From positions 1,736,001-1,800,000 of the forward strand of contig JAGPNK010000009.1 in the NCBI GenBank assembly GCA_020746835.1: 64,000 bases of DNA. Reading direction: 5' to 3'. This stretch comes from Stachybotrys elegans (Eukaryota; Ascomycota; Sordariomycetes; Hypocreales; Stachybotryaceae). The notes under the pieces were generated by a model that was not told the DNA's origin, ran no database searches, and worked only from the letters and a program-made list of their open reading frames with translations. A program made the translations under genes and the position numbers. This document shows, in pieces, positions 1 through 64,000 of the stretch; the first letter of the stretch is position 1, and the number at the start of each line of letters is the position of its first letter.

Positions 1-1262
1 GCTGTACCCTTCAAGTGTCATTGCCTGCGAGTGGGTGTTTATGGTCTTGTCCTACATACTCGTCGGTGCCCGAGTATACGTCCGCCTCTTCCTCAAGCAA
101 AACAAGCTGCTAGCCTCGGATTACTTCCTGCTCGTGGGACTGGTGGCCGCCCAGGGCCTCCTCATCTGCGACTCTCTCACCTACCGAAGGGGCCAGATGG
201 AGAACTTCATTGACCCGGGCATCGATGTCCTCAAGGTGAGCGCCGGCCGTCCTTGGGATCGGGAAGCTGGCTCACCGTCTTCTAGATCCGCTTCGCCACC
301 AACTACTTCTTCGACTTCGGCATCTACTTCCCAAAGTTCAGCATCATCGCCTTTTACTACTTTCTCGTCCCTACGTCCAAGACAAAGATGCGAATCGCCC
401 TCCACGCCTTGGCCGCAATCACAGGCATCTCTGCGCTCTTTACCCTCTTTGCTGATACCTTTTGGTGTGGCCCGGACCCAACAACCAACTGGTACGCCCC
501 TTCCGTCACGCCTGTTGCTTGGTCTGATCAGTTATAGGACACACATGGACACTTGCACCGTGTTTGCCTCCATGGACTTGATGCGGGCAAACTGGTCCCT
601 GAACTTCATCACGGAAATTCTGAGTAAGAGCCCAACGAGATGAAAAGAAAAACACAAGAAAAGGCCCTGACCGTATGATAGACCTCGTATACCCGTTCCC
701 CCTTCTTGCTGATCTACGCCTGTCCAAAAAACGAGAGAAGATAAGTCTCTTCGCCATTTTTGGCATGGGAATGATCACTGTCGGTGTGAGCATCGGAAGG
801 TTCGTCACCATGGTCAACGGAGGAAATGCCCTCTCCGTCTGTGAGTCGCCATCTGCTGCCTACCATCCGTGTACAACAACTGACGATGCAGACATCTGGG
901 CGACTGCCGAGCTATGCATCTCCATCATCATCGTCGCCATGACTGCGCTCCGACCGCTGCTCAAGAAGCTCACGCGCATGATCTCGACTGGCCTGACGAG
1001 CAGCGGCAACAAGTCTGGCTACGAGATCTCTTCCCTGGAGAACCAGTCGAGGAGGAAGACGGCATACGGCACCGACACGAGCAGGTTCTGGAAGAACGGG
1101 GAGTCGACCCACCGAAGCAGAGTCATCGCTACCCAGCGCGACGAACTCAACGGCAGCGAGGTCGAGCTGAACGAGGGCGTCATTATGAGGACCGAGGAGG
1201 TGTCCATCTCGAGCGAGGCCATATCCATTAAGGGAAAGAATACTCCCACGAGTCCCGTGTAA
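1..1262 (+). CDS. PTH11-like rhodopsin-fold integral membrane protein, 5' end outside the window
   Basis: The reading frame is already open at base 2 and runs through four short introns (the first at 236-285) to a stop at 1260-1262. The encoded protein has several hydrophobic segments, among them YFFDFGIYFPKFSIIAFYYF and AELCISIIIVAMTALRPLLK. The second matches the last helix and the LRPLL signature of the fungal rhodopsin-like domain (PF20684). A polar cytoplasmic tail of about 100 residues rich in Ser, Glu and Arg follows. Proteins of this family are plasma-membrane or vacuolar proteins of mostly unknown ligand, some of them implicated in surface sensing. The N-terminus and first helix lie beyond the left edge. 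This is one of three apparently functional members in the window, plus one relic. Confidence 0.75.
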
Positions 1263-1628
1263 GATGTGTACCATGATACCCAAATAGAGAGCTTGGCAAC
1301 AACGGATCGCATTCAGTCATTCAATTACTTCTACCCGTTTACACATGATCATATATTGCTACACCATCACCCGAGAAACCGTCAGGACTACAAGATCCGC
1401 TTTGGAGGTTTAAGGGCCACTCCTTTGAGAAGCGACTTGGTTCACGAAGAGGGGTACAAACCACATAACAGAAAAACTCGTGAGTTTTCGCAATTGGTAG
1501 GTGATACAATCTTTGATTTTGTGGCTTCATTCAAGTACATGTCTCTTGTCTCTCGCTTTATCCCTTCTTCCATGGTCCGGTCAAGCAGTTGAACGTGTTA
1601 TTATTTATTTTTACATTCTATTGACTGA

Positions 1629-2816
1629 TTACGACAAGTGCTTCTCATTTACCAGGACATAGCGGTATCGGGGCTTGCCGGCAACCATGTCGACGACCGT
1701 CTGGTTAGCATCGCTCATGGGCCGCAGCTCTACCCAGGGCTTAATCTTCTTTTCCACGGCCAGCTTGAGCATCTCATTGATCTCATTGGGAGAACCAATG
1801 CCGCTGCCTCCAACCTTGATACCACCCCCGATGAGAGAGAAGGCGTTGACGGGAGGAAGGTTTCCACCGTCGGGCGCACTGCATGTGTTAGCGAAGCTAC
1901 GATTGCGACCTGAGCTTACTTACCCAACCTGGATCAGAGCACCGTAGGTTTTGAGGAGCGTCAGGTAGCCCTGCAGGGGCATCTTATCGCTCGAGACGGT
2001 GGAGATGATTAGATCAATGGTTCTTCGGTGCTTGTTGGCCCAGTCCTTGTCGTCATCGGTGGCGATGTACTCGTCGGCTCCTAGGGCAAGGACCTCATCC
2101 CTCTTGGCAGCCTTTCGGGAGATGCCGACGACGCGATCAGCACCGAGGGCCTTGGCGAAGAGGACGCCAAAGTGGCCCAGGCCACCCACACCCACGATGC
2201 CGACAGTCTTTCCAGGCCCGCAGCCATTGTTGCGCAGAGGCGCGTACATGGTGATGCCGCCGCAAAGCATCGGCGCGGCATGCTCGAGGGGATCTCGTCG
2301 GGAATCTTGAAGATGAAGCGCCCGTTGGTGCGGTTGTAGTCTGCGTAGCCGCCGTACGACTTGCCCTCGCCGTTGGGGTACTGCGAGTCGTACGTGTTGA
2401 TCTTCTCGCGGATGCAGTAGTTCTCCAGGCCGGCGGAGCAGTCCGGGCAGTCGGGCTTGAGGCAGCTGCGGCCCTGGGCGCCGACGCCGACGCGGTCGCC
2501 CACCTTGACGTGCTTGACGTTGTGGCCGACGCGGACGGCCTTGCCGACAATCTCGTGGCCGACGCAGCAGGCTGTGCGGGTTAGCATGGGAAGAAGAGTA
2601 CAAGACACCAGCTATGCTGTACTCACGGTATGCCGTCTCGCCCCAGCCTGATCGGAGGGTATGCAGATCTGAGCCGCAGACACCGCAGTGGGTGATTTGG
2701 ATATCGACGTCATCCTCCTGCCACTTCTTGGGCTCAAAGTCCTTCCACTCCATCTTTCCCTCGATGGCCTCGGGGGAGAGGCCCAGCCACCCCTCAAACT
2801 TGTAGTTGGAAGCCAT
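1629..2816 (-). CDS. Zinc-dependent alcohol dehydrogenase (MDR family, cinnamyl-alcohol-dehydrogenase-like), with a one-base frameshift
   Basis: Medium-chain Zn dehydrogenase, likely NADP(H)-linked aldehyde reductase/alcohol dehydrogenase in the cytosol. The catalytic zinc ligands are seen in HCGVCGSDLH and GHEIVG, and the structural zinc cluster in KPDCPDCSAGLENYC. The Rossmann motif is VGVGGLGHFG, followed by SRKAAKR, where basic residues suggest NADP. Introns at 2572-2626 and about 1872-1919 have normal splice sites, and the last exon ends in KPRYRYVLVNEKHLS. The start at 2816 gives the usual N-terminus. The odd feature is at 2288-2291. A run of four G (C on the coding strand) shifts the frame between IPDEIP and EHAAPMLCGG, and five bases would keep the family reading. 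Everything else is intact, so this is either a very recent inactivation or an assembly error. Confidence 0.8.
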
Positions 2817-3270
2817 TGCAGTTGGATGTGTTTGAATTCTGTTCTCGGGTTACGTGAGGGGGTTTCAGAGGAGAAGGTTGTCCTTGACGCAGCTTTTATA
2901 TCTCAATGGAGCGGCATGGTCCAGATCTGAGACAGACACGTACATTTATTAGCGTCTTCTTTCCATGACGTTGCCGTCCGATTCTTTTCGGTCCCACATG
3001 GTTCTATCTTGCGGTGTGCTTGGCCTCGGCACAGGAGCCAAGCTGGTGGCGACCGATTTCGTTTCCTGATGCGTCTAGGTCCTGTGGGACAGACAAATTT
3101 ATTCGGGCCATTCACTGGCAGATGCAATGACGCCATGGGGCGGGCATCCATTACATGTAGAAGGAATGAGTGTGATTGTCATTGCTGAGAGATAATCTAT
3201 ATATGCGTCTTATTACTGGTAAAACATTCAAGCAGCTCCGTCGCGTGTAGATTGGTAATCGAGTTGGATG

Positions 3271-4741
3271 TCAGACGTATTGCATCGCTGATTTGAGGTC
3301 GTCAGTCCGGAAAGGGCCTCCACCATTGGCGATTGTCGGGTTTCTCTGTGCAAACTCGTCGTCGAGTCGGGCCGAGTCTGTGGACGTCCGGGAAAAGAAG
3401 ATCCAGTAAGAGAATTGTCCAATTCCCCAGAGGATGTCAGCAATGACGATGGCGTCGACATACGCCTTCCATCCCAGAATGCCGCCCTGATGAACAACCT
3501 CAAGCCGCTGTGCATCCTTCTGAGACTGCTGAGTCTCTTCGCCCGACCCCGTCTGTCCCTCAGAGTCCTTGTGTGAGCGAATCACGTATGGCCGTACTGG
3601 GTATGCCCAAAAGTGGACAATGGAGACCAGGAGCATCTCAATACAAAGAAGCAGGTTGGGGATTCCAGCAGCCAGAGTCGGATACGAGAGTGTACCCGTC
3701 GGCTGAAGGGGCCCGTCTTCCGCTGTGAGTCGAGCGAAGATAAACTGCTAGTGGTCAATCAACGTGCTAGATGGTCAAACGGCGAAGAATGCTTACCGAT
3801 TGAAGGTAGAAGAGAAACACAACCGCCTTGATGGACAAGACTTTCAGGAGAGGGTTGTGTTCTTTCAGTGGTTCCTTTATTTCATCATAAAATTGAAGCA
3901 AATACAGCATGGCCACTACAAGTGAAGCCATTTCGACGATCCCAATCTATTACTGTTAGCATTTATTCGACCGTGGATGCTGCAGACGTACCCAGATGCT
4001 CGCGTGCTGCGTGCTATTCGACTCTGCGCAGTAAACGTCCCGAGACTCGGTGATAATCTTTGCCAGCGCCCCAAAGAACTTCACCACCACGAATTGGAGG
4101 ATGGCCAAGGAAACAATCTACGCCCGTTAGCAAGAGCAAGCATTGGAAATGGGCTAGTTGGCGCACATTCAACCATCGCAGTCCGCTCGACGGCTGCCCA
4201 CTGCGACGACGCCGGATGCACATGTGAATCAACCGGAGCGGTCCAAACCATGGTTTGGGCCGGAGCAGGTTGAAGACTCGTCTCAAGGAAGACCACTCTG
4301 GTCGTATCTCTTGGCACATGAGGATAAAGAAGCTGGCTACGGCGATGGATTCGTAAAACTCGTAACCGGCTGCGAGGTAGACGTGCCTGGAGTAGAAGTG
4401 TATACTGAGTGCGCAGGATATGGAGTAAACCGGCACCATGAAAAGGATGCGGATTATTCTACAGAGTCAGTGCTGTACTGTTTTATGCAATCATGCCACT
4501 CACTGTTTCTGGGCGAGTGGTGCCGTATAATTGGTTGCATGACGGAAGATCTGAAGCAGTGAAAGCAGACTGGCCAGCGCAGCACAGCCGGCTGCGATGT
4601 ACAGCAACAAGTCGTACGTCGTTGTGCTATCGCCAATGATTGGGTCCTCGACCACTAACGCAGGGTTATTATCTGACGAGCAAGCCTCAAGCCACATGAC
4701 CTACCTGGCACATCAAGCGGATGTTCTTCACACGTCGCCAT
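3271..4741 (-). CDS. Organic solute transporter Ost-alpha/TMEM184 family membrane protein
   Basis: Multi-exon membrane protein of the Solute_trans_a family (PF03619). A small first exon starts with ATG at 4741 (MATCEEHPLDVP) and is spliced to a long TM1 segment (YDLLLYIAAGCAALASLLSL). Then follow the family signatures NYTAPLAQKQ with a following MVPVYSISCALSIHFYSRH, and YEFYESIAVASFFILMCQEI. In a later exon (about 3805-3950) comes HNPLLKVLSIKAVVFLFYLQ. The last exon ends with a hydrophilic tail of about 70 residues and stop at 3271. Family members are seven-helix proteins linked to steroid or solute export and vacuolar function in fungi. The substrate cannot be inferred here. Intermediate exon borders were read by eye and may be off by a few bases. 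Confidence 0.75.
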
Positions 4742-5271
4742 CTTGTAAAGCAGAGTAGGGAGATTGGGAGAGCTTAGTTTCCAAGTTGACTGATTGCAGG
4801 ATGAATTCTTGTCTATGAGATTAGATTTATACACGGATGAAGGGCATTTTATTCTTCATCGATTCTGGCTTTCCTGGCTGTGCTTATCCCAAAATAACTC
4901 CGCTGACTGGGCCGCCATAACGCTTACGCCCATGATGAGACACATTGTGAGCCGCCTGCACGACGAGGATCAGCGGATACAAGGCTAGCTGTACTAATGC
5001 AAGCTGCTTACTCGATGCTGGCATATAACCAATGAGCAATTCTGTTTCTGTGAAGGCAGCCTTACCCATGATTGACTCCGACGTCATACCACTTGACGAA
5101 CCTATAATTGGAATGACAAGATGATGCATCCTCATGTATCATCATCGACATTGCCATCTCATAAAGTCACAGGGTAGATGAGACTACAATACGAGAGCAA
5201 ATTTCTCGATAATAACACTCTGCAGCCGCAATACTCTAGAGTTCTTAACTGTACGCAGAACCATCTGCTGT
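4742..5271. other. Intergenic, no supported gene
   Basis: An 83-codon reading frame on the minus strand at 4884-5135 has no recognisable motif, signal peptide or repeat. I see no convincing gene. Confidence 0.4.
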
Positions 5272-6483
5272 TCATGTCCTCGCGGCCGTTCCCTCGCCAA
5301 AGATGAAATGGACAAAATTATCTGCAATCTTTGCAACACCATACTCCAAGCTCCATCCCTTGATGTCACATATTTTGCGATACACTGCCTCCAACTCGGC
5401 GTCCATTATTTGGCCTGCCACATGGAGGTCGCTTTCCACCAGCAACCGATCGTCCGGCACAAGCCTGAGTGCATCTGTTGACTTTTCTGTGAACTCGGGC
5501 GATGAGAAATTGTGCCTCCGAGAAAAAGAAAAGAAAATCTTGGCCGGGATGGATGGCTTGAGGTACTGCTTCACGGCATCCGCGTTCCCGCTGAAGGAGT
5601 GAAGACATATTCGCGGCGGGAATGGTTTGGCCACTGTGCCAGGTGTGTCAGCTCCAAGAGTCTTCCCGTTCTCACGGGCTTCTTTCTGCTGCGCTCGTTT
5701 CCCCTTCAATTCATGGCCCTTCCAGTAACCTGCCAGCACATCGTATAAAATGCCGTTGACCTGGACGCCATGCACACTGACAGGCCGCCCCATCTCGCCA
5801 GCAAGTGTCAGCTGTGCTAGCAACACAGCCTTTTGGTGCGCCATGGTGATGTTGTGCTTCGAGAGTGGCCTCCTTTCGCGGCCGCCAGGAGTACGCGCCG
5901 GGTCTCGAACAGCCTGGGCATCGGCAGTCCACGGCATGGGAACCCGAAACCTTCTGTCGAGGCCAATCTCTCCCACAATTGCTATTGGATCGCCCGAAAG
6001 TCTTGCTTTTGTGGCAGTTATGAACTCGGATAAAGGCAGCGGTGTTGGGAAGTCCACACATAGGGCCTCTTCTGGTGGAGGGACGAGAACAGCTTGGTAG
6101 TGCCTCGTCTTTGCAACATCAATGCTGCCGGAGTGGTTGAAGGTTGGGTCAGACAAGGTGTCATCGTAGAGCTCATGCGAAAACCATGGGTGCCACCCGT
6201 AGCCGGCAACCACAGTCGGGTCGTGTGCCGATTGCAATTGAGACAATTGGCCAAGTCCATACTCGGCCACGATGCTAGAGACAAGGCTTTGGTCCTGGCT
6301 GCGAGTGGCCATGATGCAGATAGCTCGAGATTTCATCTGGGGGAAGTCTTGCAACGACTGCATTCGCTCCGCCACGTGGTTGTGCACGTCAAAGACACCG
6401 AGATGCCAGGGAAACTCGCCGTCATGGCGGCGCTCAATGGGCTCAATAGCCTCGGCCTCCTCGTGTTGCATACACATTGTCAA
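5272..6483 (-). CDS. TatD-family metal-dependent hydrolase (Scn1-like)
   Basis: Single-exon gene of 403 codons. The metallo-hydrolase barrel signatures appear in order: DVHNH near residue 33, GYGWHPWFSHE, GEIGLDRR, SVHG, LHSFSG and a terminal VESDLH. These are the metal ligands of TatD-type DNases. Length and motif order resemble the fungal Scn1 (Cut9-interacting) subgroup, which carries extra loops compared with bacterial TatD. It probably acts as a soluble 3'-5' exonuclease or related phosphodiesterase. The exact substrate is unknown. The start at 6483 has another Met three codons later, so the true start is uncertain by a few residues. Confidence 0.85.
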   Translation of the reverse strand: MTMCMQHEEAEAIEPIERRHDGEFPWHLGVFDVHNHVAERMQSLQDFPQMKSRAICIMATRSQDQSLVSSIVAEYGLGQLSQLQSAHDPTVVAGYGWHPWFSHELYDDTLSDPTFNHSGSIDVAKTRHYQAVLVPPPEEALCVDFPTPLPLSEFITATKARLSGDPIAIVGEIGLDRRFRVPMPWTADAQAVRDPARTPGGRERRPLSKHNITMAHQKAVLLAQLTLAGEMGRPVSVHGVQVNGILYDVLAGYWKGHELKGKRAQQKEARENGKTLGADTPGTVAKPFPPRICLHSFSGNADAVKQYLKPSIPAKIFFSFSRRHNFSSPEFTEKSTDALRLVPDDRLLVESDLHVAGQIMDAELEAVYRKICDIKGWSLEYGVAKIADNFVHFIFGEGTAART

Positions 6484-7781
6484 AGAGTTGATGAGAGAAA
6501 GCGATCAATCACAAGCGGTCGCATTACATGTCTGCTTTTGGTATGACTCATACTACGGCTAGGCACGGTCTAGTCATGTCATGGTTATCTAGGCATCAGA
6601 AATGACATGACTGAATGCAGTGCGCCTTATAGAAGCGAGCGCAATGGCCATGTTGAGGCACAAGAAGATACTTCAAAATGGGACATCTCGCAAAAGACGT
6701 GCGTTTCGTAGGCCGGATGGCGTCGCATTCAACCCTCACGACTAACATTGACATGGATGGAGCGCAAACCAGAAGTCGATACTCTAAGCCATGAGCCTAT
6801 AATGAACTTGGCAGTATTGATCAGCATACATTAGTTGATGTAGAGGTATGGATTCTACGGCATGACTGTTTCAGGAAAAGACTACAATGTCCCTGGACAG
6901 ATCACGCCATGTCCTGCTGAAGTTCCGTTTTACGACTCTTGGAAATGCAATCATCAGGAACAGCCCCTCCCGGAATATATGCCAAGACTAAGCACCCCAA
7001 ACGTTGTCTACCGACGTTGCAGCCGTTGTTCAGAGAGGGGAAGCACAGCAGCAATCCCACATGTGCCGAGGCCCTTGGAGCAAGCAGATTGGCAATATCC
7101 AGGGCGATCAATAGGCAGCATATTATCATCTGCGCATTGGGCCTAATCAAGGAAGCGGTCATGGAGATCAAGCTCGGCACTCGAGGCGGGCAGTTCACCC
7201 CCGGAGAAAACAACCGCCCTTCAACGAATAGAGTGCAGAGAATACAGGAAAATGGACAGGCAGCAGCGGCTAAATCCATACTCGGGCACCTAGTGACCGC
7301 TCCGTGGAACCAAACCCCTGATTCTGCCTCTGCCGGTGGAGCAGTCTACGGATAATTCATGCTTAATGCTGCAATATGCAACGCGCTGATCTCTCAACGG
7401 CAGAGACAACGAATGCCACGCAAACATGGTAACGATGCGGGCGGTGCGCCAATCAAGAGCTCGCAATTACTCCTCTGGCAACACCCAGGCCCTTAAATGG
7501 CAAGCCTCCGTGATTCCATTTCCTCATGCAACCCCATTCCAGCACGATTAATTTACCTGGCCACTCACAAGATATGCCGGGGGCGACGAACCAAGGCTGC
7601 CTCTCACTGTCACCTTGGCTATCAATAAAACATCATATGCGAGCTCTGATTCACCTACATGGACGGGCGAGCCTGGACATGAGACTGAAGGAGACGTAAA
7701 GTGCATAAAACCCGGAGCCGTTGTCCAGTGCTTCCCTCAACCCCCCATTCAGCGGATTACTCCCTGTATCCCTACTCCAAG
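6484..7781. other. Intergenic, no supported gene
   Basis: About 1.3 kb with two overlapping, opposite reading frames (6902-7279 and 6939-7355) that lack recognisable domains. The last 200 bases form the promoter of the downstream secreted dioxygenase. Confidence 0.4.
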
Positions 7782-8954
7782 ATGCACTTCCCCCTCCCTC
7801 TTGTAGCAGCGTTCGCTGCCGCCGTACTGGCACATCCCGGAGAGGACCACTCAGAGGAGTTGCGCCAGCAGCGTGACTTTTTCGCCAATGTCGAGCGCGC
7901 CTCCTTGGCCCATTGTGCTGAGCAACTCGAGGCTCGGGGCGTCAATGAGCGCAACGTCAAGCGCCGCATGGCTGCCATCGAGCAAGCTCGCAACCAGCGT
8001 AAGGCTACACAATCGCCGTTGAGCATCCGTCTGACATGCTGCAGGAGGTATCAAGAAGCGTGACCTAGACGATGTGCTCAATACGGACCACAACAAGACC
8101 GAGCTGGGCTACACGCCCAGTACGCCCGCTGACATTCTCTTCGCCGGACAGAACTCTTGCGTCCTGACCCCCGAAGTTACCATTGGCCCCTACTGTAATA
8201 CCCCCTCCCCCATGAATGGCGTGCCTGTCTAACCTCTGTAGACGTTAGCGGAGAGTCGATTCGTCGCAACCTTGTCGAGGACCAAGAGGGGGTTGACCTC
8301 ATCCTGGACTTCCAAGTCATCGATGTGTCGACGTGCGAGCCCGTGCCAGAGCTCTTCCTCGAGATCTGGCACTGCAATTCGACGGGCGTGTACGGCGGCG
8401 TCGTCAACCAGGGCAACGGCGACTTCAACGACAAGTCCAACATCGACAAGACGTGGGCCCGAGGCATCCAGCAGACGGACGAGGATGGCGTTGTGCAGTT
8501 TGAGACCTTCTTCCCCGGTCACTACATTGGCCGCGCCACGCACATCCACCTGCTCGCACATGCCAACGCCACACTCCTTGCCAACGAGACGCTCGGCAAC
8601 GAGATCTACAGTAGCCACGTCGGCCAGACCTACTTTGACCAGGACCTCATCGACGAGGTCCAGAGCCTGCAGCCCTATACCAGAAACACGCAGCCCTACA
8701 CCAGGAACGCCCAGGACATCTTCCTGGCCATGGTTGCCAACCAGGACATTGATCCCGTTGTCGAATGGACTCTGCTCGGCGACACCGTGTCTGAGGGCCT
8801 GTTTGCCTGGTATGCCTACGGTATCAACGTCACCGTCACCGACAAGGTCACGCCCGCTGTCTTTAGATATGAGGAGGGAGGCGTCGCTAACCCCGACTTT
8901 TCCAATGGACCTCCCGGCTGGCCACCCGGTGGCGTCCCCCCTATTGCCGAGTAG
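7782..8954 (+). CDS. Secreted intradiol ring-cleavage dioxygenase
   Basis: Three exons (7782-7998, 8045-8194, 8242-8954) give 359 residues. Residues 1-17 (MHFPLPLVAAFAAAVLA) form a signal peptide, so the enzyme is extracellular. The Fe(III) site is visible: Tyr in TIGPYYVSGE at the family position, and Tyr and two His in the signature GHYIGRATHIHLLAH. The protein belongs to the fungal extracellular catechol-dioxygenase-like group (PF00775), which cleaves catechol-type aromatics between the hydroxyls. A short internal duplication, QPYTRNTQPYTRN at about 8681-8706, extends a surface loop. The C-terminus is Gly/Pro-rich. Splice phases join cleanly at all borders. Confidence 0.9.
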
Positions 8955-9936
8955 GCTGTCAGTTCAGTCAAGGGCGAATCTCCGTCTATAGGGGAGACTG
9001 CATGGTGGGGGACCATTCATCTAGTCAATATATCCTCCAAGTTACAAGTGTTTGAAGACTATTGATCGATGTGATGTTTGACTGTCATCACCCGTCTTGA
9101 AGCCCCATCTTTACTCTGCTATTTGTCAATGGCCTAAGCTAGAATTAGAGGCATTCACTCAAGTTTCTTGCTTCAATGCAAGAAATCTTTGTGTCCATGA
9201 TAAATAAGAATACAGAGAGTAACAGATGCCAAGTTAATAGAAACAGCCTGTCCGAGTTATAGTCTCTGCGTAAAGGGCATCGCTCTTAGTCTCAAATAAT
9301 TTTTGTCTCCTACCAAGCGGATTAAATCACCTTGACTGCAGGGAGATCAACTGATCCGTGAAGGAATACCCAGCCCATTGTTGAAATCCTTTATTTCTAT
9401 CCACTGGGCTGGATGATTGTAGGACGAGGAAAATGTATTGTCTGACGTTCTCTCACCAAATGTAGAATATCAGTCCACTAATCCTGGGTATTGTGACATA
9501 ATGGAAGACGTGGACGACTGCCGACTGCTTGTAACGAGCCGTGCAACCGCTGAGAAGGGAGAGATGCCTGCCGCAAACCATCACCACGCCCAGAAAGAGG
9601 CCGAGACAAGCCCGCGGTTTGAAACACTCATTGGGGCAGTACAACCTGGCCAGGGATATCACGGTTCCAATTGACGATGTTAGGCTATTAGGGGCGGGAT
9701 TCGGGATTCGGTATGGAGCAGATGTGGATTCTGTAGCTATGCAGCTTATGATGATACCCGCTAACGGGCATGTTGACAAATTGTCGCGAGATCTGATTAC
9801 TATACCATGGGGCTGGATTAATTACGAAGGCAGTGAACATTCTGGCCTGGCCATGGAAAACATAAAACACTCCTCTCCTCCCTCCTCCTTGCCTTCTCTT
9901 CTCATCTACTCATCATCCTCACAAAGGTCTATAATT
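8955..9936. other. Intergenic and promoter region
   Basis: Contains the 3' flank of the dioxygenase and the 5' leader of the NmrA-like gene. The frame of that gene stays open upstream to 9541, but the added residues resemble no family and precede a good start at 9937. No gene is supported here. Confidence 0.4.
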
Positions 9937-10851
9937 ATGGCTTCTCCATTCAAAAACATCCTCCTTATCGGCGCCAGTGGCTCTATCGGAGCCATTGTTC
10001 TCGATGCACTGGTTCAAGAACCCACTTTCAATGTTACAGCACTACAACGAAAATCCTCCAAGAGCAAAATTCCCTCTGGTGTAAATGTCGTCACGATTGA
10101 TGACGCCTACCCCAGCGATGTTTTGGAGTCTATCTTTCGCGGGCAGGATGCAGTCATTAACTGCATGACATCTCTCGCTGTCAGTGATCAAATTCGCTTC
10201 ATCGACGCTGCTGTTGCCGCAAAGGTCAAGCGTTACGTCCCCTCGGAATACGGCTTGAACAACAACCGGCCAGAGGCCCGGGCACTCAACTCCGTCTTTC
10301 ATGACAAGGGCGAGGTACAGGACTACTTGCGGCTTCGAGAAAAGGATGGCCTGGAATGGATGAGCATTGCATGCGGCATGTGGTTGAAGTGGAGCGCAAA
10401 CCACGATTTTCTCGGGATGCATCTTAAGGAGAAGAGGTTTGTTATATGGGATGACGGAGAGGGATGGTTCAGCTGCACCACAGAGGAAAACACGGCACTT
10501 GGCCTGATCAACGCATTGACAAAGAGATGGGAAGAGACCAAGAACCAGATCGTCTGGCTGAGCGACTTCGCCCTCACTCAGAACATGCTTCTCGCCGCCC
10601 TCGAGCGTATCGGGGGAGAGAAGCTTCAGATCGAGAGGGTTATCACCAGCGATCTCATCAAGGAGAAACAGGCAGCTGTCGCCCAGGGAGATGTCTTGGC
10701 GACCTATGCCTTGATTGAAACTGGTTTTGTATCGGGGAAGTTTGGCGGGCACCTGGAGAAAGAGGGAAAAATAATGAATGAGCTTCTGGAGCTCCCCCCA
10801 AAGTCTGTGGATGAGGTCATCAAGGATGCTTTGGAGAGTGTGAGAGTCTAG
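9937..10851 (+). CDS. NmrA-like / isoflavone-reductase-like NAD(P)-binding protein
   Basis: Intronless 304-codon gene. The N-terminal Rossmann motif ILLIGASGSIGAIVLDAL lies at residues 8-25 and the family motif KRYVPSEYGLNNN near residue 95. Later regions (WLKWSANHDFLG, VIWDDGEGWFSCTTEENTA) match the NmrA/PCBER-type atypical SDRs. Such proteins are either cytosolic NAD(P)H reductases of aromatic compounds or redox-sensing regulators. The neighbouring intradiol dioxygenase would fit an aromatic-metabolism role, but that is inference. The Met at 9937 directly precedes the beta strand of the Rossmann fold, which is why it was chosen. Confidence 0.85.
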   Translation: MASPFKNILLIGASGSIGAIVLDALVQEPTFNVTALQRKSSKSKIPSGVNVVTIDDAYPSDVLESIFRGQDAVINCMTSLAVSDQIRFIDAAVAAKVKRYVPSEYGLNNNRPEARALNSVFHDKGEVQDYLRLREKDGLEWMSIACGMWLKWSANHDFLGMHLKEKRFVIWDDGEGWFSCTTEENTALGLINALTKRWEETKNQIVWLSDFALTQNMLLAALERIGGEKLQIERVITSDLIKEKQAAVAQGDVLATYALIETGFVSGKFGGHLEKEGKIMNELLELPPKSVDEVIKDALESVRV

Positions 10852-11061
10852 TATAACAACAAGATTAATGCCATACAACCACAGTGTTCATTGTCCTTTG
10901 CAATAACATGGCTCTTCTTCTCCATACTATAATAATCCTGTATCATCCATGGCATAGGTCCAAACCCCACCGTCTTAGCTTTGCATATTCTTCCCTTATT
11001 CTCATTGTCGAGCGCCGTAAATGATAAGTAGCTGGGCACTGCATGACCTAAATGGCACTTG

Positions 11062-11198
11062 CTAGTACGAATGTATGTGGGATTTCCCGTTCGTGTGCCC
11101 CAATGGGATACAGACCAGCGACTTCGACGAGGCTCCCTCTGACGATAAAGACGGTATCAGATCAACAGATGACACTTGGCAACTAGTACGAATGTATG
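11062..11198 (+). repeat. Dispersed repeat copy A (about 105 bp) flanked by 16-bp perfect direct repeats
   Basis: The core begins ATGTGGGATTTCCCGTTCG at 11074 and ends near GATGACACTTGG at 11180. It is shared almost exactly with copies at 36750 (+) and 26600 (-). This copy is bracketed by the identical 16-mer CTAGTACGAATGTATG at 11062-11077 and 11183-11198, so it is either flanked by a long target duplication or is a partial tandem duplication. The short reading frame inside is a by-product of the repeat, not a gene. Confidence 0.75.
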
Positions 11199-11269
11199 AT
11201 CTCATGTTGGTCATATCGTTAAATCATTGTCAGTTCAGATGCTGTCATCTCTATTACTACAACTACATC

Positions 11270-12240
11270 TTAGAACGGTGCTTTTACTTTATTCGCTCTT
11301 GCCCACTCGAGGATTGCATCCTTGTCTCGGCATGTATGAGAGTAGCCGTGTACAGCAGTTAGGCCCTGATTGTTATGCAGGTCCTGGAATGGTATGGGGC
11401 TGACATCTGCATTGCACCATAATGATAGCCTTATATGTTCCATACAATGATCTGCAATGGCAAGATGATATTAGCAAGAGGACAACGACTGAAGTTATCC
11501 CTTCGACTGACCTAAATGCAGCTTCGCCTTTGCATCTGTGCTATTCCATCTCGTAGCGGGGTCGCCATAATATTCAGGTTTGAGGGTCTTGCGGACTTCG
11601 TTGAGGCAATGGATCGAGTGAAATATGTCAAGCATGACAGGATAGTATCCTGCAAGTCATTAGCTTCTCGGATAAAAGAACATATTGTCGGAGCTGAGCT
11701 CATTTACCTGGATCATTGGGTAGTTCATCGCTATGTATGTCCATCTGATCTGCTTGCCATTTGGGGATGCGACTAATCAAGTCGTAATCTGCTTCCCAAA
11801 CCGCTTCGAGTTCGGGCGATGGCTCGCCCATGTAAGGAGTTTTGTGTTTAACAGCGTCCGGATAGACAACTGAGTGATATTTGATGACCTCTGATGCCGG
11901 CGCTGAGATGCCCTGTTAGCCTCATCGTCCGTATTCAATGCATCAGGTTGGAAACAGCACGCCCGACACCCCGTGTAGACCAATACATACAGTATGTTAG
12001 AACAGCTCGGTTAGAGGTTCTCCCCAATGGCAGTGTCAAAAGACCAACAGCGACCATTAAGAAGAAGCAGCCTGTTGCCCAAAGGGCCGGGATCATCAGG
12101 CGAACCCATTCAGAGCGTTTTGCCCGATTCACCACGCGTGGTCCATTTTCCGATTCATTCTCCGATTCATATTCCGAAGATGTCAAGGCATGACTCTCTT
12201 CTCCCTTGGGGATTTCTCGGTAGTTTTTTGAACTGGGCAT
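11270..12240 (-). CDS. UstYa-like (DUF3328) oxidase, candidate RiPP cyclase
   Basis: Four exons (12240-11991, 11902-11708, 11649-11512, 11451-11270) join in phase to 254 residues with normal splice sites. The N-terminus is polar (residues 1-47), followed by one membrane helix at about 48-70 (LMIPALWATGCFFLMVAVGL). A lumenal domain carries KYHSVVYPD, YMGEPSPELEAVW and the two diagnostic HxxHC motifs: HSIHC at 159-163 (in exon 3) and HLDHC at 193-197 (split by the last intron). WCNADVSP and a C-terminal HTCRD also match the family. UstYa-type proteins are membrane-anchored oxidases that cyclise ribosomal peptides (ustiloxin, phomopsin, asperipin, epichloecyclin pathways) or perform other oxidations. 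The gene is divergent from the repeat precursor gene, with 1.2 kb between starts, and repeat copies lie on both sides. The ATG at 12240 was chosen because the in-frame codon upstream is GTG. Confidence 0.85.
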
Positions 12241-13436
12241 GATAGGCACTCAAGCGAGGAACGTGTTTTGAAAGGGGTTGAATCACAGTGATGAGCAGGA
12301 CATGGCGATGAAGACAGTTACTTCTCGCGTGATAGATAGAAATCCCGAGAGTGGGATTAGGATGCGACAACTTCCGACTTATAACGGTGGATCTAAGGGT
12401 TTTCCACCTTGTATTCACCAATCGCTTATAATCCTTCAATCGCACAATCCTTCGATAGCTTGAATCAATCCTTGGCTCTACACAACGCCGAGACCGCCGA
12501 GACAAAAGGTCTTTGCCCGATGGGCTTAGCCGTCTTGGCGTCGCCTCCCTCTTGGCATCACCCGACGACGATGATTCATCCATATACAGTTTGTCTTCCC
12601 AATCCAGAAGGTATTTGTAAGATAAGAAAGGTCTTTACGACTTCTCCTCATCGCAAACCCTTTCTATCTTGCTCCAGAAGTCCTACAAAAGTTCCAAATA
12701 TGTGGGAATTCTGGGATGGTGCCCCTTGAGCGCCAAGGCTCGTGACGTGGAGGGCCTCTCTGATAGCATACGGAGTAGACAGATTAACACTTGCTATTGA
12801 GCAGAAGAATATACCGGTTTAACAAGAGCGTCAAACCTAAGGCTATGTTCATAAATATATAAAGATTTCCGTAGACCTCTGTATACCCCAATTCATGGGA
12901 AGCTGTTATAGCAATAAGCATTGGGCATCCGGCGTCCAGTGGAAGAAGGCTTCTTCTACAGAAATGACTTCCACAAGGTAACAAATTCCCAAAGATACGG
13001 CCTGGCAAGGGTCCATGTTTTGACACGAGGGAATCCCTGATCCTGTGACCCAATCAGACAGAGGCCAGCGACTTTGAGGACGCCCCCCCCTATGATGATA
13101 AGACGTTTCTCATGCAGGTTAACAGTCATCATGTCCACTACAGTACTACGTAGTATGCAGTAGGATTCTTAAACGAATTAAACGAATTAAACGAAGGGGG
13201 CCCCGCATTCACTGAGGGGCTGCTCTCTTTTGTAACCTTGGTTGTGTTACCCATGTGCATGGGTATGTTTGGTTAGAGCCAAAGTCGACTGGCCTTAATT
13301 GCACCTGCATTGTTGGGAGGAGAATTAGTATAATAATGCAGATTGTTCTACTCTCAAGTGCCCTTCATCTCGGCAAGTCTTTCGAGTATATTTCTCACTT
13401 ACATACACCTGATATCACTACATCTTCGAAAACATC
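12241..13436. promoter_or_regulatory. Divergent promoter region between the UstYa-like gene and the precursor gene
   Basis: The 1.2 kb region separates two outward-transcribed genes, so shared regulation is likely (inference). Visible elements are a perfect 12-bp palindrome TACTACGTAGTA (13144-13155), three exact tandem copies of the 9-mer TTAAACGAA (13169-13195), and a GGGGCCCC palindrome (13197-13204). All three lie about 230-290 bp before the precursor start. A degenerate copy of the dispersed repeat lies at about 13028-13105. No other gene is supported. Confidence 0.45.
13028..13105 (+). repeat. Degenerate dispersed repeat copy E
   Basis: The segment reading GGGAATCCC..., GAGGCCAGCGACTTTGAGGA and a following GATGATAAGACG aligns to the second half of the repeat seen at 11074, 26600 and 36750, with several substitutions and small indels. 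It sits in the promoter region of the precursor gene. Confidence 0.5.
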
Positions 13437-13739
13437 ATGAAGTCATCCACTGTTTTCGTGACCCTAGGCCTCTGGCTGTCGGTTTCGACCGCACTGCCGA
13501 CTGCTAAGGAGAACCTGCTCGACAAGAAGATTGGCCTCTCCACCGACTGGATCAAGCGTGATGAGAACCTTCTTGACAAGAAGATCGGCCTCTCTACCGA
13601 CTGGATCAAGCGTGACGAGAACCTTCTCGACAAGAAGATTGGTCTTGCCACTGATTGGATCAAGCGTGACGAGAACAAGCGCGATGAGAATCTTCTTGAC
13701 AAGAAGATTGGTCTTTCTACCGACTGGATTAAGAAATAA
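13437..13739 (+). CDS. Secreted, Kex2-processed repeat precursor peptide (candidate dikaritin/epichloecyclin-type RiPP precursor)
   Basis: The 100-residue product has a signal peptide at about residues 1-19. Four repeat units follow at residues 25-41, 43-59, 61-77 and 84-100, each reading ENLLDKKIGLSTDWIKR. Unit 3 has Ala for Ser, and unit 4 ends KK. Lys-Arg sites for the Golgi protease Kex2 lie at 40-41, 58-59, 76-77 and 81-82, and Lys-Lys pairs at 30-31, 48-49, 66-67, 89-90 and 99-100. Cleavage at KR would release DENLLDKKIGLSTDWI. If KK is also cut, the octapeptide IGLSTDWI is released four times, one being IGLATDWI. The units differ at many codon third positions but almost never in amino acid. 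Layout and the adjacent UstYa-like gene match fungal RiPP precursors. An alternative is a Kex2-processed structural or effector peptide. It does not look like an alpha-pheromone precursor. Confidence 0.8.
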   Translation: MKSSTVFVTLGLWLSVSTALPTAKENLLDKKIGLSTDWIKRDENLLDKKIGLSTDWIKRDENLLDKKIGLATDWIKRDENKRDENLLDKKIGLSTDWIKK

Positions 13740-15189
13740 AGAAAGAAAGAAAAAATACCCGGTAAGTCTCTCACAGGCATTGGCATGGCATTCCTAACAT
13801 AAGATAGATTCTGCTATGAGATTCAGTTTAGCCATTCAATGTCACGCTATACCTGCCTCATGAAGGGCTTATTGAACAATCTAAATCTCTGCAATTGTGA
13901 TTGTCTTGTACCACTTTTAATTCTGTCCTTGTAAGAGCTAAAAAGGGCAAGTGTATCTGCCCCTCAAGTTCAGAGAATGCTTGGGGTATCTGTCACTGCC
14001 TTATTTCTTAGACAGTGTCACCATTTACTTGCATTTTTGAGGCTGGTGATTGTATCAGGCTATCAGAGTAACCAGCTGGAAGCCCAATGACGGAGTGATT
14101 TCCCCATTCAATTAAAGCTCTCGGCCTGCCGTTACGGAGCCCATCTCGAATTTTATTTGGGCCAAACAGACTATATGTTAACCCTTTAGGTAGAAGAGAT
14201 ATTCCCATAGTGCTTCGTTCCGAGCATGATCATCTCTAGCCTAATAGTATGTCCATATTGGCCATAAACAGGGCACCATATCAGCTAGCCATGTTGGTCA
14301 GCAACGAGGGTGGTAGTTAGACTCGCCGCAAACCGACATATATGCAAAACGCAGGCCGAGTAGATATTCAATGGAAGTGTAGGTTCACGTGCCAATTGCT
14401 CTTTCAATTTTCTAGCCAGGAATTTTAATCCGATGTCATACTCCATTCTGTCCTTGTCAAGCAGTAAACTCTGCGCATCTATTCTCTATGATCGATCTAC
14501 CCGCGACAATCTCTTAACAAGACATGTTGTGAAGCAGCCCTTTCAGTCGTTGTCATATATGAGAGTTTATTTATGTAGGTAAGTTTGACATACAGTCACA
14601 ACAATTCAAGACATTACGCTGCAAAAGCCGGTTCTTGTTGGTTCATACTAGACAACCATCATGGGTGAGCTGAGAGTTATGAAGACGGGAATATTATTTG
14701 GCATTATGAGGCGTCCATAGATAAAATATGTAGCTGTTATAAGAGTCATTATCTACAACATCCTTTTCTGTATTTTTCCAAGGCAGGTTTTTGTAATCTT
14801 CACTGGCAGAAAATTAATGCTCTTGAAAAGCTGGGATACGTCCAATGCCTCTTCAATCTTAGGCGCAAGTTCAAGAACTGAGAAAAACTCTTTGGGGCAG
14901 TCTATACCAGGTCGCCTCCCCAGCAAAGGTGATTGGAGATATCATACGGAGTGCCTGGATGATTAAGCCCAATGTCTCACTTGAGGGGGTTGGGGAAAAG
15001 GTCAGGAGAGACTCGGAGAGGTTAGTGGAGGATCAAAGGAGAAGCAACTAGATGACCCAAAGTGAATGGGCCTGATGCGTACAGGGTTGCGTGCACAGAG
15101 GTTGGATATGAGCTTTCATACAAGCATAAAGAACTGAGGGTGAATCAAGGTCACGGCATGACCTGATAACGGCGTGAATAATCCAGGTA
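13740..15189. other. Intergenic, AT-rich, no supported gene
   Basis: 1.45 kb with frequent stops in all frames. Just after the precursor stop, GTAAGT at 13761, CTAAC and an AG at about 13807 could form an intron in the 3' untranslated region. Nothing else is recognisable. Confidence 0.4.
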
Positions 15190-16000
15190 GAGATATTATA
15201 GGAAAGTTTCATCCGCCAGCCTTGGAAACATGCCATATTCTACTATCGCCCAAAGGATATCTGGGTCATGGCGTATCAATGTGGCCCGGCATATAAATTC
15301 TTCTACAAGACCTCCAAGGACCCAGCCAATGCCAATGGTTGGGGCCCCATGACGTCCCCTTTCACGGGATGCATTAGATCAGGAACTGGCCCTCTTGGTC
15401 CGGCAGTCATTGGTGGCGACAAAAACATGTACTTGTTCTTCTGTGCAGAAAACGGTATTGTTTACAGGGCGAGCATGCCCAGATGACTTCCCCGGAAGCT
15501 TTGGCTCAGCGTCGGTAGTGGCACCCCAGGAAAGAAGCCCAGGGATGTTTTACGATGGTGTCCAAGTCTATACCGCGCCTCCAGGGAATTATCTCATGGT
15601 TGTCGAGGCCATCAGGGCTGACGCGCGCCGCTACATGCGCTCGTTTACGGCCACCAGTCTAAACGGCCCATGGACGCCACAAGCAGCCACAGAAGCAAAC
15701 CCTTTCGCCGACCTGAACAATATTAACGTCACATGGACTGAGTTTGTCGGCCACGGTGACCTGATTCGCGAAAACCCCGATCAGATCATGACGATTGACA
15801 CATGCAATCTGCAGTTTCTCTATCGGGGAGCACGCAGGGAGGGCATGGCATATTCTGTTTCCTTACCGACTGGGACTCCTGACCGCAGATTGGTAGATGG
15901 ATGGTTACGGATTGCCTGGCATTTGCACAATACAAATTTCCCGGGCGCAATGCAGACAGGAGCGCGAATTGCTTGGTACATGTTTGGTTTATCAAAGGTG
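15190..16000 (+). pseudogene. Decayed GH62 alpha-L-arabinofuranosidase
   Basis: The reading IFYYRPKDIWVMAYQCGPAY, then TSKDPANANGW, SGTGPLGPAVIGGDKNMYLF, DFPGSFGSASVV, YLMVVEAI and RYMRSFTATSLNGPWTPQA aligns along the GH62 catalytic domain up to FVGHGDLIRENPDQIMTID and CNLQFLYRG. The family removes arabinose from xylan. Three defects are visible. There is no start codon or signal peptide, because the frame upstream of 15205 hits a stop. A frameshift occurs at about 15478 between RASMP and DDFPGSF. After the CNLQFLYRG segment the terminal family residues are lost. A neighbouring gene ends at 16033, so the relic is wedged against it. Confidence 0.75.
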
Positions 16001-16032
16001 AATATACAATGTGATTCTAAGATACAAGAGGA

Positions 16033-17298
16033 CTAAGAGTCCATCTGCGATGCCACGCGGTTCACAGTCTCCTGACTTGGAAGATTCGTAACCATGAGAT
16101 AAAGTGCATCAGTCTTCATCATCTTCTTCAGTGGGCGTTTCGAGCTCCGTTGCTTGCGCTTAGCCTTTCGAGCCTCCCGGCGATGACTTATTCTATCAGC
16201 CAAGCCCCCTGAAGGTCCCAGCGATGTCCGGGTTCCGTTTGTCGCAAGCGAAATTAGACCGCCGCTGTTGGCCGCCGAGTTGGGGTCACCATAGGCGGAT
16301 GCAAACTCCTTGCGAGGTGCGGCGGGCATCCTGCTGTTGGGGTTTTCGGCTTCAAACTTGGCTGCCGCACGCCGGTTCTTGTAATCGTCCATGACGTGGC
16401 CAAACTGCTTGAACGAGCTGGATGGCTGCTCGTCGAGGCCTGGGAAGACGAGCGGGGCCGTGGGAGGCAAGTCGATGTCGTTCTCAATCTTCATGGCGCT
16501 GCTGTTGAGATATCCTCGCCATTTGCTCTGATCCTGGCGCGCGCCGATGCTCTGCGTAATGTTCTGCTCCATGTTGACGTCCTGGATGACGTCGGAGGAG
16601 CTCGGGGAGTACTTGACCACCATGCAGTACAGACCCCTGGGCTTGAAGAATTGCTCGTTCATGACGTCGAGATAGTGGTTCTGCTGATGGTTGACGTAGC
16701 CGCGCCGGGCAGCCTCGACGCCGACATGGATGGCCGTCGAGGCCAGATGCGCAACCGGGCTGATGCCCATGGTCAGAGCGGCAGCATTACTCGCTACCAG
16801 GACGCCAGCATTGGTTACGTGAAACCATGAACTTTTGCTGATGCTCCTCTCCATGCCATCTAGAAACTCTAGCCAGGCATCCTGGTCAATAGCGCAGTCG
16901 GCTAGCACTGGGGCATAGGCTCGGACGAAACCTTTGTGCTGGGACTTGGGCCGTCTCTGGGGCAGGAGAACCAGCGAGGGTAGGGGAGTTGTGGTTGCCG
17001 GGGGCGGATGTCGCTGTGCAAATGTCTGGAGCATCCTGTCCTCGTCAAACTCAGCAGCCGCCGAGGGTCCGCCGGGCGTCTGCTGGGCTTCGTCCATGTC
17101 GAGCAGCAGCTCCTCATCCTCGGCCGAGTCATAGTCGCTCTCGCTGTACGGATCCTGGCCGGCTGGAGCTGGAGCGGGGCCGGAGGAGGCTGCTTGGCTT
17201 TTGGCGGCTTTGCGTTGCTCGCTGTGAGCCTTGTACTCCTTGGCTAGGCCAACAGAGCCGCTGATGAGCTTGGATATGGGACCGCCTCGGTTGAGCAT
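16033..17298 (-). CDS. Conserved fungal hypothetical protein (421 aa)
   Basis: An uninterrupted frame with start at 17298. Residues about 30-115 are low-complexity, with an acidic patch (SESDYDSAEDEELLLDMDE). A globular section follows (GFVRAYAPVLADCAIDQDAW, then FLDGMERSISKSSWF). A small-residue hydrophobic stretch (VTNAGVLVASNAAALTMGIS) continues with a segment that includes RGLYCMVVKYSP. The C-terminus is strongly basic (HRREARKAKRKQRSSKRPLK). I recognise the general layout from fungal proteins of unknown function but no characterised domain. A weak membrane-association helix at the hydrophobic stretch is possible. Codon use and the absence of introns look normal for the window. Confidence 0.7.
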   Translation of the reverse strand: MLNRGGPISKLISGSVGLAKEYKAHSEQRKAAKSQAASSGPAPAPAGQDPYSESDYDSAEDEELLLDMDEAQQTPGGPSAAAEFDEDRMLQTFAQRHPPPATTTPLPSLVLLPQRRPKSQHKGFVRAYAPVLADCAIDQDAWLEFLDGMERSISKSSWFHVTNAGVLVASNAAALTMGISPVAHLASTAIHVGVEAARRGYVNHQQNHYLDVMNEQFFKPRGLYCMVVKYSPSSSDVIQDVNMEQNITQSIGARQDQSKWRGYLNSSAMKIENDIDLPPTAPLVFPGLDEQPSSSFKQFGHVMDDYKNRRAAAKFEAENPNSRMPAAPRKEFASAYGDPNSAANSGGLISLATNGTRTSLGPSGGLADRISHRREARKAKRKQRSSKRPLKKMMKTDALYLMVTNLPSQETVNRVASQMDS

Positions 17299-17663
17299 GT
17301 TGAAGGGGTGCAGATAGTATGGTATGATGTGATGGGAAGCTTGGCAGGGAGATGATCTTGAAGCCTTTTATACAGGCGAGCTCGCACGCATGACCCTTCT
17401 CGTCCAAGCGTATGAAGCTAAGCTTTTGCCCAGCCTGCCCAGCCTGTCCAGCAGGCTTGTGTGGCTTGTCAGCACTAACTCTGCTCTAAAATCCTTCGTT
17501 ACTCATCACCTCTGGCCCCTTGATGCTTAATCCTTGGAATTCCGGGAGCTCGGCACCATCCTCTAATAATAGGCTGCGAGTTGTTGATCACCCATGGCCA
17601 AGCTATTTCCCCTCCTTTAGCACCTCGCACGCACTGCCAAATTCGTCCATCCACACACGCAAC

Positions 17664-19368
17664 ATGGCGTTTCGGTCCCGCGGTCTGCCCAGTACCGGCT
17701 GCAACAAGTGCCGATCGAGGAAGATCAGGGTACGGTAGGCACTCTGCAACGTGGCGCATGGGGCTGACGGCATGCAGTGTGACGAGAGGAAGCCGACTTG
17801 CGCAAACTGCGAAAAGATTGGGCACGCCGAGTGCAGATACAGGGACGAGTTTGAGCGGACATGGCGAATCCAGACCGACAAGGCGGTAGTAAAGACCCAG
17901 AGACAACGAGAGCCGGCCGAGACGGTAAGATGCCGCCGCCCGCATGCCACCCCTGGCTGAAACAAGCTTACCAAAGTAGTCCTTTGAGTCCGTCGTCTTC
18001 CATCGATGCCTGCACGACTGGGCCTGTGGAACGGATGCCACGCCAGGCATAAGCGTTTCTTGGTTCACTGCTCTGCCCGCCATGTACGCCAACGCAAGCC
18101 CGGGCGGGTTGCTGCATACGTCGATACAGGTTCTCGCCAACGCAAACTACGGCAAAAGGCTCAGCGATGACGGCGCACTCAGACAAGCGGCCTCTCAATA
18201 TGGGCAAGTCTTGACCATGCTGAGGGATACCCTTCCCGACATGGAGGTCTCGACATGGGAAGTGCTGGCTTCCATTCTGATGCTGGGCATCTACGAGGTG
18301 AGCAACCCGAATCTCCTCTCGGCGCCGTGCTGAATCAATGTCAAGACACTTGTCGATAAATGCATAGCTGCCAAGGGCGGCTGGATGAGCCACATGGCCG
18401 GCGCATCCATGCTTTTGAAGAGGAACCAGCAAAGGACGCCTTTGGAGCTGAAGATTCGCGCAATGATTACCAGACAAATGGTCAGAACCCAACAATACAA
18501 GTAGTGCGTGCCAATCAATACGTGCCTGGCTAACACGACCCAGCTACACGCCAGCCTCATAACCGGCCAGGAGCCTATGATGCATCTGGAGCAGGGACAG
18601 CCACCCCCGCCTTCACCGCTGCTGAAACACATCTACACGCAGACAAATCTGCTTCACCAAGCCGCCTCGATATGCACGGAGTGGAGAAGGGCCTTTGTAG
18701 AGGTAGACATGGGCTCGGGCCCGGAGAGGCTGGTGGCTGTGGCAGGCCGGGCCTTGTCGCTTGACAGAATGCTCGACGAATGGTCGCGGCACCTCCCCAG
18801 CGAATTCGTCTACACTATGGAGCCGACATCAGTCAGCGCAGACCCCGCGTGGCTCCAATCGCTATTTGAAGGGCCGTGGGCTCCGCAGGCCTCGCACCAC
18901 TACGCGACGGGGGTGGCGGAGATGCTGTGGCGGTTCTACTGGGTGGCTCGGATGATCCTGGGCCAGGCGCTCCTCCACACCGACGTAGTGCTGCGTGGCA
19001 AAGGCTCAGCCCTGAACCCCGTTGCCGAGTGCCGTAGCCAAGTCGAGTTTGGCCTGCTGCTGGCCGCCGACCGGCTGTGCGAGTCGTGCCTCGGCCCTCT
19101 TGTCGCCGTGAGCAGAAAGGGACCATCAAGTGTCAGCGTTCAAGATGTCCCAAGCCTCCACGGCTACCTCATGCTGCAAATTGTCCCGACGGTTGAGCTG
19201 TGTCTCGAGCAAATCGTGGTTAGCGATGACCTGTCTGGCCGAAAGGATTGGATCAGGAGGATGAAGGTGTTCCTCGGGCAACAGATAGGGTTTGAGAAGG
19301 CGACAGCCGATCTAGACCCTGCGAGATACAGGAGGCTCCCTATTCAAATGTGGAGTATGACGAGTTAG
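17664..19368 (+). CDS. Zn2Cys6 transcription factor with Fungal_trans_2-type region
   Basis: The first exon encodes GCNKCRSRKIR. An intron of about 50 bp follows, and the second exon supplies CDERKPTCANCEKIGHAEC, completing the six-cysteine binuclear zinc cluster. Another intron (about 17927-17991) joins to SFESVVFHRCLHDWACGTDA. The middle region includes WEVLASILMLGIYE, GGWMSHMAGASMLLK and, after a further intron, LHASLITGQEP, as in the Fungal_trans_2 family (PF11951). The stop is at 19368. It is presumably a nuclear regulator of nearby genes. It lies between the precursor/UstYa pair and the tyrosinase, as pathway regulators often do. The intron near 18300-18350 was not resolved with confidence. 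Confidence 0.8.
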
Positions 19369-19768
19369 CAGGGTCTCAAATCACTCCGTAATGCAATTAT
19401 AGTCGCTTCCTGGATTTGCTTGGTTCGACCAGGGAGATTGATATCGATTGACAAGTCGATCCAACGCTATCCCATCCCATCGTGCCAGCTGAACCATCCC
19501 ACAGGGCGCAACGTGGGAAATCCTTACCCAACTTGGCAATGCGTGCGACAGGGTCGAGGCTTGCTGACTGGCACCGTCAATGCGAGGCTGGTGCAAGGCT
19601 CATTACAATAGCATGTTGATCAATCCTTCGCCCATGCTGCTACTCGAGGGTGAGGAGACGGGAAATATAAAAGCCATGTTTGAGCCAAGGAACGTTCGTG
19701 ATAGCTTCTTCTACAGCTTCTTCTCCAGCTCTTTCCACAGCTTCCTCTCAACCACAGCTTTCGACACA

Positions 19769-21172
19769 ATGGCTTTGCAAAGATGGCTTGTTGCGAGCTT
19801 GGCGTGCTTCCATGCCGCTGCCCTCAGCATTCCGCGTTCATGCAACGACAGCACCGTCGACCTGACAAAGCTGGATGCATCGATGGATTCTATCGAGGCC
19901 CTCTCCGTCCTGCAGCAAGCTACGATGCGGAATCTCTACCTAGAGGATCAGCGATCCATGCCTCAAAGGTCCACGTGCTCCTTGACGAATGCGGCTGTGC
20001 GCCGGGACTGGTAAGCTCTATTCTAGCCATCGAAGCCCGTCTAACAAGTACAGGGAACACATGTGCCCTCGCGAGAGAAAGGAATTTATCCAGGCGGTGC
20101 AATGCCTGCGGGCCAAACCTTCAATTGCTGATCCAGACTTTGCGCGAGCAGCTCGCACTCGGTACGACGACTTTACTGCCGTTCATGTCAATCTGACCAA
20201 CTTCGTCCACGCCACTGGATCCTTCCTTACATGGCACCGATACTTTATCTGGTCTTTTGAGAAGGCGCTCCGTGACGAGTGCGGATACCCGGGATATCTT
20301 CCCGTGAGTACTTGGCCCGAGTTGTCGAACGCCAGCTAATCATACAGTACTGGAACTGGTTCTCGCACGCCGATGATCCGCGAAGCTCCCCGGTTTTCGA
20401 TGGCAGTGATACCAGCATAGGCGGTGACGGCGCCTATTTCCCTCATAACGGCAGTGCTGCATTCTTTGGTTCCGTTCCTCTGCCTCCGGCCAATGGTGGA
20501 GGCTGCATTGCAAGCGGACCATTCAAAGAGTAAGCCATCTACCTTCGCCCCCAAGGTCAATGCATGCATGCTGACTGCTACAGTATCCAAGCAACCATGG
20601 GACCCATTGCCGCCGGCATGTTCGGCATGGAGCCGCCCGTGGCGAGTTTCCACGAGTACAACCCTCGCTGCATCCGTCGAGACCTCAACCACCACGTCTC
20701 GAGCAGGTTCTTCACAACTGCCAACTTGCTCAACCTGACGATTGGAGATGCTTCTAAGACCGTCAAGTCCTTCCAGGACGAGTTCAATGGTCGACCACAA
20801 GACAACGGATTCATGGGACTGCGTGAGTTGGCCCAGCAAAGAAACAGACAATCAGAGCAATTACTGACAGGTACAGATTCTGCGGGACACTACACCATCA
20901 ACGGAGAGAACACCGACTTCTATACATCTGTCAACGACCCATCATTCTTTTTTCACCATGCCATGATTGACAAAATCTTCTGGATGTGGCAGGTGCTGCA
21001 TCCCGCTGAGAGCAGGGAAGTTGCCGGCACCTTGACGCTGCGGAACGAGCCTCCCCTTGGTAACGCCACAATCTACGATCCCCTCATCATGGGTGTCAAT
21101 GCACCCACGAGGATGATTCACGAGCTCATGGGCACCATGGATGGAACCCCGCTCTGTTACATTTACGCTTAA
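19769..21172 (+). CDS. Secreted tyrosinase (type-3 copper oxidase)
   Basis: Five exons (19769-20010, 20054-20303, 20348-20529, 20584-20822, 20877-21172) join in phase to 402 residues. A signal peptide covers about residues 1-22 (MALQRWLVASLACFHAAALS). The CuA site is visible in DDFTAVHVNLTNFVHATGSF followed by LTWHRYF. The CuB site is in LHSAGHYTING and DPSFFFHHAMIDKIFWMWQ. Members of this family hydroxylate phenols to catechols and oxidise them to quinones. The short architecture, without the C-terminal lid domain of melanin tyrosinases, is the type found in several fungal peptide or small-molecule clusters. It ends 283 bp from the convergent subtilase-like gene. Participation in the nearby peptide pathway is inference, and the predicted core lacks tyrosine. 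Confidence 0.9.
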
Positions 21173-21455
21173 CCATGTTTTCACTTTGTCTACCATCTCA
21201 ACTGTTATAGACTTTGTCGAAGCGCATCACGCGGAGCTCGCAGCTTCTACGGCTTCAACCAAAACTCGATACTTCACTTATATAGAAAATATGAATCTCT
21301 CCAGGGTAACATGTCTCGCCTATATTTTGGTTATGCTATGAGCTATGGGGGCTTCCTCGAAGTAACTTAATGCCGATCCCATCGGTCACAGGGTTAGGAG
21401 TTCCTGCGCACCACTGAACTAGTGCGTGTATGCCCAGCCATCTATGCACACCATC

Positions 21456-24139
21456 TTACGGGTATACAATGTTGAAGGCCGGAGTAGTGAGAGTTACCCA
21501 GTCCTCGTCCTTGGTACCCTCGCTCAACAAACGCTGGACCCTGATAGCCAGCCTGTATCGACCGGCAGGAGCATATTCACCGCTGGCGAGCTGGCCCGTC
21601 CAGATGGCTTCGTTCTGGTAGCCTCTGGGGTAGAACTCTCCAGGGGAGCCACTAATCTCGCCGATAGACTTGTAGCCGCCTGGGATAGGGTACGTCGGTG
21701 CGCGCGGGCATGTTGTGGCCGGGACAACCTCAATGACAACTTTCTCGGCTCCCCATGGCAGATCAAAGACCATTACTGGGAAAGACAACCAAGGGTCGCT
21801 CCAATCAGGCTCCCCACCGGTTGGCTCCGGCAGATAAAAGGTTGTGTTCTCTGCAATCGGGTTATAGTACCAGTCGGCGTAGTCAAAGACAAACATGTAC
21901 GGCAGCACATTAGCCTCGTACAGCGAGCCGACAATGCCCTGATAGGGGATAGACAGTGCAGACCCATCGGTGCCATTGACAGTAATGAAGCCCGACCAGT
22001 ATGGGTAGCGCTTGGCGTTGAGACCTTCCGGAGGAGAGGCAGTCACTTCAACCGTGGCAGTTGAACCGGCAGCAACTGTGACCTTGGTCTCGCTGAAGGA
22101 TAGCTCAGCAGTCTCGGTGCTTCTCTCTCCGGGAGCCAAGTACATGTACGCCTCATCAGTCTCCAGACTGTAGAAGGTCTCTGAAGACCGGTAGGAGATA
22201 TCAAAGGTTGCCTCCTCGCCATCGTTAACAATAGTAAAGGTCATGGGTCCGGCAAGGTTGGCTGTGTCGTTGAACGACAAACCTGATGGCTCCAAGTAAG
22301 CCTTGCTAAAGGCAGCATCGTAGGCCTGGATCAAACCAGCGCCCTGCTCAGAAGCAGGAGCCAAGAAGTTCTGGAATGGCCCTCTCCAAGAGTAGAGCTG
22401 AGCCTTGGACGTTGAAGCAAAGATAGACTCGAAGAGCGCAGGCTCTGGCTTGATGCCGCGAGCTTCGGAAACCAAGGCGTATGACGCGGCTACCATGCCA
22501 ACGGCCTGGGCAGTGCCTGACCAGATAGCGTAACTCCCCTCATCAGTAAACCAGAGCGACTCGATGTAGCGTCCTGGGGCGCCAAACTGCGGCTTCAGCT
22601 GCATATCGAAAGTCGGGCCCCAGCTAGAGTAGGTGCTCATGGCACCGGGGTTGAGCCTGTTCTCGAACCTGAAGGTCTGTATAGGAGAGAACTCGAAGCG
22701 GTCGATGGTCAGCCTCAGCGTCTTTCCAGCCCTGAGGATCTCGAGGAAAGTTTCGGCAGTCTCACGGTAGATAGCCGTAGCACTGAGCGTGTTGGAGTGA
22801 CCATAGAAACTCGTGATGTCAGGACCGGCGTCGTACCTGACCACGGACCAGGCGCCAAAGTCAAACAGGTTTGAAACTTGGGTGAAGGTGTCACATTCGG
22901 AGCTCTCGCCAAAGAGGACAAAGTAGTCGGCCAGCCAGGGGGTATCGTCTGGCAGAGGCTCGCAGGCGTCGTTGGTGTTGCTCGAGTTCAAGCTGACGGC
23001 CCAGACCTCACGCTCTAAGCCATCATGGCTGTAGGGAAGACCAAACTCCCAAGGAAACGAGACGGGGTTTTCGCCGTCGACGGTATACGTAGCCACAAAG
23101 TGAGTGCCGATGGTGATGGGGCTGTCAAAGGACGCGACCGAGGTGACGCCCTTTCCGCCGGCTGGCGTGGTCGAGTCGAACATGCTAATACCACCGTTGC
23201 CGGCGGGAAGAATGCAGGGCACGCCCTTTTCGACGATCTTGCTGACTGTAAGGGCCCAGGGATCATCGGAATGTCCGCTGTAGACTCTGATGTTGGCCGA
23301 GACGATGATGTCGGCGCCATCCTCGTAGGCTCTGTTGAAGGCCGCGATGAGGGTATCAGTGTAAAACCATGAATAGCAGTCGACCACACGGTAGGCAGCC
23401 AGCTTTACACCGGGAGCAGCGCCAGTGAAGCCCCGGGGGTTCACGCCCTGGGCGGCAATGATGCCGGCCACGTGCGTGCCGGTACCATGGCAGATATCCA
23501 AGGGATCGTCGTCAGGCTGGCCACCGTTATGCGCACTCGCTCCAACAAAATCATAGCCGTGGGTAACTACGCAGCCTTCGCCAAAGCAGCCTCCGAGAGC
23601 AGGGTGGGTGTAGTCGATGCCGGTGTCGACGAGGGCAATGGTGACGCCTTCGCCGGTGACGCCCGCCTCGCGGAGCTTGTCGATGCCAGTCATGACGTGA
23701 GGTACAAACGTCGCATTATCCTCCTTCATGCTGGAAAGGGTGGAGGAAGTGACGTTGTGCTTGTCATTGATGCCCTCGACTTCGGCAATGCTGTACCTCT
23801 TAACGGGCCACATCTTCTTGACGGCCGGCAGAGAGGCCAGCAGAGAAGCATTCTCCTCGGCTGTCTCGTTGTCGAGCTGGATAGAGACACCCTTGAAAAA
23901 GCCGTAGTCAAGCGTCATACGGGTCGTGTACTCAGGCAGGGCCTGGGAACGGAATTGCGCAAAGTCCTGCAAACAGTTAGGGAGGTCCGCATCACGTAAC
24001 GGTGTGAAGAGCGTACTGAGCCATCCTCAAACTCGACAATGTAGGCACCGCGAACTATCTCGCCATCGTGCTTGGTGGTGTTTCTGGCAGCCAAGGCAGA
24101 GGTTGCCAGAAGCGACAGAGCAAGAGAAAGCCGGACCAT
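21456..24139 (-). CDS. Subtilisin-like (S8, Vpr-type) secreted protein with catalytic Ser replaced by Ala
   Basis: Two exons (24139-24017, 23966-21456) give 877 residues. The signal peptide is MVRLSLALSLLATSALA. A propeptide follows, then the S8 domain with the Asp site VDTGIDYTHP (Asp155) and the His site CHGTGTHVAG (His201). The oxyanion Asn is in LPAGNGG. The serine motif, normally GTSxA, reads WSGTAQAVG, with Ala527 encoded by GGC (reverse complement GCC) at 22509-22511. The substrate-binding strand, usually ending SLGG, reads SANIRVYSG. The C-terminal half carries the Fn3-like region of this group. The frame is fully open, so the protein is probably made, but a serine protease lacking its nucleophile should be inactive. 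It may be a pseudoprotease, an inhibitor-like binder or a decaying copy. Confidence 0.85.
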
Positions 24140-25309
24140 GGTGGCGGTTGTGCTGAGCCGGTTTGCTGTGAGCTGCCCTATCTCGAAATCAAGGGAGAAG
24201 GTGAAGCTTTATATCGTTGGAGCTGTCATCCCATCTTGCCATGCTCAAAGCCGGCGAACCAGAGAAACGACAGGCGACTCTCCACCTCTCAGCTTCTTTC
24301 GGAAACGAGGGATTTTGATGTCCAGGGCATTTTGAAGATCCTTTGCTTTCAAGAAACTCGGTTCTGATGCCGTGGCATCCTGCCTTCCTATCCTGTCACA
24401 GTATTGACGGAAGCGGGAAGTTGAGCAGGTTGTTATCAAAGATGCAGGGCCCTTTCTTGGACCTGTTGCCAAGAGCTGTCAACTATGGTACGCTGCATGG
24501 GCGGTTAATATGCAAGCCGCCAATAATCCCTCTGGGCAAGAGAAGAACCTGTCGAACATTCTACGGAAGAATGGATGCTTCGGATGCTCCAATAGGGTGC
24601 CATGCCGAGAACGATCTGCTGTGGTCTGCATTCACGCCGAAATGGTGCCGTCATCAGGAGTTTGCGATCGCGAGGCGGCAAGCGTTGGCAGTTTATCCCC
24701 CCCCCCCCCTTCCGTGTCTGTCTCCCCGCATATTCATCTCTTTGTATATTGCTAAATACGGAAGCGGGTAACGAGGTTAAAGTTGACGCCATCTCATAAT
24801 TCAAGCGCTGTCAGGGCTCAGCCGGAGTCATTGGCCGATGAGCCGCATCTCGCTAGGATAACAGAAGATTGTGTTATCAGAGAGGATCATCTCGGCACCG
24901 ACCGAGCCATTTTTTCTATTTAGCCTATCTTTTTCATATATTGTGAGCGGGCGGCCGACAAGCCTCAGGGTCATGATTGGGTACCAAAGATGTTTGCCGT
25001 TCGGTTCATTACCTGCCTGGGACTTTTGCAGTGGCAGGGTTCGTATTGGGCAGCTCATGATACGGACGATACGGATCTTGGGTTGTACTGAGGGCTCGCT
25101 AAAAATCAGCAACCTCTTGAAAAGTCGATGTTAACCGAGCCTCAAGTGCTCTATTGGGATCATAACTCTTCCTACGCCTTGGCGGCAATGCAATATTCGG
25201 TTTGCACGTCTTGCCATATGCACAACATCCTCGCCAGAGCGATAAATGCCGGGCCGAAATATGTTCAAGGATAATACACAATTGCTCAACAGGAAACTGC
25301 ATATGTACA
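24140..25309. other. Intergenic, no supported gene
   Basis: Promoter of the subtilase-like gene followed by non-coding sequence with a 12-C homopolymer at 24697-24708. Reading frames here have no recognisable domains. Confidence 0.4.
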
Positions 25310-27250
25310 TTACAATTGCTCCGTCTGCTTTATGTTGCTGGCTCCTCTCGATATCCGGACTGGACCACTGGCCCCTTTTGCGAACTATTCCTTCTCCCAA
25401 GTCGTTGTTCGGATCCCGGCGGATGTCAAAAGTCCAGAGCATTCTGGCCAAGATAATAGTCATTTCCTGATAAGAAAGATGCTTCCCAATGCAGCTGGAG
25501 CGCCCAGTACCAACCGGAGTAAAGCCCGGGCTGCGTCCAGCACCCGGTTGCATGGCGCCAGGGTCTCTACCCAGAGGCAGATTCGTCCCATCCGGGCAGG
25601 GTGCGTTGCGCTCACCGACCATCCATCGCTCAGGGATATCAGAAAGGGGCTTGGGAGAGTAGTCATCGCTCCTTTGCAAGCTGTAGTGCGGGACACCGAG
25701 GTTGACGCCTTCTGGGAAGGACTCTCTGTTCACCGTTAGTCCGCCGAGTCCGACTGCTCGCGGGAGGACGCTCAGGATCGGGGGTGAGGTTCTCATGGCT
25801 TCGTCGATGCAAGCGAGCAGGTACTTGACATCTGGTAGGTCCCTGGAAGCGAACCGAATTGGACAGGGGACCTCTGATGCGAGCTTGCCCACGGATCCGG
25901 CAGGAGGAGGAAGACCTCGCGTATCTTCCTTGCCACGCGCCGAAGTGGCACCTCGTTGTGCACAAAGCAGAGGATTATCGGGGTGACAGCGGTGATCATC
26001 CCGCCAGTGCCTCCCATAATGAACAAGCTTGCCTCTGAGATCAGCTCCTCTGGCGTTAAGGCAGTGCCAGACTTGGGATCGCGAGAGGCGAGAAGCGCTG
26101 CCCAGATACCAGGGTTCGACATACTCTTCTGCTCCATCCGCCACAAGTTGAATTATCGGCTGATGTCCATGAGCTGCCTGACTCCTTTGATAGATTCCCT
26201 GAAGAGGATTTCGTGGATGTTGCAGAGGGAGAGCGATTGCACGTGACTGACCTACAACGTCGGTTACGGATACGGGAGGCGGACGGGTGGTAGTCGTCCC
26301 AGGTGAATGAGTGCTATACCCTTAAGGAGGCCCTTGACGTAGCGCCGGTTGGCGGGTTCCTTCTGGCGGTTTCACGTACGCCCAAAGGCGACAGATCCCA
26401 TGATGTCGGCGATGCCCAAGGCGATGACATTGAACATGTTCCAGTGGCTGGAAACTGACATCGGCATCGCCGCAGCCACAAGATTTTCTCAATCGAGTGT
26501 TGTCATCTCTTGATTTGATGTCGCCTCTATCGTCAGAGGGGGCCTCGTCGAAGTCGCTGGTCTGTATCCCATTAGGGCACACGAACAAGAAATCCCACAT
26601 TGGACATGTCCTTGGCGGCTCCAGCCGAACTCGCCGCCGGACTTATTGACTACGCCCTCGGCCAGGATCTCGCCAAAGACATCGAGGTGAAGGTGGACGA
26701 GATGTTCAAACCCGCGCACGGCAGCGGGGGTGATGGCCTGGACGTTGACTCGGCGGCGAAAGGCATGGACCTTGTCGTCGATGGTTGTCAGGGTCATTTC
26801 TGCGCCGAAGAAGCGCTTGGAGGAGCCGTAGGCGCCTGACTCGAACGTGTTGGAGTTGACATTGTGTAGGTCGCGAGATGCGGCAGGGGAGTTGATGGAG
26901 ATGCGGTTCGGTCCGTAGCGAACGTATTTCCCTACAGCCCGTCAACCAGGGCAACGTAGGCGCACCATGTGAAGGACTCGTTACCATACTTCACATGTTG
27001 GCGATCCAGTAGACACTAGACAGTGTACCGCCGGGATACTCAGTCAAGGGGCGCAGCGTCAATCTGTACACCAGAGTACCTAAGACCTGGCAGCGTCAGC
27101 ACTTTGTGTGCCCCTGTTGGAGGACGCGACATACCCATTCCAGCCCTATTGGGATGGCGGTCCCTGCATATCGCAATTGGAGATGGTCTTGCAGGAGAAG
27201 CAGGTAAAAGATGGGGGCTATGCAGCGAGGATATGAGGTGGCATTACGAT
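25310..27250 (-). pseudogene. Cytochrome P450 relic split by the dispersed repeat
   Basis: Read from right to left, the P450 parts are in order but in different frames. They are VYRLTLRPLTEYPGGTL near 27080, then GKYVRYGPNRISINSPAASR near 26925, KRFFGAEMTLTTIDDKVHAF, and SSHWNMFNVIALGIADIMGS near 26420. The I-helix region follows as SLFIMGGTGGMITAV near 26020, then the K-helix DEAMRTSPP near 25790 and the heme loop FTPVGTGRSSCIG near 25490. The repeat occupies 26497-26600, between the AKDMS and MSVSSHW segments. Frameshifts occur on both sides, and an in-frame stop follows SVAFGRT. The gene cannot give a working monooxygenase. An intact P450 of another type is present at 46777-48574. Confidence 0.8.
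26497..26600 (-). repeat. Dispersed repeat copy B inside the P450 relic
   Basis: The reverse strand from 26600 reads ATGTGGGATTTCTTGTTCG and continues as a close match to copies A and C, to about 26497. ATGTC occurs in the P450 sequence on both sides of the insertion (GACATGTCC before, CCGATGTCAG after), possibly remnants of a target duplication. Confidence 0.75.
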
Positions 27251-27612
27251 GCTTGAGTCGGGACAAGGAAAAGATGAAGGAAGAGAGGGGTGGGCCTGGA
27301 GAAGGAACGTCTGATGACCTGGGCTTGGCCTGCAAGTACCCAACCCGATGGATAGACTAGACCCCGTAGATAATGCTACGTGAAACGACATGGATTGCTG
27401 ATATCGAGCCAACATGTGGTGCACGGTCATTGAAGTCCACAATTACCCTGCATAAGGTCAAATGGGGCAGCGGTGTTGGTTGCGGGAGGGCCGGTGATTC
27501 TCGGGGCGATGCCAAGGGGCCAGAGGTCTAAATAGATCACCAGTCCGCTTCACTTGACTAAGAGGAAGCCAAACCGGCCGTCCAGCCATTCACCCATTCA
27601 CCCTATCCCATC

Positions 27613-28642
27613 ATGCTGCAAGGCAAGCTCTCAGAACACATGGAGCTCAAAGAAGCAATGCCTGCCGACCCCATGGTCGAGAGGCCTCCATATCACGGGT
27701 TTTTTGTAAGTCCCCTCGACAGCAGTTGTGGTCGTGGCTGACGTCTTGCCTCAGCGTCTATTCTACCATGTCAAGACGGTGTTCCTCTTCACCAAGAGCG
27801 ACTACAAGACAATTCTTCTACCACAGGCGACATTTGCCATTTCTGCCGCCGTGTCTGGGGCCCAACTGACAACGACGTGGAGCGAGGACGGAGGGGGCGG
27901 GCTGGATGCTGTGCGACTGGCGCAGATGCTGGCGTGGATATGGGTCAATCTCCTCGTAGAGGACATCGCCAACCAGCGATTGGAAGATGCCATTGCCGAG
28001 GACCAGATCAACAAGCCCTGGCGGCCTCTACCGGCCGGGCGGCTGACGCCGGAGGAGGCAAGAGACTGGCTGATGGCCTCGATCGTCATGTCAGTCGCGG
28101 TGAGCGCGGCGATGGGGGCTCTGACACCGACGCTCAGCCTTCTGCCGATGGTCTGGATGTACAACGACCTTCACGGCAGCAGCAGCGGGTTCCTGATTCG
28201 CAACATACTCAACGGGTGCGGGCTCATGAACTTCAGCTGGGGGTCGCTGCACGTGCTGGCAGGGGGCGAGTTGCTGCCGAGAGGAGTAGCGTGGATCGCC
28301 ATGACGGGCAGCATCGTGATGACGACGATACACGCACAGGACCTGCCGGACCAGGAGGGCGACAAGGCGCGAGGGCGGAGGACCATCCCGCTGACACTGG
28401 GCCAGAGGGCAGCACGGTGGTCGTTGGTGGTGACGGTGCTATTCTGGTCGTTGGCCGCCCCGGTCTTCTGGGGAGCCTCGCTGCAGGGCGGAGGGGGCTG
28501 TTGGTGGGTCAGCGTCCCGGCTGTTGGCAGCGCCATGGTCTGGCTGGCGGTGCAGCGATGGGGGCAGGAGTGGGATGAGGTGGTGTGGAAACTGTGGTGC
28601 CTGTGGATGGCCATGATTTATGCCCTGCCCGTGCTTGTATAG
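27613..28642 (+). CDS. UbiA-type membrane prenyltransferase or terpene cyclase
   Basis: Two exons (27613-27705, 27755-28642) encode 326 residues with about eight hydrophobic helices. The first UbiA signature is NQRLEDAIAEDQINKPWRP and the second is DLPDQEGDKARGRRTIP, a DxxDxxGD motif that binds Mg2+ and the prenyl diphosphate. The N-terminal motif FYHVKTVFLFTKSDYKTILL is typical of the fungal members of this superfamily, which include both aromatic prenyltransferases and UbiA-type class I terpene cyclases. It probably acts in the ER membrane. The substrate is not deducible. It lies in a stretch of decayed biosynthetic genes (P450, SDR, acyltransferase) and may be the last intact member of a lost pathway. 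Confidence 0.85.
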
Positions 28643-28919
28643 TAGCAGCAGATATGGAGTATAAGCAGGGTGCAGTTACGTTATATCTACGCAGTAGTAG
28701 TGCGGCAATGTCGGATAGCTGTAATAAAGGGCAATGGTCCCCGAGCAGCGAGCAGGGGCCGGCCGTGTCGCCGAGAAAGGTTACACGTTGGTTTGTTGGT
28801 TTGTGAGTTTGTTTGTTGTGTTGGTTGGAAAGGAGTTGATTTGCCTCCTTGTCCGCGCAAGCCGCAACCCTTTGTCGGCAGAACCCACCTTCAACCGTGT
28901 CTAATTTCCAAGCGAGCGA

Positions 28920-29720
28920 TCAAGACAAGGATGCTGAACGACGTGGCTAGTGGCGGGCTGCTCGAGCGGGCTTCGTCGCTGCCTTTGCCCGCCGCCGGAG
29001 ACAATAAGCAGCCCGGCGTCACCATCATAGAGCTGGACGTGACGGCAGCCCCATCTGTGGTTGGCGATGAGATGCCGGGTTCATCCTGAGTGGTGCCATC
29101 GCGGAATTGACGTGGGTTTGACCCCTTGCAAGCCGGAGCGGAATTCGTTGTGCTGATCCAAAGAACCCAGTCCGCTCAACACCACTCGCGCCATCCACCA
29201 AGCTCCGGACCAGGGGGCACGCCGACCCCAGCGCCCTATTGCGCCGCCAGGTTTGCCCTCGAAGGGAAGTATCGCACCGGTCGAATCTCCGGCCAGTTCT
29301 GTTGGTCTTGTTCCTCTTCTGACCCGTCAAACGAATAAATAGGGGCTGCCAAGTGTCTCGCCAAGGAGCTCGCTATCTTTTGCCCCGCAATCAAGGTGCT
29401 CATTGTCGAGTCAGGATACATCAGGGCCAACACCTTTTCCAACATTCATCACGTCGAGCCCCGCGTCGCCGCCGACTATGCCCCCTTCAACGGTGCCGTT
29501 TGACAAGCCGAGGCGGGCATCGTGGGCAACGACCCGGCGATGTCGACAAGGCCGTTGCATGATTGGCCTCGTCAAGGGTACAGGTGCCGCCGAGGGAAAG
29601 ACGGTGCCCCTGCGTGTGCCGCTCGGCATCGATTGCTGGCAGAAGAATCAAGGCCAAGTGCGAGGAGACGCTCCAGATCTGTGCCGACTGCGAGGAGGTT
29701 GCCAAGAGCACCGATTTTAA
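28920..29720 (+). pseudogene. Short-chain dehydrogenase/reductase relic
   Basis: GVTIIELDVTAAPSVVGDEM at about 29015-29075 resembles the third-strand LDVT motif of classical SDRs. The C-terminal part at 29350-29710 reads AKELAIFCPAIKVLIVESGY, then NTFSNIHHVEPRVAADYAPF, GNDPGDVDKAVA and RIKAKCEETLQICADCEEVA. This matches the end of fungal SDRs that act on small hydroxy or keto compounds. The YxxxK active site is not found, the frame changes several times, and stops interrupt it. Confidence 0.6.
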
Positions 29721-29819
29721 AACACATGTCTAACTTGTGCATCATACACGAGCAATAGACGAACTCGACAAGGTGGCTGCGGAATTGGCATGGAGCAACG
29801 TGGGTGTGCTATTAATTAC

Positions 29820-31110
29820 TACCATGTGCTCGGTACCCGCAGGCCACCCAAGAGTTCCGCCTGTACCTTGCCAAAAACGTTAGCGACAAAGGCGCGCGTG
29901 TAGAAGCTCTGGAAGCATCCCTGGATGGTGAGCTCCTCGCCAAAGGTGCAGACGTGGCACTGCAGCGACCGTGTCTGCACCTGCGTCCCGAGCCAGAATC
30001 CCGTCACCTTTATCGCCTCCCCAGGCGCACATACGTATTCGCATCGAAGGTATAAAATTGCCAATCTTGCCTGAGGTGCCGAGGTCTGGGTTCTCGATGG
30101 GGGACAATCCTGGTGGTGGAGGCGTAGCAAAGAGCTTGGTTCGCTGTAGATACAGCTCCACCACCCTGACCGTGCCGATCCGTCGCTCCTCCTTGCCCTG
30201 GCTCGACGCTGCGCTGCGCCGCCGGCAAATGGCGACACACGTCTACAGGCTAGGTCTTGGTCAGCGGGTGCTGGGAGTACGCCGCCGTCTCCCCGATCAG
30301 TGCCGCAGGACTTGCATGCCTCAATGATGCCGGCTGTCTCGTCCGGAGATGGCCTAGAGGTTTCCCGGGCGCTGTCGCCTGGCACAGACGCCTGACCCTG
30401 GAGTGGTTGGGAGAGCTATACTGAGGAATCCCCATCGGCGGCTTCGTTGCACCGCGTGACTGTGGACGGGCTCCTGCCCCAATGAAGGAGCTAGTAAGGA
30501 GAGGCTAGCTGCCAATCCATCCCGTGTATCAGCTGGACGGTGGTGGTGGTGGTGGTGGTGGAGTTCGGGATCGGCGTTGACAGCGGCCCGCACAACGGAT
30601 GCTAGGGCTGACACAAAACGGTCGGCAAGGATGAGCATGCCAATGCCGTCAATGTGCACCTCCTGAGTGGCCGGCACCCAATGGCACGTCGGCACCTTTG
30701 TGTTGCGCAGCACGGAAAACAAATAGCTGATGGTGCGTGGAGAAGGTGCGTGACAACCACTCTTCAGCCTCGCCAGCCTCGCTCGGCAGCAGCAGCAGCA
30801 GCAGCAGCAGCGGTGAGAGGGTCGACGACCAGGACAGCCTCCGTATCCCTCGGGTTGAGGGAGCCACCAAGGGCGGGGTGGCAACGGCAGACGGCCAGCC
30901 AAGCGTCTCTGAGTTACAGGTACGGCGTCGGATCTTTGCTGGCCAGAGACGAGGGGAAGCCGAGTCGTAGACCGACGGAAATCATTGACGGGGTTGGCAT
31001 TGTTCATCAGCATGACAAAGAAGGATTCCAGTCCGTTGAGGGGTCGCTTCAAAAAGCCCGCCTCAGACGAGGACCACGTAAAGGGTCTCTGCTTCTCGCC
31101 TATTGCATCC
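29820..31110 (-). pseudogene. Condensation-domain-type acyltransferase relic
   Basis: Reading right to left: LNGLESFFVMLMNNANPVND near 31030, then QEVHIDGIGMLILADRFV near 30650, which holds an HxxxDG active-site motif. Next come VVELYLQRTKLFATPPPPG near 30150 and EELTIQGCFQSFYTRAF near 29915. The order fits CoA-dependent acyltransferases of the condensation superfamily, such as fungal sesquiterpenoid acetyltransferases. The frame is broken repeatedly, and two triplet microsatellites (30538-30561, 30786-30811) lie inside it, so it is non-functional. The exact subfamily is uncertain. Confidence 0.45.
30538..30811. repeat. Two triplet microsatellites, (GGT)n and (AGC)n
   Basis: A GGT run at about 30538-30561 and an AGC run at about 30786-30811. 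On the reverse strand these would encode His and mixed homopolymers inside the acyltransferase relic, where they have probably expanded without constraint. Confidence 0.8.
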
Positions 31111-31469
31111 TTGGGTAAAAGGGCCTGCCCTGCCGCCATGGGTACAAAATGCCGCGACAATCAGGGGCAGAAACCATCTCAGGATCAGTCGATGGCGAGG
31201 GCAAGCCCAGCATTTCAGTATGATGTACACGGCAACCCTCAGGGATCCCATCACCACCCGCTCCACCAGCTCCAAGCATCCATGGCTCCGAAAAGGGAAG
31301 CTGGCCGTCCAAATCTAGCCGTTGCGGGACTCATTTCAAACCCACGTAGTAATCTCCGACTTTTTCGACGCATAGTTTCCTCTTCCACCAGAAAACAGAA
31401 TTAAAAAAAAAATGTAACCGATCGCTGCATGCCTCCAAGGCATGCGGTTTCGCCATGCCGCGCCTACCC

Positions 31470-32200
31470 ACCGATGAGGAGATTGCCTAGATGCTGGAAA
31501 ATGCTGACGACGATGGGGGCCGGTTCGTGTTGGTTAGCTGTCTCTTTCTTGCATGGCTCGGCAAGATGTCCTTCGCCGCCTTTGACATCTGCTTCGCCAT
31601 GGCTGTCCGCTACTGAGGCGAGAGGCACGCCATCCTCGTCACCGACGCTCGCATGCTCCAGATTGCAAGGAACCCAGGCGCGCTGGCGGTCCTTGGCGCA
31701 ATAGAGAATGTCGTCGAAAGTCAACCTCATCAACGAAAAAATATACCTGTTCGTCATGGCCTTGATCAAGTTCAACATCTTGAGCATGTACAGCTACATT
31801 TTCCCGTAACAACGCTTCCGCTGGCGCCTGATTGCCTTCGCCGTCTTTGTTTTCACGTTCCAGTGCTCGCTCAATGAATAGGTTCCTCCATCAATTACAG
31901 CCTGCTCGTCCTCATCGCCGGTATCCTCAACGTCGTCACTGACCTTGTCATCCTTGCCATGCTAGTTCCGCTGTGCTGAAACTCAACATCTCGTGACAAA
32001 AGAAAAGCGTGCTGATTGTCACCTTCGCGATGGGTGGAAAGAGAGAAAGAGTCTACATGATTGGTTCGTGAGACTTCTCCTGACTCGGCTTCTTCGTAGT
32101 GCCTGCATTGTCAGAATCGTTCGTCCCGCCTATGCTCTTCGAGTTGGCACAACTCCAGATGGGAGTTGTAAGTCAATCATCCTTGGGCTAGTCACTCTTT
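31470..32200 (+). pseudogene. PTH11-like rhodopsin-fold protein relic
   Basis: Pieces in several frames follow the family order: FLAWLGKMSFAAFDICFAMA with VRY, then GERHAILVTDARMLQIARN, FVMALIKFNILSMYSYIFP, RFRWRLIAFAVFVFTFQCS, INYSLLVLIAGILNVVTDLV and SACIVRIVRPAYA. Stops occur after VRY, after IFP and before VPPSINY, and the frame shifts at least twice. No start codon was identified. Confidence 0.65.
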
Positions 32201-33162
32201 CACTCATAATTATAAAGGGGAAGTAATACTCTCCGGTATGGCGTCAGTCACTGAGCTCATGGTTGGAATACTGGCAGCCTATCTACCAGTATATATCGCC
32301 TTCTCCATCGCCGCTTCCTCTCCGAGGCGAATAAGAATGAAAACCTCGAACAATCATACAGCCAGTCTTCTACACCGAATACCGGCAAAGCATGGCTCAC
32401 CGATAAAGTCTCGACCGACAAGCCGAATAACTGTAATGAGGGGAGCCCCAAAGGCATCACCATTCCTGATTCTATCAAGGTGTCTAGGTACAACCCCAAA
32501 GGCGATAAGTGGATTCGGGGAGACGATAGTAAGTAAATAAACAATTGTCTCTCGCTACTTGTATTGTATTGTTAAGAAGTCAACGATAGATGTCTTTGGG
32601 GGACGCTGGAAGACTTTACAAATTACAACATTTTGATAGGCTTGGAAGCTTCCGATAATAGGAAGCAGGCATTATCGGAAGCACCAAATTAAACATTTTT
32701 TCTGATATCTTCCTGCTTTCAAATCGTCTAGGGACTTTGAACAACCCTGAACCATTGGGTTTGTATGATAGAGTAGGTGTGTGCAGTGTAGAAAAAGAAA
32801 CAATAGTATACACAAACAATAGTGGCCTTGCTCCCTGCAGGACCAAATAACAGAGTCAAACAATAAAGGGATCGTTAGACTATCGCATACACTTGACATC
32901 ACCCGTTGGCCCGAGCCAGAGAGTTTGGGTTTGTATACCCGATAGATCCAGGAGTGCCAAGAAGCTTATACCACAGAAGACTTCCGTGTTACTTGTTTAT
33001 ACATACAAGTAAATGAGGCGATCTATGCGGCGTATGAATGCGGAAACCCATGAAATAAAAGCGTTAAATGAACATCACTTAAAGAAGAACGTTATAACTT
33101 GATATGTATACCTTGCTCCAGAAATCCAGAAGTCACGACTTCTATACAATCCTATCCGCTAC
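32201..33162. other. Intergenic, AT-rich, no supported gene
   Basis: Short frames without recognisable domains, and AT-rich sequence with local inverted repeats near 32650 (GGAAGC...CCGATAATAGGAAGC region). No gene is supported. Confidence 0.4.
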
Positions 33163-34192
33163 CTATGGGGCCTGATTAAAGTCATAGCTGTTACCGAAGC
33201 CTCTGTTGAGGTACCGCTCCTCGGCCTCCTTTGTGCCCACCCAGTCAACAGGAATCTCCAGCCCCAGCCTTTTGTCTTTCTTGGCCTGGTCTAGGATGGG
33301 CTTGATATCGTCCCCCATTTCAAGTCGCATGGGGTTCCGATACCAAGGCGCAAAGTGAATCATGGCCAGCATAACCCGGACCTCGTCCGACGTGTTGGGC
33401 ATGCCTGCATGCCATAGTCTTAGGTCGCGCACGACGACGCTCCCCTTTTTGATGGCTGGCTGTATTGGGGGTGATACTTTGCTTCGTTCATCGAGAAGCT
33501 CCTCTCGAATGCGACCACTGGCTCTCTCACCATGAGCGCCCTCTTGAGACTCGACCCCATTGTTATGAGTTCCAAGCCATATTTCTGTGGAACCGTTGTC
33601 GGCTGTCGTGGTCACAAGAGGGACGTTGACAACGAGGGCGAAAGGATGTGTAGGATGGGCGAAATCGGCATCAGAATGCACGGGTTGTCTCTGAGGCTTT
33701 GCACCAGGAAGAGGTGGTATAGCAGAGTTGGCAGAGCAAAATGTCCATTTAGGGCAGGGTCCAAGAACGGCAGTTGTGATCTGGGTAGCGATAGGATCTG
33801 GAGGCATTAGTGTGATGCTCTTCAGTTTGAATCGTAGACTCACTCAGAAAGATCAACGGGTTGAAGTACTTGGCGACGGGAGGAGGGTCCTGCTGCAGGT
33901 TGCCTTGGTTGTAGTTGAAGGGACCATCTTCTCCTCGGCTCTGTAGAACACGTGCATCTTGGACCATTTTTTTGTTGAGAAAGTCGAGGTGCTCGTGGGG
34001 GACGACGTCCTCAATCACAACGAGGCCATCCTGGTGAATGTGACGTACGGCCTTCTCCAGATTGCGAGCCTCGAGGCTCATATGTTGGAGCTCAGAAGGC
34101 GAGGGCCGGATGACGCCAGGCTGAAGCCGGACTGTGCTGAAGCACCGAGCGGTCTTGGCAACACGCACAGGAGCGCGAAACATAGACGACAT
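33163..34192 (-). CDS. Phytanoyl-CoA dioxygenase (PhyH) family Fe(II)/2-oxoglutarate oxygenase
   Basis: Two exons (34192-33844, 33797-33163) join in phase to 327 residues. The iron-binding triad is visible: HSDAD (His and Asp) in the middle, and the distal His in VVRDLRLWHAGMPNTSDEVR, whose Arg binds 2-oxoglutarate. Members hydroxylate unactivated carbons in lipid or secondary metabolism. The first 20 residues (SSMFRAPVRVAKTARCFSTV) are basic and Ser-rich, which could be a mitochondrial targeting peptide. The substrate is unknown. The gene is tail-to-head with the Zn2Cys6 gene at 34441-35860, also on the minus strand. Confidence 0.85.
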
Positions 34193-34440
34193 CTTCTACT
34201 ATGAGAAGGCGAAGAAAGAAGTGTTGAACCATCAAAGTCCAAGGAGAAAACGAGCAGCCTCTTTATAGGCAGCATATGCAACCTGTACGTCCATGTTGAT
34301 GTGGGCTAGCGTTTTCCGAGCTCGGGAAACATCCCACCTTGACTAGACTTGGTGGGTCTCTAGTTCGTCAAGGAGGCGTTCGACGGGCCACCCGATGGTA
34401 GGCTTACACGCGAGCAGCTGACGCTTTAGCTCCTCACGCG

Positions 34441-35860
34441 CTAGTTTGGATCGTATGAATCGGGAACCTGGGGAGGGTCAGGCGGATTGGCACTTTTTGC
34501 GTGGATTTGCCTACAATATGCCATGGGCCCAAAGGCATTCACTATGACCGATGTTGTCTTGGCGGTAAAGGCGAGGCCACAGATGATGAGGGCCCATGAT
34601 TCCAAGGCGTCGTCTTTCGACATTTGTTCTTCAGATGTAAGCGGGCTCAGCTGTTGTACAGCAGCAAAACAAGCTTCAGATCCATGAATTGTGAGGAGAA
34701 TCGATGATGTTAGAAGATAATGAAGAGCAGCGGCTACAATAATGTCAGTCTCGCAATGCCGCTTCGTCAGGATGACATACCATGACACGGCTGCAATGTC
34801 CAGACAGACGGGAGCGACGAGATGACGCCCGGTAGCCCTGTGCCGGTAGAGTAGGGCTTCATATGGTCTGGCAAGCTGAATGTGCGGAGGAGGCCGAGGG
34901 CAGTAGCTTCGTCGAATGCTGGTACGGTTTCTCGATAGACCATGTTAATTATCTTCCCAAGCCTTAGGGACATCGAGTTCAAGTAATCGGCATCTACTTC
35001 ATAGCTAGAAGAAAGCGGTATCGCATCTAGATCCATCTTGAGAGCGCAACCCTCAAAAAGGCTGAAGGTGATGTCCTCGCGAAGGTAGTTCCAGAAGCCT
35101 GCAGCAACAAGTCCGTGGTGCATGTTTCCACCCAGGAGAAGCTGGTGGGAGGCCATGGAATAGGCACCCCAAAGGTGGCGGTTGGGGTCAATGTCGGCTT
35201 CATCTGCTCAATATCAACGTCTATGAGCAAAGAAAGGGTAGGATTTACCGTCAAGTATCTCGTACGATCGCAAGAGACATGTAGCGGCCAAAGCAACTCC
35301 GTTAGTCACGAGCTCGTCCTGGTCATCGAGACCTATCAACAGTTGGAGGCAACGGCTATGATATGTCTCCGCCAATTTGTACATCCCTCTACTGCAGGTC
35401 TTGCCCATGTGCATCGCAGATAGCGCCATGATGGCGCAGAAAAGGAGTGGATGATCGAGACTGAACCTTGGGACGATGTATTCGAAATGACGGGACGGGT
35501 CACTTAGGTCATACCATTTGGAGATTTCTGCAATGTAATTATTGAACAGTCGCGCCTCTTGCTGATGCGCAAGCACAGAGCGAGGATTGCAGAGTTCCTC
35601 GTCCGGATGCTCAACCTGTGTCCCATGGCTGTGTGTAGATACCGCGCTTCTATCGCAGTAGCGTCCTGCTTTGGAGCATTGCTGACAAACAGGAACTTGA
35701 CCACCGCCTAGTAGATTATTAGTTCTATTCATGTAAACTACATGGGCCACGTACACTTGACTTTGCGTCGACGGCAAGTGTTGCTGGCGGGCCGTCAGCA
35801 TGGTATCAAGACTACTACTCGAGCCACTGACCACGCATCCTTGTTCAATGGCCGAGGCAT
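34441..35860 (-). CDS. Zn2Cys6 transcription factor
   Basis: Five exons (35860-35832, 35783-35755, 35707-35249, 35203-34781, 34733-34441) give 410 residues in a continuous frame. The zinc cluster is spread over three exons, which makes it easy to miss: CNTCRRRKVKC spans the first two tiny 29-bp exons and continues as VCQQCSKAGRYC in exon 3. The middle region reads RHFEYIVPRFSLDHPLLFCA, ALSAMHMGKTCS and HLWGAYSMASHQLLLGGNMH, as in fungal regulators with a Fungal_trans_2-like core. NYLREDITFSLFEGC and NAFGPMAYCRQIH complete it. It probably regulates neighbouring genes such as the PhyH oxygenase, but no target site can be named. Confidence 0.8.
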
Positions 35861-36480
35861 AGCGGATTGCTAGTTGTGAAGTTGTTCGATAGGCAAGTCG
35901 TCTTGCAAGTGATTGGCATTCTCTCCCTGGTCCAGGGCTTGACAGATATTAGGTCATGTGGCTTGAGAGGGGATGGAGGGAGCTTGGAGAGCGCTAATGC
36001 CACGTGATTCGAACCAAGACGGGGTCTCTTTCACAGGTTGCAGAGTTACACCACGCAATGAATGCGCAATGGGCCGCAAGGGACCCCTAGGTTTCTCCTT
36101 CATTCTTAGGCGCTTTCTACAGAGGTAGTTCAAGTATTATGACCTTCTGCTGTGTGCGCCACACCATCGTTGAACTACGAGAAGCCGGTCACGTTACTCT
36201 CAACATACACATTTGTGTGTGGAAAGCTTTTCTGTTACGAGTCTTGGGCTTCTCGCATTTCGGTCCCTATGCCGACAGGGAGTACATTCCCTTTCTCCGG
36301 GTAAGCATTACGTTTTACTAGCACTTCCAACTTTAGAAGAGACCACAATCTGCTCGACCTCATTGCTCTGCACTAGGTGTCAGGAAAGCTCGGCCTCTGA
36401 CCAAACTTGTCTCGCCTGGCAACGAGATAACCTCGTTCGCCAGGAATCTATAGCCCTCTCCCGACACACCAAGTGCCAAT
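35861..36480. other. Intergenic, no supported gene
   Basis: The promoter of the regulator gene and sequence leading into the subtilase relic. Short frames at 36139-36321 and 36213-36662 have no domain of their own. Confidence 0.35.
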
Positions 36481-36484
36481 CCTG

Positions 36485-36749
36485 CGCAAAGAGCTGTAAG
36501 CCGCACCGCCTGACAAACGACATCCTGCACAAAGCAGGTTTGCCTAGTAAGGGTCTGAGGATTGCAATTTTGAACGGCGGCATCGACTACAAAGCATCCC
36601 GTTCTCGGTGGCTACTTCGGCTCGGACTCTCGAATGGCCTACGGAACAGGGCTCGTGGATAACGAGAAGCCCGCACTGCCAACAGGTGACCCATACGATA
36701 CTTGCTCTGGAGGCGGTGGGCACAGCACTCATCTGGCGGGAATCGTTAT
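36485..36749 (+). pseudogene. Subtilisin-like protease relic truncated at a dispersed repeat
   Basis: DILHKAGLPSKGLRIAILNG, then GIDYK, matches the Asp region of Vpr-type subtilases, with the catalytic Asp of VDTG changed to Asn (LNGG). An extra A at about 36591-36594 shifts the frame. After it the reading is HPVLGGYFGSDSRMAYG, GDPYDTCSGGGGHSTHLAGI. This covers the His motif, where HGTH has become HSTH. Similarity ends exactly where repeat copy C begins at 36750, and the Ser half of the gene was not found in the next kilobase. Confidence 0.7.
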
Positions 36750-36855
36750 GTGGGATTTCCCGTTCGTGTGCCCCAATGGGATACAGACCAGTGACTTCGA
36801 GGAGGCCCCCTCTGACGATAAAGACGATATCAGATCAATAGATAACAATTGGTTA
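36750..36855 (+). repeat. Dispersed repeat copy C at the end of the subtilase relic
   Basis: Starts ATGTGGGATTTCCCGTTCG and runs to about AACAATTGG, nearly identical to copy A. The flanking ATCGTT (36743-36748) and AACGAT (36864-36869) are inverted complements, which may be coincidental. Confidence 0.75.
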
Positions 36856-36859
36856 GACT

Positions 36860-38449
36860 CACCAACGATATGATGCCTCTGCCATGGAAAATCTCAGTTC
36901 CGAATTCGAGCACTCAGGCTACCTGGAAACCCAGCTATTGAGGATGGTTGGGTAGTCGTCGACACAGCCCCTCTCGTTCTTAAGTGGCCCGATCAAGAAT
37001 ATTTCATTCTGGAACGATCCTGTGACAAACCTCAGCATTGCTGATGGGACCATGTCACGATCATCGACCAACCCGATTGTTGTTGTTAGGTATTTAGACA
37101 AGATCTGTCCTACGCCTTTCAGGGACCATGAGAAAACTGGCTAGTTATTATTCATAAGCACTACTGTCCGAGCATTGTTCTCACAGTGATATCGAGCCCT
37201 GTGCCTGTGTACCAGCGCGAGCAAGCCGCTCAGCTGAGCAATACGGGAGTCTTACAAACAATGATCTGCTATCGACATGATCGCGTGAGACACAATGATA
37301 AGATATTTTTGTAATGTAATGTAACAAACCAGCCATGAAGCCGACTTTGAAGGAAGGATTTGCGATTACTGGCGGGAGTGGGATTGAGAATGTACCAGAT
37401 TCGTTCCACTTCTTTATCTCTCATTATGTGATATGCCTTTCTGACAAGACGGTGCCGTCTGTGATCCCCAATTTCACAAAAGCAGTAACCTGGCCCTTGC
37501 TTCCCCACCTATTATTATTCTACTGAGCGTGGCTCTCAGTGGCCATTCAAGATCTGCTTGAGCTTTTAGATGAGGCTAACGAGACCGTGTTTGCCCAGGG
37601 CCCCTGGCAGACACGTCTACTTATCCCCTCTACTCCGTACAGTACAACCAAAAAATTCACGTGGACATCCTGGAGGGCTGCCATGTGTCGGGAGAACAGT
37701 GGCGCTGCCAAGCCCGAGGGAAGCTTATGCTTACAGATTTCTGCATGGATTAACTGGGGCCAGTCGACAGCAACTCCTCAACTGGAAGGTCAGACAGGAC
37801 TTTGGTTCTTCTTGGCCCTGAAAGCAAGGCGCATGCGCTAATATTGGTATGTTACGGCTCGCACACGCACTGGCGGGCTATCAGAGTGGGGATCGTGATG
37901 ACGAACGAACGGGCTGTGCCGTATAAGGGATTGTGTAGCTCAGGGGAGTTGATGGATGGATGGATGGGGGCGTCAGCGAGTAGATATGCTGATCTTGAGC
38001 GGAATCGAGTTTCTGGGAGCGGCCGGGCTGAGAATTGTGTTTACTGGGACCCTGCTCGGTCGCACAGCAAGATACCGACGCAGGGTTCATTCTTGACACC
38101 ACCCAGTTGTCCGAGCAGTCATACTGGAGCTTGTCATCTCCATGCCGCAAACAGTCAGCCGAACCGGACAATGAGGAGTGGTTTCGGTCACCCCGGTGGC
38201 CAGTACGGAGCCATTTGATTGCCAATACAAGGTGACTGGTATTTGCCAGGATGCGCTGCCTACCTGGGATCTGCCTCCTCCACATTCGATCATGACGCTT
38301 TGTCGGGAGCTAGGACGCATTAGAGGGGGCAGAAGTTCAAGTACTAGGTAGCTGCACCGTCTAATGCTCGTGTCCTTGCTTGCGTTCATAATACTGGCCC
38401 TACCTATCGCTTATTCGACTGGACAACGTCGATGAAGCTTTAGACTGAC
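36860..38449. other. Intergenic, no supported gene
   Basis: About 1.6 kb with short frames lacking motifs. A (GGAT)n-like run lies near 37950-37966. No gene is supported apart from the promoter of the next PTH11-like gene. Confidence 0.4.
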
Positions 38450-40029
38450 ATGGCAGGCTTGCTCGACATCGACTCCATGCCGGAGCCGGCAAGATCAACG
38501 GTTCTCCGGACCGTCTCAGCCCTCCCACCCCCCGACGGCATTGTGTCTGACTTCACCAATTCGCATCACAGGGCCGATATTGCAATCGCCGTGACAACGA
38601 CCTTCATGGTTCTATCAACCACTGCTTTCGTGACTCGATACTATTCACAGTTTCTTATGGGTAGACTGTTTGCGTTCCCGAACGGTCAGTCAAGACGATC
38701 ATCTTTCGACGCCTATCCCTGCTAACGAGGTGTTCAGTCCTTGGAATCATTGGCTTTGTAAGAGTACTTCGTAAAGATTATTCTGATAGCTGCTAATGAT
38801 CATTTGAGGGTGCCTATTGCGGCCTCGTTGGTACAACGTTTCGTCTCGTTGTGCTGAAAACATTCTGGAACCACACATGGAACTTCTCTTTGATGCAGAT
38901 TTCTGATGTCTTGTTTGTAAGTAAACTATTGCCCTCCAGCACGTCATATGAATGCATCTAACAGAGCTCGTTCTCCAGGAGCTATACCTCCAGCCATTAT
39001 TCTACTGCGTGCTCACCTGTTTCATCAAACCCACGATTCTCTACGAGTGGAAACGGATATTTGTCCCTCGCGGCGTTCATAATGGCTTTACACGAACCTG
39101 CAATGTGCTCATCATTATAAGCATATTGTTTTACAACGCCTACTTCATTGCCCTCCAGTTCTATTGCCGCCCATACAGGAAGATTTGGAGAAGATGGGCG
39201 ACTGGGACATGTTTTGACCGAGGCCACCTCGACATTCCTTGCGCCGTGTTCAATCTGGTTCTCGACTTGTTCATCTTTGCACTTCCACAGCGCATCATCT
39301 GGGGCCTCCAGACGACCAGGATCAGAAGGCTCGGCATCACAATTGTGTTTTCTGTCGGGCTCTTGTGGGTTACCTCTCCTCTGCTTTCGTAACCGAGTTA
39401 ACATCGTCGTGTGAAGGGCAGTAGGCTGCGCTGCTGGCCTTGTATACACTCTTAGCCAACTGAACTACTCGAGCGACTTCATGCACGACCAAGGACCAGC
39501 CATAATCTGCCTTTTGGCCGAGAGTACGTGCGTCATGCTCGTATTCTGTGTCCCCATGATCCCCAAAGCACTAGAAGACACGTGGATACTACGAATCCTT
39601 GGTCCGCTCTCAGAATATCCGTTATCCATAGTTCAAGGTCGCAAAGCAAGCACCAAAGAACGACTTTCGACTGTTGGCGGAAAGAGTACACACTGGAATG
39701 GATGGGTCTTTTCAAGGGTATTCCGAGGATCCGACTCCAAGCTATCCTCGACTAGCGGCGATGGCTTGCATCGGGACCATGATGACAGTAGTCAGATAGG
39801 GCTGGCTCGCCTGGACCCAGTCGCAAAGGCGGATGGGCCAAATGGCATATTACGGACGACTGAGATATCTATGGAGGTATCCGCGCAGAGCGGTACTTTC
39901 TTGGACGTGAGCGATGAGGTCAGGGACAAGCGCGGTCGTGAGCACTCACGGCCATGGGATGGATCCGAACAAGAAGCAGCAGCCACGGAGGATGTTCTCC
40001 GTCCGCCTAACCGCGTAGTTCTGGGATAA
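38450..40029 (+). CDS. PTH11-like rhodopsin-fold integral membrane protein
   Basis: Start at 38450 with a 50-residue extracellular N-terminus, then TM1 in ADIAIAVTTTFMVLSTTAF. Exons then give GAYCGLVGTTFRLVVLKTFW, ELYLQPLFYCVLTCFIKPTI and ILYEWKRIFVPRG. Helices 4-6 follow, with NVLIIISILFYNAYFIALQF, the conserved CFDRGHLDIPCAVFNLVLDL, and LPQRIIWGLQTTRIRRLGI. After an intron, GLVYTLSQLNY and ICLLAESTCVMLVFCVPMIP end the membrane part, and a polar tail of about 150 residues follows. The layout matches PF20684. One acceptor (TTTGAG at about 38810) is non-CAG/TAG. It lies upstream of the MFS transporter and has a close structural counterpart at 49724-51116. Confidence 0.75.
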
Positions 40030-41432
40030 AACAATTCTTGAAACCAGATCCTGATAGGTGTTCACACCGCTCCCATGTTTGCGTGACACCTGTGCTCTGT
40101 CTTGGTCCTGGGAGTAAGGAAGCAAATCTCTTGCCAACCAACACCGTTGCAGGGGACCCCTACCACGCTTACTGAGCTGACTTAGTAACTTTCCATGCCG
40201 GCATGTGCAGGTGTGCGCCCCCACGCCCTCGTGCTTGGGGGTTGGGCCGTTCCTGATGTGGATGAGGGTTGGCAGGATGGCTACATTTCAAGCCAACGGT
40301 AGTTGGCAACGCACATGTATGATGATGTGTATGCTATTGGAACAGAGCTTAAGCAGACTTATGCGAGGTGCATGAACCAACACGTGCCAAGCTTGGGGGC
40401 TACAATTCCTATGGCAATTTGCGAGTCATTCTGATGTGCCCTGGCGTAAACCCCTGCTGTGTGGATGTATTTTTGTCTCGGCCCGCCCTCCTCTCACCAG
40501 TTCGCTGAGCTACCCTTGTAGCCACGACTGATCTGATAACCAGAAATTATCCATGGCCGGATGACTTATTCACTGTGCATATAATTTCTTGGCTTAATTC
40601 ATGGCACGCTGCGCATTGCATGGTGTAGGAATAGCCATTGTGCAACGATGCGAGACCAAAGTCCCTCCATCCCGTCAGCTGATTGGGTAAACGACTGAGA
40701 CCACCCAGCTTGCTGCATTGGGTTGCATTGCGTCCTCGGACACGATCATTCCTTCGTTATCTGTAATCTTTACATGCCCGCATCAAGGAGCGATATCTGA
40801 TCCGCACTTTTCTTTTCATCACGTAGCATGCTTGTCAAGTGAATATGCCTGGGTCAATTTCACTTCTTTTACCTGCGAACTGGAGGTCTGGCCAGCAAAT
40901 GTGTCGACTCAACACAGAGTGACAGGAAAAGAGGGGAGAAGAAAAGGAGAAGAACAAGGAGAAAAATAAAAATAAAAAGATTGCTCTAGAGGAGACACAA
41001 ATTAGATTATACATACACACTCAAATCGGGCAGGGATCTGCTTTGCTGTGCCACTGTTGCAACTCTGGTCTTACGCCCCCAGATTACAGGCTGAGGGAAT
41101 GGGGCATGTTTATTTACGAACCAACAACTGATGTGTTGGAGGCATGGTGCCGTATCATTCCCACCATTTTTCTTGGCTCGCCAGAGTATGGCCGTGCTGT
41201 GGGTGCATGCATGGCGAGCAAGGCGGTTACCGTTGATGACCCCTGGGCCTCGCCACAGTCATGCATAGTTCACAGCCAATACGTATATTGCTTATTAGAA
41301 ACCACCGGACTCATCTCTCTACCATCCCCGGTGTCGGGATCCCTAGTTTTCCTCACACATTCGACTTTGTACAGTTGTCTTGTCCAGAGCATCCAGAAAC
41401 CCTCCCTCCCGAGGAGCTCAGCCTCATCCGCT
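40030..41432. other. Intergenic, no supported gene
   Basis: 1.4 kb, ending with purine-rich runs near 40920-40980 and the leader of the MFS gene. The frame of that gene is open upstream to 41043, but the added residues match nothing. Confidence 0.4.
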
Positions 41433-43399
41433 ATGGCGCAAGAAGACCGCGAGGCGTTGCGAAGCGCGGATAGCCGTGGAAAGTCAAGCATGTCCGATTC
41501 CAACAGTGATGCGCGACAGGCGGAGCAAGAGAAAGGGCTTGAGGATGTTGGCGAATCACCCCCGAGCGAGCCTCGCTTCAACTACCCACAAGGCGCTCAG
41601 TTTTGGCTCTTGTCGTCCTGCATCGCGCTCATGATGTTCATGACCAACCTTGAGATTCCAGTCATTACCACTGCCCTGGTTGCCATTACAGACGACTTGG
41701 GCGGTTTTGAGGATGCCGGCTGGACAATTGCCAGTTATTTACTGGGCTATGTTTGTACGCTTTACAACCCTCCCTGCTTTATCCTTATGCTAAGAGCGTA
41801 ACAAGCTGTCAGCGTGATCAGTGCGAAGCTTAGCGATATTTTCAGCAGAAAGCTAGTTTTTATGGTCACGATTGCGATCTTTATTATCTTCTCAGCTGCA
41901 TGTGCTGCTGCTCAGACAATCATACAGCTGTGAGTGACCTCACTACAACAGGCAGCTTGTTACTGACGCTTTATAGAATCGTCTTTCGCGCGTTCCAGGG
42001 AGTCGGCGGCGGCGGTTGCTTCGCTCTCTGCAACATCATGGTCATTGAGATTGTGCCAGCCGAACAATATCCACAATACGTATCCAACATTGCGATCGTG
42101 AACGCTCTTGCATTAGTCCTTGGGCCGATTCTTGGAGGTGTGATTTCAGCCAATACAACTTGGCGATGGATCTTCATTATTAAGTAAGAGATTACTTTCA
42201 AGGTTCCATTCCATAAACTAACGCATGGCACTAGCATTCCAATTGCATTGACGCCGTTTGTCATTGCCTGGTTTGTTATGCCCAATGACTTTCCCTACCA
42301 GGGACTGCCTCCTGGCCATCCATCAGCCAAACCAGTAGGCAGCAGCAAGCTCGGTCGCATCGATTTCCCCGGAACAATACTCATTCTTCTGGCCACACTG
42401 GGTATTACGAGTGCCTTTGAGCAAGCTGGTCGAAGCTTCCCTTGGAGATCGGCATACGTAATTTCGCTTCTCACCATCTCCGGCATCCTCTGGATTCTAC
42501 TGCTTTTGTGGGAGCGTCGAATTACACTCTACCCAAAGACAGAAAGAGAACCTGTACTGCCATGGAGATTTTTCATCAACCGAGAGATGATGGGTGTTTT
42601 ACTGTAAGAACTCGATCTTCCCATCTTCCATAAAGAGAGTACCCTAACAAAACTTCACAGCAACTTCTTCTTTCTTGGCGGACCGACGATCAACACGATG
42701 TTTATTATTCCCTTGCGATTTCAAGTAGTTTATCAGACCTCGGGCCTTACTGCTGGAATCCGACTGCTACCCTTCACTGGCGCCCTGCCAGTCGGGGCCT
42801 TTGTGGCATCACTACTTGCAGGCCGACTTAAGGTTCCTGCGATTTTCCTCATTCTTTCCGGATCAATTCTGCAGGTTATCGGATTTGCTCTGCTTAGCAC
42901 CATCCCGACTACACTGAGTGTCCCGTCCGAAATTTACGGCTACGAGTTCATCAGTGGAATGGGATGCGGCATCAACTACGCCCTGCTCTTTATCTTGATC
43001 CCTCACGTTAGTGAAAGCATTGATCACGGTAAGTAATTCCCAGGACTTCTGTTATTGTGAGTGCTTGTATGCTGATGAACCATCCTAGCTGTTGGAATGG
43101 GAGCAGCTGGACAGCTAAGAATGATCGGAAGTACTGTGGTACTGGCCATCTCTACTTCCATCTTTAACAGCCACATAAGGCCGAGAATGGAAGATATTCT
43201 GGGCTCCATGCCTGCCAGCTCAGAGTGGGCGCTTTCATCCAGTGAGGCCATCGGGCTTCTTCCGCAGCAGGTTCAAGGAGACATCCGACAGGTTCTTGCG
43301 GAAGGGTTCAACTGGCAGATACTCACTCTGTGTATCTCTGCTGCTTTGCAGATACCAGCCGCGCTTATGATCTTACGAAAGCAGAATATCAAGGTTTGA
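41433..43399 (+). CDS. MFS drug-efflux-type transporter (DHA1/AflT-like)
   Basis: Six or so exons. A cytoplasmic N-terminus of about 60 residues precedes AQFWLLSSCIALMMFMTNLE. Then come the motif region AKLSDIFSRKLVFMVTIAIF and the antiporter motif C region VFRAFQGVGGGGCFALCNIM with ALVLGPILGGVISANTTWRW. Later helices include IDFPGTILILLATLGITSAF, FLGGPTINTMFIIPLRFQV, MGCGINYALLFILIPH and MGAAGQLRMIGSTVVLAIST. Order and motifs fit the 14-helix toxin/drug exporters of fungi, at the plasma membrane. The stop is at 43397-43399. A degraded relative lies at 51660-52700. No biosynthetic core gene is intact nearby except the P450 at 46777. Confidence 0.85.
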
Positions 43400-43664
43400 A
43401 CTCGACTGGAGGCGTACACTCAACCATCTGAGAGCAACTGGAATTGGCTTGTAAGATGGATGAATGGGGAAATTCACTGTGCGCGATGGCATGATTTAAT
43501 TACATATTGCGAAATATATTGATTCTCAACTGTGATGAGAGTGGTGCCATAATTTGAAGAGCAGGTGATGAAAGATACTATGTGCCATCGTCTCGATCTG
43601 CTCCAATCCTGGGTGCATGTCTGACAATTACACCACCCCGCCTATGCTCAGTTGCTACTCTATC

Positions 43665-45090
43665 CTACTTCAGCCAAGTGTAGCATTCCTCGGCAATAGG
43701 CACGTGGGTATTATAGATGGTGCTGGACCACAGCGTCGAGACGAATGCGTAGAGGCTGAACGTAAAGTCGCTCTTCACGCTCAGGCCCTGCGCGCAGACC
43801 AGGTCGTTCGGAAAGTCGACAGAATCGGGCGCCTCGACGGTCTGGCTCGCCGTGAAGGCAAACTCGTTGTTGAATCGGGGACGAGCCGTGATTCCAGCGC
43901 TCAAGTCCACGACTCCTCCCAGCACTTCAACAATGAGCTGGAAGGTGACATCAATCCATGCATCCGCCTTGGCTCGAGCACGCTCGGAGAGCTCGAGCTT
44001 GGCGTTGTAGACGGGCTTCCACGGCTGAAGGCTCGTCTTGGACGTATCGAGGAAGTCAAGATGAACAATACCGTTCTTCAGTCCAGCGCCGGCGGTTCCA
44101 GTCACGGTAACACCCGCTTCGACATCAACGTCAAGGCCAATGCCAAATAGAAGCTCGGGTCCGAGCTTGAGGATGCCAGGCACATCGACAATCATGTACG
44201 AAAGCAGGCCGGGGTTGTACATGAAACTATCGCGGTAGCCTGCCGTCACAGCAATGGTGACACCAACCTCAGCATCGATGCTGGAATCGATGTCAACATA
44301 GAGCTGCTTCAGCTTTCCGGCAAAGACGTCGTAGTCCAGAAAGCCGGAAAAGGTGACACTGGCCGTGATCTCGGCGGAGTCGGCGGAAACATCGAGATAG
44401 GGGGGGAAGGAGTAGATGGGAGTAGATCTTGGCAGACCAACGGTTCCGCCGATGGTCAATCCCTTCTCGTCAAGCGTGATGCCACGCTCATTGAGACCTC
44501 GCCTTGAAACGGACTGTCGCTTCTTCGCAACCGGAACACCCTCGAAGGTGATGGCGGTGTTGGCTATAAACTGTCAGCGTCGAAATGCGATGGGCGGAAG
44601 AAAACATACCGGCAGTGCTGGCCACATCCTTCTTTTCTGCCTGAGCAACAATTGTCAGGGACTCGGCCTTTCCTGAGACCTTTCGGACCAAGAAAACGCC
44701 GCGTTCAAACTCTGTGTCGCATCCGCCAAGGTGGTTGGTGAAGAAAACGAGATCGCCCTTGTTCGACCAGTTCTTGACTGCCGTTGTGAAGCCTTCCTCT
44801 GAAGAAAATGAGATGGAGATGGTCTCATTCGCGCAGGTCACCTGCTCAATGGAGGCGACGCCCTCCAGAAGCACTGCAGGCTTCTGCATGTCAAGCTCGA
44901 CATGGACAAGAGGGTCAAGGTCGACTCCATAGTCAAGTCCAACCTTCTTGCTGGGAGTCACCTGCTGGTCCGGGCTAGTACGCTGACCCTTGCCGCCAGA
45001 GACGGGCTTCAAAGTGGTCACTTCCTGTCCAATCTTGGCCAGGGCAGTGCCGCTAAGCAGCGCGAGAAGAGGGAAACGTAAAAGATGCAT
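43665..45090 (-). CDS. Secreted beta-rich conserved fungal protein of unknown function
   Basis: Two exons, with an intron around 44565-44609. Start at 45090 with a signal peptide MHLLRFPLLALLSGTALA. The N-terminal half reads VELDMQKPAVLLEGVASIEQ, CANETISISF and WSNKGDLVFFTNHLGGCD. The C-terminal half has alternating beta-type segments (ITASVTFSGFLDYDVFAGKL, DIDSSIDAEVGVTIAVTAG) and ends ECYTWLK. A dibasic KKRQSVSRR near the exon joint could be a maturation site. I recognise the two-part layout from secreted fungal proteins of unknown function (possibly the DUF7029/DUF7223 pair), but that assignment is from memory and uncertain. Confidence 0.75.
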
Positions 45091-46776
45091 AGTGCCGATA
45101 GGACGAATCCACCGTATACTTGGACTTATCCGACGCGGGTGCAGAGCAACAGCGAGACTGAGGCAAGTCGTGAGATTTATATTCTTACATGCTTATGCAA
45201 AGCAATCAAGTTTACAACAGTCCAATTGCCATTTTAGGAAGGTATGATGATTTCTTAGCGGCATAATGCCCAGGCGTGCTCAAAATCCGGTACCTCATGC
45301 CGTAGGTGGTGCACGTGCATGCAATAATGCAACATTCTGGACGAAGGGGTCGTCAAGTGGATACAATACATCGTGAGTTATATGGCTCACGTCAAATATT
45401 AATCTGATTAAGCCCACTGATAGTGGGTTCCTTATCGCAGAAAGCCTGTTCCAGACTGTGATTTATTCCCATTTCAGATGGTACCTCGGAACTATCCTTT
45501 CCTTTTCTTCACGTGCATGCCCCAACTTGCAAGTAGTTGTGGCCAAATGAAGCCGTTTGGGAGGGGAAGCCACGACAATAACACAATGTGGGCTAATTAC
45601 CACCTTTGTAGACATAGTTTTCTCAACTGCCGAAATCTCGTGCGCTTATGCGTGGAGTTCAGACTCAGGCCTGGTTGGTGATAAATGATTCTGGGACGCA
45701 TCTTAAAAGATAACAGCTTAGTCGAGATCCAGCCAAGAAGCGGAGTCGGTCTCCTGGCCCGGTAGGCAGAGGAGCTGCCAGCAGCCAGTTGCTTCATACA
45801 AACGGAAGGTGATATTGCGAGGAGAGATGTCGGTGAACAATGTAAGCGAGCAGCCTGGCTATTACGCGAGAGGTCGCTTGATTACATGTAAGATTGAGTG
45901 CCACATCCCAAACATTTAAAGACCATCAAAACGCATGATACTGGACGTATATAACCAAGTCGACTGCTATAGGTCGTTTGACGCTGCGCTTAGGAACAAA
46001 GTATGTAATCTCCTAGAGTGATTTATATATGGTTAAATACATCGCCGCCGATGGCATCGTCTCGTAGGGTTCTTCCCCATATTGGAGCACCATATGCGAG
46101 AAGTTGGAGCGATGCACATGGGCCTACTGCAGTTCCAGATTAACGAATCTGACAATTGGCTTACCGGTGATTCTACATAGGAACTATACAAATAACAGGA
46201 CCCGAGTGCATATATGACTTCTGATCCTGCGATCCTCAAAGTCGTCTTTCCTGTGGTGGGGAGAGTTCACCCTTGTGTAGGGTGGCGAACGGATATCAGG
46301 CAATTTGTTAGGCCAGAAGTTGCGGGGCCATGCTCGAAAGCACATTCGATGATCCTATCTTCCCTTGCCCCATCGATAAGTAAGGCCTGTTTCAATAGAA
46401 TTCCTTCATCTCCAAAGTAGAACATGAAATGGACTGTAAACCGAGCCCTTGCCCAGCCATGGCGACTCTGTAAGTCATGGGAGGAGCGGGTGGAGGAGGT
46501 GGTTTCTTGTCTTTAAAAGTCCCAGTGCTGACATGACTATCAATATTATATTAAATTTACTACCGGGTGACGGCCGGCATATCTTATTGCCCGTCCAACT
46601 TCAAAAGAGCTGGCCATCAGCGAGCTAACCTCTCGGTATAGCTTCAATCAGAAGGGAAAGAACTTTGCCAGGGCTGGGTATTGAAAGCATTGGTCCTTGA
46701 ATGAGAAATGAGAGCGACCCTACAGAAGATGATGATTGCAAAGAACATCTTGCGGACTCGAAATTCCTGAATCTAA
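45091..46776. other. Intergenic, no supported gene
   Basis: 1.7 kb of AT-rich sequence with only short frames. Nothing recognisable. Confidence 0.4.
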
Positions 46777-48574
46777 CTAAGTAGATGCTATGAAATCTTG
46801 CCAAAGGTTACCACGGGCCTTGAAGCGCAAGCTAGGCCCGCTGTGGTCAACAGTAAAGACATCGAACAGTTGGAATTCTTCCACAACAGTCCGTCCAGCT
46901 TCACCTCCAACGGTGCCTCCGCCCAAATCCCCAGTCTCTCCTTGAGCCTTTTCAAAGTCAAAGTACCATATCGTCTTCGCGAGAGTCAGGCTTGCCTCCA
47001 GATATGCCATGGCCTTTCCAACACAGTTGCGTTCTCCCATAGCAAAGGGCACGAATGCGCGACGCATGATGCTACGTGCTTCAGTTTCACTTGTTGTTTC
47101 CTCATGGTCTGACTCCAGCCATCTATCTGGGCGAAACTGGAATGGCTCTGGGAAATATTCTGGGTTGTGCATAATGCTGTATAGCCCAACCCCAACCGAT
47201 GTACCAGGAGGTATGACATGGCCGTCAACGACCAGAGACTCCTTACGAGCAGCCGTCATGTCCTGCTCGCGCCACATGGGACCTGGAATCGGCGGTGACA
47301 TGCGGAGTGTCTCGTCAATCACTGCGCGAAGATATTTGCATGCCGCAAGCTTCGGCCCGTTGCGGATATCACGTCCCGACTCAAATGCCGAGCGAATCTC
47401 AGAAGCAAGTGTCGAGTATATGGACGGATTCCTTGAAAGGTAAAATAGACAGGCAGCTATGGCTGTTGCGGTAGTAGATCCACCTGCTCAAATGTGAGCC
47501 GGAAGGGCTGTAACAAGTTTGGGAGTTAATTTACCGGCAGTGAAGAATATTCCACCTTCAGCCCATATCTGTGTATTGCGGAGATCGTCTTCCTCTTCTG
47601 TGTTGGTCGATCCATCGCCTGCGGCGAAAAAGTAGAGGTCATGTTTGGCATTTCTGGGCATCGCCATGCGTGTGTCAATCATATGCCTGAGAACGCCTCG
47701 GAAACGCTCAACACGCTTTTTAAATAGCCACTGGACACCTCCATCAAGCTTTCTGAGCGATGGCCACGTCATCAGCAAATTGAGACGAGCACTTAGGCCA
47801 TTCATAGCTTCGGGTATAAAGCGGTGAGTAGTTTCGGCTTGAGTGTTGAGGGCATAACCAAACGCCAAGTGACCAACTATGTCGACGCCGAGACGCTGAC
47901 AGCAAGGGGTCATGTCTACGACCTGAGATGGGCCATCCTTGCAAGACTGTAGGAGGCGTTCGAGAAATATATCAATCTGCTGCATCATGGTGGGTTCGAA
48001 CTTTCGTAGAGACATATCCGAGAGAGCGGAACCGACCATTTTGCGACTTTTCCGGTGCTCATTCTTGTCGATGAAGTTGAAGAGACTGGCCTTGTTATTC
48101 ATGCGAGATCCGACGTAAGTTCTTGCCTTTGTAACGTTCGGATTGAGGTATATATCTGAACAATGATTAGCATGGTGGGTTGCCTTGGTTTGGCTTTCAC
48201 TACCTTTGAGCGCCGTTATAGTGTTGAAGGATAGACGCTTGGGTCCAAGTCTGACAACAGGGCCTGTACGTGGTGCTCGGTTAAGCCAACCCAGGACCTC
48301 TCGTTAGCGTGGACTTACCATATTTCTGGTGGTTCAAGTAAGTGATAACATGGACTCGTCTTTTGACGGCATTCCAACCGAGGTAAGCATCAGAATATCG
48401 AGCCAAAAGTGGTCCAGGATACTTTCTCAGGCCGTCCCACGCAAAGTGATAACTTATAACGGCAACAAACTGCATGATTCCCATAATCAGTGAATGGACT
48501 CCCACGTGCTAGGGAAGAACACACACCAGGGCCACAAAGGAGAAAGCAGCAATAGATGCTATAGAGGACGCCAT
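46777..48574 (-). CDS. Cytochrome P450 monooxygenase
   Basis: Six exons. A very short first exon (MASSIASIAAFSFVAL, part of the membrane anchor) is spliced to FVAVISYHFAWDGLRKYPGP. Then GPVVRLGPKRLSFNTITALK and the C-helix region WQ-less variant NKASLFNFIDKNEHRKSRKM are read. The I-helix AEGGIFFTAGGSTTATA is split by an intron that carries an in-frame continuation. The K-helix is IDETLRMSPP, the PERF region FQFRPDRW and the heme loop FAMGERNCVGKAM. All key P450 motifs are intact. It is an ER-anchored monooxygenase of unknown substrate. It lies among two PTH11-like genes, an MFS exporter and a secreted protein. Confidence 0.85.
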
Positions 48575-49723
48575 GGCTACTCTTCGGGCTTCGCACAGGC
48601 GACTGCTATGACAATTTTGCAACAATGGAAGTGGACAAATGTTTAAAGGAATATGGAGCTTTCTACGCAATGTATGAAGGAGGAGGGGCAGCGTAGGTGA
48701 AAAGGATAATAGGAAGGTCAAAGAACATGGAGGATGGTACCAACGCCAAGTACTAAGAAGACAGGCGTATGCCGGCATCAGTATACGATTCTAATATTGG
48801 AAATTGTGCCGCCCCCAACCATAATTTAACCGTATCACTCTACCAACCAACATATCAAGTATCTTCATGCATACATGTACCTCGGTAGTTGGTAGGTAGC
48901 ATTTGCCGGCCTTTGTCCCTTCTCCACTTTCAGCCTTTGATCACACCCCTCCCCCATTTCCAAACCTCTTGTTCAAGGATAAACATGCTTGCGCCAAGAC
49001 CCTTTCTTGGCCGCTGTGAGAGGCGAGTGCATCACATAACGTAGCAGTCGCATAGAGATTTCGGTTTATATTTATAACCGCAATGCCTTTGCATTGCCGT
49101 GACTCGCGGCAAAACGAAAAAAAAAGGAAGAAGAAAAAAAGAACAGGTGTCCTCTCCATATCACGGGACCAGAAAGGTACGAGGAGGCTGTATTGGTAAA
49201 AGGTTATTATTAGTATGCAAGATGAGGCTTTGAGACGCAATCTACACATAAGGATGAGAGTTTCCATATACGGCTTGGTCCAAGAACGTAGTATGACGAC
49301 GCGTTGGACATCGGTGCACGGAGAGGAAAGTGAGCCGTTGAGGGCCCTATTTTTAAGGATGCGAGATCGCTGGTGGTTTTCACGTATGTATATCTAGGCT
49401 TTTCAATTTGCCGTGTCATTGGGACGAGCATCAGAGTGACGCAGTAACGATACTGATAGATTTTCCGATCGTGAACAGCAGCTTCTCGAAGGCCCCCCGA
49501 TAATAAAGACGGTATTAAACCAATGAATGACATTGGTTGAGAAAAGCGCGAGAAATCTAGCTGTGGGGATGGTGATGCCAAAGAGTAATGATACTATCAG
49601 CAAAGTTGTGATTTGTAACTCGTCCTTCCTACATACTCCATACATGCAAAATGACTTTGTCCCCCATTTTACAAGTTTCCTCTACCGCTAATGCAAGCAC
49701 CCTCTGCTCTTGATCCATGGGCC
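48575..49723. other. Intergenic with degenerate dispersed repeat copy F
   Basis: Non-coding. The segment 49474-49536 (ending AAAGACGGTATTAAACCAAT and GACATTGG) aligns to the second half of the dispersed repeat found at 11074, 26600 and 36750. Confidence 0.5.
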
Positions 49724-51116
49724 CTAGTGACTAGTAATAATTGGGTCCGTTGAGGACTTCGATCTTATCGTAGAGTCTTCGATGCCCGGGCCGGATTCGA
49801 GCGTTGTTCGTGTAAGTTCGATATCTGTAAACACACGAATGTCCCTTGACTTTCCACTATAGTTAGGCTTGACCCAAGAGTCATCGCCATCTGACCCGTG
49901 ATTCTTTTGCTGTGAAGTCGAGCCGGATAGGCGTGTCCAAGTACGAAATGATGTGATGACGCGAGAAAAGACGCCTTGATGCGAAAAGGCCTTGGGTACG
50001 CCTGGGGCGCAAAATACAACAAGAACGCCGCTCATTTCGACAAATGCCCAAATGGCATTAATGGATGAATCGTAAGTTGTATCACCTTGATAGTCGAGTG
50101 CAACGTTGGCCCAAAGCCGGCCGGCTGCGCAGATGACAATCCTATGTGTAAGAGGACGCAAAGTCAATTTTGAACCCATGAAGAAACGGAGCCATTGGGT
50201 TACAACTTACAACAAACCAATCGAGAATATAAGTGAGACACCGATTTTCCGAGGACGCGACATTTGAAGTGACCATATAAATCGCTGAGGCAAAATAAGA
50301 ATGTAGATGTCGAGGAAGAGGTTGAAGGCAGCTGTAGTAACATCTATAGCCTTTCGATCAAAGCACCTGCCTTCTAACCATGGCTCCCATATTTTCTCTG
50401 TCGGCACGCATGAGACCACTGACATGATGATGCCAATGACATAGACCAGGATATTGGTCACAAGCGCTATTTGAGTAGCCCAGAAAAAGGTATTGCGGGT
50501 GCCATGAGGCACAAAAATCCGCGTCCATTCAATCAGAATGGCAGTTTTGGCAAGGAGCATGAGGAGGGCATATGACATCCTCAATACGAGAAGCACCTGT
50601 CAGGCCGCCAATGACTCGCATTAGTACGTGAGCATGTATGATGAAGTCTGAACCGGTAACTCACGTAGAGCAAGTGCAGAAGATGTCTAACTTGAATGTC
50701 CCATTGGTGAACTAAAAAACCTCCAGTATACATGTACTGGATCATCACCCAAACAGCCCCGGAATAAGCCCCCTATTTGAGTATTAGCCGATGAAGTAAG
50801 CTCTAGCGTGGCGCCTCAAACATAAGCCGCGAAGCCAATATCTGTGCATATTAGTATAGCCCAAAGGAAATGGAGGTGTAGAGAATTGCCCACAGTCTTC
50901 CAGAGCTAATTTTTGGACGATGAACAGGCGCGCGTATAAGCGAAGCAACCCAAACGCTGTTACGATGGTCATACAAAGAACCATGACAGCAATCGCCATA
51001 TCATTGTGGTTGGAGGGATTTATAAAGTTGGAATCTCTACCCTCGGGAGGCTCTCGTGCAGGTCGACTTAGGATCTGCTCCTGGACCTCAGCGGGGTAGG
51101 ACGTGAAATTTTCCAT
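49724..51116 (-). CDS. PTH11-like rhodopsin-fold integral membrane protein
   Basis: Start at 51116. The extracellular N-terminus is about 40 residues, followed by TM1 MAIAVMVLCMTIVTAFGLLR. The helices LLVLRMSYALLMLLAKTAIL and EWTRIFVPHGTRNTFFWATQ are followed by CFDRKAIDVTTAAFNLFLDI, ILILPQRFIWSLQMSRPRKI and, after an intron, VICAAGRLWANVALDY and AIWAFVEMSGVLVVFCAPGV. The conserved motifs line up one for one with the gene at 38450-40029, so the two are paralogs. The polar tail is about 110 residues. Two small exons near 50640-50880 were read only approximately. Confidence 0.75.
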
Positions 51117-51659
51117 CTTTGTGATGTGTGAAGCGAAGAAGTCGATTCAGAGTCCGTAGTTCGTAAGGACATGGAAATACTTGAGCCATAGGACAAGAAA
51201 ACGATTCCAAGTCACTGGCGAAGGGAATGCCAAGGTAGCTCCCCGGGAGGCGCTGCAAGCCGAAACTTAAAACCCAAAAGTAGAAAGAAAGCGCGCCATT
51301 TAGGCTCAGGGGTAATGGTGATGTTGGTAAGCAGTGCATATCAAGTGTGCAGGTAATCCTGGAACTCCATCCACACCCAATGTCCATTTGCTGGAAGTAC
51401 CACCCTGAGCGCTACGTAAGTTTATTCCAACCCCCCTCCCCCCGAACTTGAGGGTGACATAAGGCATCGTAGCCTCGTAAAAGCGTGGGCCAGCGTTGTA
51501 TCACTGATGTTGTCTTTTGAACATCCAGGGGGCTTTTGATTCACTTCTTGGTGTGGATGGTATTTGTGGTGCTCCCTTCTTCCGTGATGCTCAGTATATG
51601 CTCATACTGCCTCAATTATTCGTGATTGTGCAGCTTCCGATCGAGGAATTGTTCCGCAG
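51117..51659. other. Intergenic, no supported gene
   Basis: Promoter of the PTH11-like gene and sequence before the MFS relic. No recognisable domain. Confidence 0.35.
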
Positions 51660-52700
51660 AAACCTAGAGTACTTTTCGCCAGGATGGACTTTCTAGGTTT
51701 CTTCCTGCTCATGGGGTAATCAGTTACCTCCACAGCGGCGTTTCAAGAAGCCGATGCAGCCTATGCTTGGAACTGGGCCTAGTTTCTTACTCTACTCATC
51801 CTATCAGTTGCGCTTTGGGTTGGACTTATGGTGTGGGAGCGACGCGTCACTAAACGCGACCACACCTGTGAGCCTGTCCTTCCATGGAGGTTCTTCGCCA
51901 ATCGGGTAATAATTGGCATCATGCTGTGGGTTCCAGATATATACGCGTAATCACCGACGTTGAATACTGATTCGACATAGTGGATTTGTGCTTCTGGGTG
52001 CTCCCATAGCCGTCATAATTTTCCAGCCCCCCCAGCGATGTGCGCTCATCCATGGCCTCTCAAATCTCGAATCTGGTGTCCGACTAGTTCCATACGGCGC
52101 CGTGTTCCCTGTTGGTTTAATAAGCAGTGCTAAAATAGCGAGCAAGTTCAAGGCTCCAGCTATATATTTTGTGCTTGTAGATTCTGTCATGCAAGTCGTT
52201 GGCTGCGCGCTACTGTCTGCGTTCAGCACATCGGTAGCCATCGACCCAGCAGTCTATGGCTACGACGTCCTCTGTGGTCTCGGGTGTGGCACGAAGTACC
52301 AGATGTTATACCTCTTGGTTCCATTCACTGCCGAAGAACGTGATAAAGGTAGGATTTCCATACAGCAACACCGATGGACGACTCGATGTTGACAGAAGCG
52401 TAGCTGTGGGTACAGGTGCAGCCAACCAAACCCGATGGATGGGCAGCGCATTTGGCTTGGCAATTGCTACAGCTGTGCTCAATAGCTGCACCTCCCCGCG
52501 TCTTGAAGGATTAGGCCTATCCGACTTAAACCAGCTGCTGTTGACATACCAGCAAAGTGCGCTGCCGACGGGCTTGCAGGATGCGGTAGGTTGTCCTACC
52601 CGGGGGGTTCAACCGACAGATGTTGGTTCTATATTTGCGGGCGCTGAAATTCCAACCGCTCTGCTTCTGCGGGGGAACAGGCCAATAGTTACTGTGTGAT
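51660..52700 (+). pseudogene. MFS transporter relic, C-terminal half only
   Basis: The reading MDFLGFFLLMG, then a stop, then LTLLILSVALWVGLMVWERR, CEPVLPWRFFANRVIIGIML, LGAPIAVIIFQPPQRCALIH, GVRLVPYGAVFPVGLISSAK, CGLGCGTKYQMLYLLVPF and AVGTGAANQTRWMGSAFGLA follows the second half of the intact exporter at 41433-43399 segment by segment. Even the intron before AVG corresponds. Stops, frameshifts and the missing N-terminal half show it is dead. Confidence 0.75.
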
Positions 52701-52968
52701 ATTGAACTTGATACCTACCAACCTGCATATTACCTACAGATAAATGCGCTGGCCTGAATACTGAGTCGGCAAGGTGGCTTAGCGTGGATGTTGAGATGAT
52801 GGCAGTCGCATCCATTATGGGGGCAGAGTAAGGGTGCATTTGCTGACCTGCCAGATTGGTCCTCTAGCCAAGCCAACACATGCGGGACTTCAGTCATCAC
52901 TACTACCACATTGCATGTCCTTGTGAAACTGGGGCTGTTGACAGGCTGACGAGGCCCCGATTGTCTAT

Positions 52969-53040
52969 GTGGAATTTCCTGTTGGTGCCGTGCGTCCCGA
53001 TGGGACACAAGACAGCGACTTCGGGGAGTCCCCTTTGATG
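52969..53040 (+). repeat. Diverged dispersed repeat copy D
   Basis: Starts ATGTGGAATTTCCTGTTGG and continues GATGGGACACAAGACAGCGA CTTCGGGGAG, alignable to the first 70 bases of copies A-C with about one difference in five. It lies about 190 bp before the ketosynthase relic. Confidence 0.55.
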
Positions 53041-53224
53041 TCTACGCCTTCCCCAGCCAACACACGTACGGGTGAACACCGAATTGGAGGAGGCGTGTCG
53101 ACTTGTCTCCCGGAGAAGCTTCGCTCTTATCGCGTGCCAGTGGGGGCGGTCTTACTCTTGCATTGCCCATGCTTGGTAGTACCAACATGATCTAACAACA
53201 TCCATTGGTCTCTCCTTATTGACG

Positions 53225-53935
53225 CAGGAGGACACCGGGCATCACCCAACCAAGCCCCGAAGCCCAGGAGCTACTAATACATCATACGTATCGAAACACT
53301 GGGTTGGATCTCCACAAGACTCGTTATGTTGAAGCACATGGCCGGCTTTCTACTATCCCGTTCCCGCGACAAACCGAGGCTGACGGCATTTGAAAGCTAC
53401 CGGAACGCCCGTAGGCGACCCACTTGAAGTCACAGTCGTCGGAAAGGTATTTCGGGTTCATTGTTCCGCCGATGAGCCTCTTATCGTGTACGTCCGAGAG
53501 GTCTTGAAACGAGTTGACTACGAACATATGCTAATAAACATGGTTTTACTGCAGCGGATCCAACAAGTCAAAAATTGGCCATCTCGGAGGAGCCAGTGGC
53601 CTCGCTGGCATTATCAAGGCTGTCTTGATGCTTGTGTCCGTCTTCATACCTGCTCGAGCTACGTTTAGAATGCTGGACCCGAACATCAAGGCCGACTTCT
53701 ACAACATCAGAGTTAGTTTTCTAAGCCCCCTATTGTATTTGACCATCGAAATTTGGAACTCATCGTCCACCAGTTTCCGACTGATTTCGCGTCGTGGCCT
53801 GCCGAAGGAGTCCGTAGAATCTCCGTCAACTCATTTGGATTTGGAGGAGCCAATACCCATGTTGTCTTGGACGACGCCCTTCACTATCTTCAACACTGGG
53901 GCCTCTCTGGTTGCCATTCCAAGACAATTACTAAC
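53225..53935 (+). pseudogene. Polyketide synthase ketosynthase-domain relic
   Basis: Fragments follow the type I ketosynthase: EAQELLIHHTYRNTGLDLHK with TRYVEAHG near 53310, then GTPVGDPLEVTVVGKVF near 53410, and KIGHLGGASGLAGIIKAVLM near 53580. NPNIKADFYNIRV follows, and EGVRRISVNSFGFGGANTHV comes near 53820. The His of EAHGTGT-P is partly preserved, the second His is seen in GHL, and the region carrying the catalytic Cys was not found. The frame changes at least three times. No acyltransferase or reducing domains follow, so only a small piece of a synthase survives. Confidence 0.7.
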
Positions 53936-54583
53936 ACTGGCCCTAATGATGCTAAGGAGAGTGTTAATGGTGAACATCTCGGCGGTTTCAACGTGAATGA
54001 GGTAGGTAACTGTGTGATGCAGCAAGTCGATTATTCAACCCCTGTACCTGGCGTCTCACTGTCACCAAAGCTGTTGATATCGAGTGCATTAGACCACGAC
54101 GATTCAAAGGAGCATCCCAGTCTGTAGTTTGTTAGGCCCGTACAAGTGTCACACATGACGCAGCTCTGCGTTGATGGGGGGCCGTCCGACAGTATGCGGA
54201 TTGGCTATAGCATCTTCTGCCACCTGAAGTGTCGTATTAGGCAGACGTCGGCTGGAGTGGAATATAGTTGGTGGCGGGAGATAAACATGGTCATGATCTA
54301 AGGTACATTGCGTGCGCGTATCGCCCACTCTTACGGTACAAGATGACCCTCTCTTGATGTTGGTTGCTTCATTCCACACACCCCCTTGCCCCCTTGCCCC
54401 TCCCCTCATCCCCCCTCCCACTCCAATGCATTGTATGAGCACCTTATCCGTCATTTGCCCGCCGTGTGACTAGCCTTCTTCTTCTATAAAGTCCGTTTAA
54501 TTTTCGCTTTCACCCTGTCGATGGTAGCAGGGATTTTATCACTCATTCTTTCTTGATTGATCCAACACGCAGGCACCCAAAAG
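53936..54583. other. Intergenic, no supported gene
   Basis: Downstream of the ketosynthase relic. A C-rich stretch lies near 54378-54423 (reverse strand G-rich) and the promoter of the DUF829 gene follows. Confidence 0.35.
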
Positions 54584-55454
54584 ATGGCACCCGCGGCATC
54601 ATCAAAGGGAGCCAAGGCTGATCCATTGAGTTTTATGGTCAAGCTTTCTCCATGTATTCTTGTTCATCGACCGGCCGAGGATGGGATCGAAAGAACGACC
54701 CATTCTCCCAAGCTTATACTACTGGTCCCCTGGATGAGCGCGGCTTCTTCGCACATAGCCAGATATGTTCGGGCATACGAAGCAAACTATCCCGGTTCAC
54801 AGATTCTAGTAATTCGCAATTCGCTCAAGCACCTTCTTTGGAAGCCTTCTGAGTATGTTAGGTACCCAACTCATGCAACACATTGCTTACATATTTTGCA
54901 GGCCTTCTCCTGACGTTCGTCCCGCCATCGCTGTAATCCGCGCTGCACAGAATCCAGACGATCCACGCCCACAAGTTTTGGTTCACATGTGGTCTAATGG
55001 TGGCTCAGCCATGCTGAGCCACCTGCGTGCTGCTTACGGCGACGACTTTCCTCCTCATGTCACCATTTACGACTCAGGCCCTGGTTGTTACAGCTACTCG
55101 AGATGCGTGGCAGCTGTCATGGCGGGCATGCCTGCATGGATGTATTTCATTACGTACCCTTTCGTGTCCGTCATAACCATCCTGTATTGGATCTGGTATT
55201 TTGGGGGAACAAACGGCTTTCAACGCTTCTACGATTCTCATAACCATGTCAAGGGCGAAGTCCGCCGAGCCTATATATACAGCGAGTCAGATAAGCTCGT
55301 CGACTATCATGATGTGGACAGGCATGCGGACCATGCCCGACAGCGGGGTTACTCCGTTCGACAAGAGAGGTTTACGGGAACACGGCATGTGGCCCATATA
55401 CGAGGGGATGAAGAACGATACTGGAAGGTTATCAAGGAGACATGGCAAGGCTAA
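54584..55454 (+). CDS. DUF829 / TMEM53-family alpha-beta hydrolase-like protein (PaxU-like)
   Basis: Two exons (54584-54852, 54902-55454) give 273 residues. The DUF829 pattern is clear: PKLILLVPWMSAASSHIARY in the first part, then VLVHMWSNGGSAML (a nucleophile-elbow-like motif without the usual GxSxG). Later regions are TIYDSGPGCYSYSRC, AYIYSESDKLVDYHDVDRHA and FTGTRHVAHIRGDEERYW, with a His near the C-terminus. Fungal relatives occur in secondary-metabolite loci, for example indole-diterpene paxU, whose role is unclear. A hydrophobic segment (WMYFITYPFVSVITILYWIW) suggests membrane association. It lies next to the ketosynthase relic and may be a leftover of the same lost locus. Confidence 0.8.
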
Positions 55455-56478
55455 GAAAACGCTCAACTCTGCAGACTCTCCGCTACGGTCTGATGAAAGA
55501 CGGGCCGAAGGTGTCGTTGCCAGTGCTTGACTAGTGGTGGAAAAGGATGGTTCCAGCCAAGACGGACGGGCCAAGTGCCGTGGGTGTCTGACATGTCGAA
55601 CGCTCTCTTATCTCTCATTCAAGACGCTATTTACCCCACGAAGCTGGGATTGCATATCGTCGTGGTCCTGAGGCTCACGGTTCGGCGTTTCGAAATGCCA
55701 TTGCCGGCTGGAAACTCGAATGTGAAGCAGTCAAAACTTGGGATACAGCCTGCCTACATTTCAAAAAAGAAAAAAGAAGAAATATGGAGTCTGTTATCCG
55801 TGATGGTACTGGATACCCAACAGTGGAATACTAGCCCCAATCTTGATGTCAAATCTCCCGTCTCATGTGAGTGGCGCATTCTTTGGAATCTCAACCAAAG
55901 AGTAGGACTTATTGGCCTTCGCCTTTTCCAACTTGCATCAAGTCTCCACTTTGTCACCGCCTGGTTGATATGATTCCATCTGGATGCTGTGTGCAGATCT
56001 GAGACAGATCCTTGATGGCTCGGCATGCAGGAGAACATGTCAGCAAGAAAAGGCAAAATTAACATCTCATGTCATTATTTTGTTTCACACTCGTTTGATG
56101 ACCCATGATTGTCCTATGGGGCCATAGCGATCCCTGAGAGCTTGTATCCCATCACCGATCATCGTGTCAACCTCCACCCATCGTGTGATAACCCTGGGGT
56201 GTTGTGCAGATATCAGTGGCTAGGTCACCGGGTGCCAAGGAAGCGACGCCCCTTTCTACAGAGGGAAAATCATGCGATAGGTGCGAGGATGATCTGTCCA
56301 TGCATCGCAGGAACAAGGGTTAGCCGGCAGAAGAGGCAAATATCGCCACTGGCTGAGATATGTGAATGCCCCGAGCAGGTCTGAGAATAGGCGTTTGTGT
56401 ATATAGCTCCTGATAGGGACGATTCCTGCAGCGTACGATATCGTCAAGAATCCAAAGACACACCGCGCAGCACTCGCA
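55455..56478. other. Intergenic, no supported gene
   Basis: 1 kb between the DUF829 gene and the long MFS gene. Reading frames at 55527-55973 and 56109-56384 have no recognisable domain. Confidence 0.4.
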
Positions 56479-59268
56479 ATGAACAACCAATTTCCCTTGC
56501 CCCCTCAAACACCTGCTCGTTCCCAGCGTGACGAAGCTTTCGAAATGGAACGCGAGTCGTTTGTGAGATACAACCCGTTTCCTGCTCAACGAAGTTATTC
56601 AGAAGACCGAGGAACCTCGACAGTCCGGCCACCTGCGAGTTCAAGATGGGTGGCTTCACCTGGCATGCCCACCCACGAGTGGCTGCAACGCGAGAACCAG
56701 GGCGACGTAGCTGTTGAGCAGCAGCAGCCTTTGGTAGCTTCCGGGTATACTGGTTATAGCCGTGAACGCAGCGCTGCTCAACCTGTGCCGGGTATGCCTT
56801 CTGCTGTGGATATTGCCGCTCGCGCTCGAAGCACATCCCAGCCCGGCCCAGGCAGATCTGTCACCCTAGTCTCGTCAAATTCGCTATTTGATGAGCCGTT
56901 TGAAGGATCAGACTCTGACCTAGAACCACTCAGGCCAACATTTCAGCCGCCTAGAAGGGCATTCTCCGACACACTCGAGCAGACGAGCAGGAACTCGCCA
57001 CCACAAGTCCCTTCGGGCCCAACGGCCTCCCGTCACGAAAACGTTCGCTCGCCTGGGAAAGCAAAACATCTGAGCAGAGTACCCGAAGCTCGAGAAAGCC
57101 TGACTTTGTACCCACAAACAGGCAAAGCCCCAGTCATCCAGCCAAGCCAAGCTTACACTCCGGACGAGGGAGTCCCATCGCCCGCCAATCTCGAGCCGAA
57201 TCGGGACGATTCAAGGCTTCGAGAGCTGATCGATGCACTCCGAGCCAACCCTGGCGGTCTGCCTCCTCGTCCCCAGCTTTCTAGGGATTCGAGCCACATC
57301 GAGCTACGGGCAATTCTTGATGCTATCCGGGCATACCCTGGACGATGGTCTCTCCCACGATACTCGGATCCTCGAAAGACAGGGGAGCCTACCCTCGACG
57401 ACCGGCGACCGGTTCCTCCTTTGAACATTGCACCAAACAAGGCAGAGCCGATGGTGAATACCACTACGATCAACAGCGCCTCAACTCGGGAGAAGCCTAC
57501 ATGGGCATATATCCCGGGCTCGGAATCTAGGTTTCCAGACGCAAACCAAGCAGAGAGGGGGTCAGTTCACATTGATGAAGTAGGAAATCCTTGGGCAGTG
57601 CCTGGAAGCACGTCCGCGGCGCAGAAAGGGACGGGACATCAGGATGCCGACCAAAACCTTGTAAGTGCCTCGGTGGCGTCGTCCAGTGAGCAGTACTGAC
57701 TTTGGACAGGTGACATGGGATGGCCCAGACGACCCGTCCAACCCATCCAACTGGCCTATGCGCAAGAAATATGCCACATCGCTCATCTTGTCGCTCTTCA
57801 GCTTCATCGCCCCCTTCTCAGCAACCATGGTCGGGCCCGCCATCGACGTTATCGGCGTGGAGCTCAACATTGCGTCAGGGGCCGAGCGGCAGCTCATCGT
57901 GGGAATGCAGGTTCTGGCCGCAGGAATTGGGCCGTTCATGTTTGCGCCGTTCATAGAGTTTTACGGGCGCGCCGCCGTGATTCGCTACGGGCATCTCTGG
58001 CACGTCATATGGAACACGGCCTGTGGTTTCGCTACGACGGGGCCGCAGCTGCTTGCATTCCGCTTCGTCGGCGGCCTCGCCTCGAGTGCGACTCAGATTG
58101 TCAGTGCCGCCTTGCCTTGGCCATTGTGCATCTGCTAACTACTCTGTCAGCTCCCTCCCGGTCTCACGGCCGACGTGTACCCAGCCCGGATGGGCGGCCT
58201 GGGAGATTCGGTTCACAACTATCTTCCCTTCTTTGGGAGCGCCGTTGCACCGATATTTGGCGCCTTCGTTACCCAGGAGAGTAACTGGCGCTGGATATTT
58301 TGGGGCACGTCGATATTCAGCATCTTCCCTATCGCCCTGGCCTTTCTGTGCCTCGAGGAGACGTACCATCCGCTGCTCCTGGAGCGCAAGGCTGCCCGTC
58401 TCCGCAAGGAAACGGGCAATAAACTGCTTCACACGCCATTCCAGACCCCAGGCCAGACCAGAAAGGAGTGGATGATGAAGAAGATTGCTCTGCCCTATCT
58501 CATGCTCATCGCCCACCCCGTCGTGCAGCTTCCTTTTGCATACAGGGCGTATTTGTTTGGCATCATGTACCTGATGTATGTATACTGCTAATTTTGTGTA
58601 TCTCTGCTAACTCTGGCTAGAATCTCCATCTTTGACAGAAATTTTGTCAACCTTTACAACATGGATCGGGGCAGCGCCAGTTTAAACTTCCTGGCCCTTG
58701 GCGTCGGCTTCGTCATCGGGCTGCACATCAGCCGATACGCTATTGACGGGGTGAGTACCCAGGATGTTGCATTTGTTCACACTGACGACTGCAGTTCTCG
58801 GCCTACTTCAGGAGAAAGTACAACACCGATGGACACAAGCCCGAGTGGCGGCTCCCCGTGAATGCTGGCGTGGCACTGCTTGTGCCGGCGGCGCTGATTC
58901 TGTATGGCTGGTCCATTCAGAATCGGCTGCACTTTATTGTGCCGGATATCGCTGCCATCCTCCTGGCCATTGGACTTATCCAGGGGTTCTTCAGTCTGCA
59001 GCCGTATGTGACCGAGTCGTATGGGCTCGAGTACGCGTCAAGTGCACACGCCGTGGGGGCTTTCATGCAGCATGTTGCCGAATTTGCTTTTCCTCTCCTG
59101 GGACCGCTGATCTTTGCAGACCTTGGTCTTGGCTGGGGGAACACACTGCTGGCTATACTAACCCTTGCTATTGCTGTGCTCATGCCGCTGCTCCTATGGC
59201 ATTTTGGGCCGACCCTGCGGCGTATGAGTACTCGCGGCTTGCCGGTGGAGCCGTCAGCCCGGCGCTGA
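56479..59268 (+). CDS. MFS transporter (DHA1-like) with an unusually long disordered N-terminal extension
   Basis: Exon 1 (56479-57660) encodes about 394 polar residues rich in Pro, Ser, Arg and Gln. It contains a doubled motif: LRELIDALRANPGGLPP, then LRAILDAIRAYPGRWSLP. The intron at 57661-57709 joins to VTWDGPDDPSNPSNWP, the standard opening of fungal DHA1 transporters. Helices follow: ATSLILSLFSFIAPFSATMV, GMQVLAAGIGPFMFAPFIEF, QLLAFRFVGGLASSATQI, and NWRWIFWGTSIFSIFPIALA with FLCLEETYHP. It ends VLMPLLLWHFGPTLRRM. Typical family members have 30-100 residues before that opening, so the extension is exceptional. A wrongly merged separate upstream gene is possible but less likely, because exon 1 ends in DQNL at a good donor. 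Confidence 0.75.
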
Positions 59269-60369
59269 GCCTCGTTTGTCTGCTGGCAGTACTCGAGGTA
59301 TCGTAGCGGTGGGTGGTATCATGTAGTGGAGGCTATGGAGAGGTGGGATAAGAAAGCAGTCTGCGATTTGATCATGCATGGCGGATGTCGGTGAGTCATT
59401 TGGGGGTTTGGTTTACGGATTTTATAAATCATCGAGAGTAGTTAGTTCAATGCAATCCTCAATCCATTTGGACTTTGGACTCTCAGTGTGGTGGTGAGAG
59501 GGTGAATTGCACGCAGGCAAAACTGTCACATGCATCACTGCAGGGGAATACGAGAAAGAGCACACAAGACATGGTAGCTGCTGTAGGTCGCCAAGGCCTG
59601 TGGCGAAACGGGATGTGAGTGAATTTGTAATGGTGTTGCCGGTGGTTGTGATGTGTGTAGTCAAGCATGTGTGATGAGGTGGAAGGGGAAACAAGTCAAA
59701 AGCAAAACGGTCCACTCGGCATACGTGACCCATGTTAAGATCGGCATTGTTATCTGCGCCGTTACAGACATGGCACAAGTGCTGCAATCTGCCGATCGGC
59801 AAACTCTATCTTGTCAAGACTTGGGCGCCATCTGGCACAAGGAGTCGGCAACGAGGCGGCAAAGAGGCGGCAAAGAAGCGGCAACGAGGCGGCAATGAGG
59901 CGGCAATGGGACGAGGCGGTGAAGGAGACAGAGTCACAACGGTTTCATGACAGAAGCCTCTCATGTGCGTGCATGTGATGAGTCGAATATTCTGGAACGG
60001 GGATAGGAGCCCAAGGGCACGAAGAGGCGATAACCAAGGAAGCAAGAGAAGTAAATAAAATAAAATAAAGAAAAGTGGTGCGAGCCCCCACCTCCCTCCA
60101 CCGAAATATTTTCTGGGCACCTTTTTTCTCCTTTTCCATTTCTCAAATCATCGAGACGACCATGAGACGGCCAAACTCTGAGCAGCCTTGGCCATGCCCG
60201 CGATGATTGCTTTGCGTACTCTTGATAGGGACTCGGATCCTTCTATATAGAAGCGCCTGTGGCCTGCCGTACATACCGCACCCAAAGACCAACTCACCGC
60301 AAATTGCATCTTTATCATTTATTTACTCTCTCTCTCTCTCTCTTCATTCTTAGTGCTCAGCCCAACAAT
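59269..60369. other. Intergenic
   Basis: Holds an 11-bp minisatellite (59846-59916) and, in the leader of the next gene, a CT dinucleotide run at about 60325-60343. No gene is supported. Confidence 0.5.
59846..59916 (+). repeat. 11-bp tandem minisatellite, about six units
   Basis: Unit CGGCAACGAGG repeated head to tail with variants CGGCAAAGAGG, CGGCAAAGAAG and CGGCAATGAGG, and a last longer unit. Confidence 0.85.
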
Positions 60370-62544
60370 ATGGACGTGAACGCGCGGCCACCGCCCCCGG
60401 ACACCAGCCAGATCGGGGACTGGCGCTCCATCATCACCCTCATCGTCTTCATCATCACCAGCAAGTTGGTCCCCTCCGTTGATGCTGGGCCGAGCTGACC
60501 GTATGCAGACGTGGTTGTCAGCTTTCCATTTCACATTCCCATCCCCGTCCCAAGATCCCTGTCGGATGCTTTCCTGCGAGGACTTTGCAAGCTGCGCATC
60601 ATTCCTCCACCATCGCACCAGGAAACCGAGGATGGTGGCCGGTGGGTGGTTCTGCGATTCCACGTCAGCACCGTCATGGCGCCGCTCTACGCTTGCCTCT
60701 TCCTGCTGGCTATTTTGGCTATAGGCCGGAGAGAAGTCTACGACGGTTAGTGGGTCGTCATTCTGTCCAAATCAGGATAGGATATTGACAGATGCTAGGG
60801 ACCATTGGCAGCGAAAACATAGAGCCCTATGATGTCATGATATTCTTCATCACGCTGGCATACGTCGCCCTATCCATTGATGCTTCCGGTATGTAGAACA
60901 ATTCACCAATTGCAATCGGCGCTGACAGTTTTAGGACTGCTGCGATACTTGGCATTCAGGGTCCTGCAAAAAGGTGGAGGCCACGGGAGACGCCTGTATC
61001 TCTATCTGTACTGGTTCTTCTTCGCTCTGGGCACGGCGATCGGCAATGACCCCATCGTCCTCTCCGGTAATTGCCCCCCCTCCCACCGTTGACAACCTTT
61101 GACTGAACCAGCCCGCCGCAGGCACCGCGTTTCTGGCATACATGATCCGTGGCTCAAGCAACATCGCTTCTGCACGCGCGTGGGTGTTTTCCCAGTTTGC
61201 CGTGGCTAACATTAGCTCCGCCATCCTCGTGTCGTCGAACCCCACGAACCTGGTGCTTGCGGGCGCGTTCCAGATTAGGTTCATCGACTACACGGCCAAC
61301 ATGATTGTGCCCGTCGTGTTGACGGCCTTGGTCCTCTTTCCCTGCCTGCTGTTCCTCGTATTCCACGACGAGCGGCTCATCCCTCGCGCCATCGACATAC
61401 ACGAGCTGCCCGATGCCGACAAGAACCGTGAGCCTGTGAACCCCAACGTGCCCTTTGCCGGGGCCGGCGAGAACCGGAGCCCTGTTGCTGAGATTCTCAA
61501 CCCCTACCTGGACCGCCGTCAAGCCATCGTCAGCTGCACCATTATGGCCGCCACCCTCATATCGGTGCTCCTGATCAACGCCATCACGGCCAGCAGGGGC
61601 GGTCACCCGACCCCCGTCATCTATGTCACGATGCCAGCGGCTGCCCTGTGCTTCTGCTCGGATCTGCTCATGGGCTGGCAGCGGCGACATGAGACGCGGG
61701 CGCAGGCCGACCGAGGCCGCATGCTGTCCGAGCGTGCATCGATTGAGAATGAGTTGCGGGGTGAAGTGTCGAGCTCCTCGGCTGTCGTGACAGACAGTAG
61801 CGTGTTTGAGAAGCCTCCGGCGGGCACTCCGGACGACGAGCTTGACGCCGCGGTCGAACGTGCCATGGCGATGCGCAGGACGGAGCAGGCTGCGCAACCC
61901 GCGACACTGACCTCCAAGATGCGCGATGCGTACGCTTGGTGGCGCGAGACGTTCCCTGCTGCCTCCATCGTCATCTCGCGCCTCCCTTTCCCACTGGTGC
62001 CGTTCGCCTTCTCCATGTTTGTCCTTGTCCAGGGGCTCGTGACAAAGGGCTGGGTCGCCGTCTTTGGCTACGGATGGAATGCCTGGGTGGAAAGGACGGG
62101 CGTGGTGGGTGCGATTGCCGGCATGGGCTTCCTCGGCGTGTTTCTGAGCAACGTATGTTTCCGTTTCTTCGCGTTGAGCACTTGCGCTGACATTCCAAGT
62201 TTACCGGCACCAACATTGGCACCACGATTCTGCTCTGCCGCATCATGCAGGCGTGGCAGCAGATCCTCGCCAGCGACGGTCGCACCGTCAGCGCTCGAAC
62301 CTTCTGGGGCGCAGTCTACAGCATGGCATTGGGCGTCAACTATGGTGCCTTTAGCTCCGTTCTCTGTGCGTCGTTGGCCGGTCTGCTCTGGCATAGCATC
62401 CTGCTATCCAAGGGCGTCCTTGTGCGCCGTCTGGAGTTTTTCCGCGTCAACGTCCCCATCATCGGCATCGCCACGGCTGTGGGGTGCTCTGTACTTGTCG
62501 GCGAGATTTATATTACTCGCCCTGACCGACCTTATGTGGCGTGA
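60370..62544 (+). CDS. CitT/ArsB/NhaD superfamily ion transporter
   Basis: About six exons, start at 60370. Opening exon WRSIITLIVFIITS, then VVVSFPFHIPIPVPRSLSDA. Helices are VMAPLYACLFLLAILAIG, YDVMIFFITLAYVALSIDAS, YWFFFALGTAIGNDPIVLSG and ANISSAILVSSNPTNLVLAG, where SNPTNL is the family substrate-binding motif. A hydrophilic loop of about 120 residues separates the halves. The second half contains VPFAFSMFVLVQGLVTKGW and, after an intron, FTGTNIGTTILLCRIMQAW. Family members exchange dicarboxylates, sulfate, arsenite or sodium. The substrate cannot be decided here. The stop is at 62542-62544. Confidence 0.8.
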
Positions 62545-62924
62545 TGTGTAGTTGCAGCCATTGCGACGCGTTCTTCGGGGTGGAATCCAGTTACTAGGTG
62601 GTTGTGGCTGGTACTTGTTGCCCCTCTCTACATGGAATAGATAGAGTAGATGCATGGAGAGGAGGAGAAAATTAACAATACAAACCGCCAATAGACCGTC
62701 TGAACCTCCTCGAAAACACTAGTTCATATCCCACTGGGGCACAGAATCGGGAATGGCCTCATGCAAACAGGCGACGAAGATCAAACGGGGTTGAAGAACA
62801 ATAACAGAGTTGAGATTTGATCACTACTGATGAAAGCATACCCCCACTGCTCTCAACTACTACCTACTAACCTAGTCTAGTTCGCCTACTTTCCTGACTC
62901 CTGGGGTTGCATGTTGGTGCCCGT
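62545..62924. other. Intergenic between convergent genes
   Basis: 380 bp between two convergent stops. Nothing recognisable. Confidence 0.4.
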
Positions 62925-64000
62925 TTAGACCTGCGGAGGGAACGCATCACACAGACTCGCACCAATCGCAACCGCATTCCATCTGCATGCAGGTGTCAGT
63001 ACGCGTTTACCGAAGCAAGAAAGGGAAGAGAGTTCTCACTTATCTTGTCTCTGTGGCTCGATCACCCGCATACCCAATCTCTCCGCAATCCTTGTGAGCC
63101 ACTCCGACACGAACCCACCCAGTGATACGCCGCCCGTGAAGACGACAGCCTTTTACTTGTCAGTAGCAGTAGCAACACACTGTATGGGCAGGGGACATGA
63201 ACCTACCTTTGGAGGAGGACGTTGTCCACGTTCCTCAATCTCCAATGCCTTCTCAAAGAAGTCTTCAATCACCTCGATGTATGGTTGGTACATGCGCTCA
63301 GCTACAGCTCTAGATGCCGTCAGCTTTCCGCAGCGAAGGGCCATGATCTGGCACGATCGGACCACCCTGGGGATATCGTAGGGTACGGGGCGGGGGTCAA
63401 AAACATCTACTCACCGATTAAAAACCACCACGCGATGAGCAATATTAAAGTCGATCGAAGACCCCATGGTGAGTGCATTGTTCATAGAATGAGTAAACCC
63501 TCTCTATTGTGCCATGACTCTCTCTCGAGCTTCCTCGATCTCGTTGGAAAGGGTTTCCTTTTCTTCGTCACTGAAAAGGCTTGAGATCTGCTCCTCGAGC
63601 CATGTCTTGAACTGCCGGTCCATCAACCATCCCCCGCATAGTCGCGAACGCTGGAGGAATTTCTTCTCCGGTGCAAGGAGCCCTTGAGCTGTCTCGTCCT
63701 CAGGCCTGAAACGGTAGAGCGTCATATCCTGGATTTTGTCATTTATTGGTGCTGGTGAAACGCAAGCTATCCGCAAAACATACCACAGTCAAAGCGCCAG
63801 AGTCAATGACGAAGAACGCGTCCTGTGCCTTTGATTGCGAATATATTCAGTGAACAGCTAGTATTATGGTTGGGGGAAGTGGGGGTAGGGGTGTCGCCAA
63901 CCGTGCGATATGGTTCAAGTTCGTTGAAGAGATGATAGCATACACTCCTCAGGGCTGCCATGCCCTCGAACTCGAAATCGACGGCGATTATGCTCTCGCG
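62925..64000 (-). CDS. HSPA12-type Hsp70-like ATPase, 5' end outside the window
   Basis: Read from the right edge: ESIIAVDFEFEGMAALRSV, DAFFVIDSGALTVDMTLYRF (the phosphate-binding loop, normally DAGGGTVD), LCGGWLMDRQFKTWLEEQIS, and later VVRSCQIMALRCGKLTASRA with YIEVIEDFFEKALEIE. Then AVVFTGGVSLGGFVSEWLTR, the adenosine-binding motif, is read. The final exon, after an intron with donor GTGAGA at about 63040, gives KWNAVAIGASLCDAFPP and a stop at 62925. An alternative unspliced stop at 63036 would shorten it. This is the fungal Hsp70-like family with a divergent nucleotide site, of unclear chaperone activity. Exon borders near 63430-63500 are uncertain. Confidence 0.7.

What the first reader, a model, noticed from the sequence alone, without database searches (positions are those of the whole stretch)
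11270..13739. Compact fungal RiPP locus: UstYa-like oxidase divergent from a Kex2-type repeat precursor
A secreted 100-residue protein with four near-identical repeats and KR (KK in the last) termini starts 1.2 kb from, and divergent to, a four-exon UstYa-type gene with both HxxHC motifs. A precursor plus a UstYa-like oxidase is the minimal core of dikaritin/epichloecyclin pathways. I do not recognise this repeat sequence from any described product, so the peptide may be new. Linkage in function is inferred from position and family.
Basis: partly seen in the sequence, partly recalled or inferred. Interest (0 to 1): 0.95.

Follow-up and report, generated by a model that had tools for sequence, protein, structure and literature searches.

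The report
Fungal repeat-peptide and UstYa oxidase locus
A fungal genome carries a small gene for a secreted protein made of four copies of one short peptide, beside a gene for an oxidase of the kind known to modify such peptides, so it probably makes a new modified peptide by a known type of pathway.

Summary
A 100-residue repeat precursor (13437-13739, +) is divergent to, and 1.2 kb from, a four-exon UstYa gene (12240-11270, -; PF11807, E 9.7e-42) with both HxxHC motifs. The four repeats differ almost only at silent sites (pS 0.60, pN 0.014). The pairing looks systematic: of 11 UstYa places in this genome scanned with long flanks, 5 have a repeat-precursor ORF within about 1.8 kb, and none was found in 185 kb further off. 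Two unnamed precursor relatives keep K-I and D-W in every repeat; one has AK for the internal KK, so the octamer IGLSTDWI is a less likely product than the 14-16-mer or a trimmed form of it. Trp is the core's only aromatic residue. Best reading: a new member of the dikaritin kind. Product, chemistry and expression are unproven, and conservation of the neighbourhood in other species could not be tested.

The parts
13437..13739 (+). Kex2-processed repeat precursor, 100 aa, uninterrupted ORF
   Evidence: ORF and repeats; selection on repeats; two homologues:
13437..13493 (+). signal-peptide-like region (residues 1-19, presumed cut after STA)
   Evidence: hydropathy of the first residues; no SignalP available, so inferred
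13509..13559 (+). repeat 1, ENLLDKKIGLSTDWIKR
13560..13613 (+). repeat 2, DENLLDKKIGLSTDWIKR
13614..13667 (+). repeat 3, DENLLDKKIGLATDWIKR
13668..13682 (+). short extra unit DENKR
13683..13736 (+). repeat 4, DENLLDKKIGLSTDWIKK (C-terminal)
11270..12240 (-). UstYa-family oxidase gene, exons 12240-11991, 11902-11708, 11649-11512, 11451-11270; 254 aa; HSIHC and HLDHC
   Evidence: splice model; Pfam PF11807 E 9.7e-42; homologues; alignment
9937..10851 (+). NmrA / isoflavone-reductase-like gene, 304 aa, tail to tail with UstYa; candidate third gene (AprR-type), membership in the locus not shown
   Evidence: Pfam PF05368 E 2.2e-22 for the longer ORF; nearest solved structure by sequence an isoflavone reductase, 2gas_A, E 6.7e-9; of 18 UstYa loci the only one with an NmrA match within 30 kb
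12241..13436 (.). divergent intergenic region (1,196 bp), candidate shared promoter; holds TTAAACGAA x3 at 13169-13195
   Evidence: promoter role is inference

Best explanation
A dikaritin-type RiPP locus with a gene set like a reduced asperipin-2a cluster. The precursor enters the secretory pathway by its signal peptide (inferred from sequence). Kex2 cuts after the KR pairs and a carboxypeptidase trims the basic tails, giving copies of DENLLDKKIGL[SA]TDWI (inferred). The UstYa-family oxidase, with its two HxxHC motifs and one hydrophobic N-terminal segment, oxidises the peptide; with no Tyr, Phe or His in the core, Trp is the most likely aromatic partner of a side-chain crosslink (inference). 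The isoflavone-reductase-like protein would tailor the product, as a reductase does in asperipin-2a maturation (inference). The N-terminal half may be trimmed later, or serve as recognition sequence. Shown: gene structures, families, selection on the repeat, recurrent pairing in the genome. Not shown: expression, processing, modification, activity.
For: Precursor with signal-like start and 4 repeats; selection across repeats; UstYa family with both motifs. Pairing: 5 of 11 UstYa places scanned two-sidedly (10 places with about 10 kb on each side, plus the window) have a repeat-precursor ORF, gaps 0.6-1.8 kb; 0 in 185,306 bases more than 3 kb from a UstYa match; 0 in one base-shuffled copy of the 262,010 bases. 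A sixth at contig C45 was found by the detector, not by that. That makes 6 of 18 merged loci (the set of six was entered by hand); 7 of the 18, C45 among them, were seen only within about 1.5 kb of a match. One neighbour precursor (EIDVADAF-KR) has a start much like this one (by eye). The genome has one kexin P-domain match. An NmrA gene within 1 kb: 0.0045 expected for this locus, 0.083 for any of 18. Asperipin-2a cluster: precursor aprA, one UstYa homologue aprY, transporter aprT, isoflavone reductase aprR; and UstA is thought to be first cut into 13-14-residue peptides (PMC6514808, passages).
Against: No Tyr in the repeats, whereas 65.6% of repeat sequences with a UstYa gene nearby contain Tyr; Trp is no commoner with UstYa (20.5%) than without (24.5%) (PMC7329392 section 7). 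No transporter lies next to the trio: the nearest transporter-family exons among 30 ORFs scanned (PF03619, 3274-4466) are 5.5 kb beyond the NmrA gene with two other genes between. Sarocladium strictum holds two UstYa homologues (57% and 46%), but no precursor homologue bearing that name was found (P0001 and P0002 are unnamed). The NmrA link was looked for after the gene was seen, and NmrA is a large family (about 50 genes, a lower bound). No expression data.
Confidence: 0.72

Rival explanations
1. The repeat protein is a precursor of linear secreted signalling peptides (pheromone-like), and the UstYa gene belongs to another pathway; closeness is accidental.
For: 6,120 of 7,878 repeat precursors in fungi have no UstYa neighbour, and with three exceptions annotated pheromone precursors have none (PMC7329392 abstract and section 7). 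No Tyr in the core.
Against: Repeat precursors cluster at UstYa genes in this genome (5 of 11 places scanned two-sidedly, none in 185 kb of distant sequence). The peptide does not resemble alpha-pheromones (recalled, no call).
Confidence: 0.15
2. Same RiPP locus (a variant of the best explanation, so the odds overlap), but the product is the octamer IGLSTDWI, cut at the internal KK, with N-terminal Ile linked to the internal aromatic residue as in epichloecyclins.
For: KK before Ile in 4 of 4 units here and 5 of 5 in P0001; in epichloecyclins the Ile is N-terminal and the Tyr internal (PMC9233826 passage).
Against: P0002 has AK in 4 of 4 units, so a dibasic site is not conserved; LLD before it is kept in 13 of 13 units (counted).
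Confidence: 0.25
3. A larger cluster reaching to the tyrosinase (about 19.8-21.2 kb) and subtilase (21.5-24.0 kb), as in ustiloxin and phomopsin clusters.
For: Tyrosinase domain at 20534-21169 and S8 peptidase at 21459-24026; ustiloxin and phomopsin pathways need a tyrosinase (PMC6514808 passages).
Against: A GH62 gene and a DUF4646-like ORF (below its cut-off) lie between; tyrosinase matches are many in this genome (48 match rows); the core has no Tyr.
Confidence: 0.08

Closest known systems
asperipin-2a cluster (aprA, aprY, aprT, aprR; Aspergillus flavus)
   Same: repeat precursor, a single UstYa homologue, an isoflavone-reductase-type gene (PMC6514808 passages)
   Different: core there is FYYTGY with Tyr ether links; here Trp only; no transporter gene next to it
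epichloecyclins (gigA, Epichloe)
   Same: Kex2-type repeat precursor; N-terminal Ile of the core and an internal aromatic residue, if KK is cut (PMC9233826 passages)
   Different: Tyr there, Trp here; KK not conserved in relative P0002
victorin
   Same: dikaritin whose core is closed through Phe, not Tyr (PMC9233826 passage; listed as a dikaritin in PMC10512285 passage)
   Different: other aromatic residue; chlorinated product; core sequence unrelated (recalled)
Kex2-processed repeat proteins with a DUF3328/UstYa gene among the 15 nearest genes (1,758 of 7,878, Umemura 2020)
   Same: architecture and closeness; 20.5% of those repeats contain Trp (PMC7329392 section 7)
   Different: whether this repeat family is among its types is unknown: the supplementary tables could not be read here

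Membership tests
dikaritin-type RiPP locus | secreted precursor with repeated cores separated by Kex2 sites | tested here: met
   signal peptide judged by eye and hydropathy only
dikaritin-type RiPP locus | UstYa/DUF3328 protein gene close by | tested here: met
   PF11807 E 9.7e-42; 1.2 kb, divergent
dikaritin-type RiPP locus | two HxxHC motifs in that protein | tested here: met
   HSIHC and HLDHC
dikaritin-type RiPP locus | Tyr in the core (typical, not universal: victorin) | tested here: not met
   0 Tyr, 4 Trp after the signal peptide
dikaritin-type RiPP locus | oxidatively cyclised product | not testable with these tools
   needs LC-MS of wild type and UstYa deletion
dikaritin-type RiPP locus | precursor and UstYa gene stay neighbours in other species | not testable with these tools
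   no fungal genome collection open; viral and prokaryote scans empty
asperipin-2a type cluster | isoflavone-reductase-like gene beside a single UstYa gene | tested here: met
asperipin-2a type cluster | transporter gene in the cluster | tested here: inconclusive
   no transporter next to the trio; PF03619 exons at 3274-4466, 5.5 kb beyond NmrA with two genes between; 30 ORFs scanned, short exons may be missed
asperipin-2a type cluster | Tyr-rich core FYYTGY | tested here: not met
   core (D)ENLLDKKIGL[SA]TDWI
ustiloxin/phomopsin type cluster | tyrosinase and S41 peptidase in the cluster | tested here: inconclusive
   tyrosinase about 6 kb away with unrelated genes between; no S41 family among the 30 ORFs scanned

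The most novel reading that the evidence does not exclude
A UstYa oxidase that crosslinks a Trp (to a Lys, Asp, Ile or Leu side chain) in a 14-16-residue core, with the whole unit, NLLDxKI...DWI, in the final product: a Trp-based dikaritin subclass longer than the hexa- and nonapeptide cores of asperipin, phomopsin and epichloecyclin, marked by the K-I and D-W kept in all repeats of three related precursors.
Probability: 0.3. Interest if true: 0.68.

Novelty: new member of a known kind. Interest (0 to 1): 0.48.

Why it matters
A 2022 review counted five reported dikaritins, although 22% of 7,878 repeat precursors have a UstYa gene nearby (PMC10512285 passage; PMC7329392 abstract). A compact locus with a Trp-only core and four near-identical copies is a clean test of what UstYa enzymes can do beyond Tyr and Phe. 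The genome is a good bench for it, since five other precursor-UstYa pairs with different repeats were seen in it.

Tried and rejected
Chance repeat: rejected by the silent-site pattern. Other-frame reading: four of five other frames show mostly amino-acid-changing differences; reverse frame rev1 does not (pS 0.530, pN 0.031) but is less extreme. Recent copy of another UstYa locus of this genome: the best other match is 34% identical. PF25893, listed by the database for P0001, was not returned by hmmscan at E up to 5 (only matches below their cut-offs), so no use was made of it. Structure: the model of the S. strictum homologue P0003 had mean pLDDT 42.6 and was not searched. No PDB chain matches the UstYa profile at E up to 1. 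Rfam: 0 matches in the window at gathering score. NCBIfam: nothing for the NmrA protein or the precursor. Similarity of the NmrA protein to anything in the 20 fetched stretches: only weak fragments, E 0.1-0.6. Repeat strings in the paper library: 31 papers held at least one of five strings; the 20 listed look unrelated by title, 11 were not shown. Four pieces of the repeats (STDW, ASDW, KISP, LLDKK) are absent from the main text of the Trichoderma RiPP paper PMC7099791. The precursor's weak match L002 (22% identity, E 9.3e-4) shows no repeat precursor by the detector; not read further.

Full report
The precursor. The ORF at 13437-13739 (+) encodes MKSSTVFVTLGLWLSVSTA|LPTAK followed by four units of (D)ENLLDKKIGL[SA]TDWI ending in KR, KR, KR and KK, with one short DENKR between units 3 and 4. 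At DNA level it is a 54-base tandem repeat. Over the four 15-codon units compared in six pairs, 34 differences are silent and 3 change the protein (pS 0.602, pN 0.014). The single changed residue is Ser to Ala in unit 3. Repeats that have drifted at silent sites but not in protein point to selection on the peptide.

The oxidase. The minus-strand gene has four exons (12240-11991, 11902-11708, 11649-11512, 11451-11270), GT-AG introns and a 254-residue product. It matches Pfam UstYa (PF11807) over residues 39-248 with E 9.7e-42. It has one hydrophobic N-terminal segment (by eye), HSIHC and HLDHC. The closest of 7 homologues found is from Sarocladium strictum (57% identity). The two His and the Cys of the first motif are invariant in the 8-row alignment; in the second motif P0006 has ILDHC, P0007 HLEHC, and P0009 lacks that region.

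The candidate third gene. 418 bases behind the UstYa stop, tail to tail, lies a 304-residue NmrA-family ORF (PF05368) whose nearest solved structure by sequence is an isoflavone reductase (2gas, E 6.7e-9). The genome has 55 NmrA match rows, about 50 genes after merging. Of 18 UstYa loci only this one has an NmrA match within 30 kb, here 624 bases from the UstYa gene; the next nearest are 32 and 33 kb away, and 4 loci have none on their contig. About 0.0045 such neighbours are expected within 1 kb of this locus by chance, and 0.083 for any of the 18. I looked at this after seeing the gene, so it is suggestive only. It matters because the asperipin-2a cluster consists of a precursor, one UstYa homologue, a transporter and an isoflavone reductase (PMC6514808, passages). 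A transporter is not found next to the trio; PF03619 exons lie at 3274-4466 with a TatD-type and a dioxygenase-type gene between.

Is the pairing more than position? The genome (43.4 Mb, 61 contigs) holds 28 PF11807 match rows, a lower bound, 18 loci after merging. Ten loci were fetched with about 10 kb on each side and, with the window, scanned for ORFs with three or more similar KR/RR-bounded units. Five of these 11 places have such an ORF, 0.6 to 1.8 kb from a UstYa match; none occurs in the 185,306 bases more than 3 kb away, and none in one base-shuffled copy of the 262,010 bases. A sixth lies at C45, found with the detector but not with that. A second, differently built detector also flagged an Ala-rich frame at C60, about 8.5 kb from a UstYa match, and two overlapping wrong frames of the window's own precursor. 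Signal-like starts lie upstream of the five other precursors, but only the C23:1885208 one is in an uninterrupted ORF; the other four would need introns, which I did not model. Their repeats are VAYGRHTDDVS, QYQLVVSQHG, ARHHQGGRAKGNGRGRNN, EIDVADAF and ASVLPPLVDAG; three of the five (the last three) have no Tyr in the repeat.

Relatives of the precursor. Two searches of 5.8 billion proteins gave the same two unnamed relatives, P0001 (63% identity) and P0002 (58%) (in one search only the 7,992 candidates sharing most words were scored). Their repeats read (D)ENLLDKKISPASDWI and DNLLDAKISPSTDWI. Over the 13 units of the three proteins, LLD, K-I and D-W are kept in 13 of 13, and the middle varies (counted by eye). 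The KK pair is AK in all four units of P0002. If one product type is shared, the Kex2 product is the 14-16-mer. It may be trimmed later: UstA is thought to be cut first into 13-14-residue peptides, while the ustiloxin ring holds four residues (recalled). That precedent speaks for a smaller final product and against the bold reading.

Mechanism. Shown: gene structures, families, selection and the recurrent pairing. Inferred: secretion, Kex2 cutting (one kexin P-domain match in the genome), oxidation by UstYa, tailoring by the reductase (a reductase takes part in asperipin-2a maturation according to PMC12048977, passage). Trp is the only aromatic residue of the core. The described cores are linked through Tyr or, in victorin, Phe (PMC9233826 passages). 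Trp occurs in 20.5% of repeat sequences with a UstYa gene nearby and in 24.5% without (PMC7329392 section 7), so Trp itself is no sign of a UstYa substrate. A search for UstYa, tryptophan, RiPP and fungal gave 4 papers; I saw passages of two, which describe no Trp-linked UstYa product. That does not show that none is in print, as most subscription journals are not held.

Papers seen: PMC7329392 abstract, section 6 part 1 and section 7; passages only of PMC7099791, PMC9233826, PMC6339444, PMC6514808, PMC12048977 and PMC10512285; listings only for the rest.

Limits. The fungus is not named. No fungal genome collection could be searched for the neighbourhood; one scan each of viral and prokaryote contigs found no relative. 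Expression, product and activity are unknown.

Verdict: a real, well-formed new member of the dikaritin kind, with an asperipin-like gene set and a Trp-only core. Novelty lies in the peptide, not in the kind of system.

Noticed in passing
11079-11153 and 13029-13105: A 75-77 bp element is present in two similar copies in direct orientation on either side of the UstYa gene (alignment score 49 against a maximum of 27 in 100 shuffles); partial copies at C19:221160 (84%) and C10:381797 (77%) (which did not itself list the 11079 copy). Their surroundings could not be read.
   Followed up: partly
19568-24026: Tyrosinase-domain gene followed by a convergent S8 subtilase with an Fn3-like domain.
   Followed up: partly
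25134-28639: Cytochrome P450 exon (minus) beside a UbiA-family prenyltransferase (plus), possibly a separate terpenoid or meroterpenoid locus.
   Followed up: no
33166-48303: PhyH dioxygenase, fungal transcription factor domain, DUF7029 and a second P450.
   Followed up: no
L033 (C5:1208237), L041 (C34:2697135), L045/L013 (C23:1885208), L031 (C23:471685), L027 (C45): Five other repeat-precursor ORFs beside UstYa genes in the same genome, each with a different repeat. The C23:1885208 precursor has a signal-like start resembling the window's and lies between two UstYa matches.
   Followed up: partly
59838-59906: Tandem array of an 11-base unit CAAAGAGGCGG, 6.3 copies.
   Followed up: no
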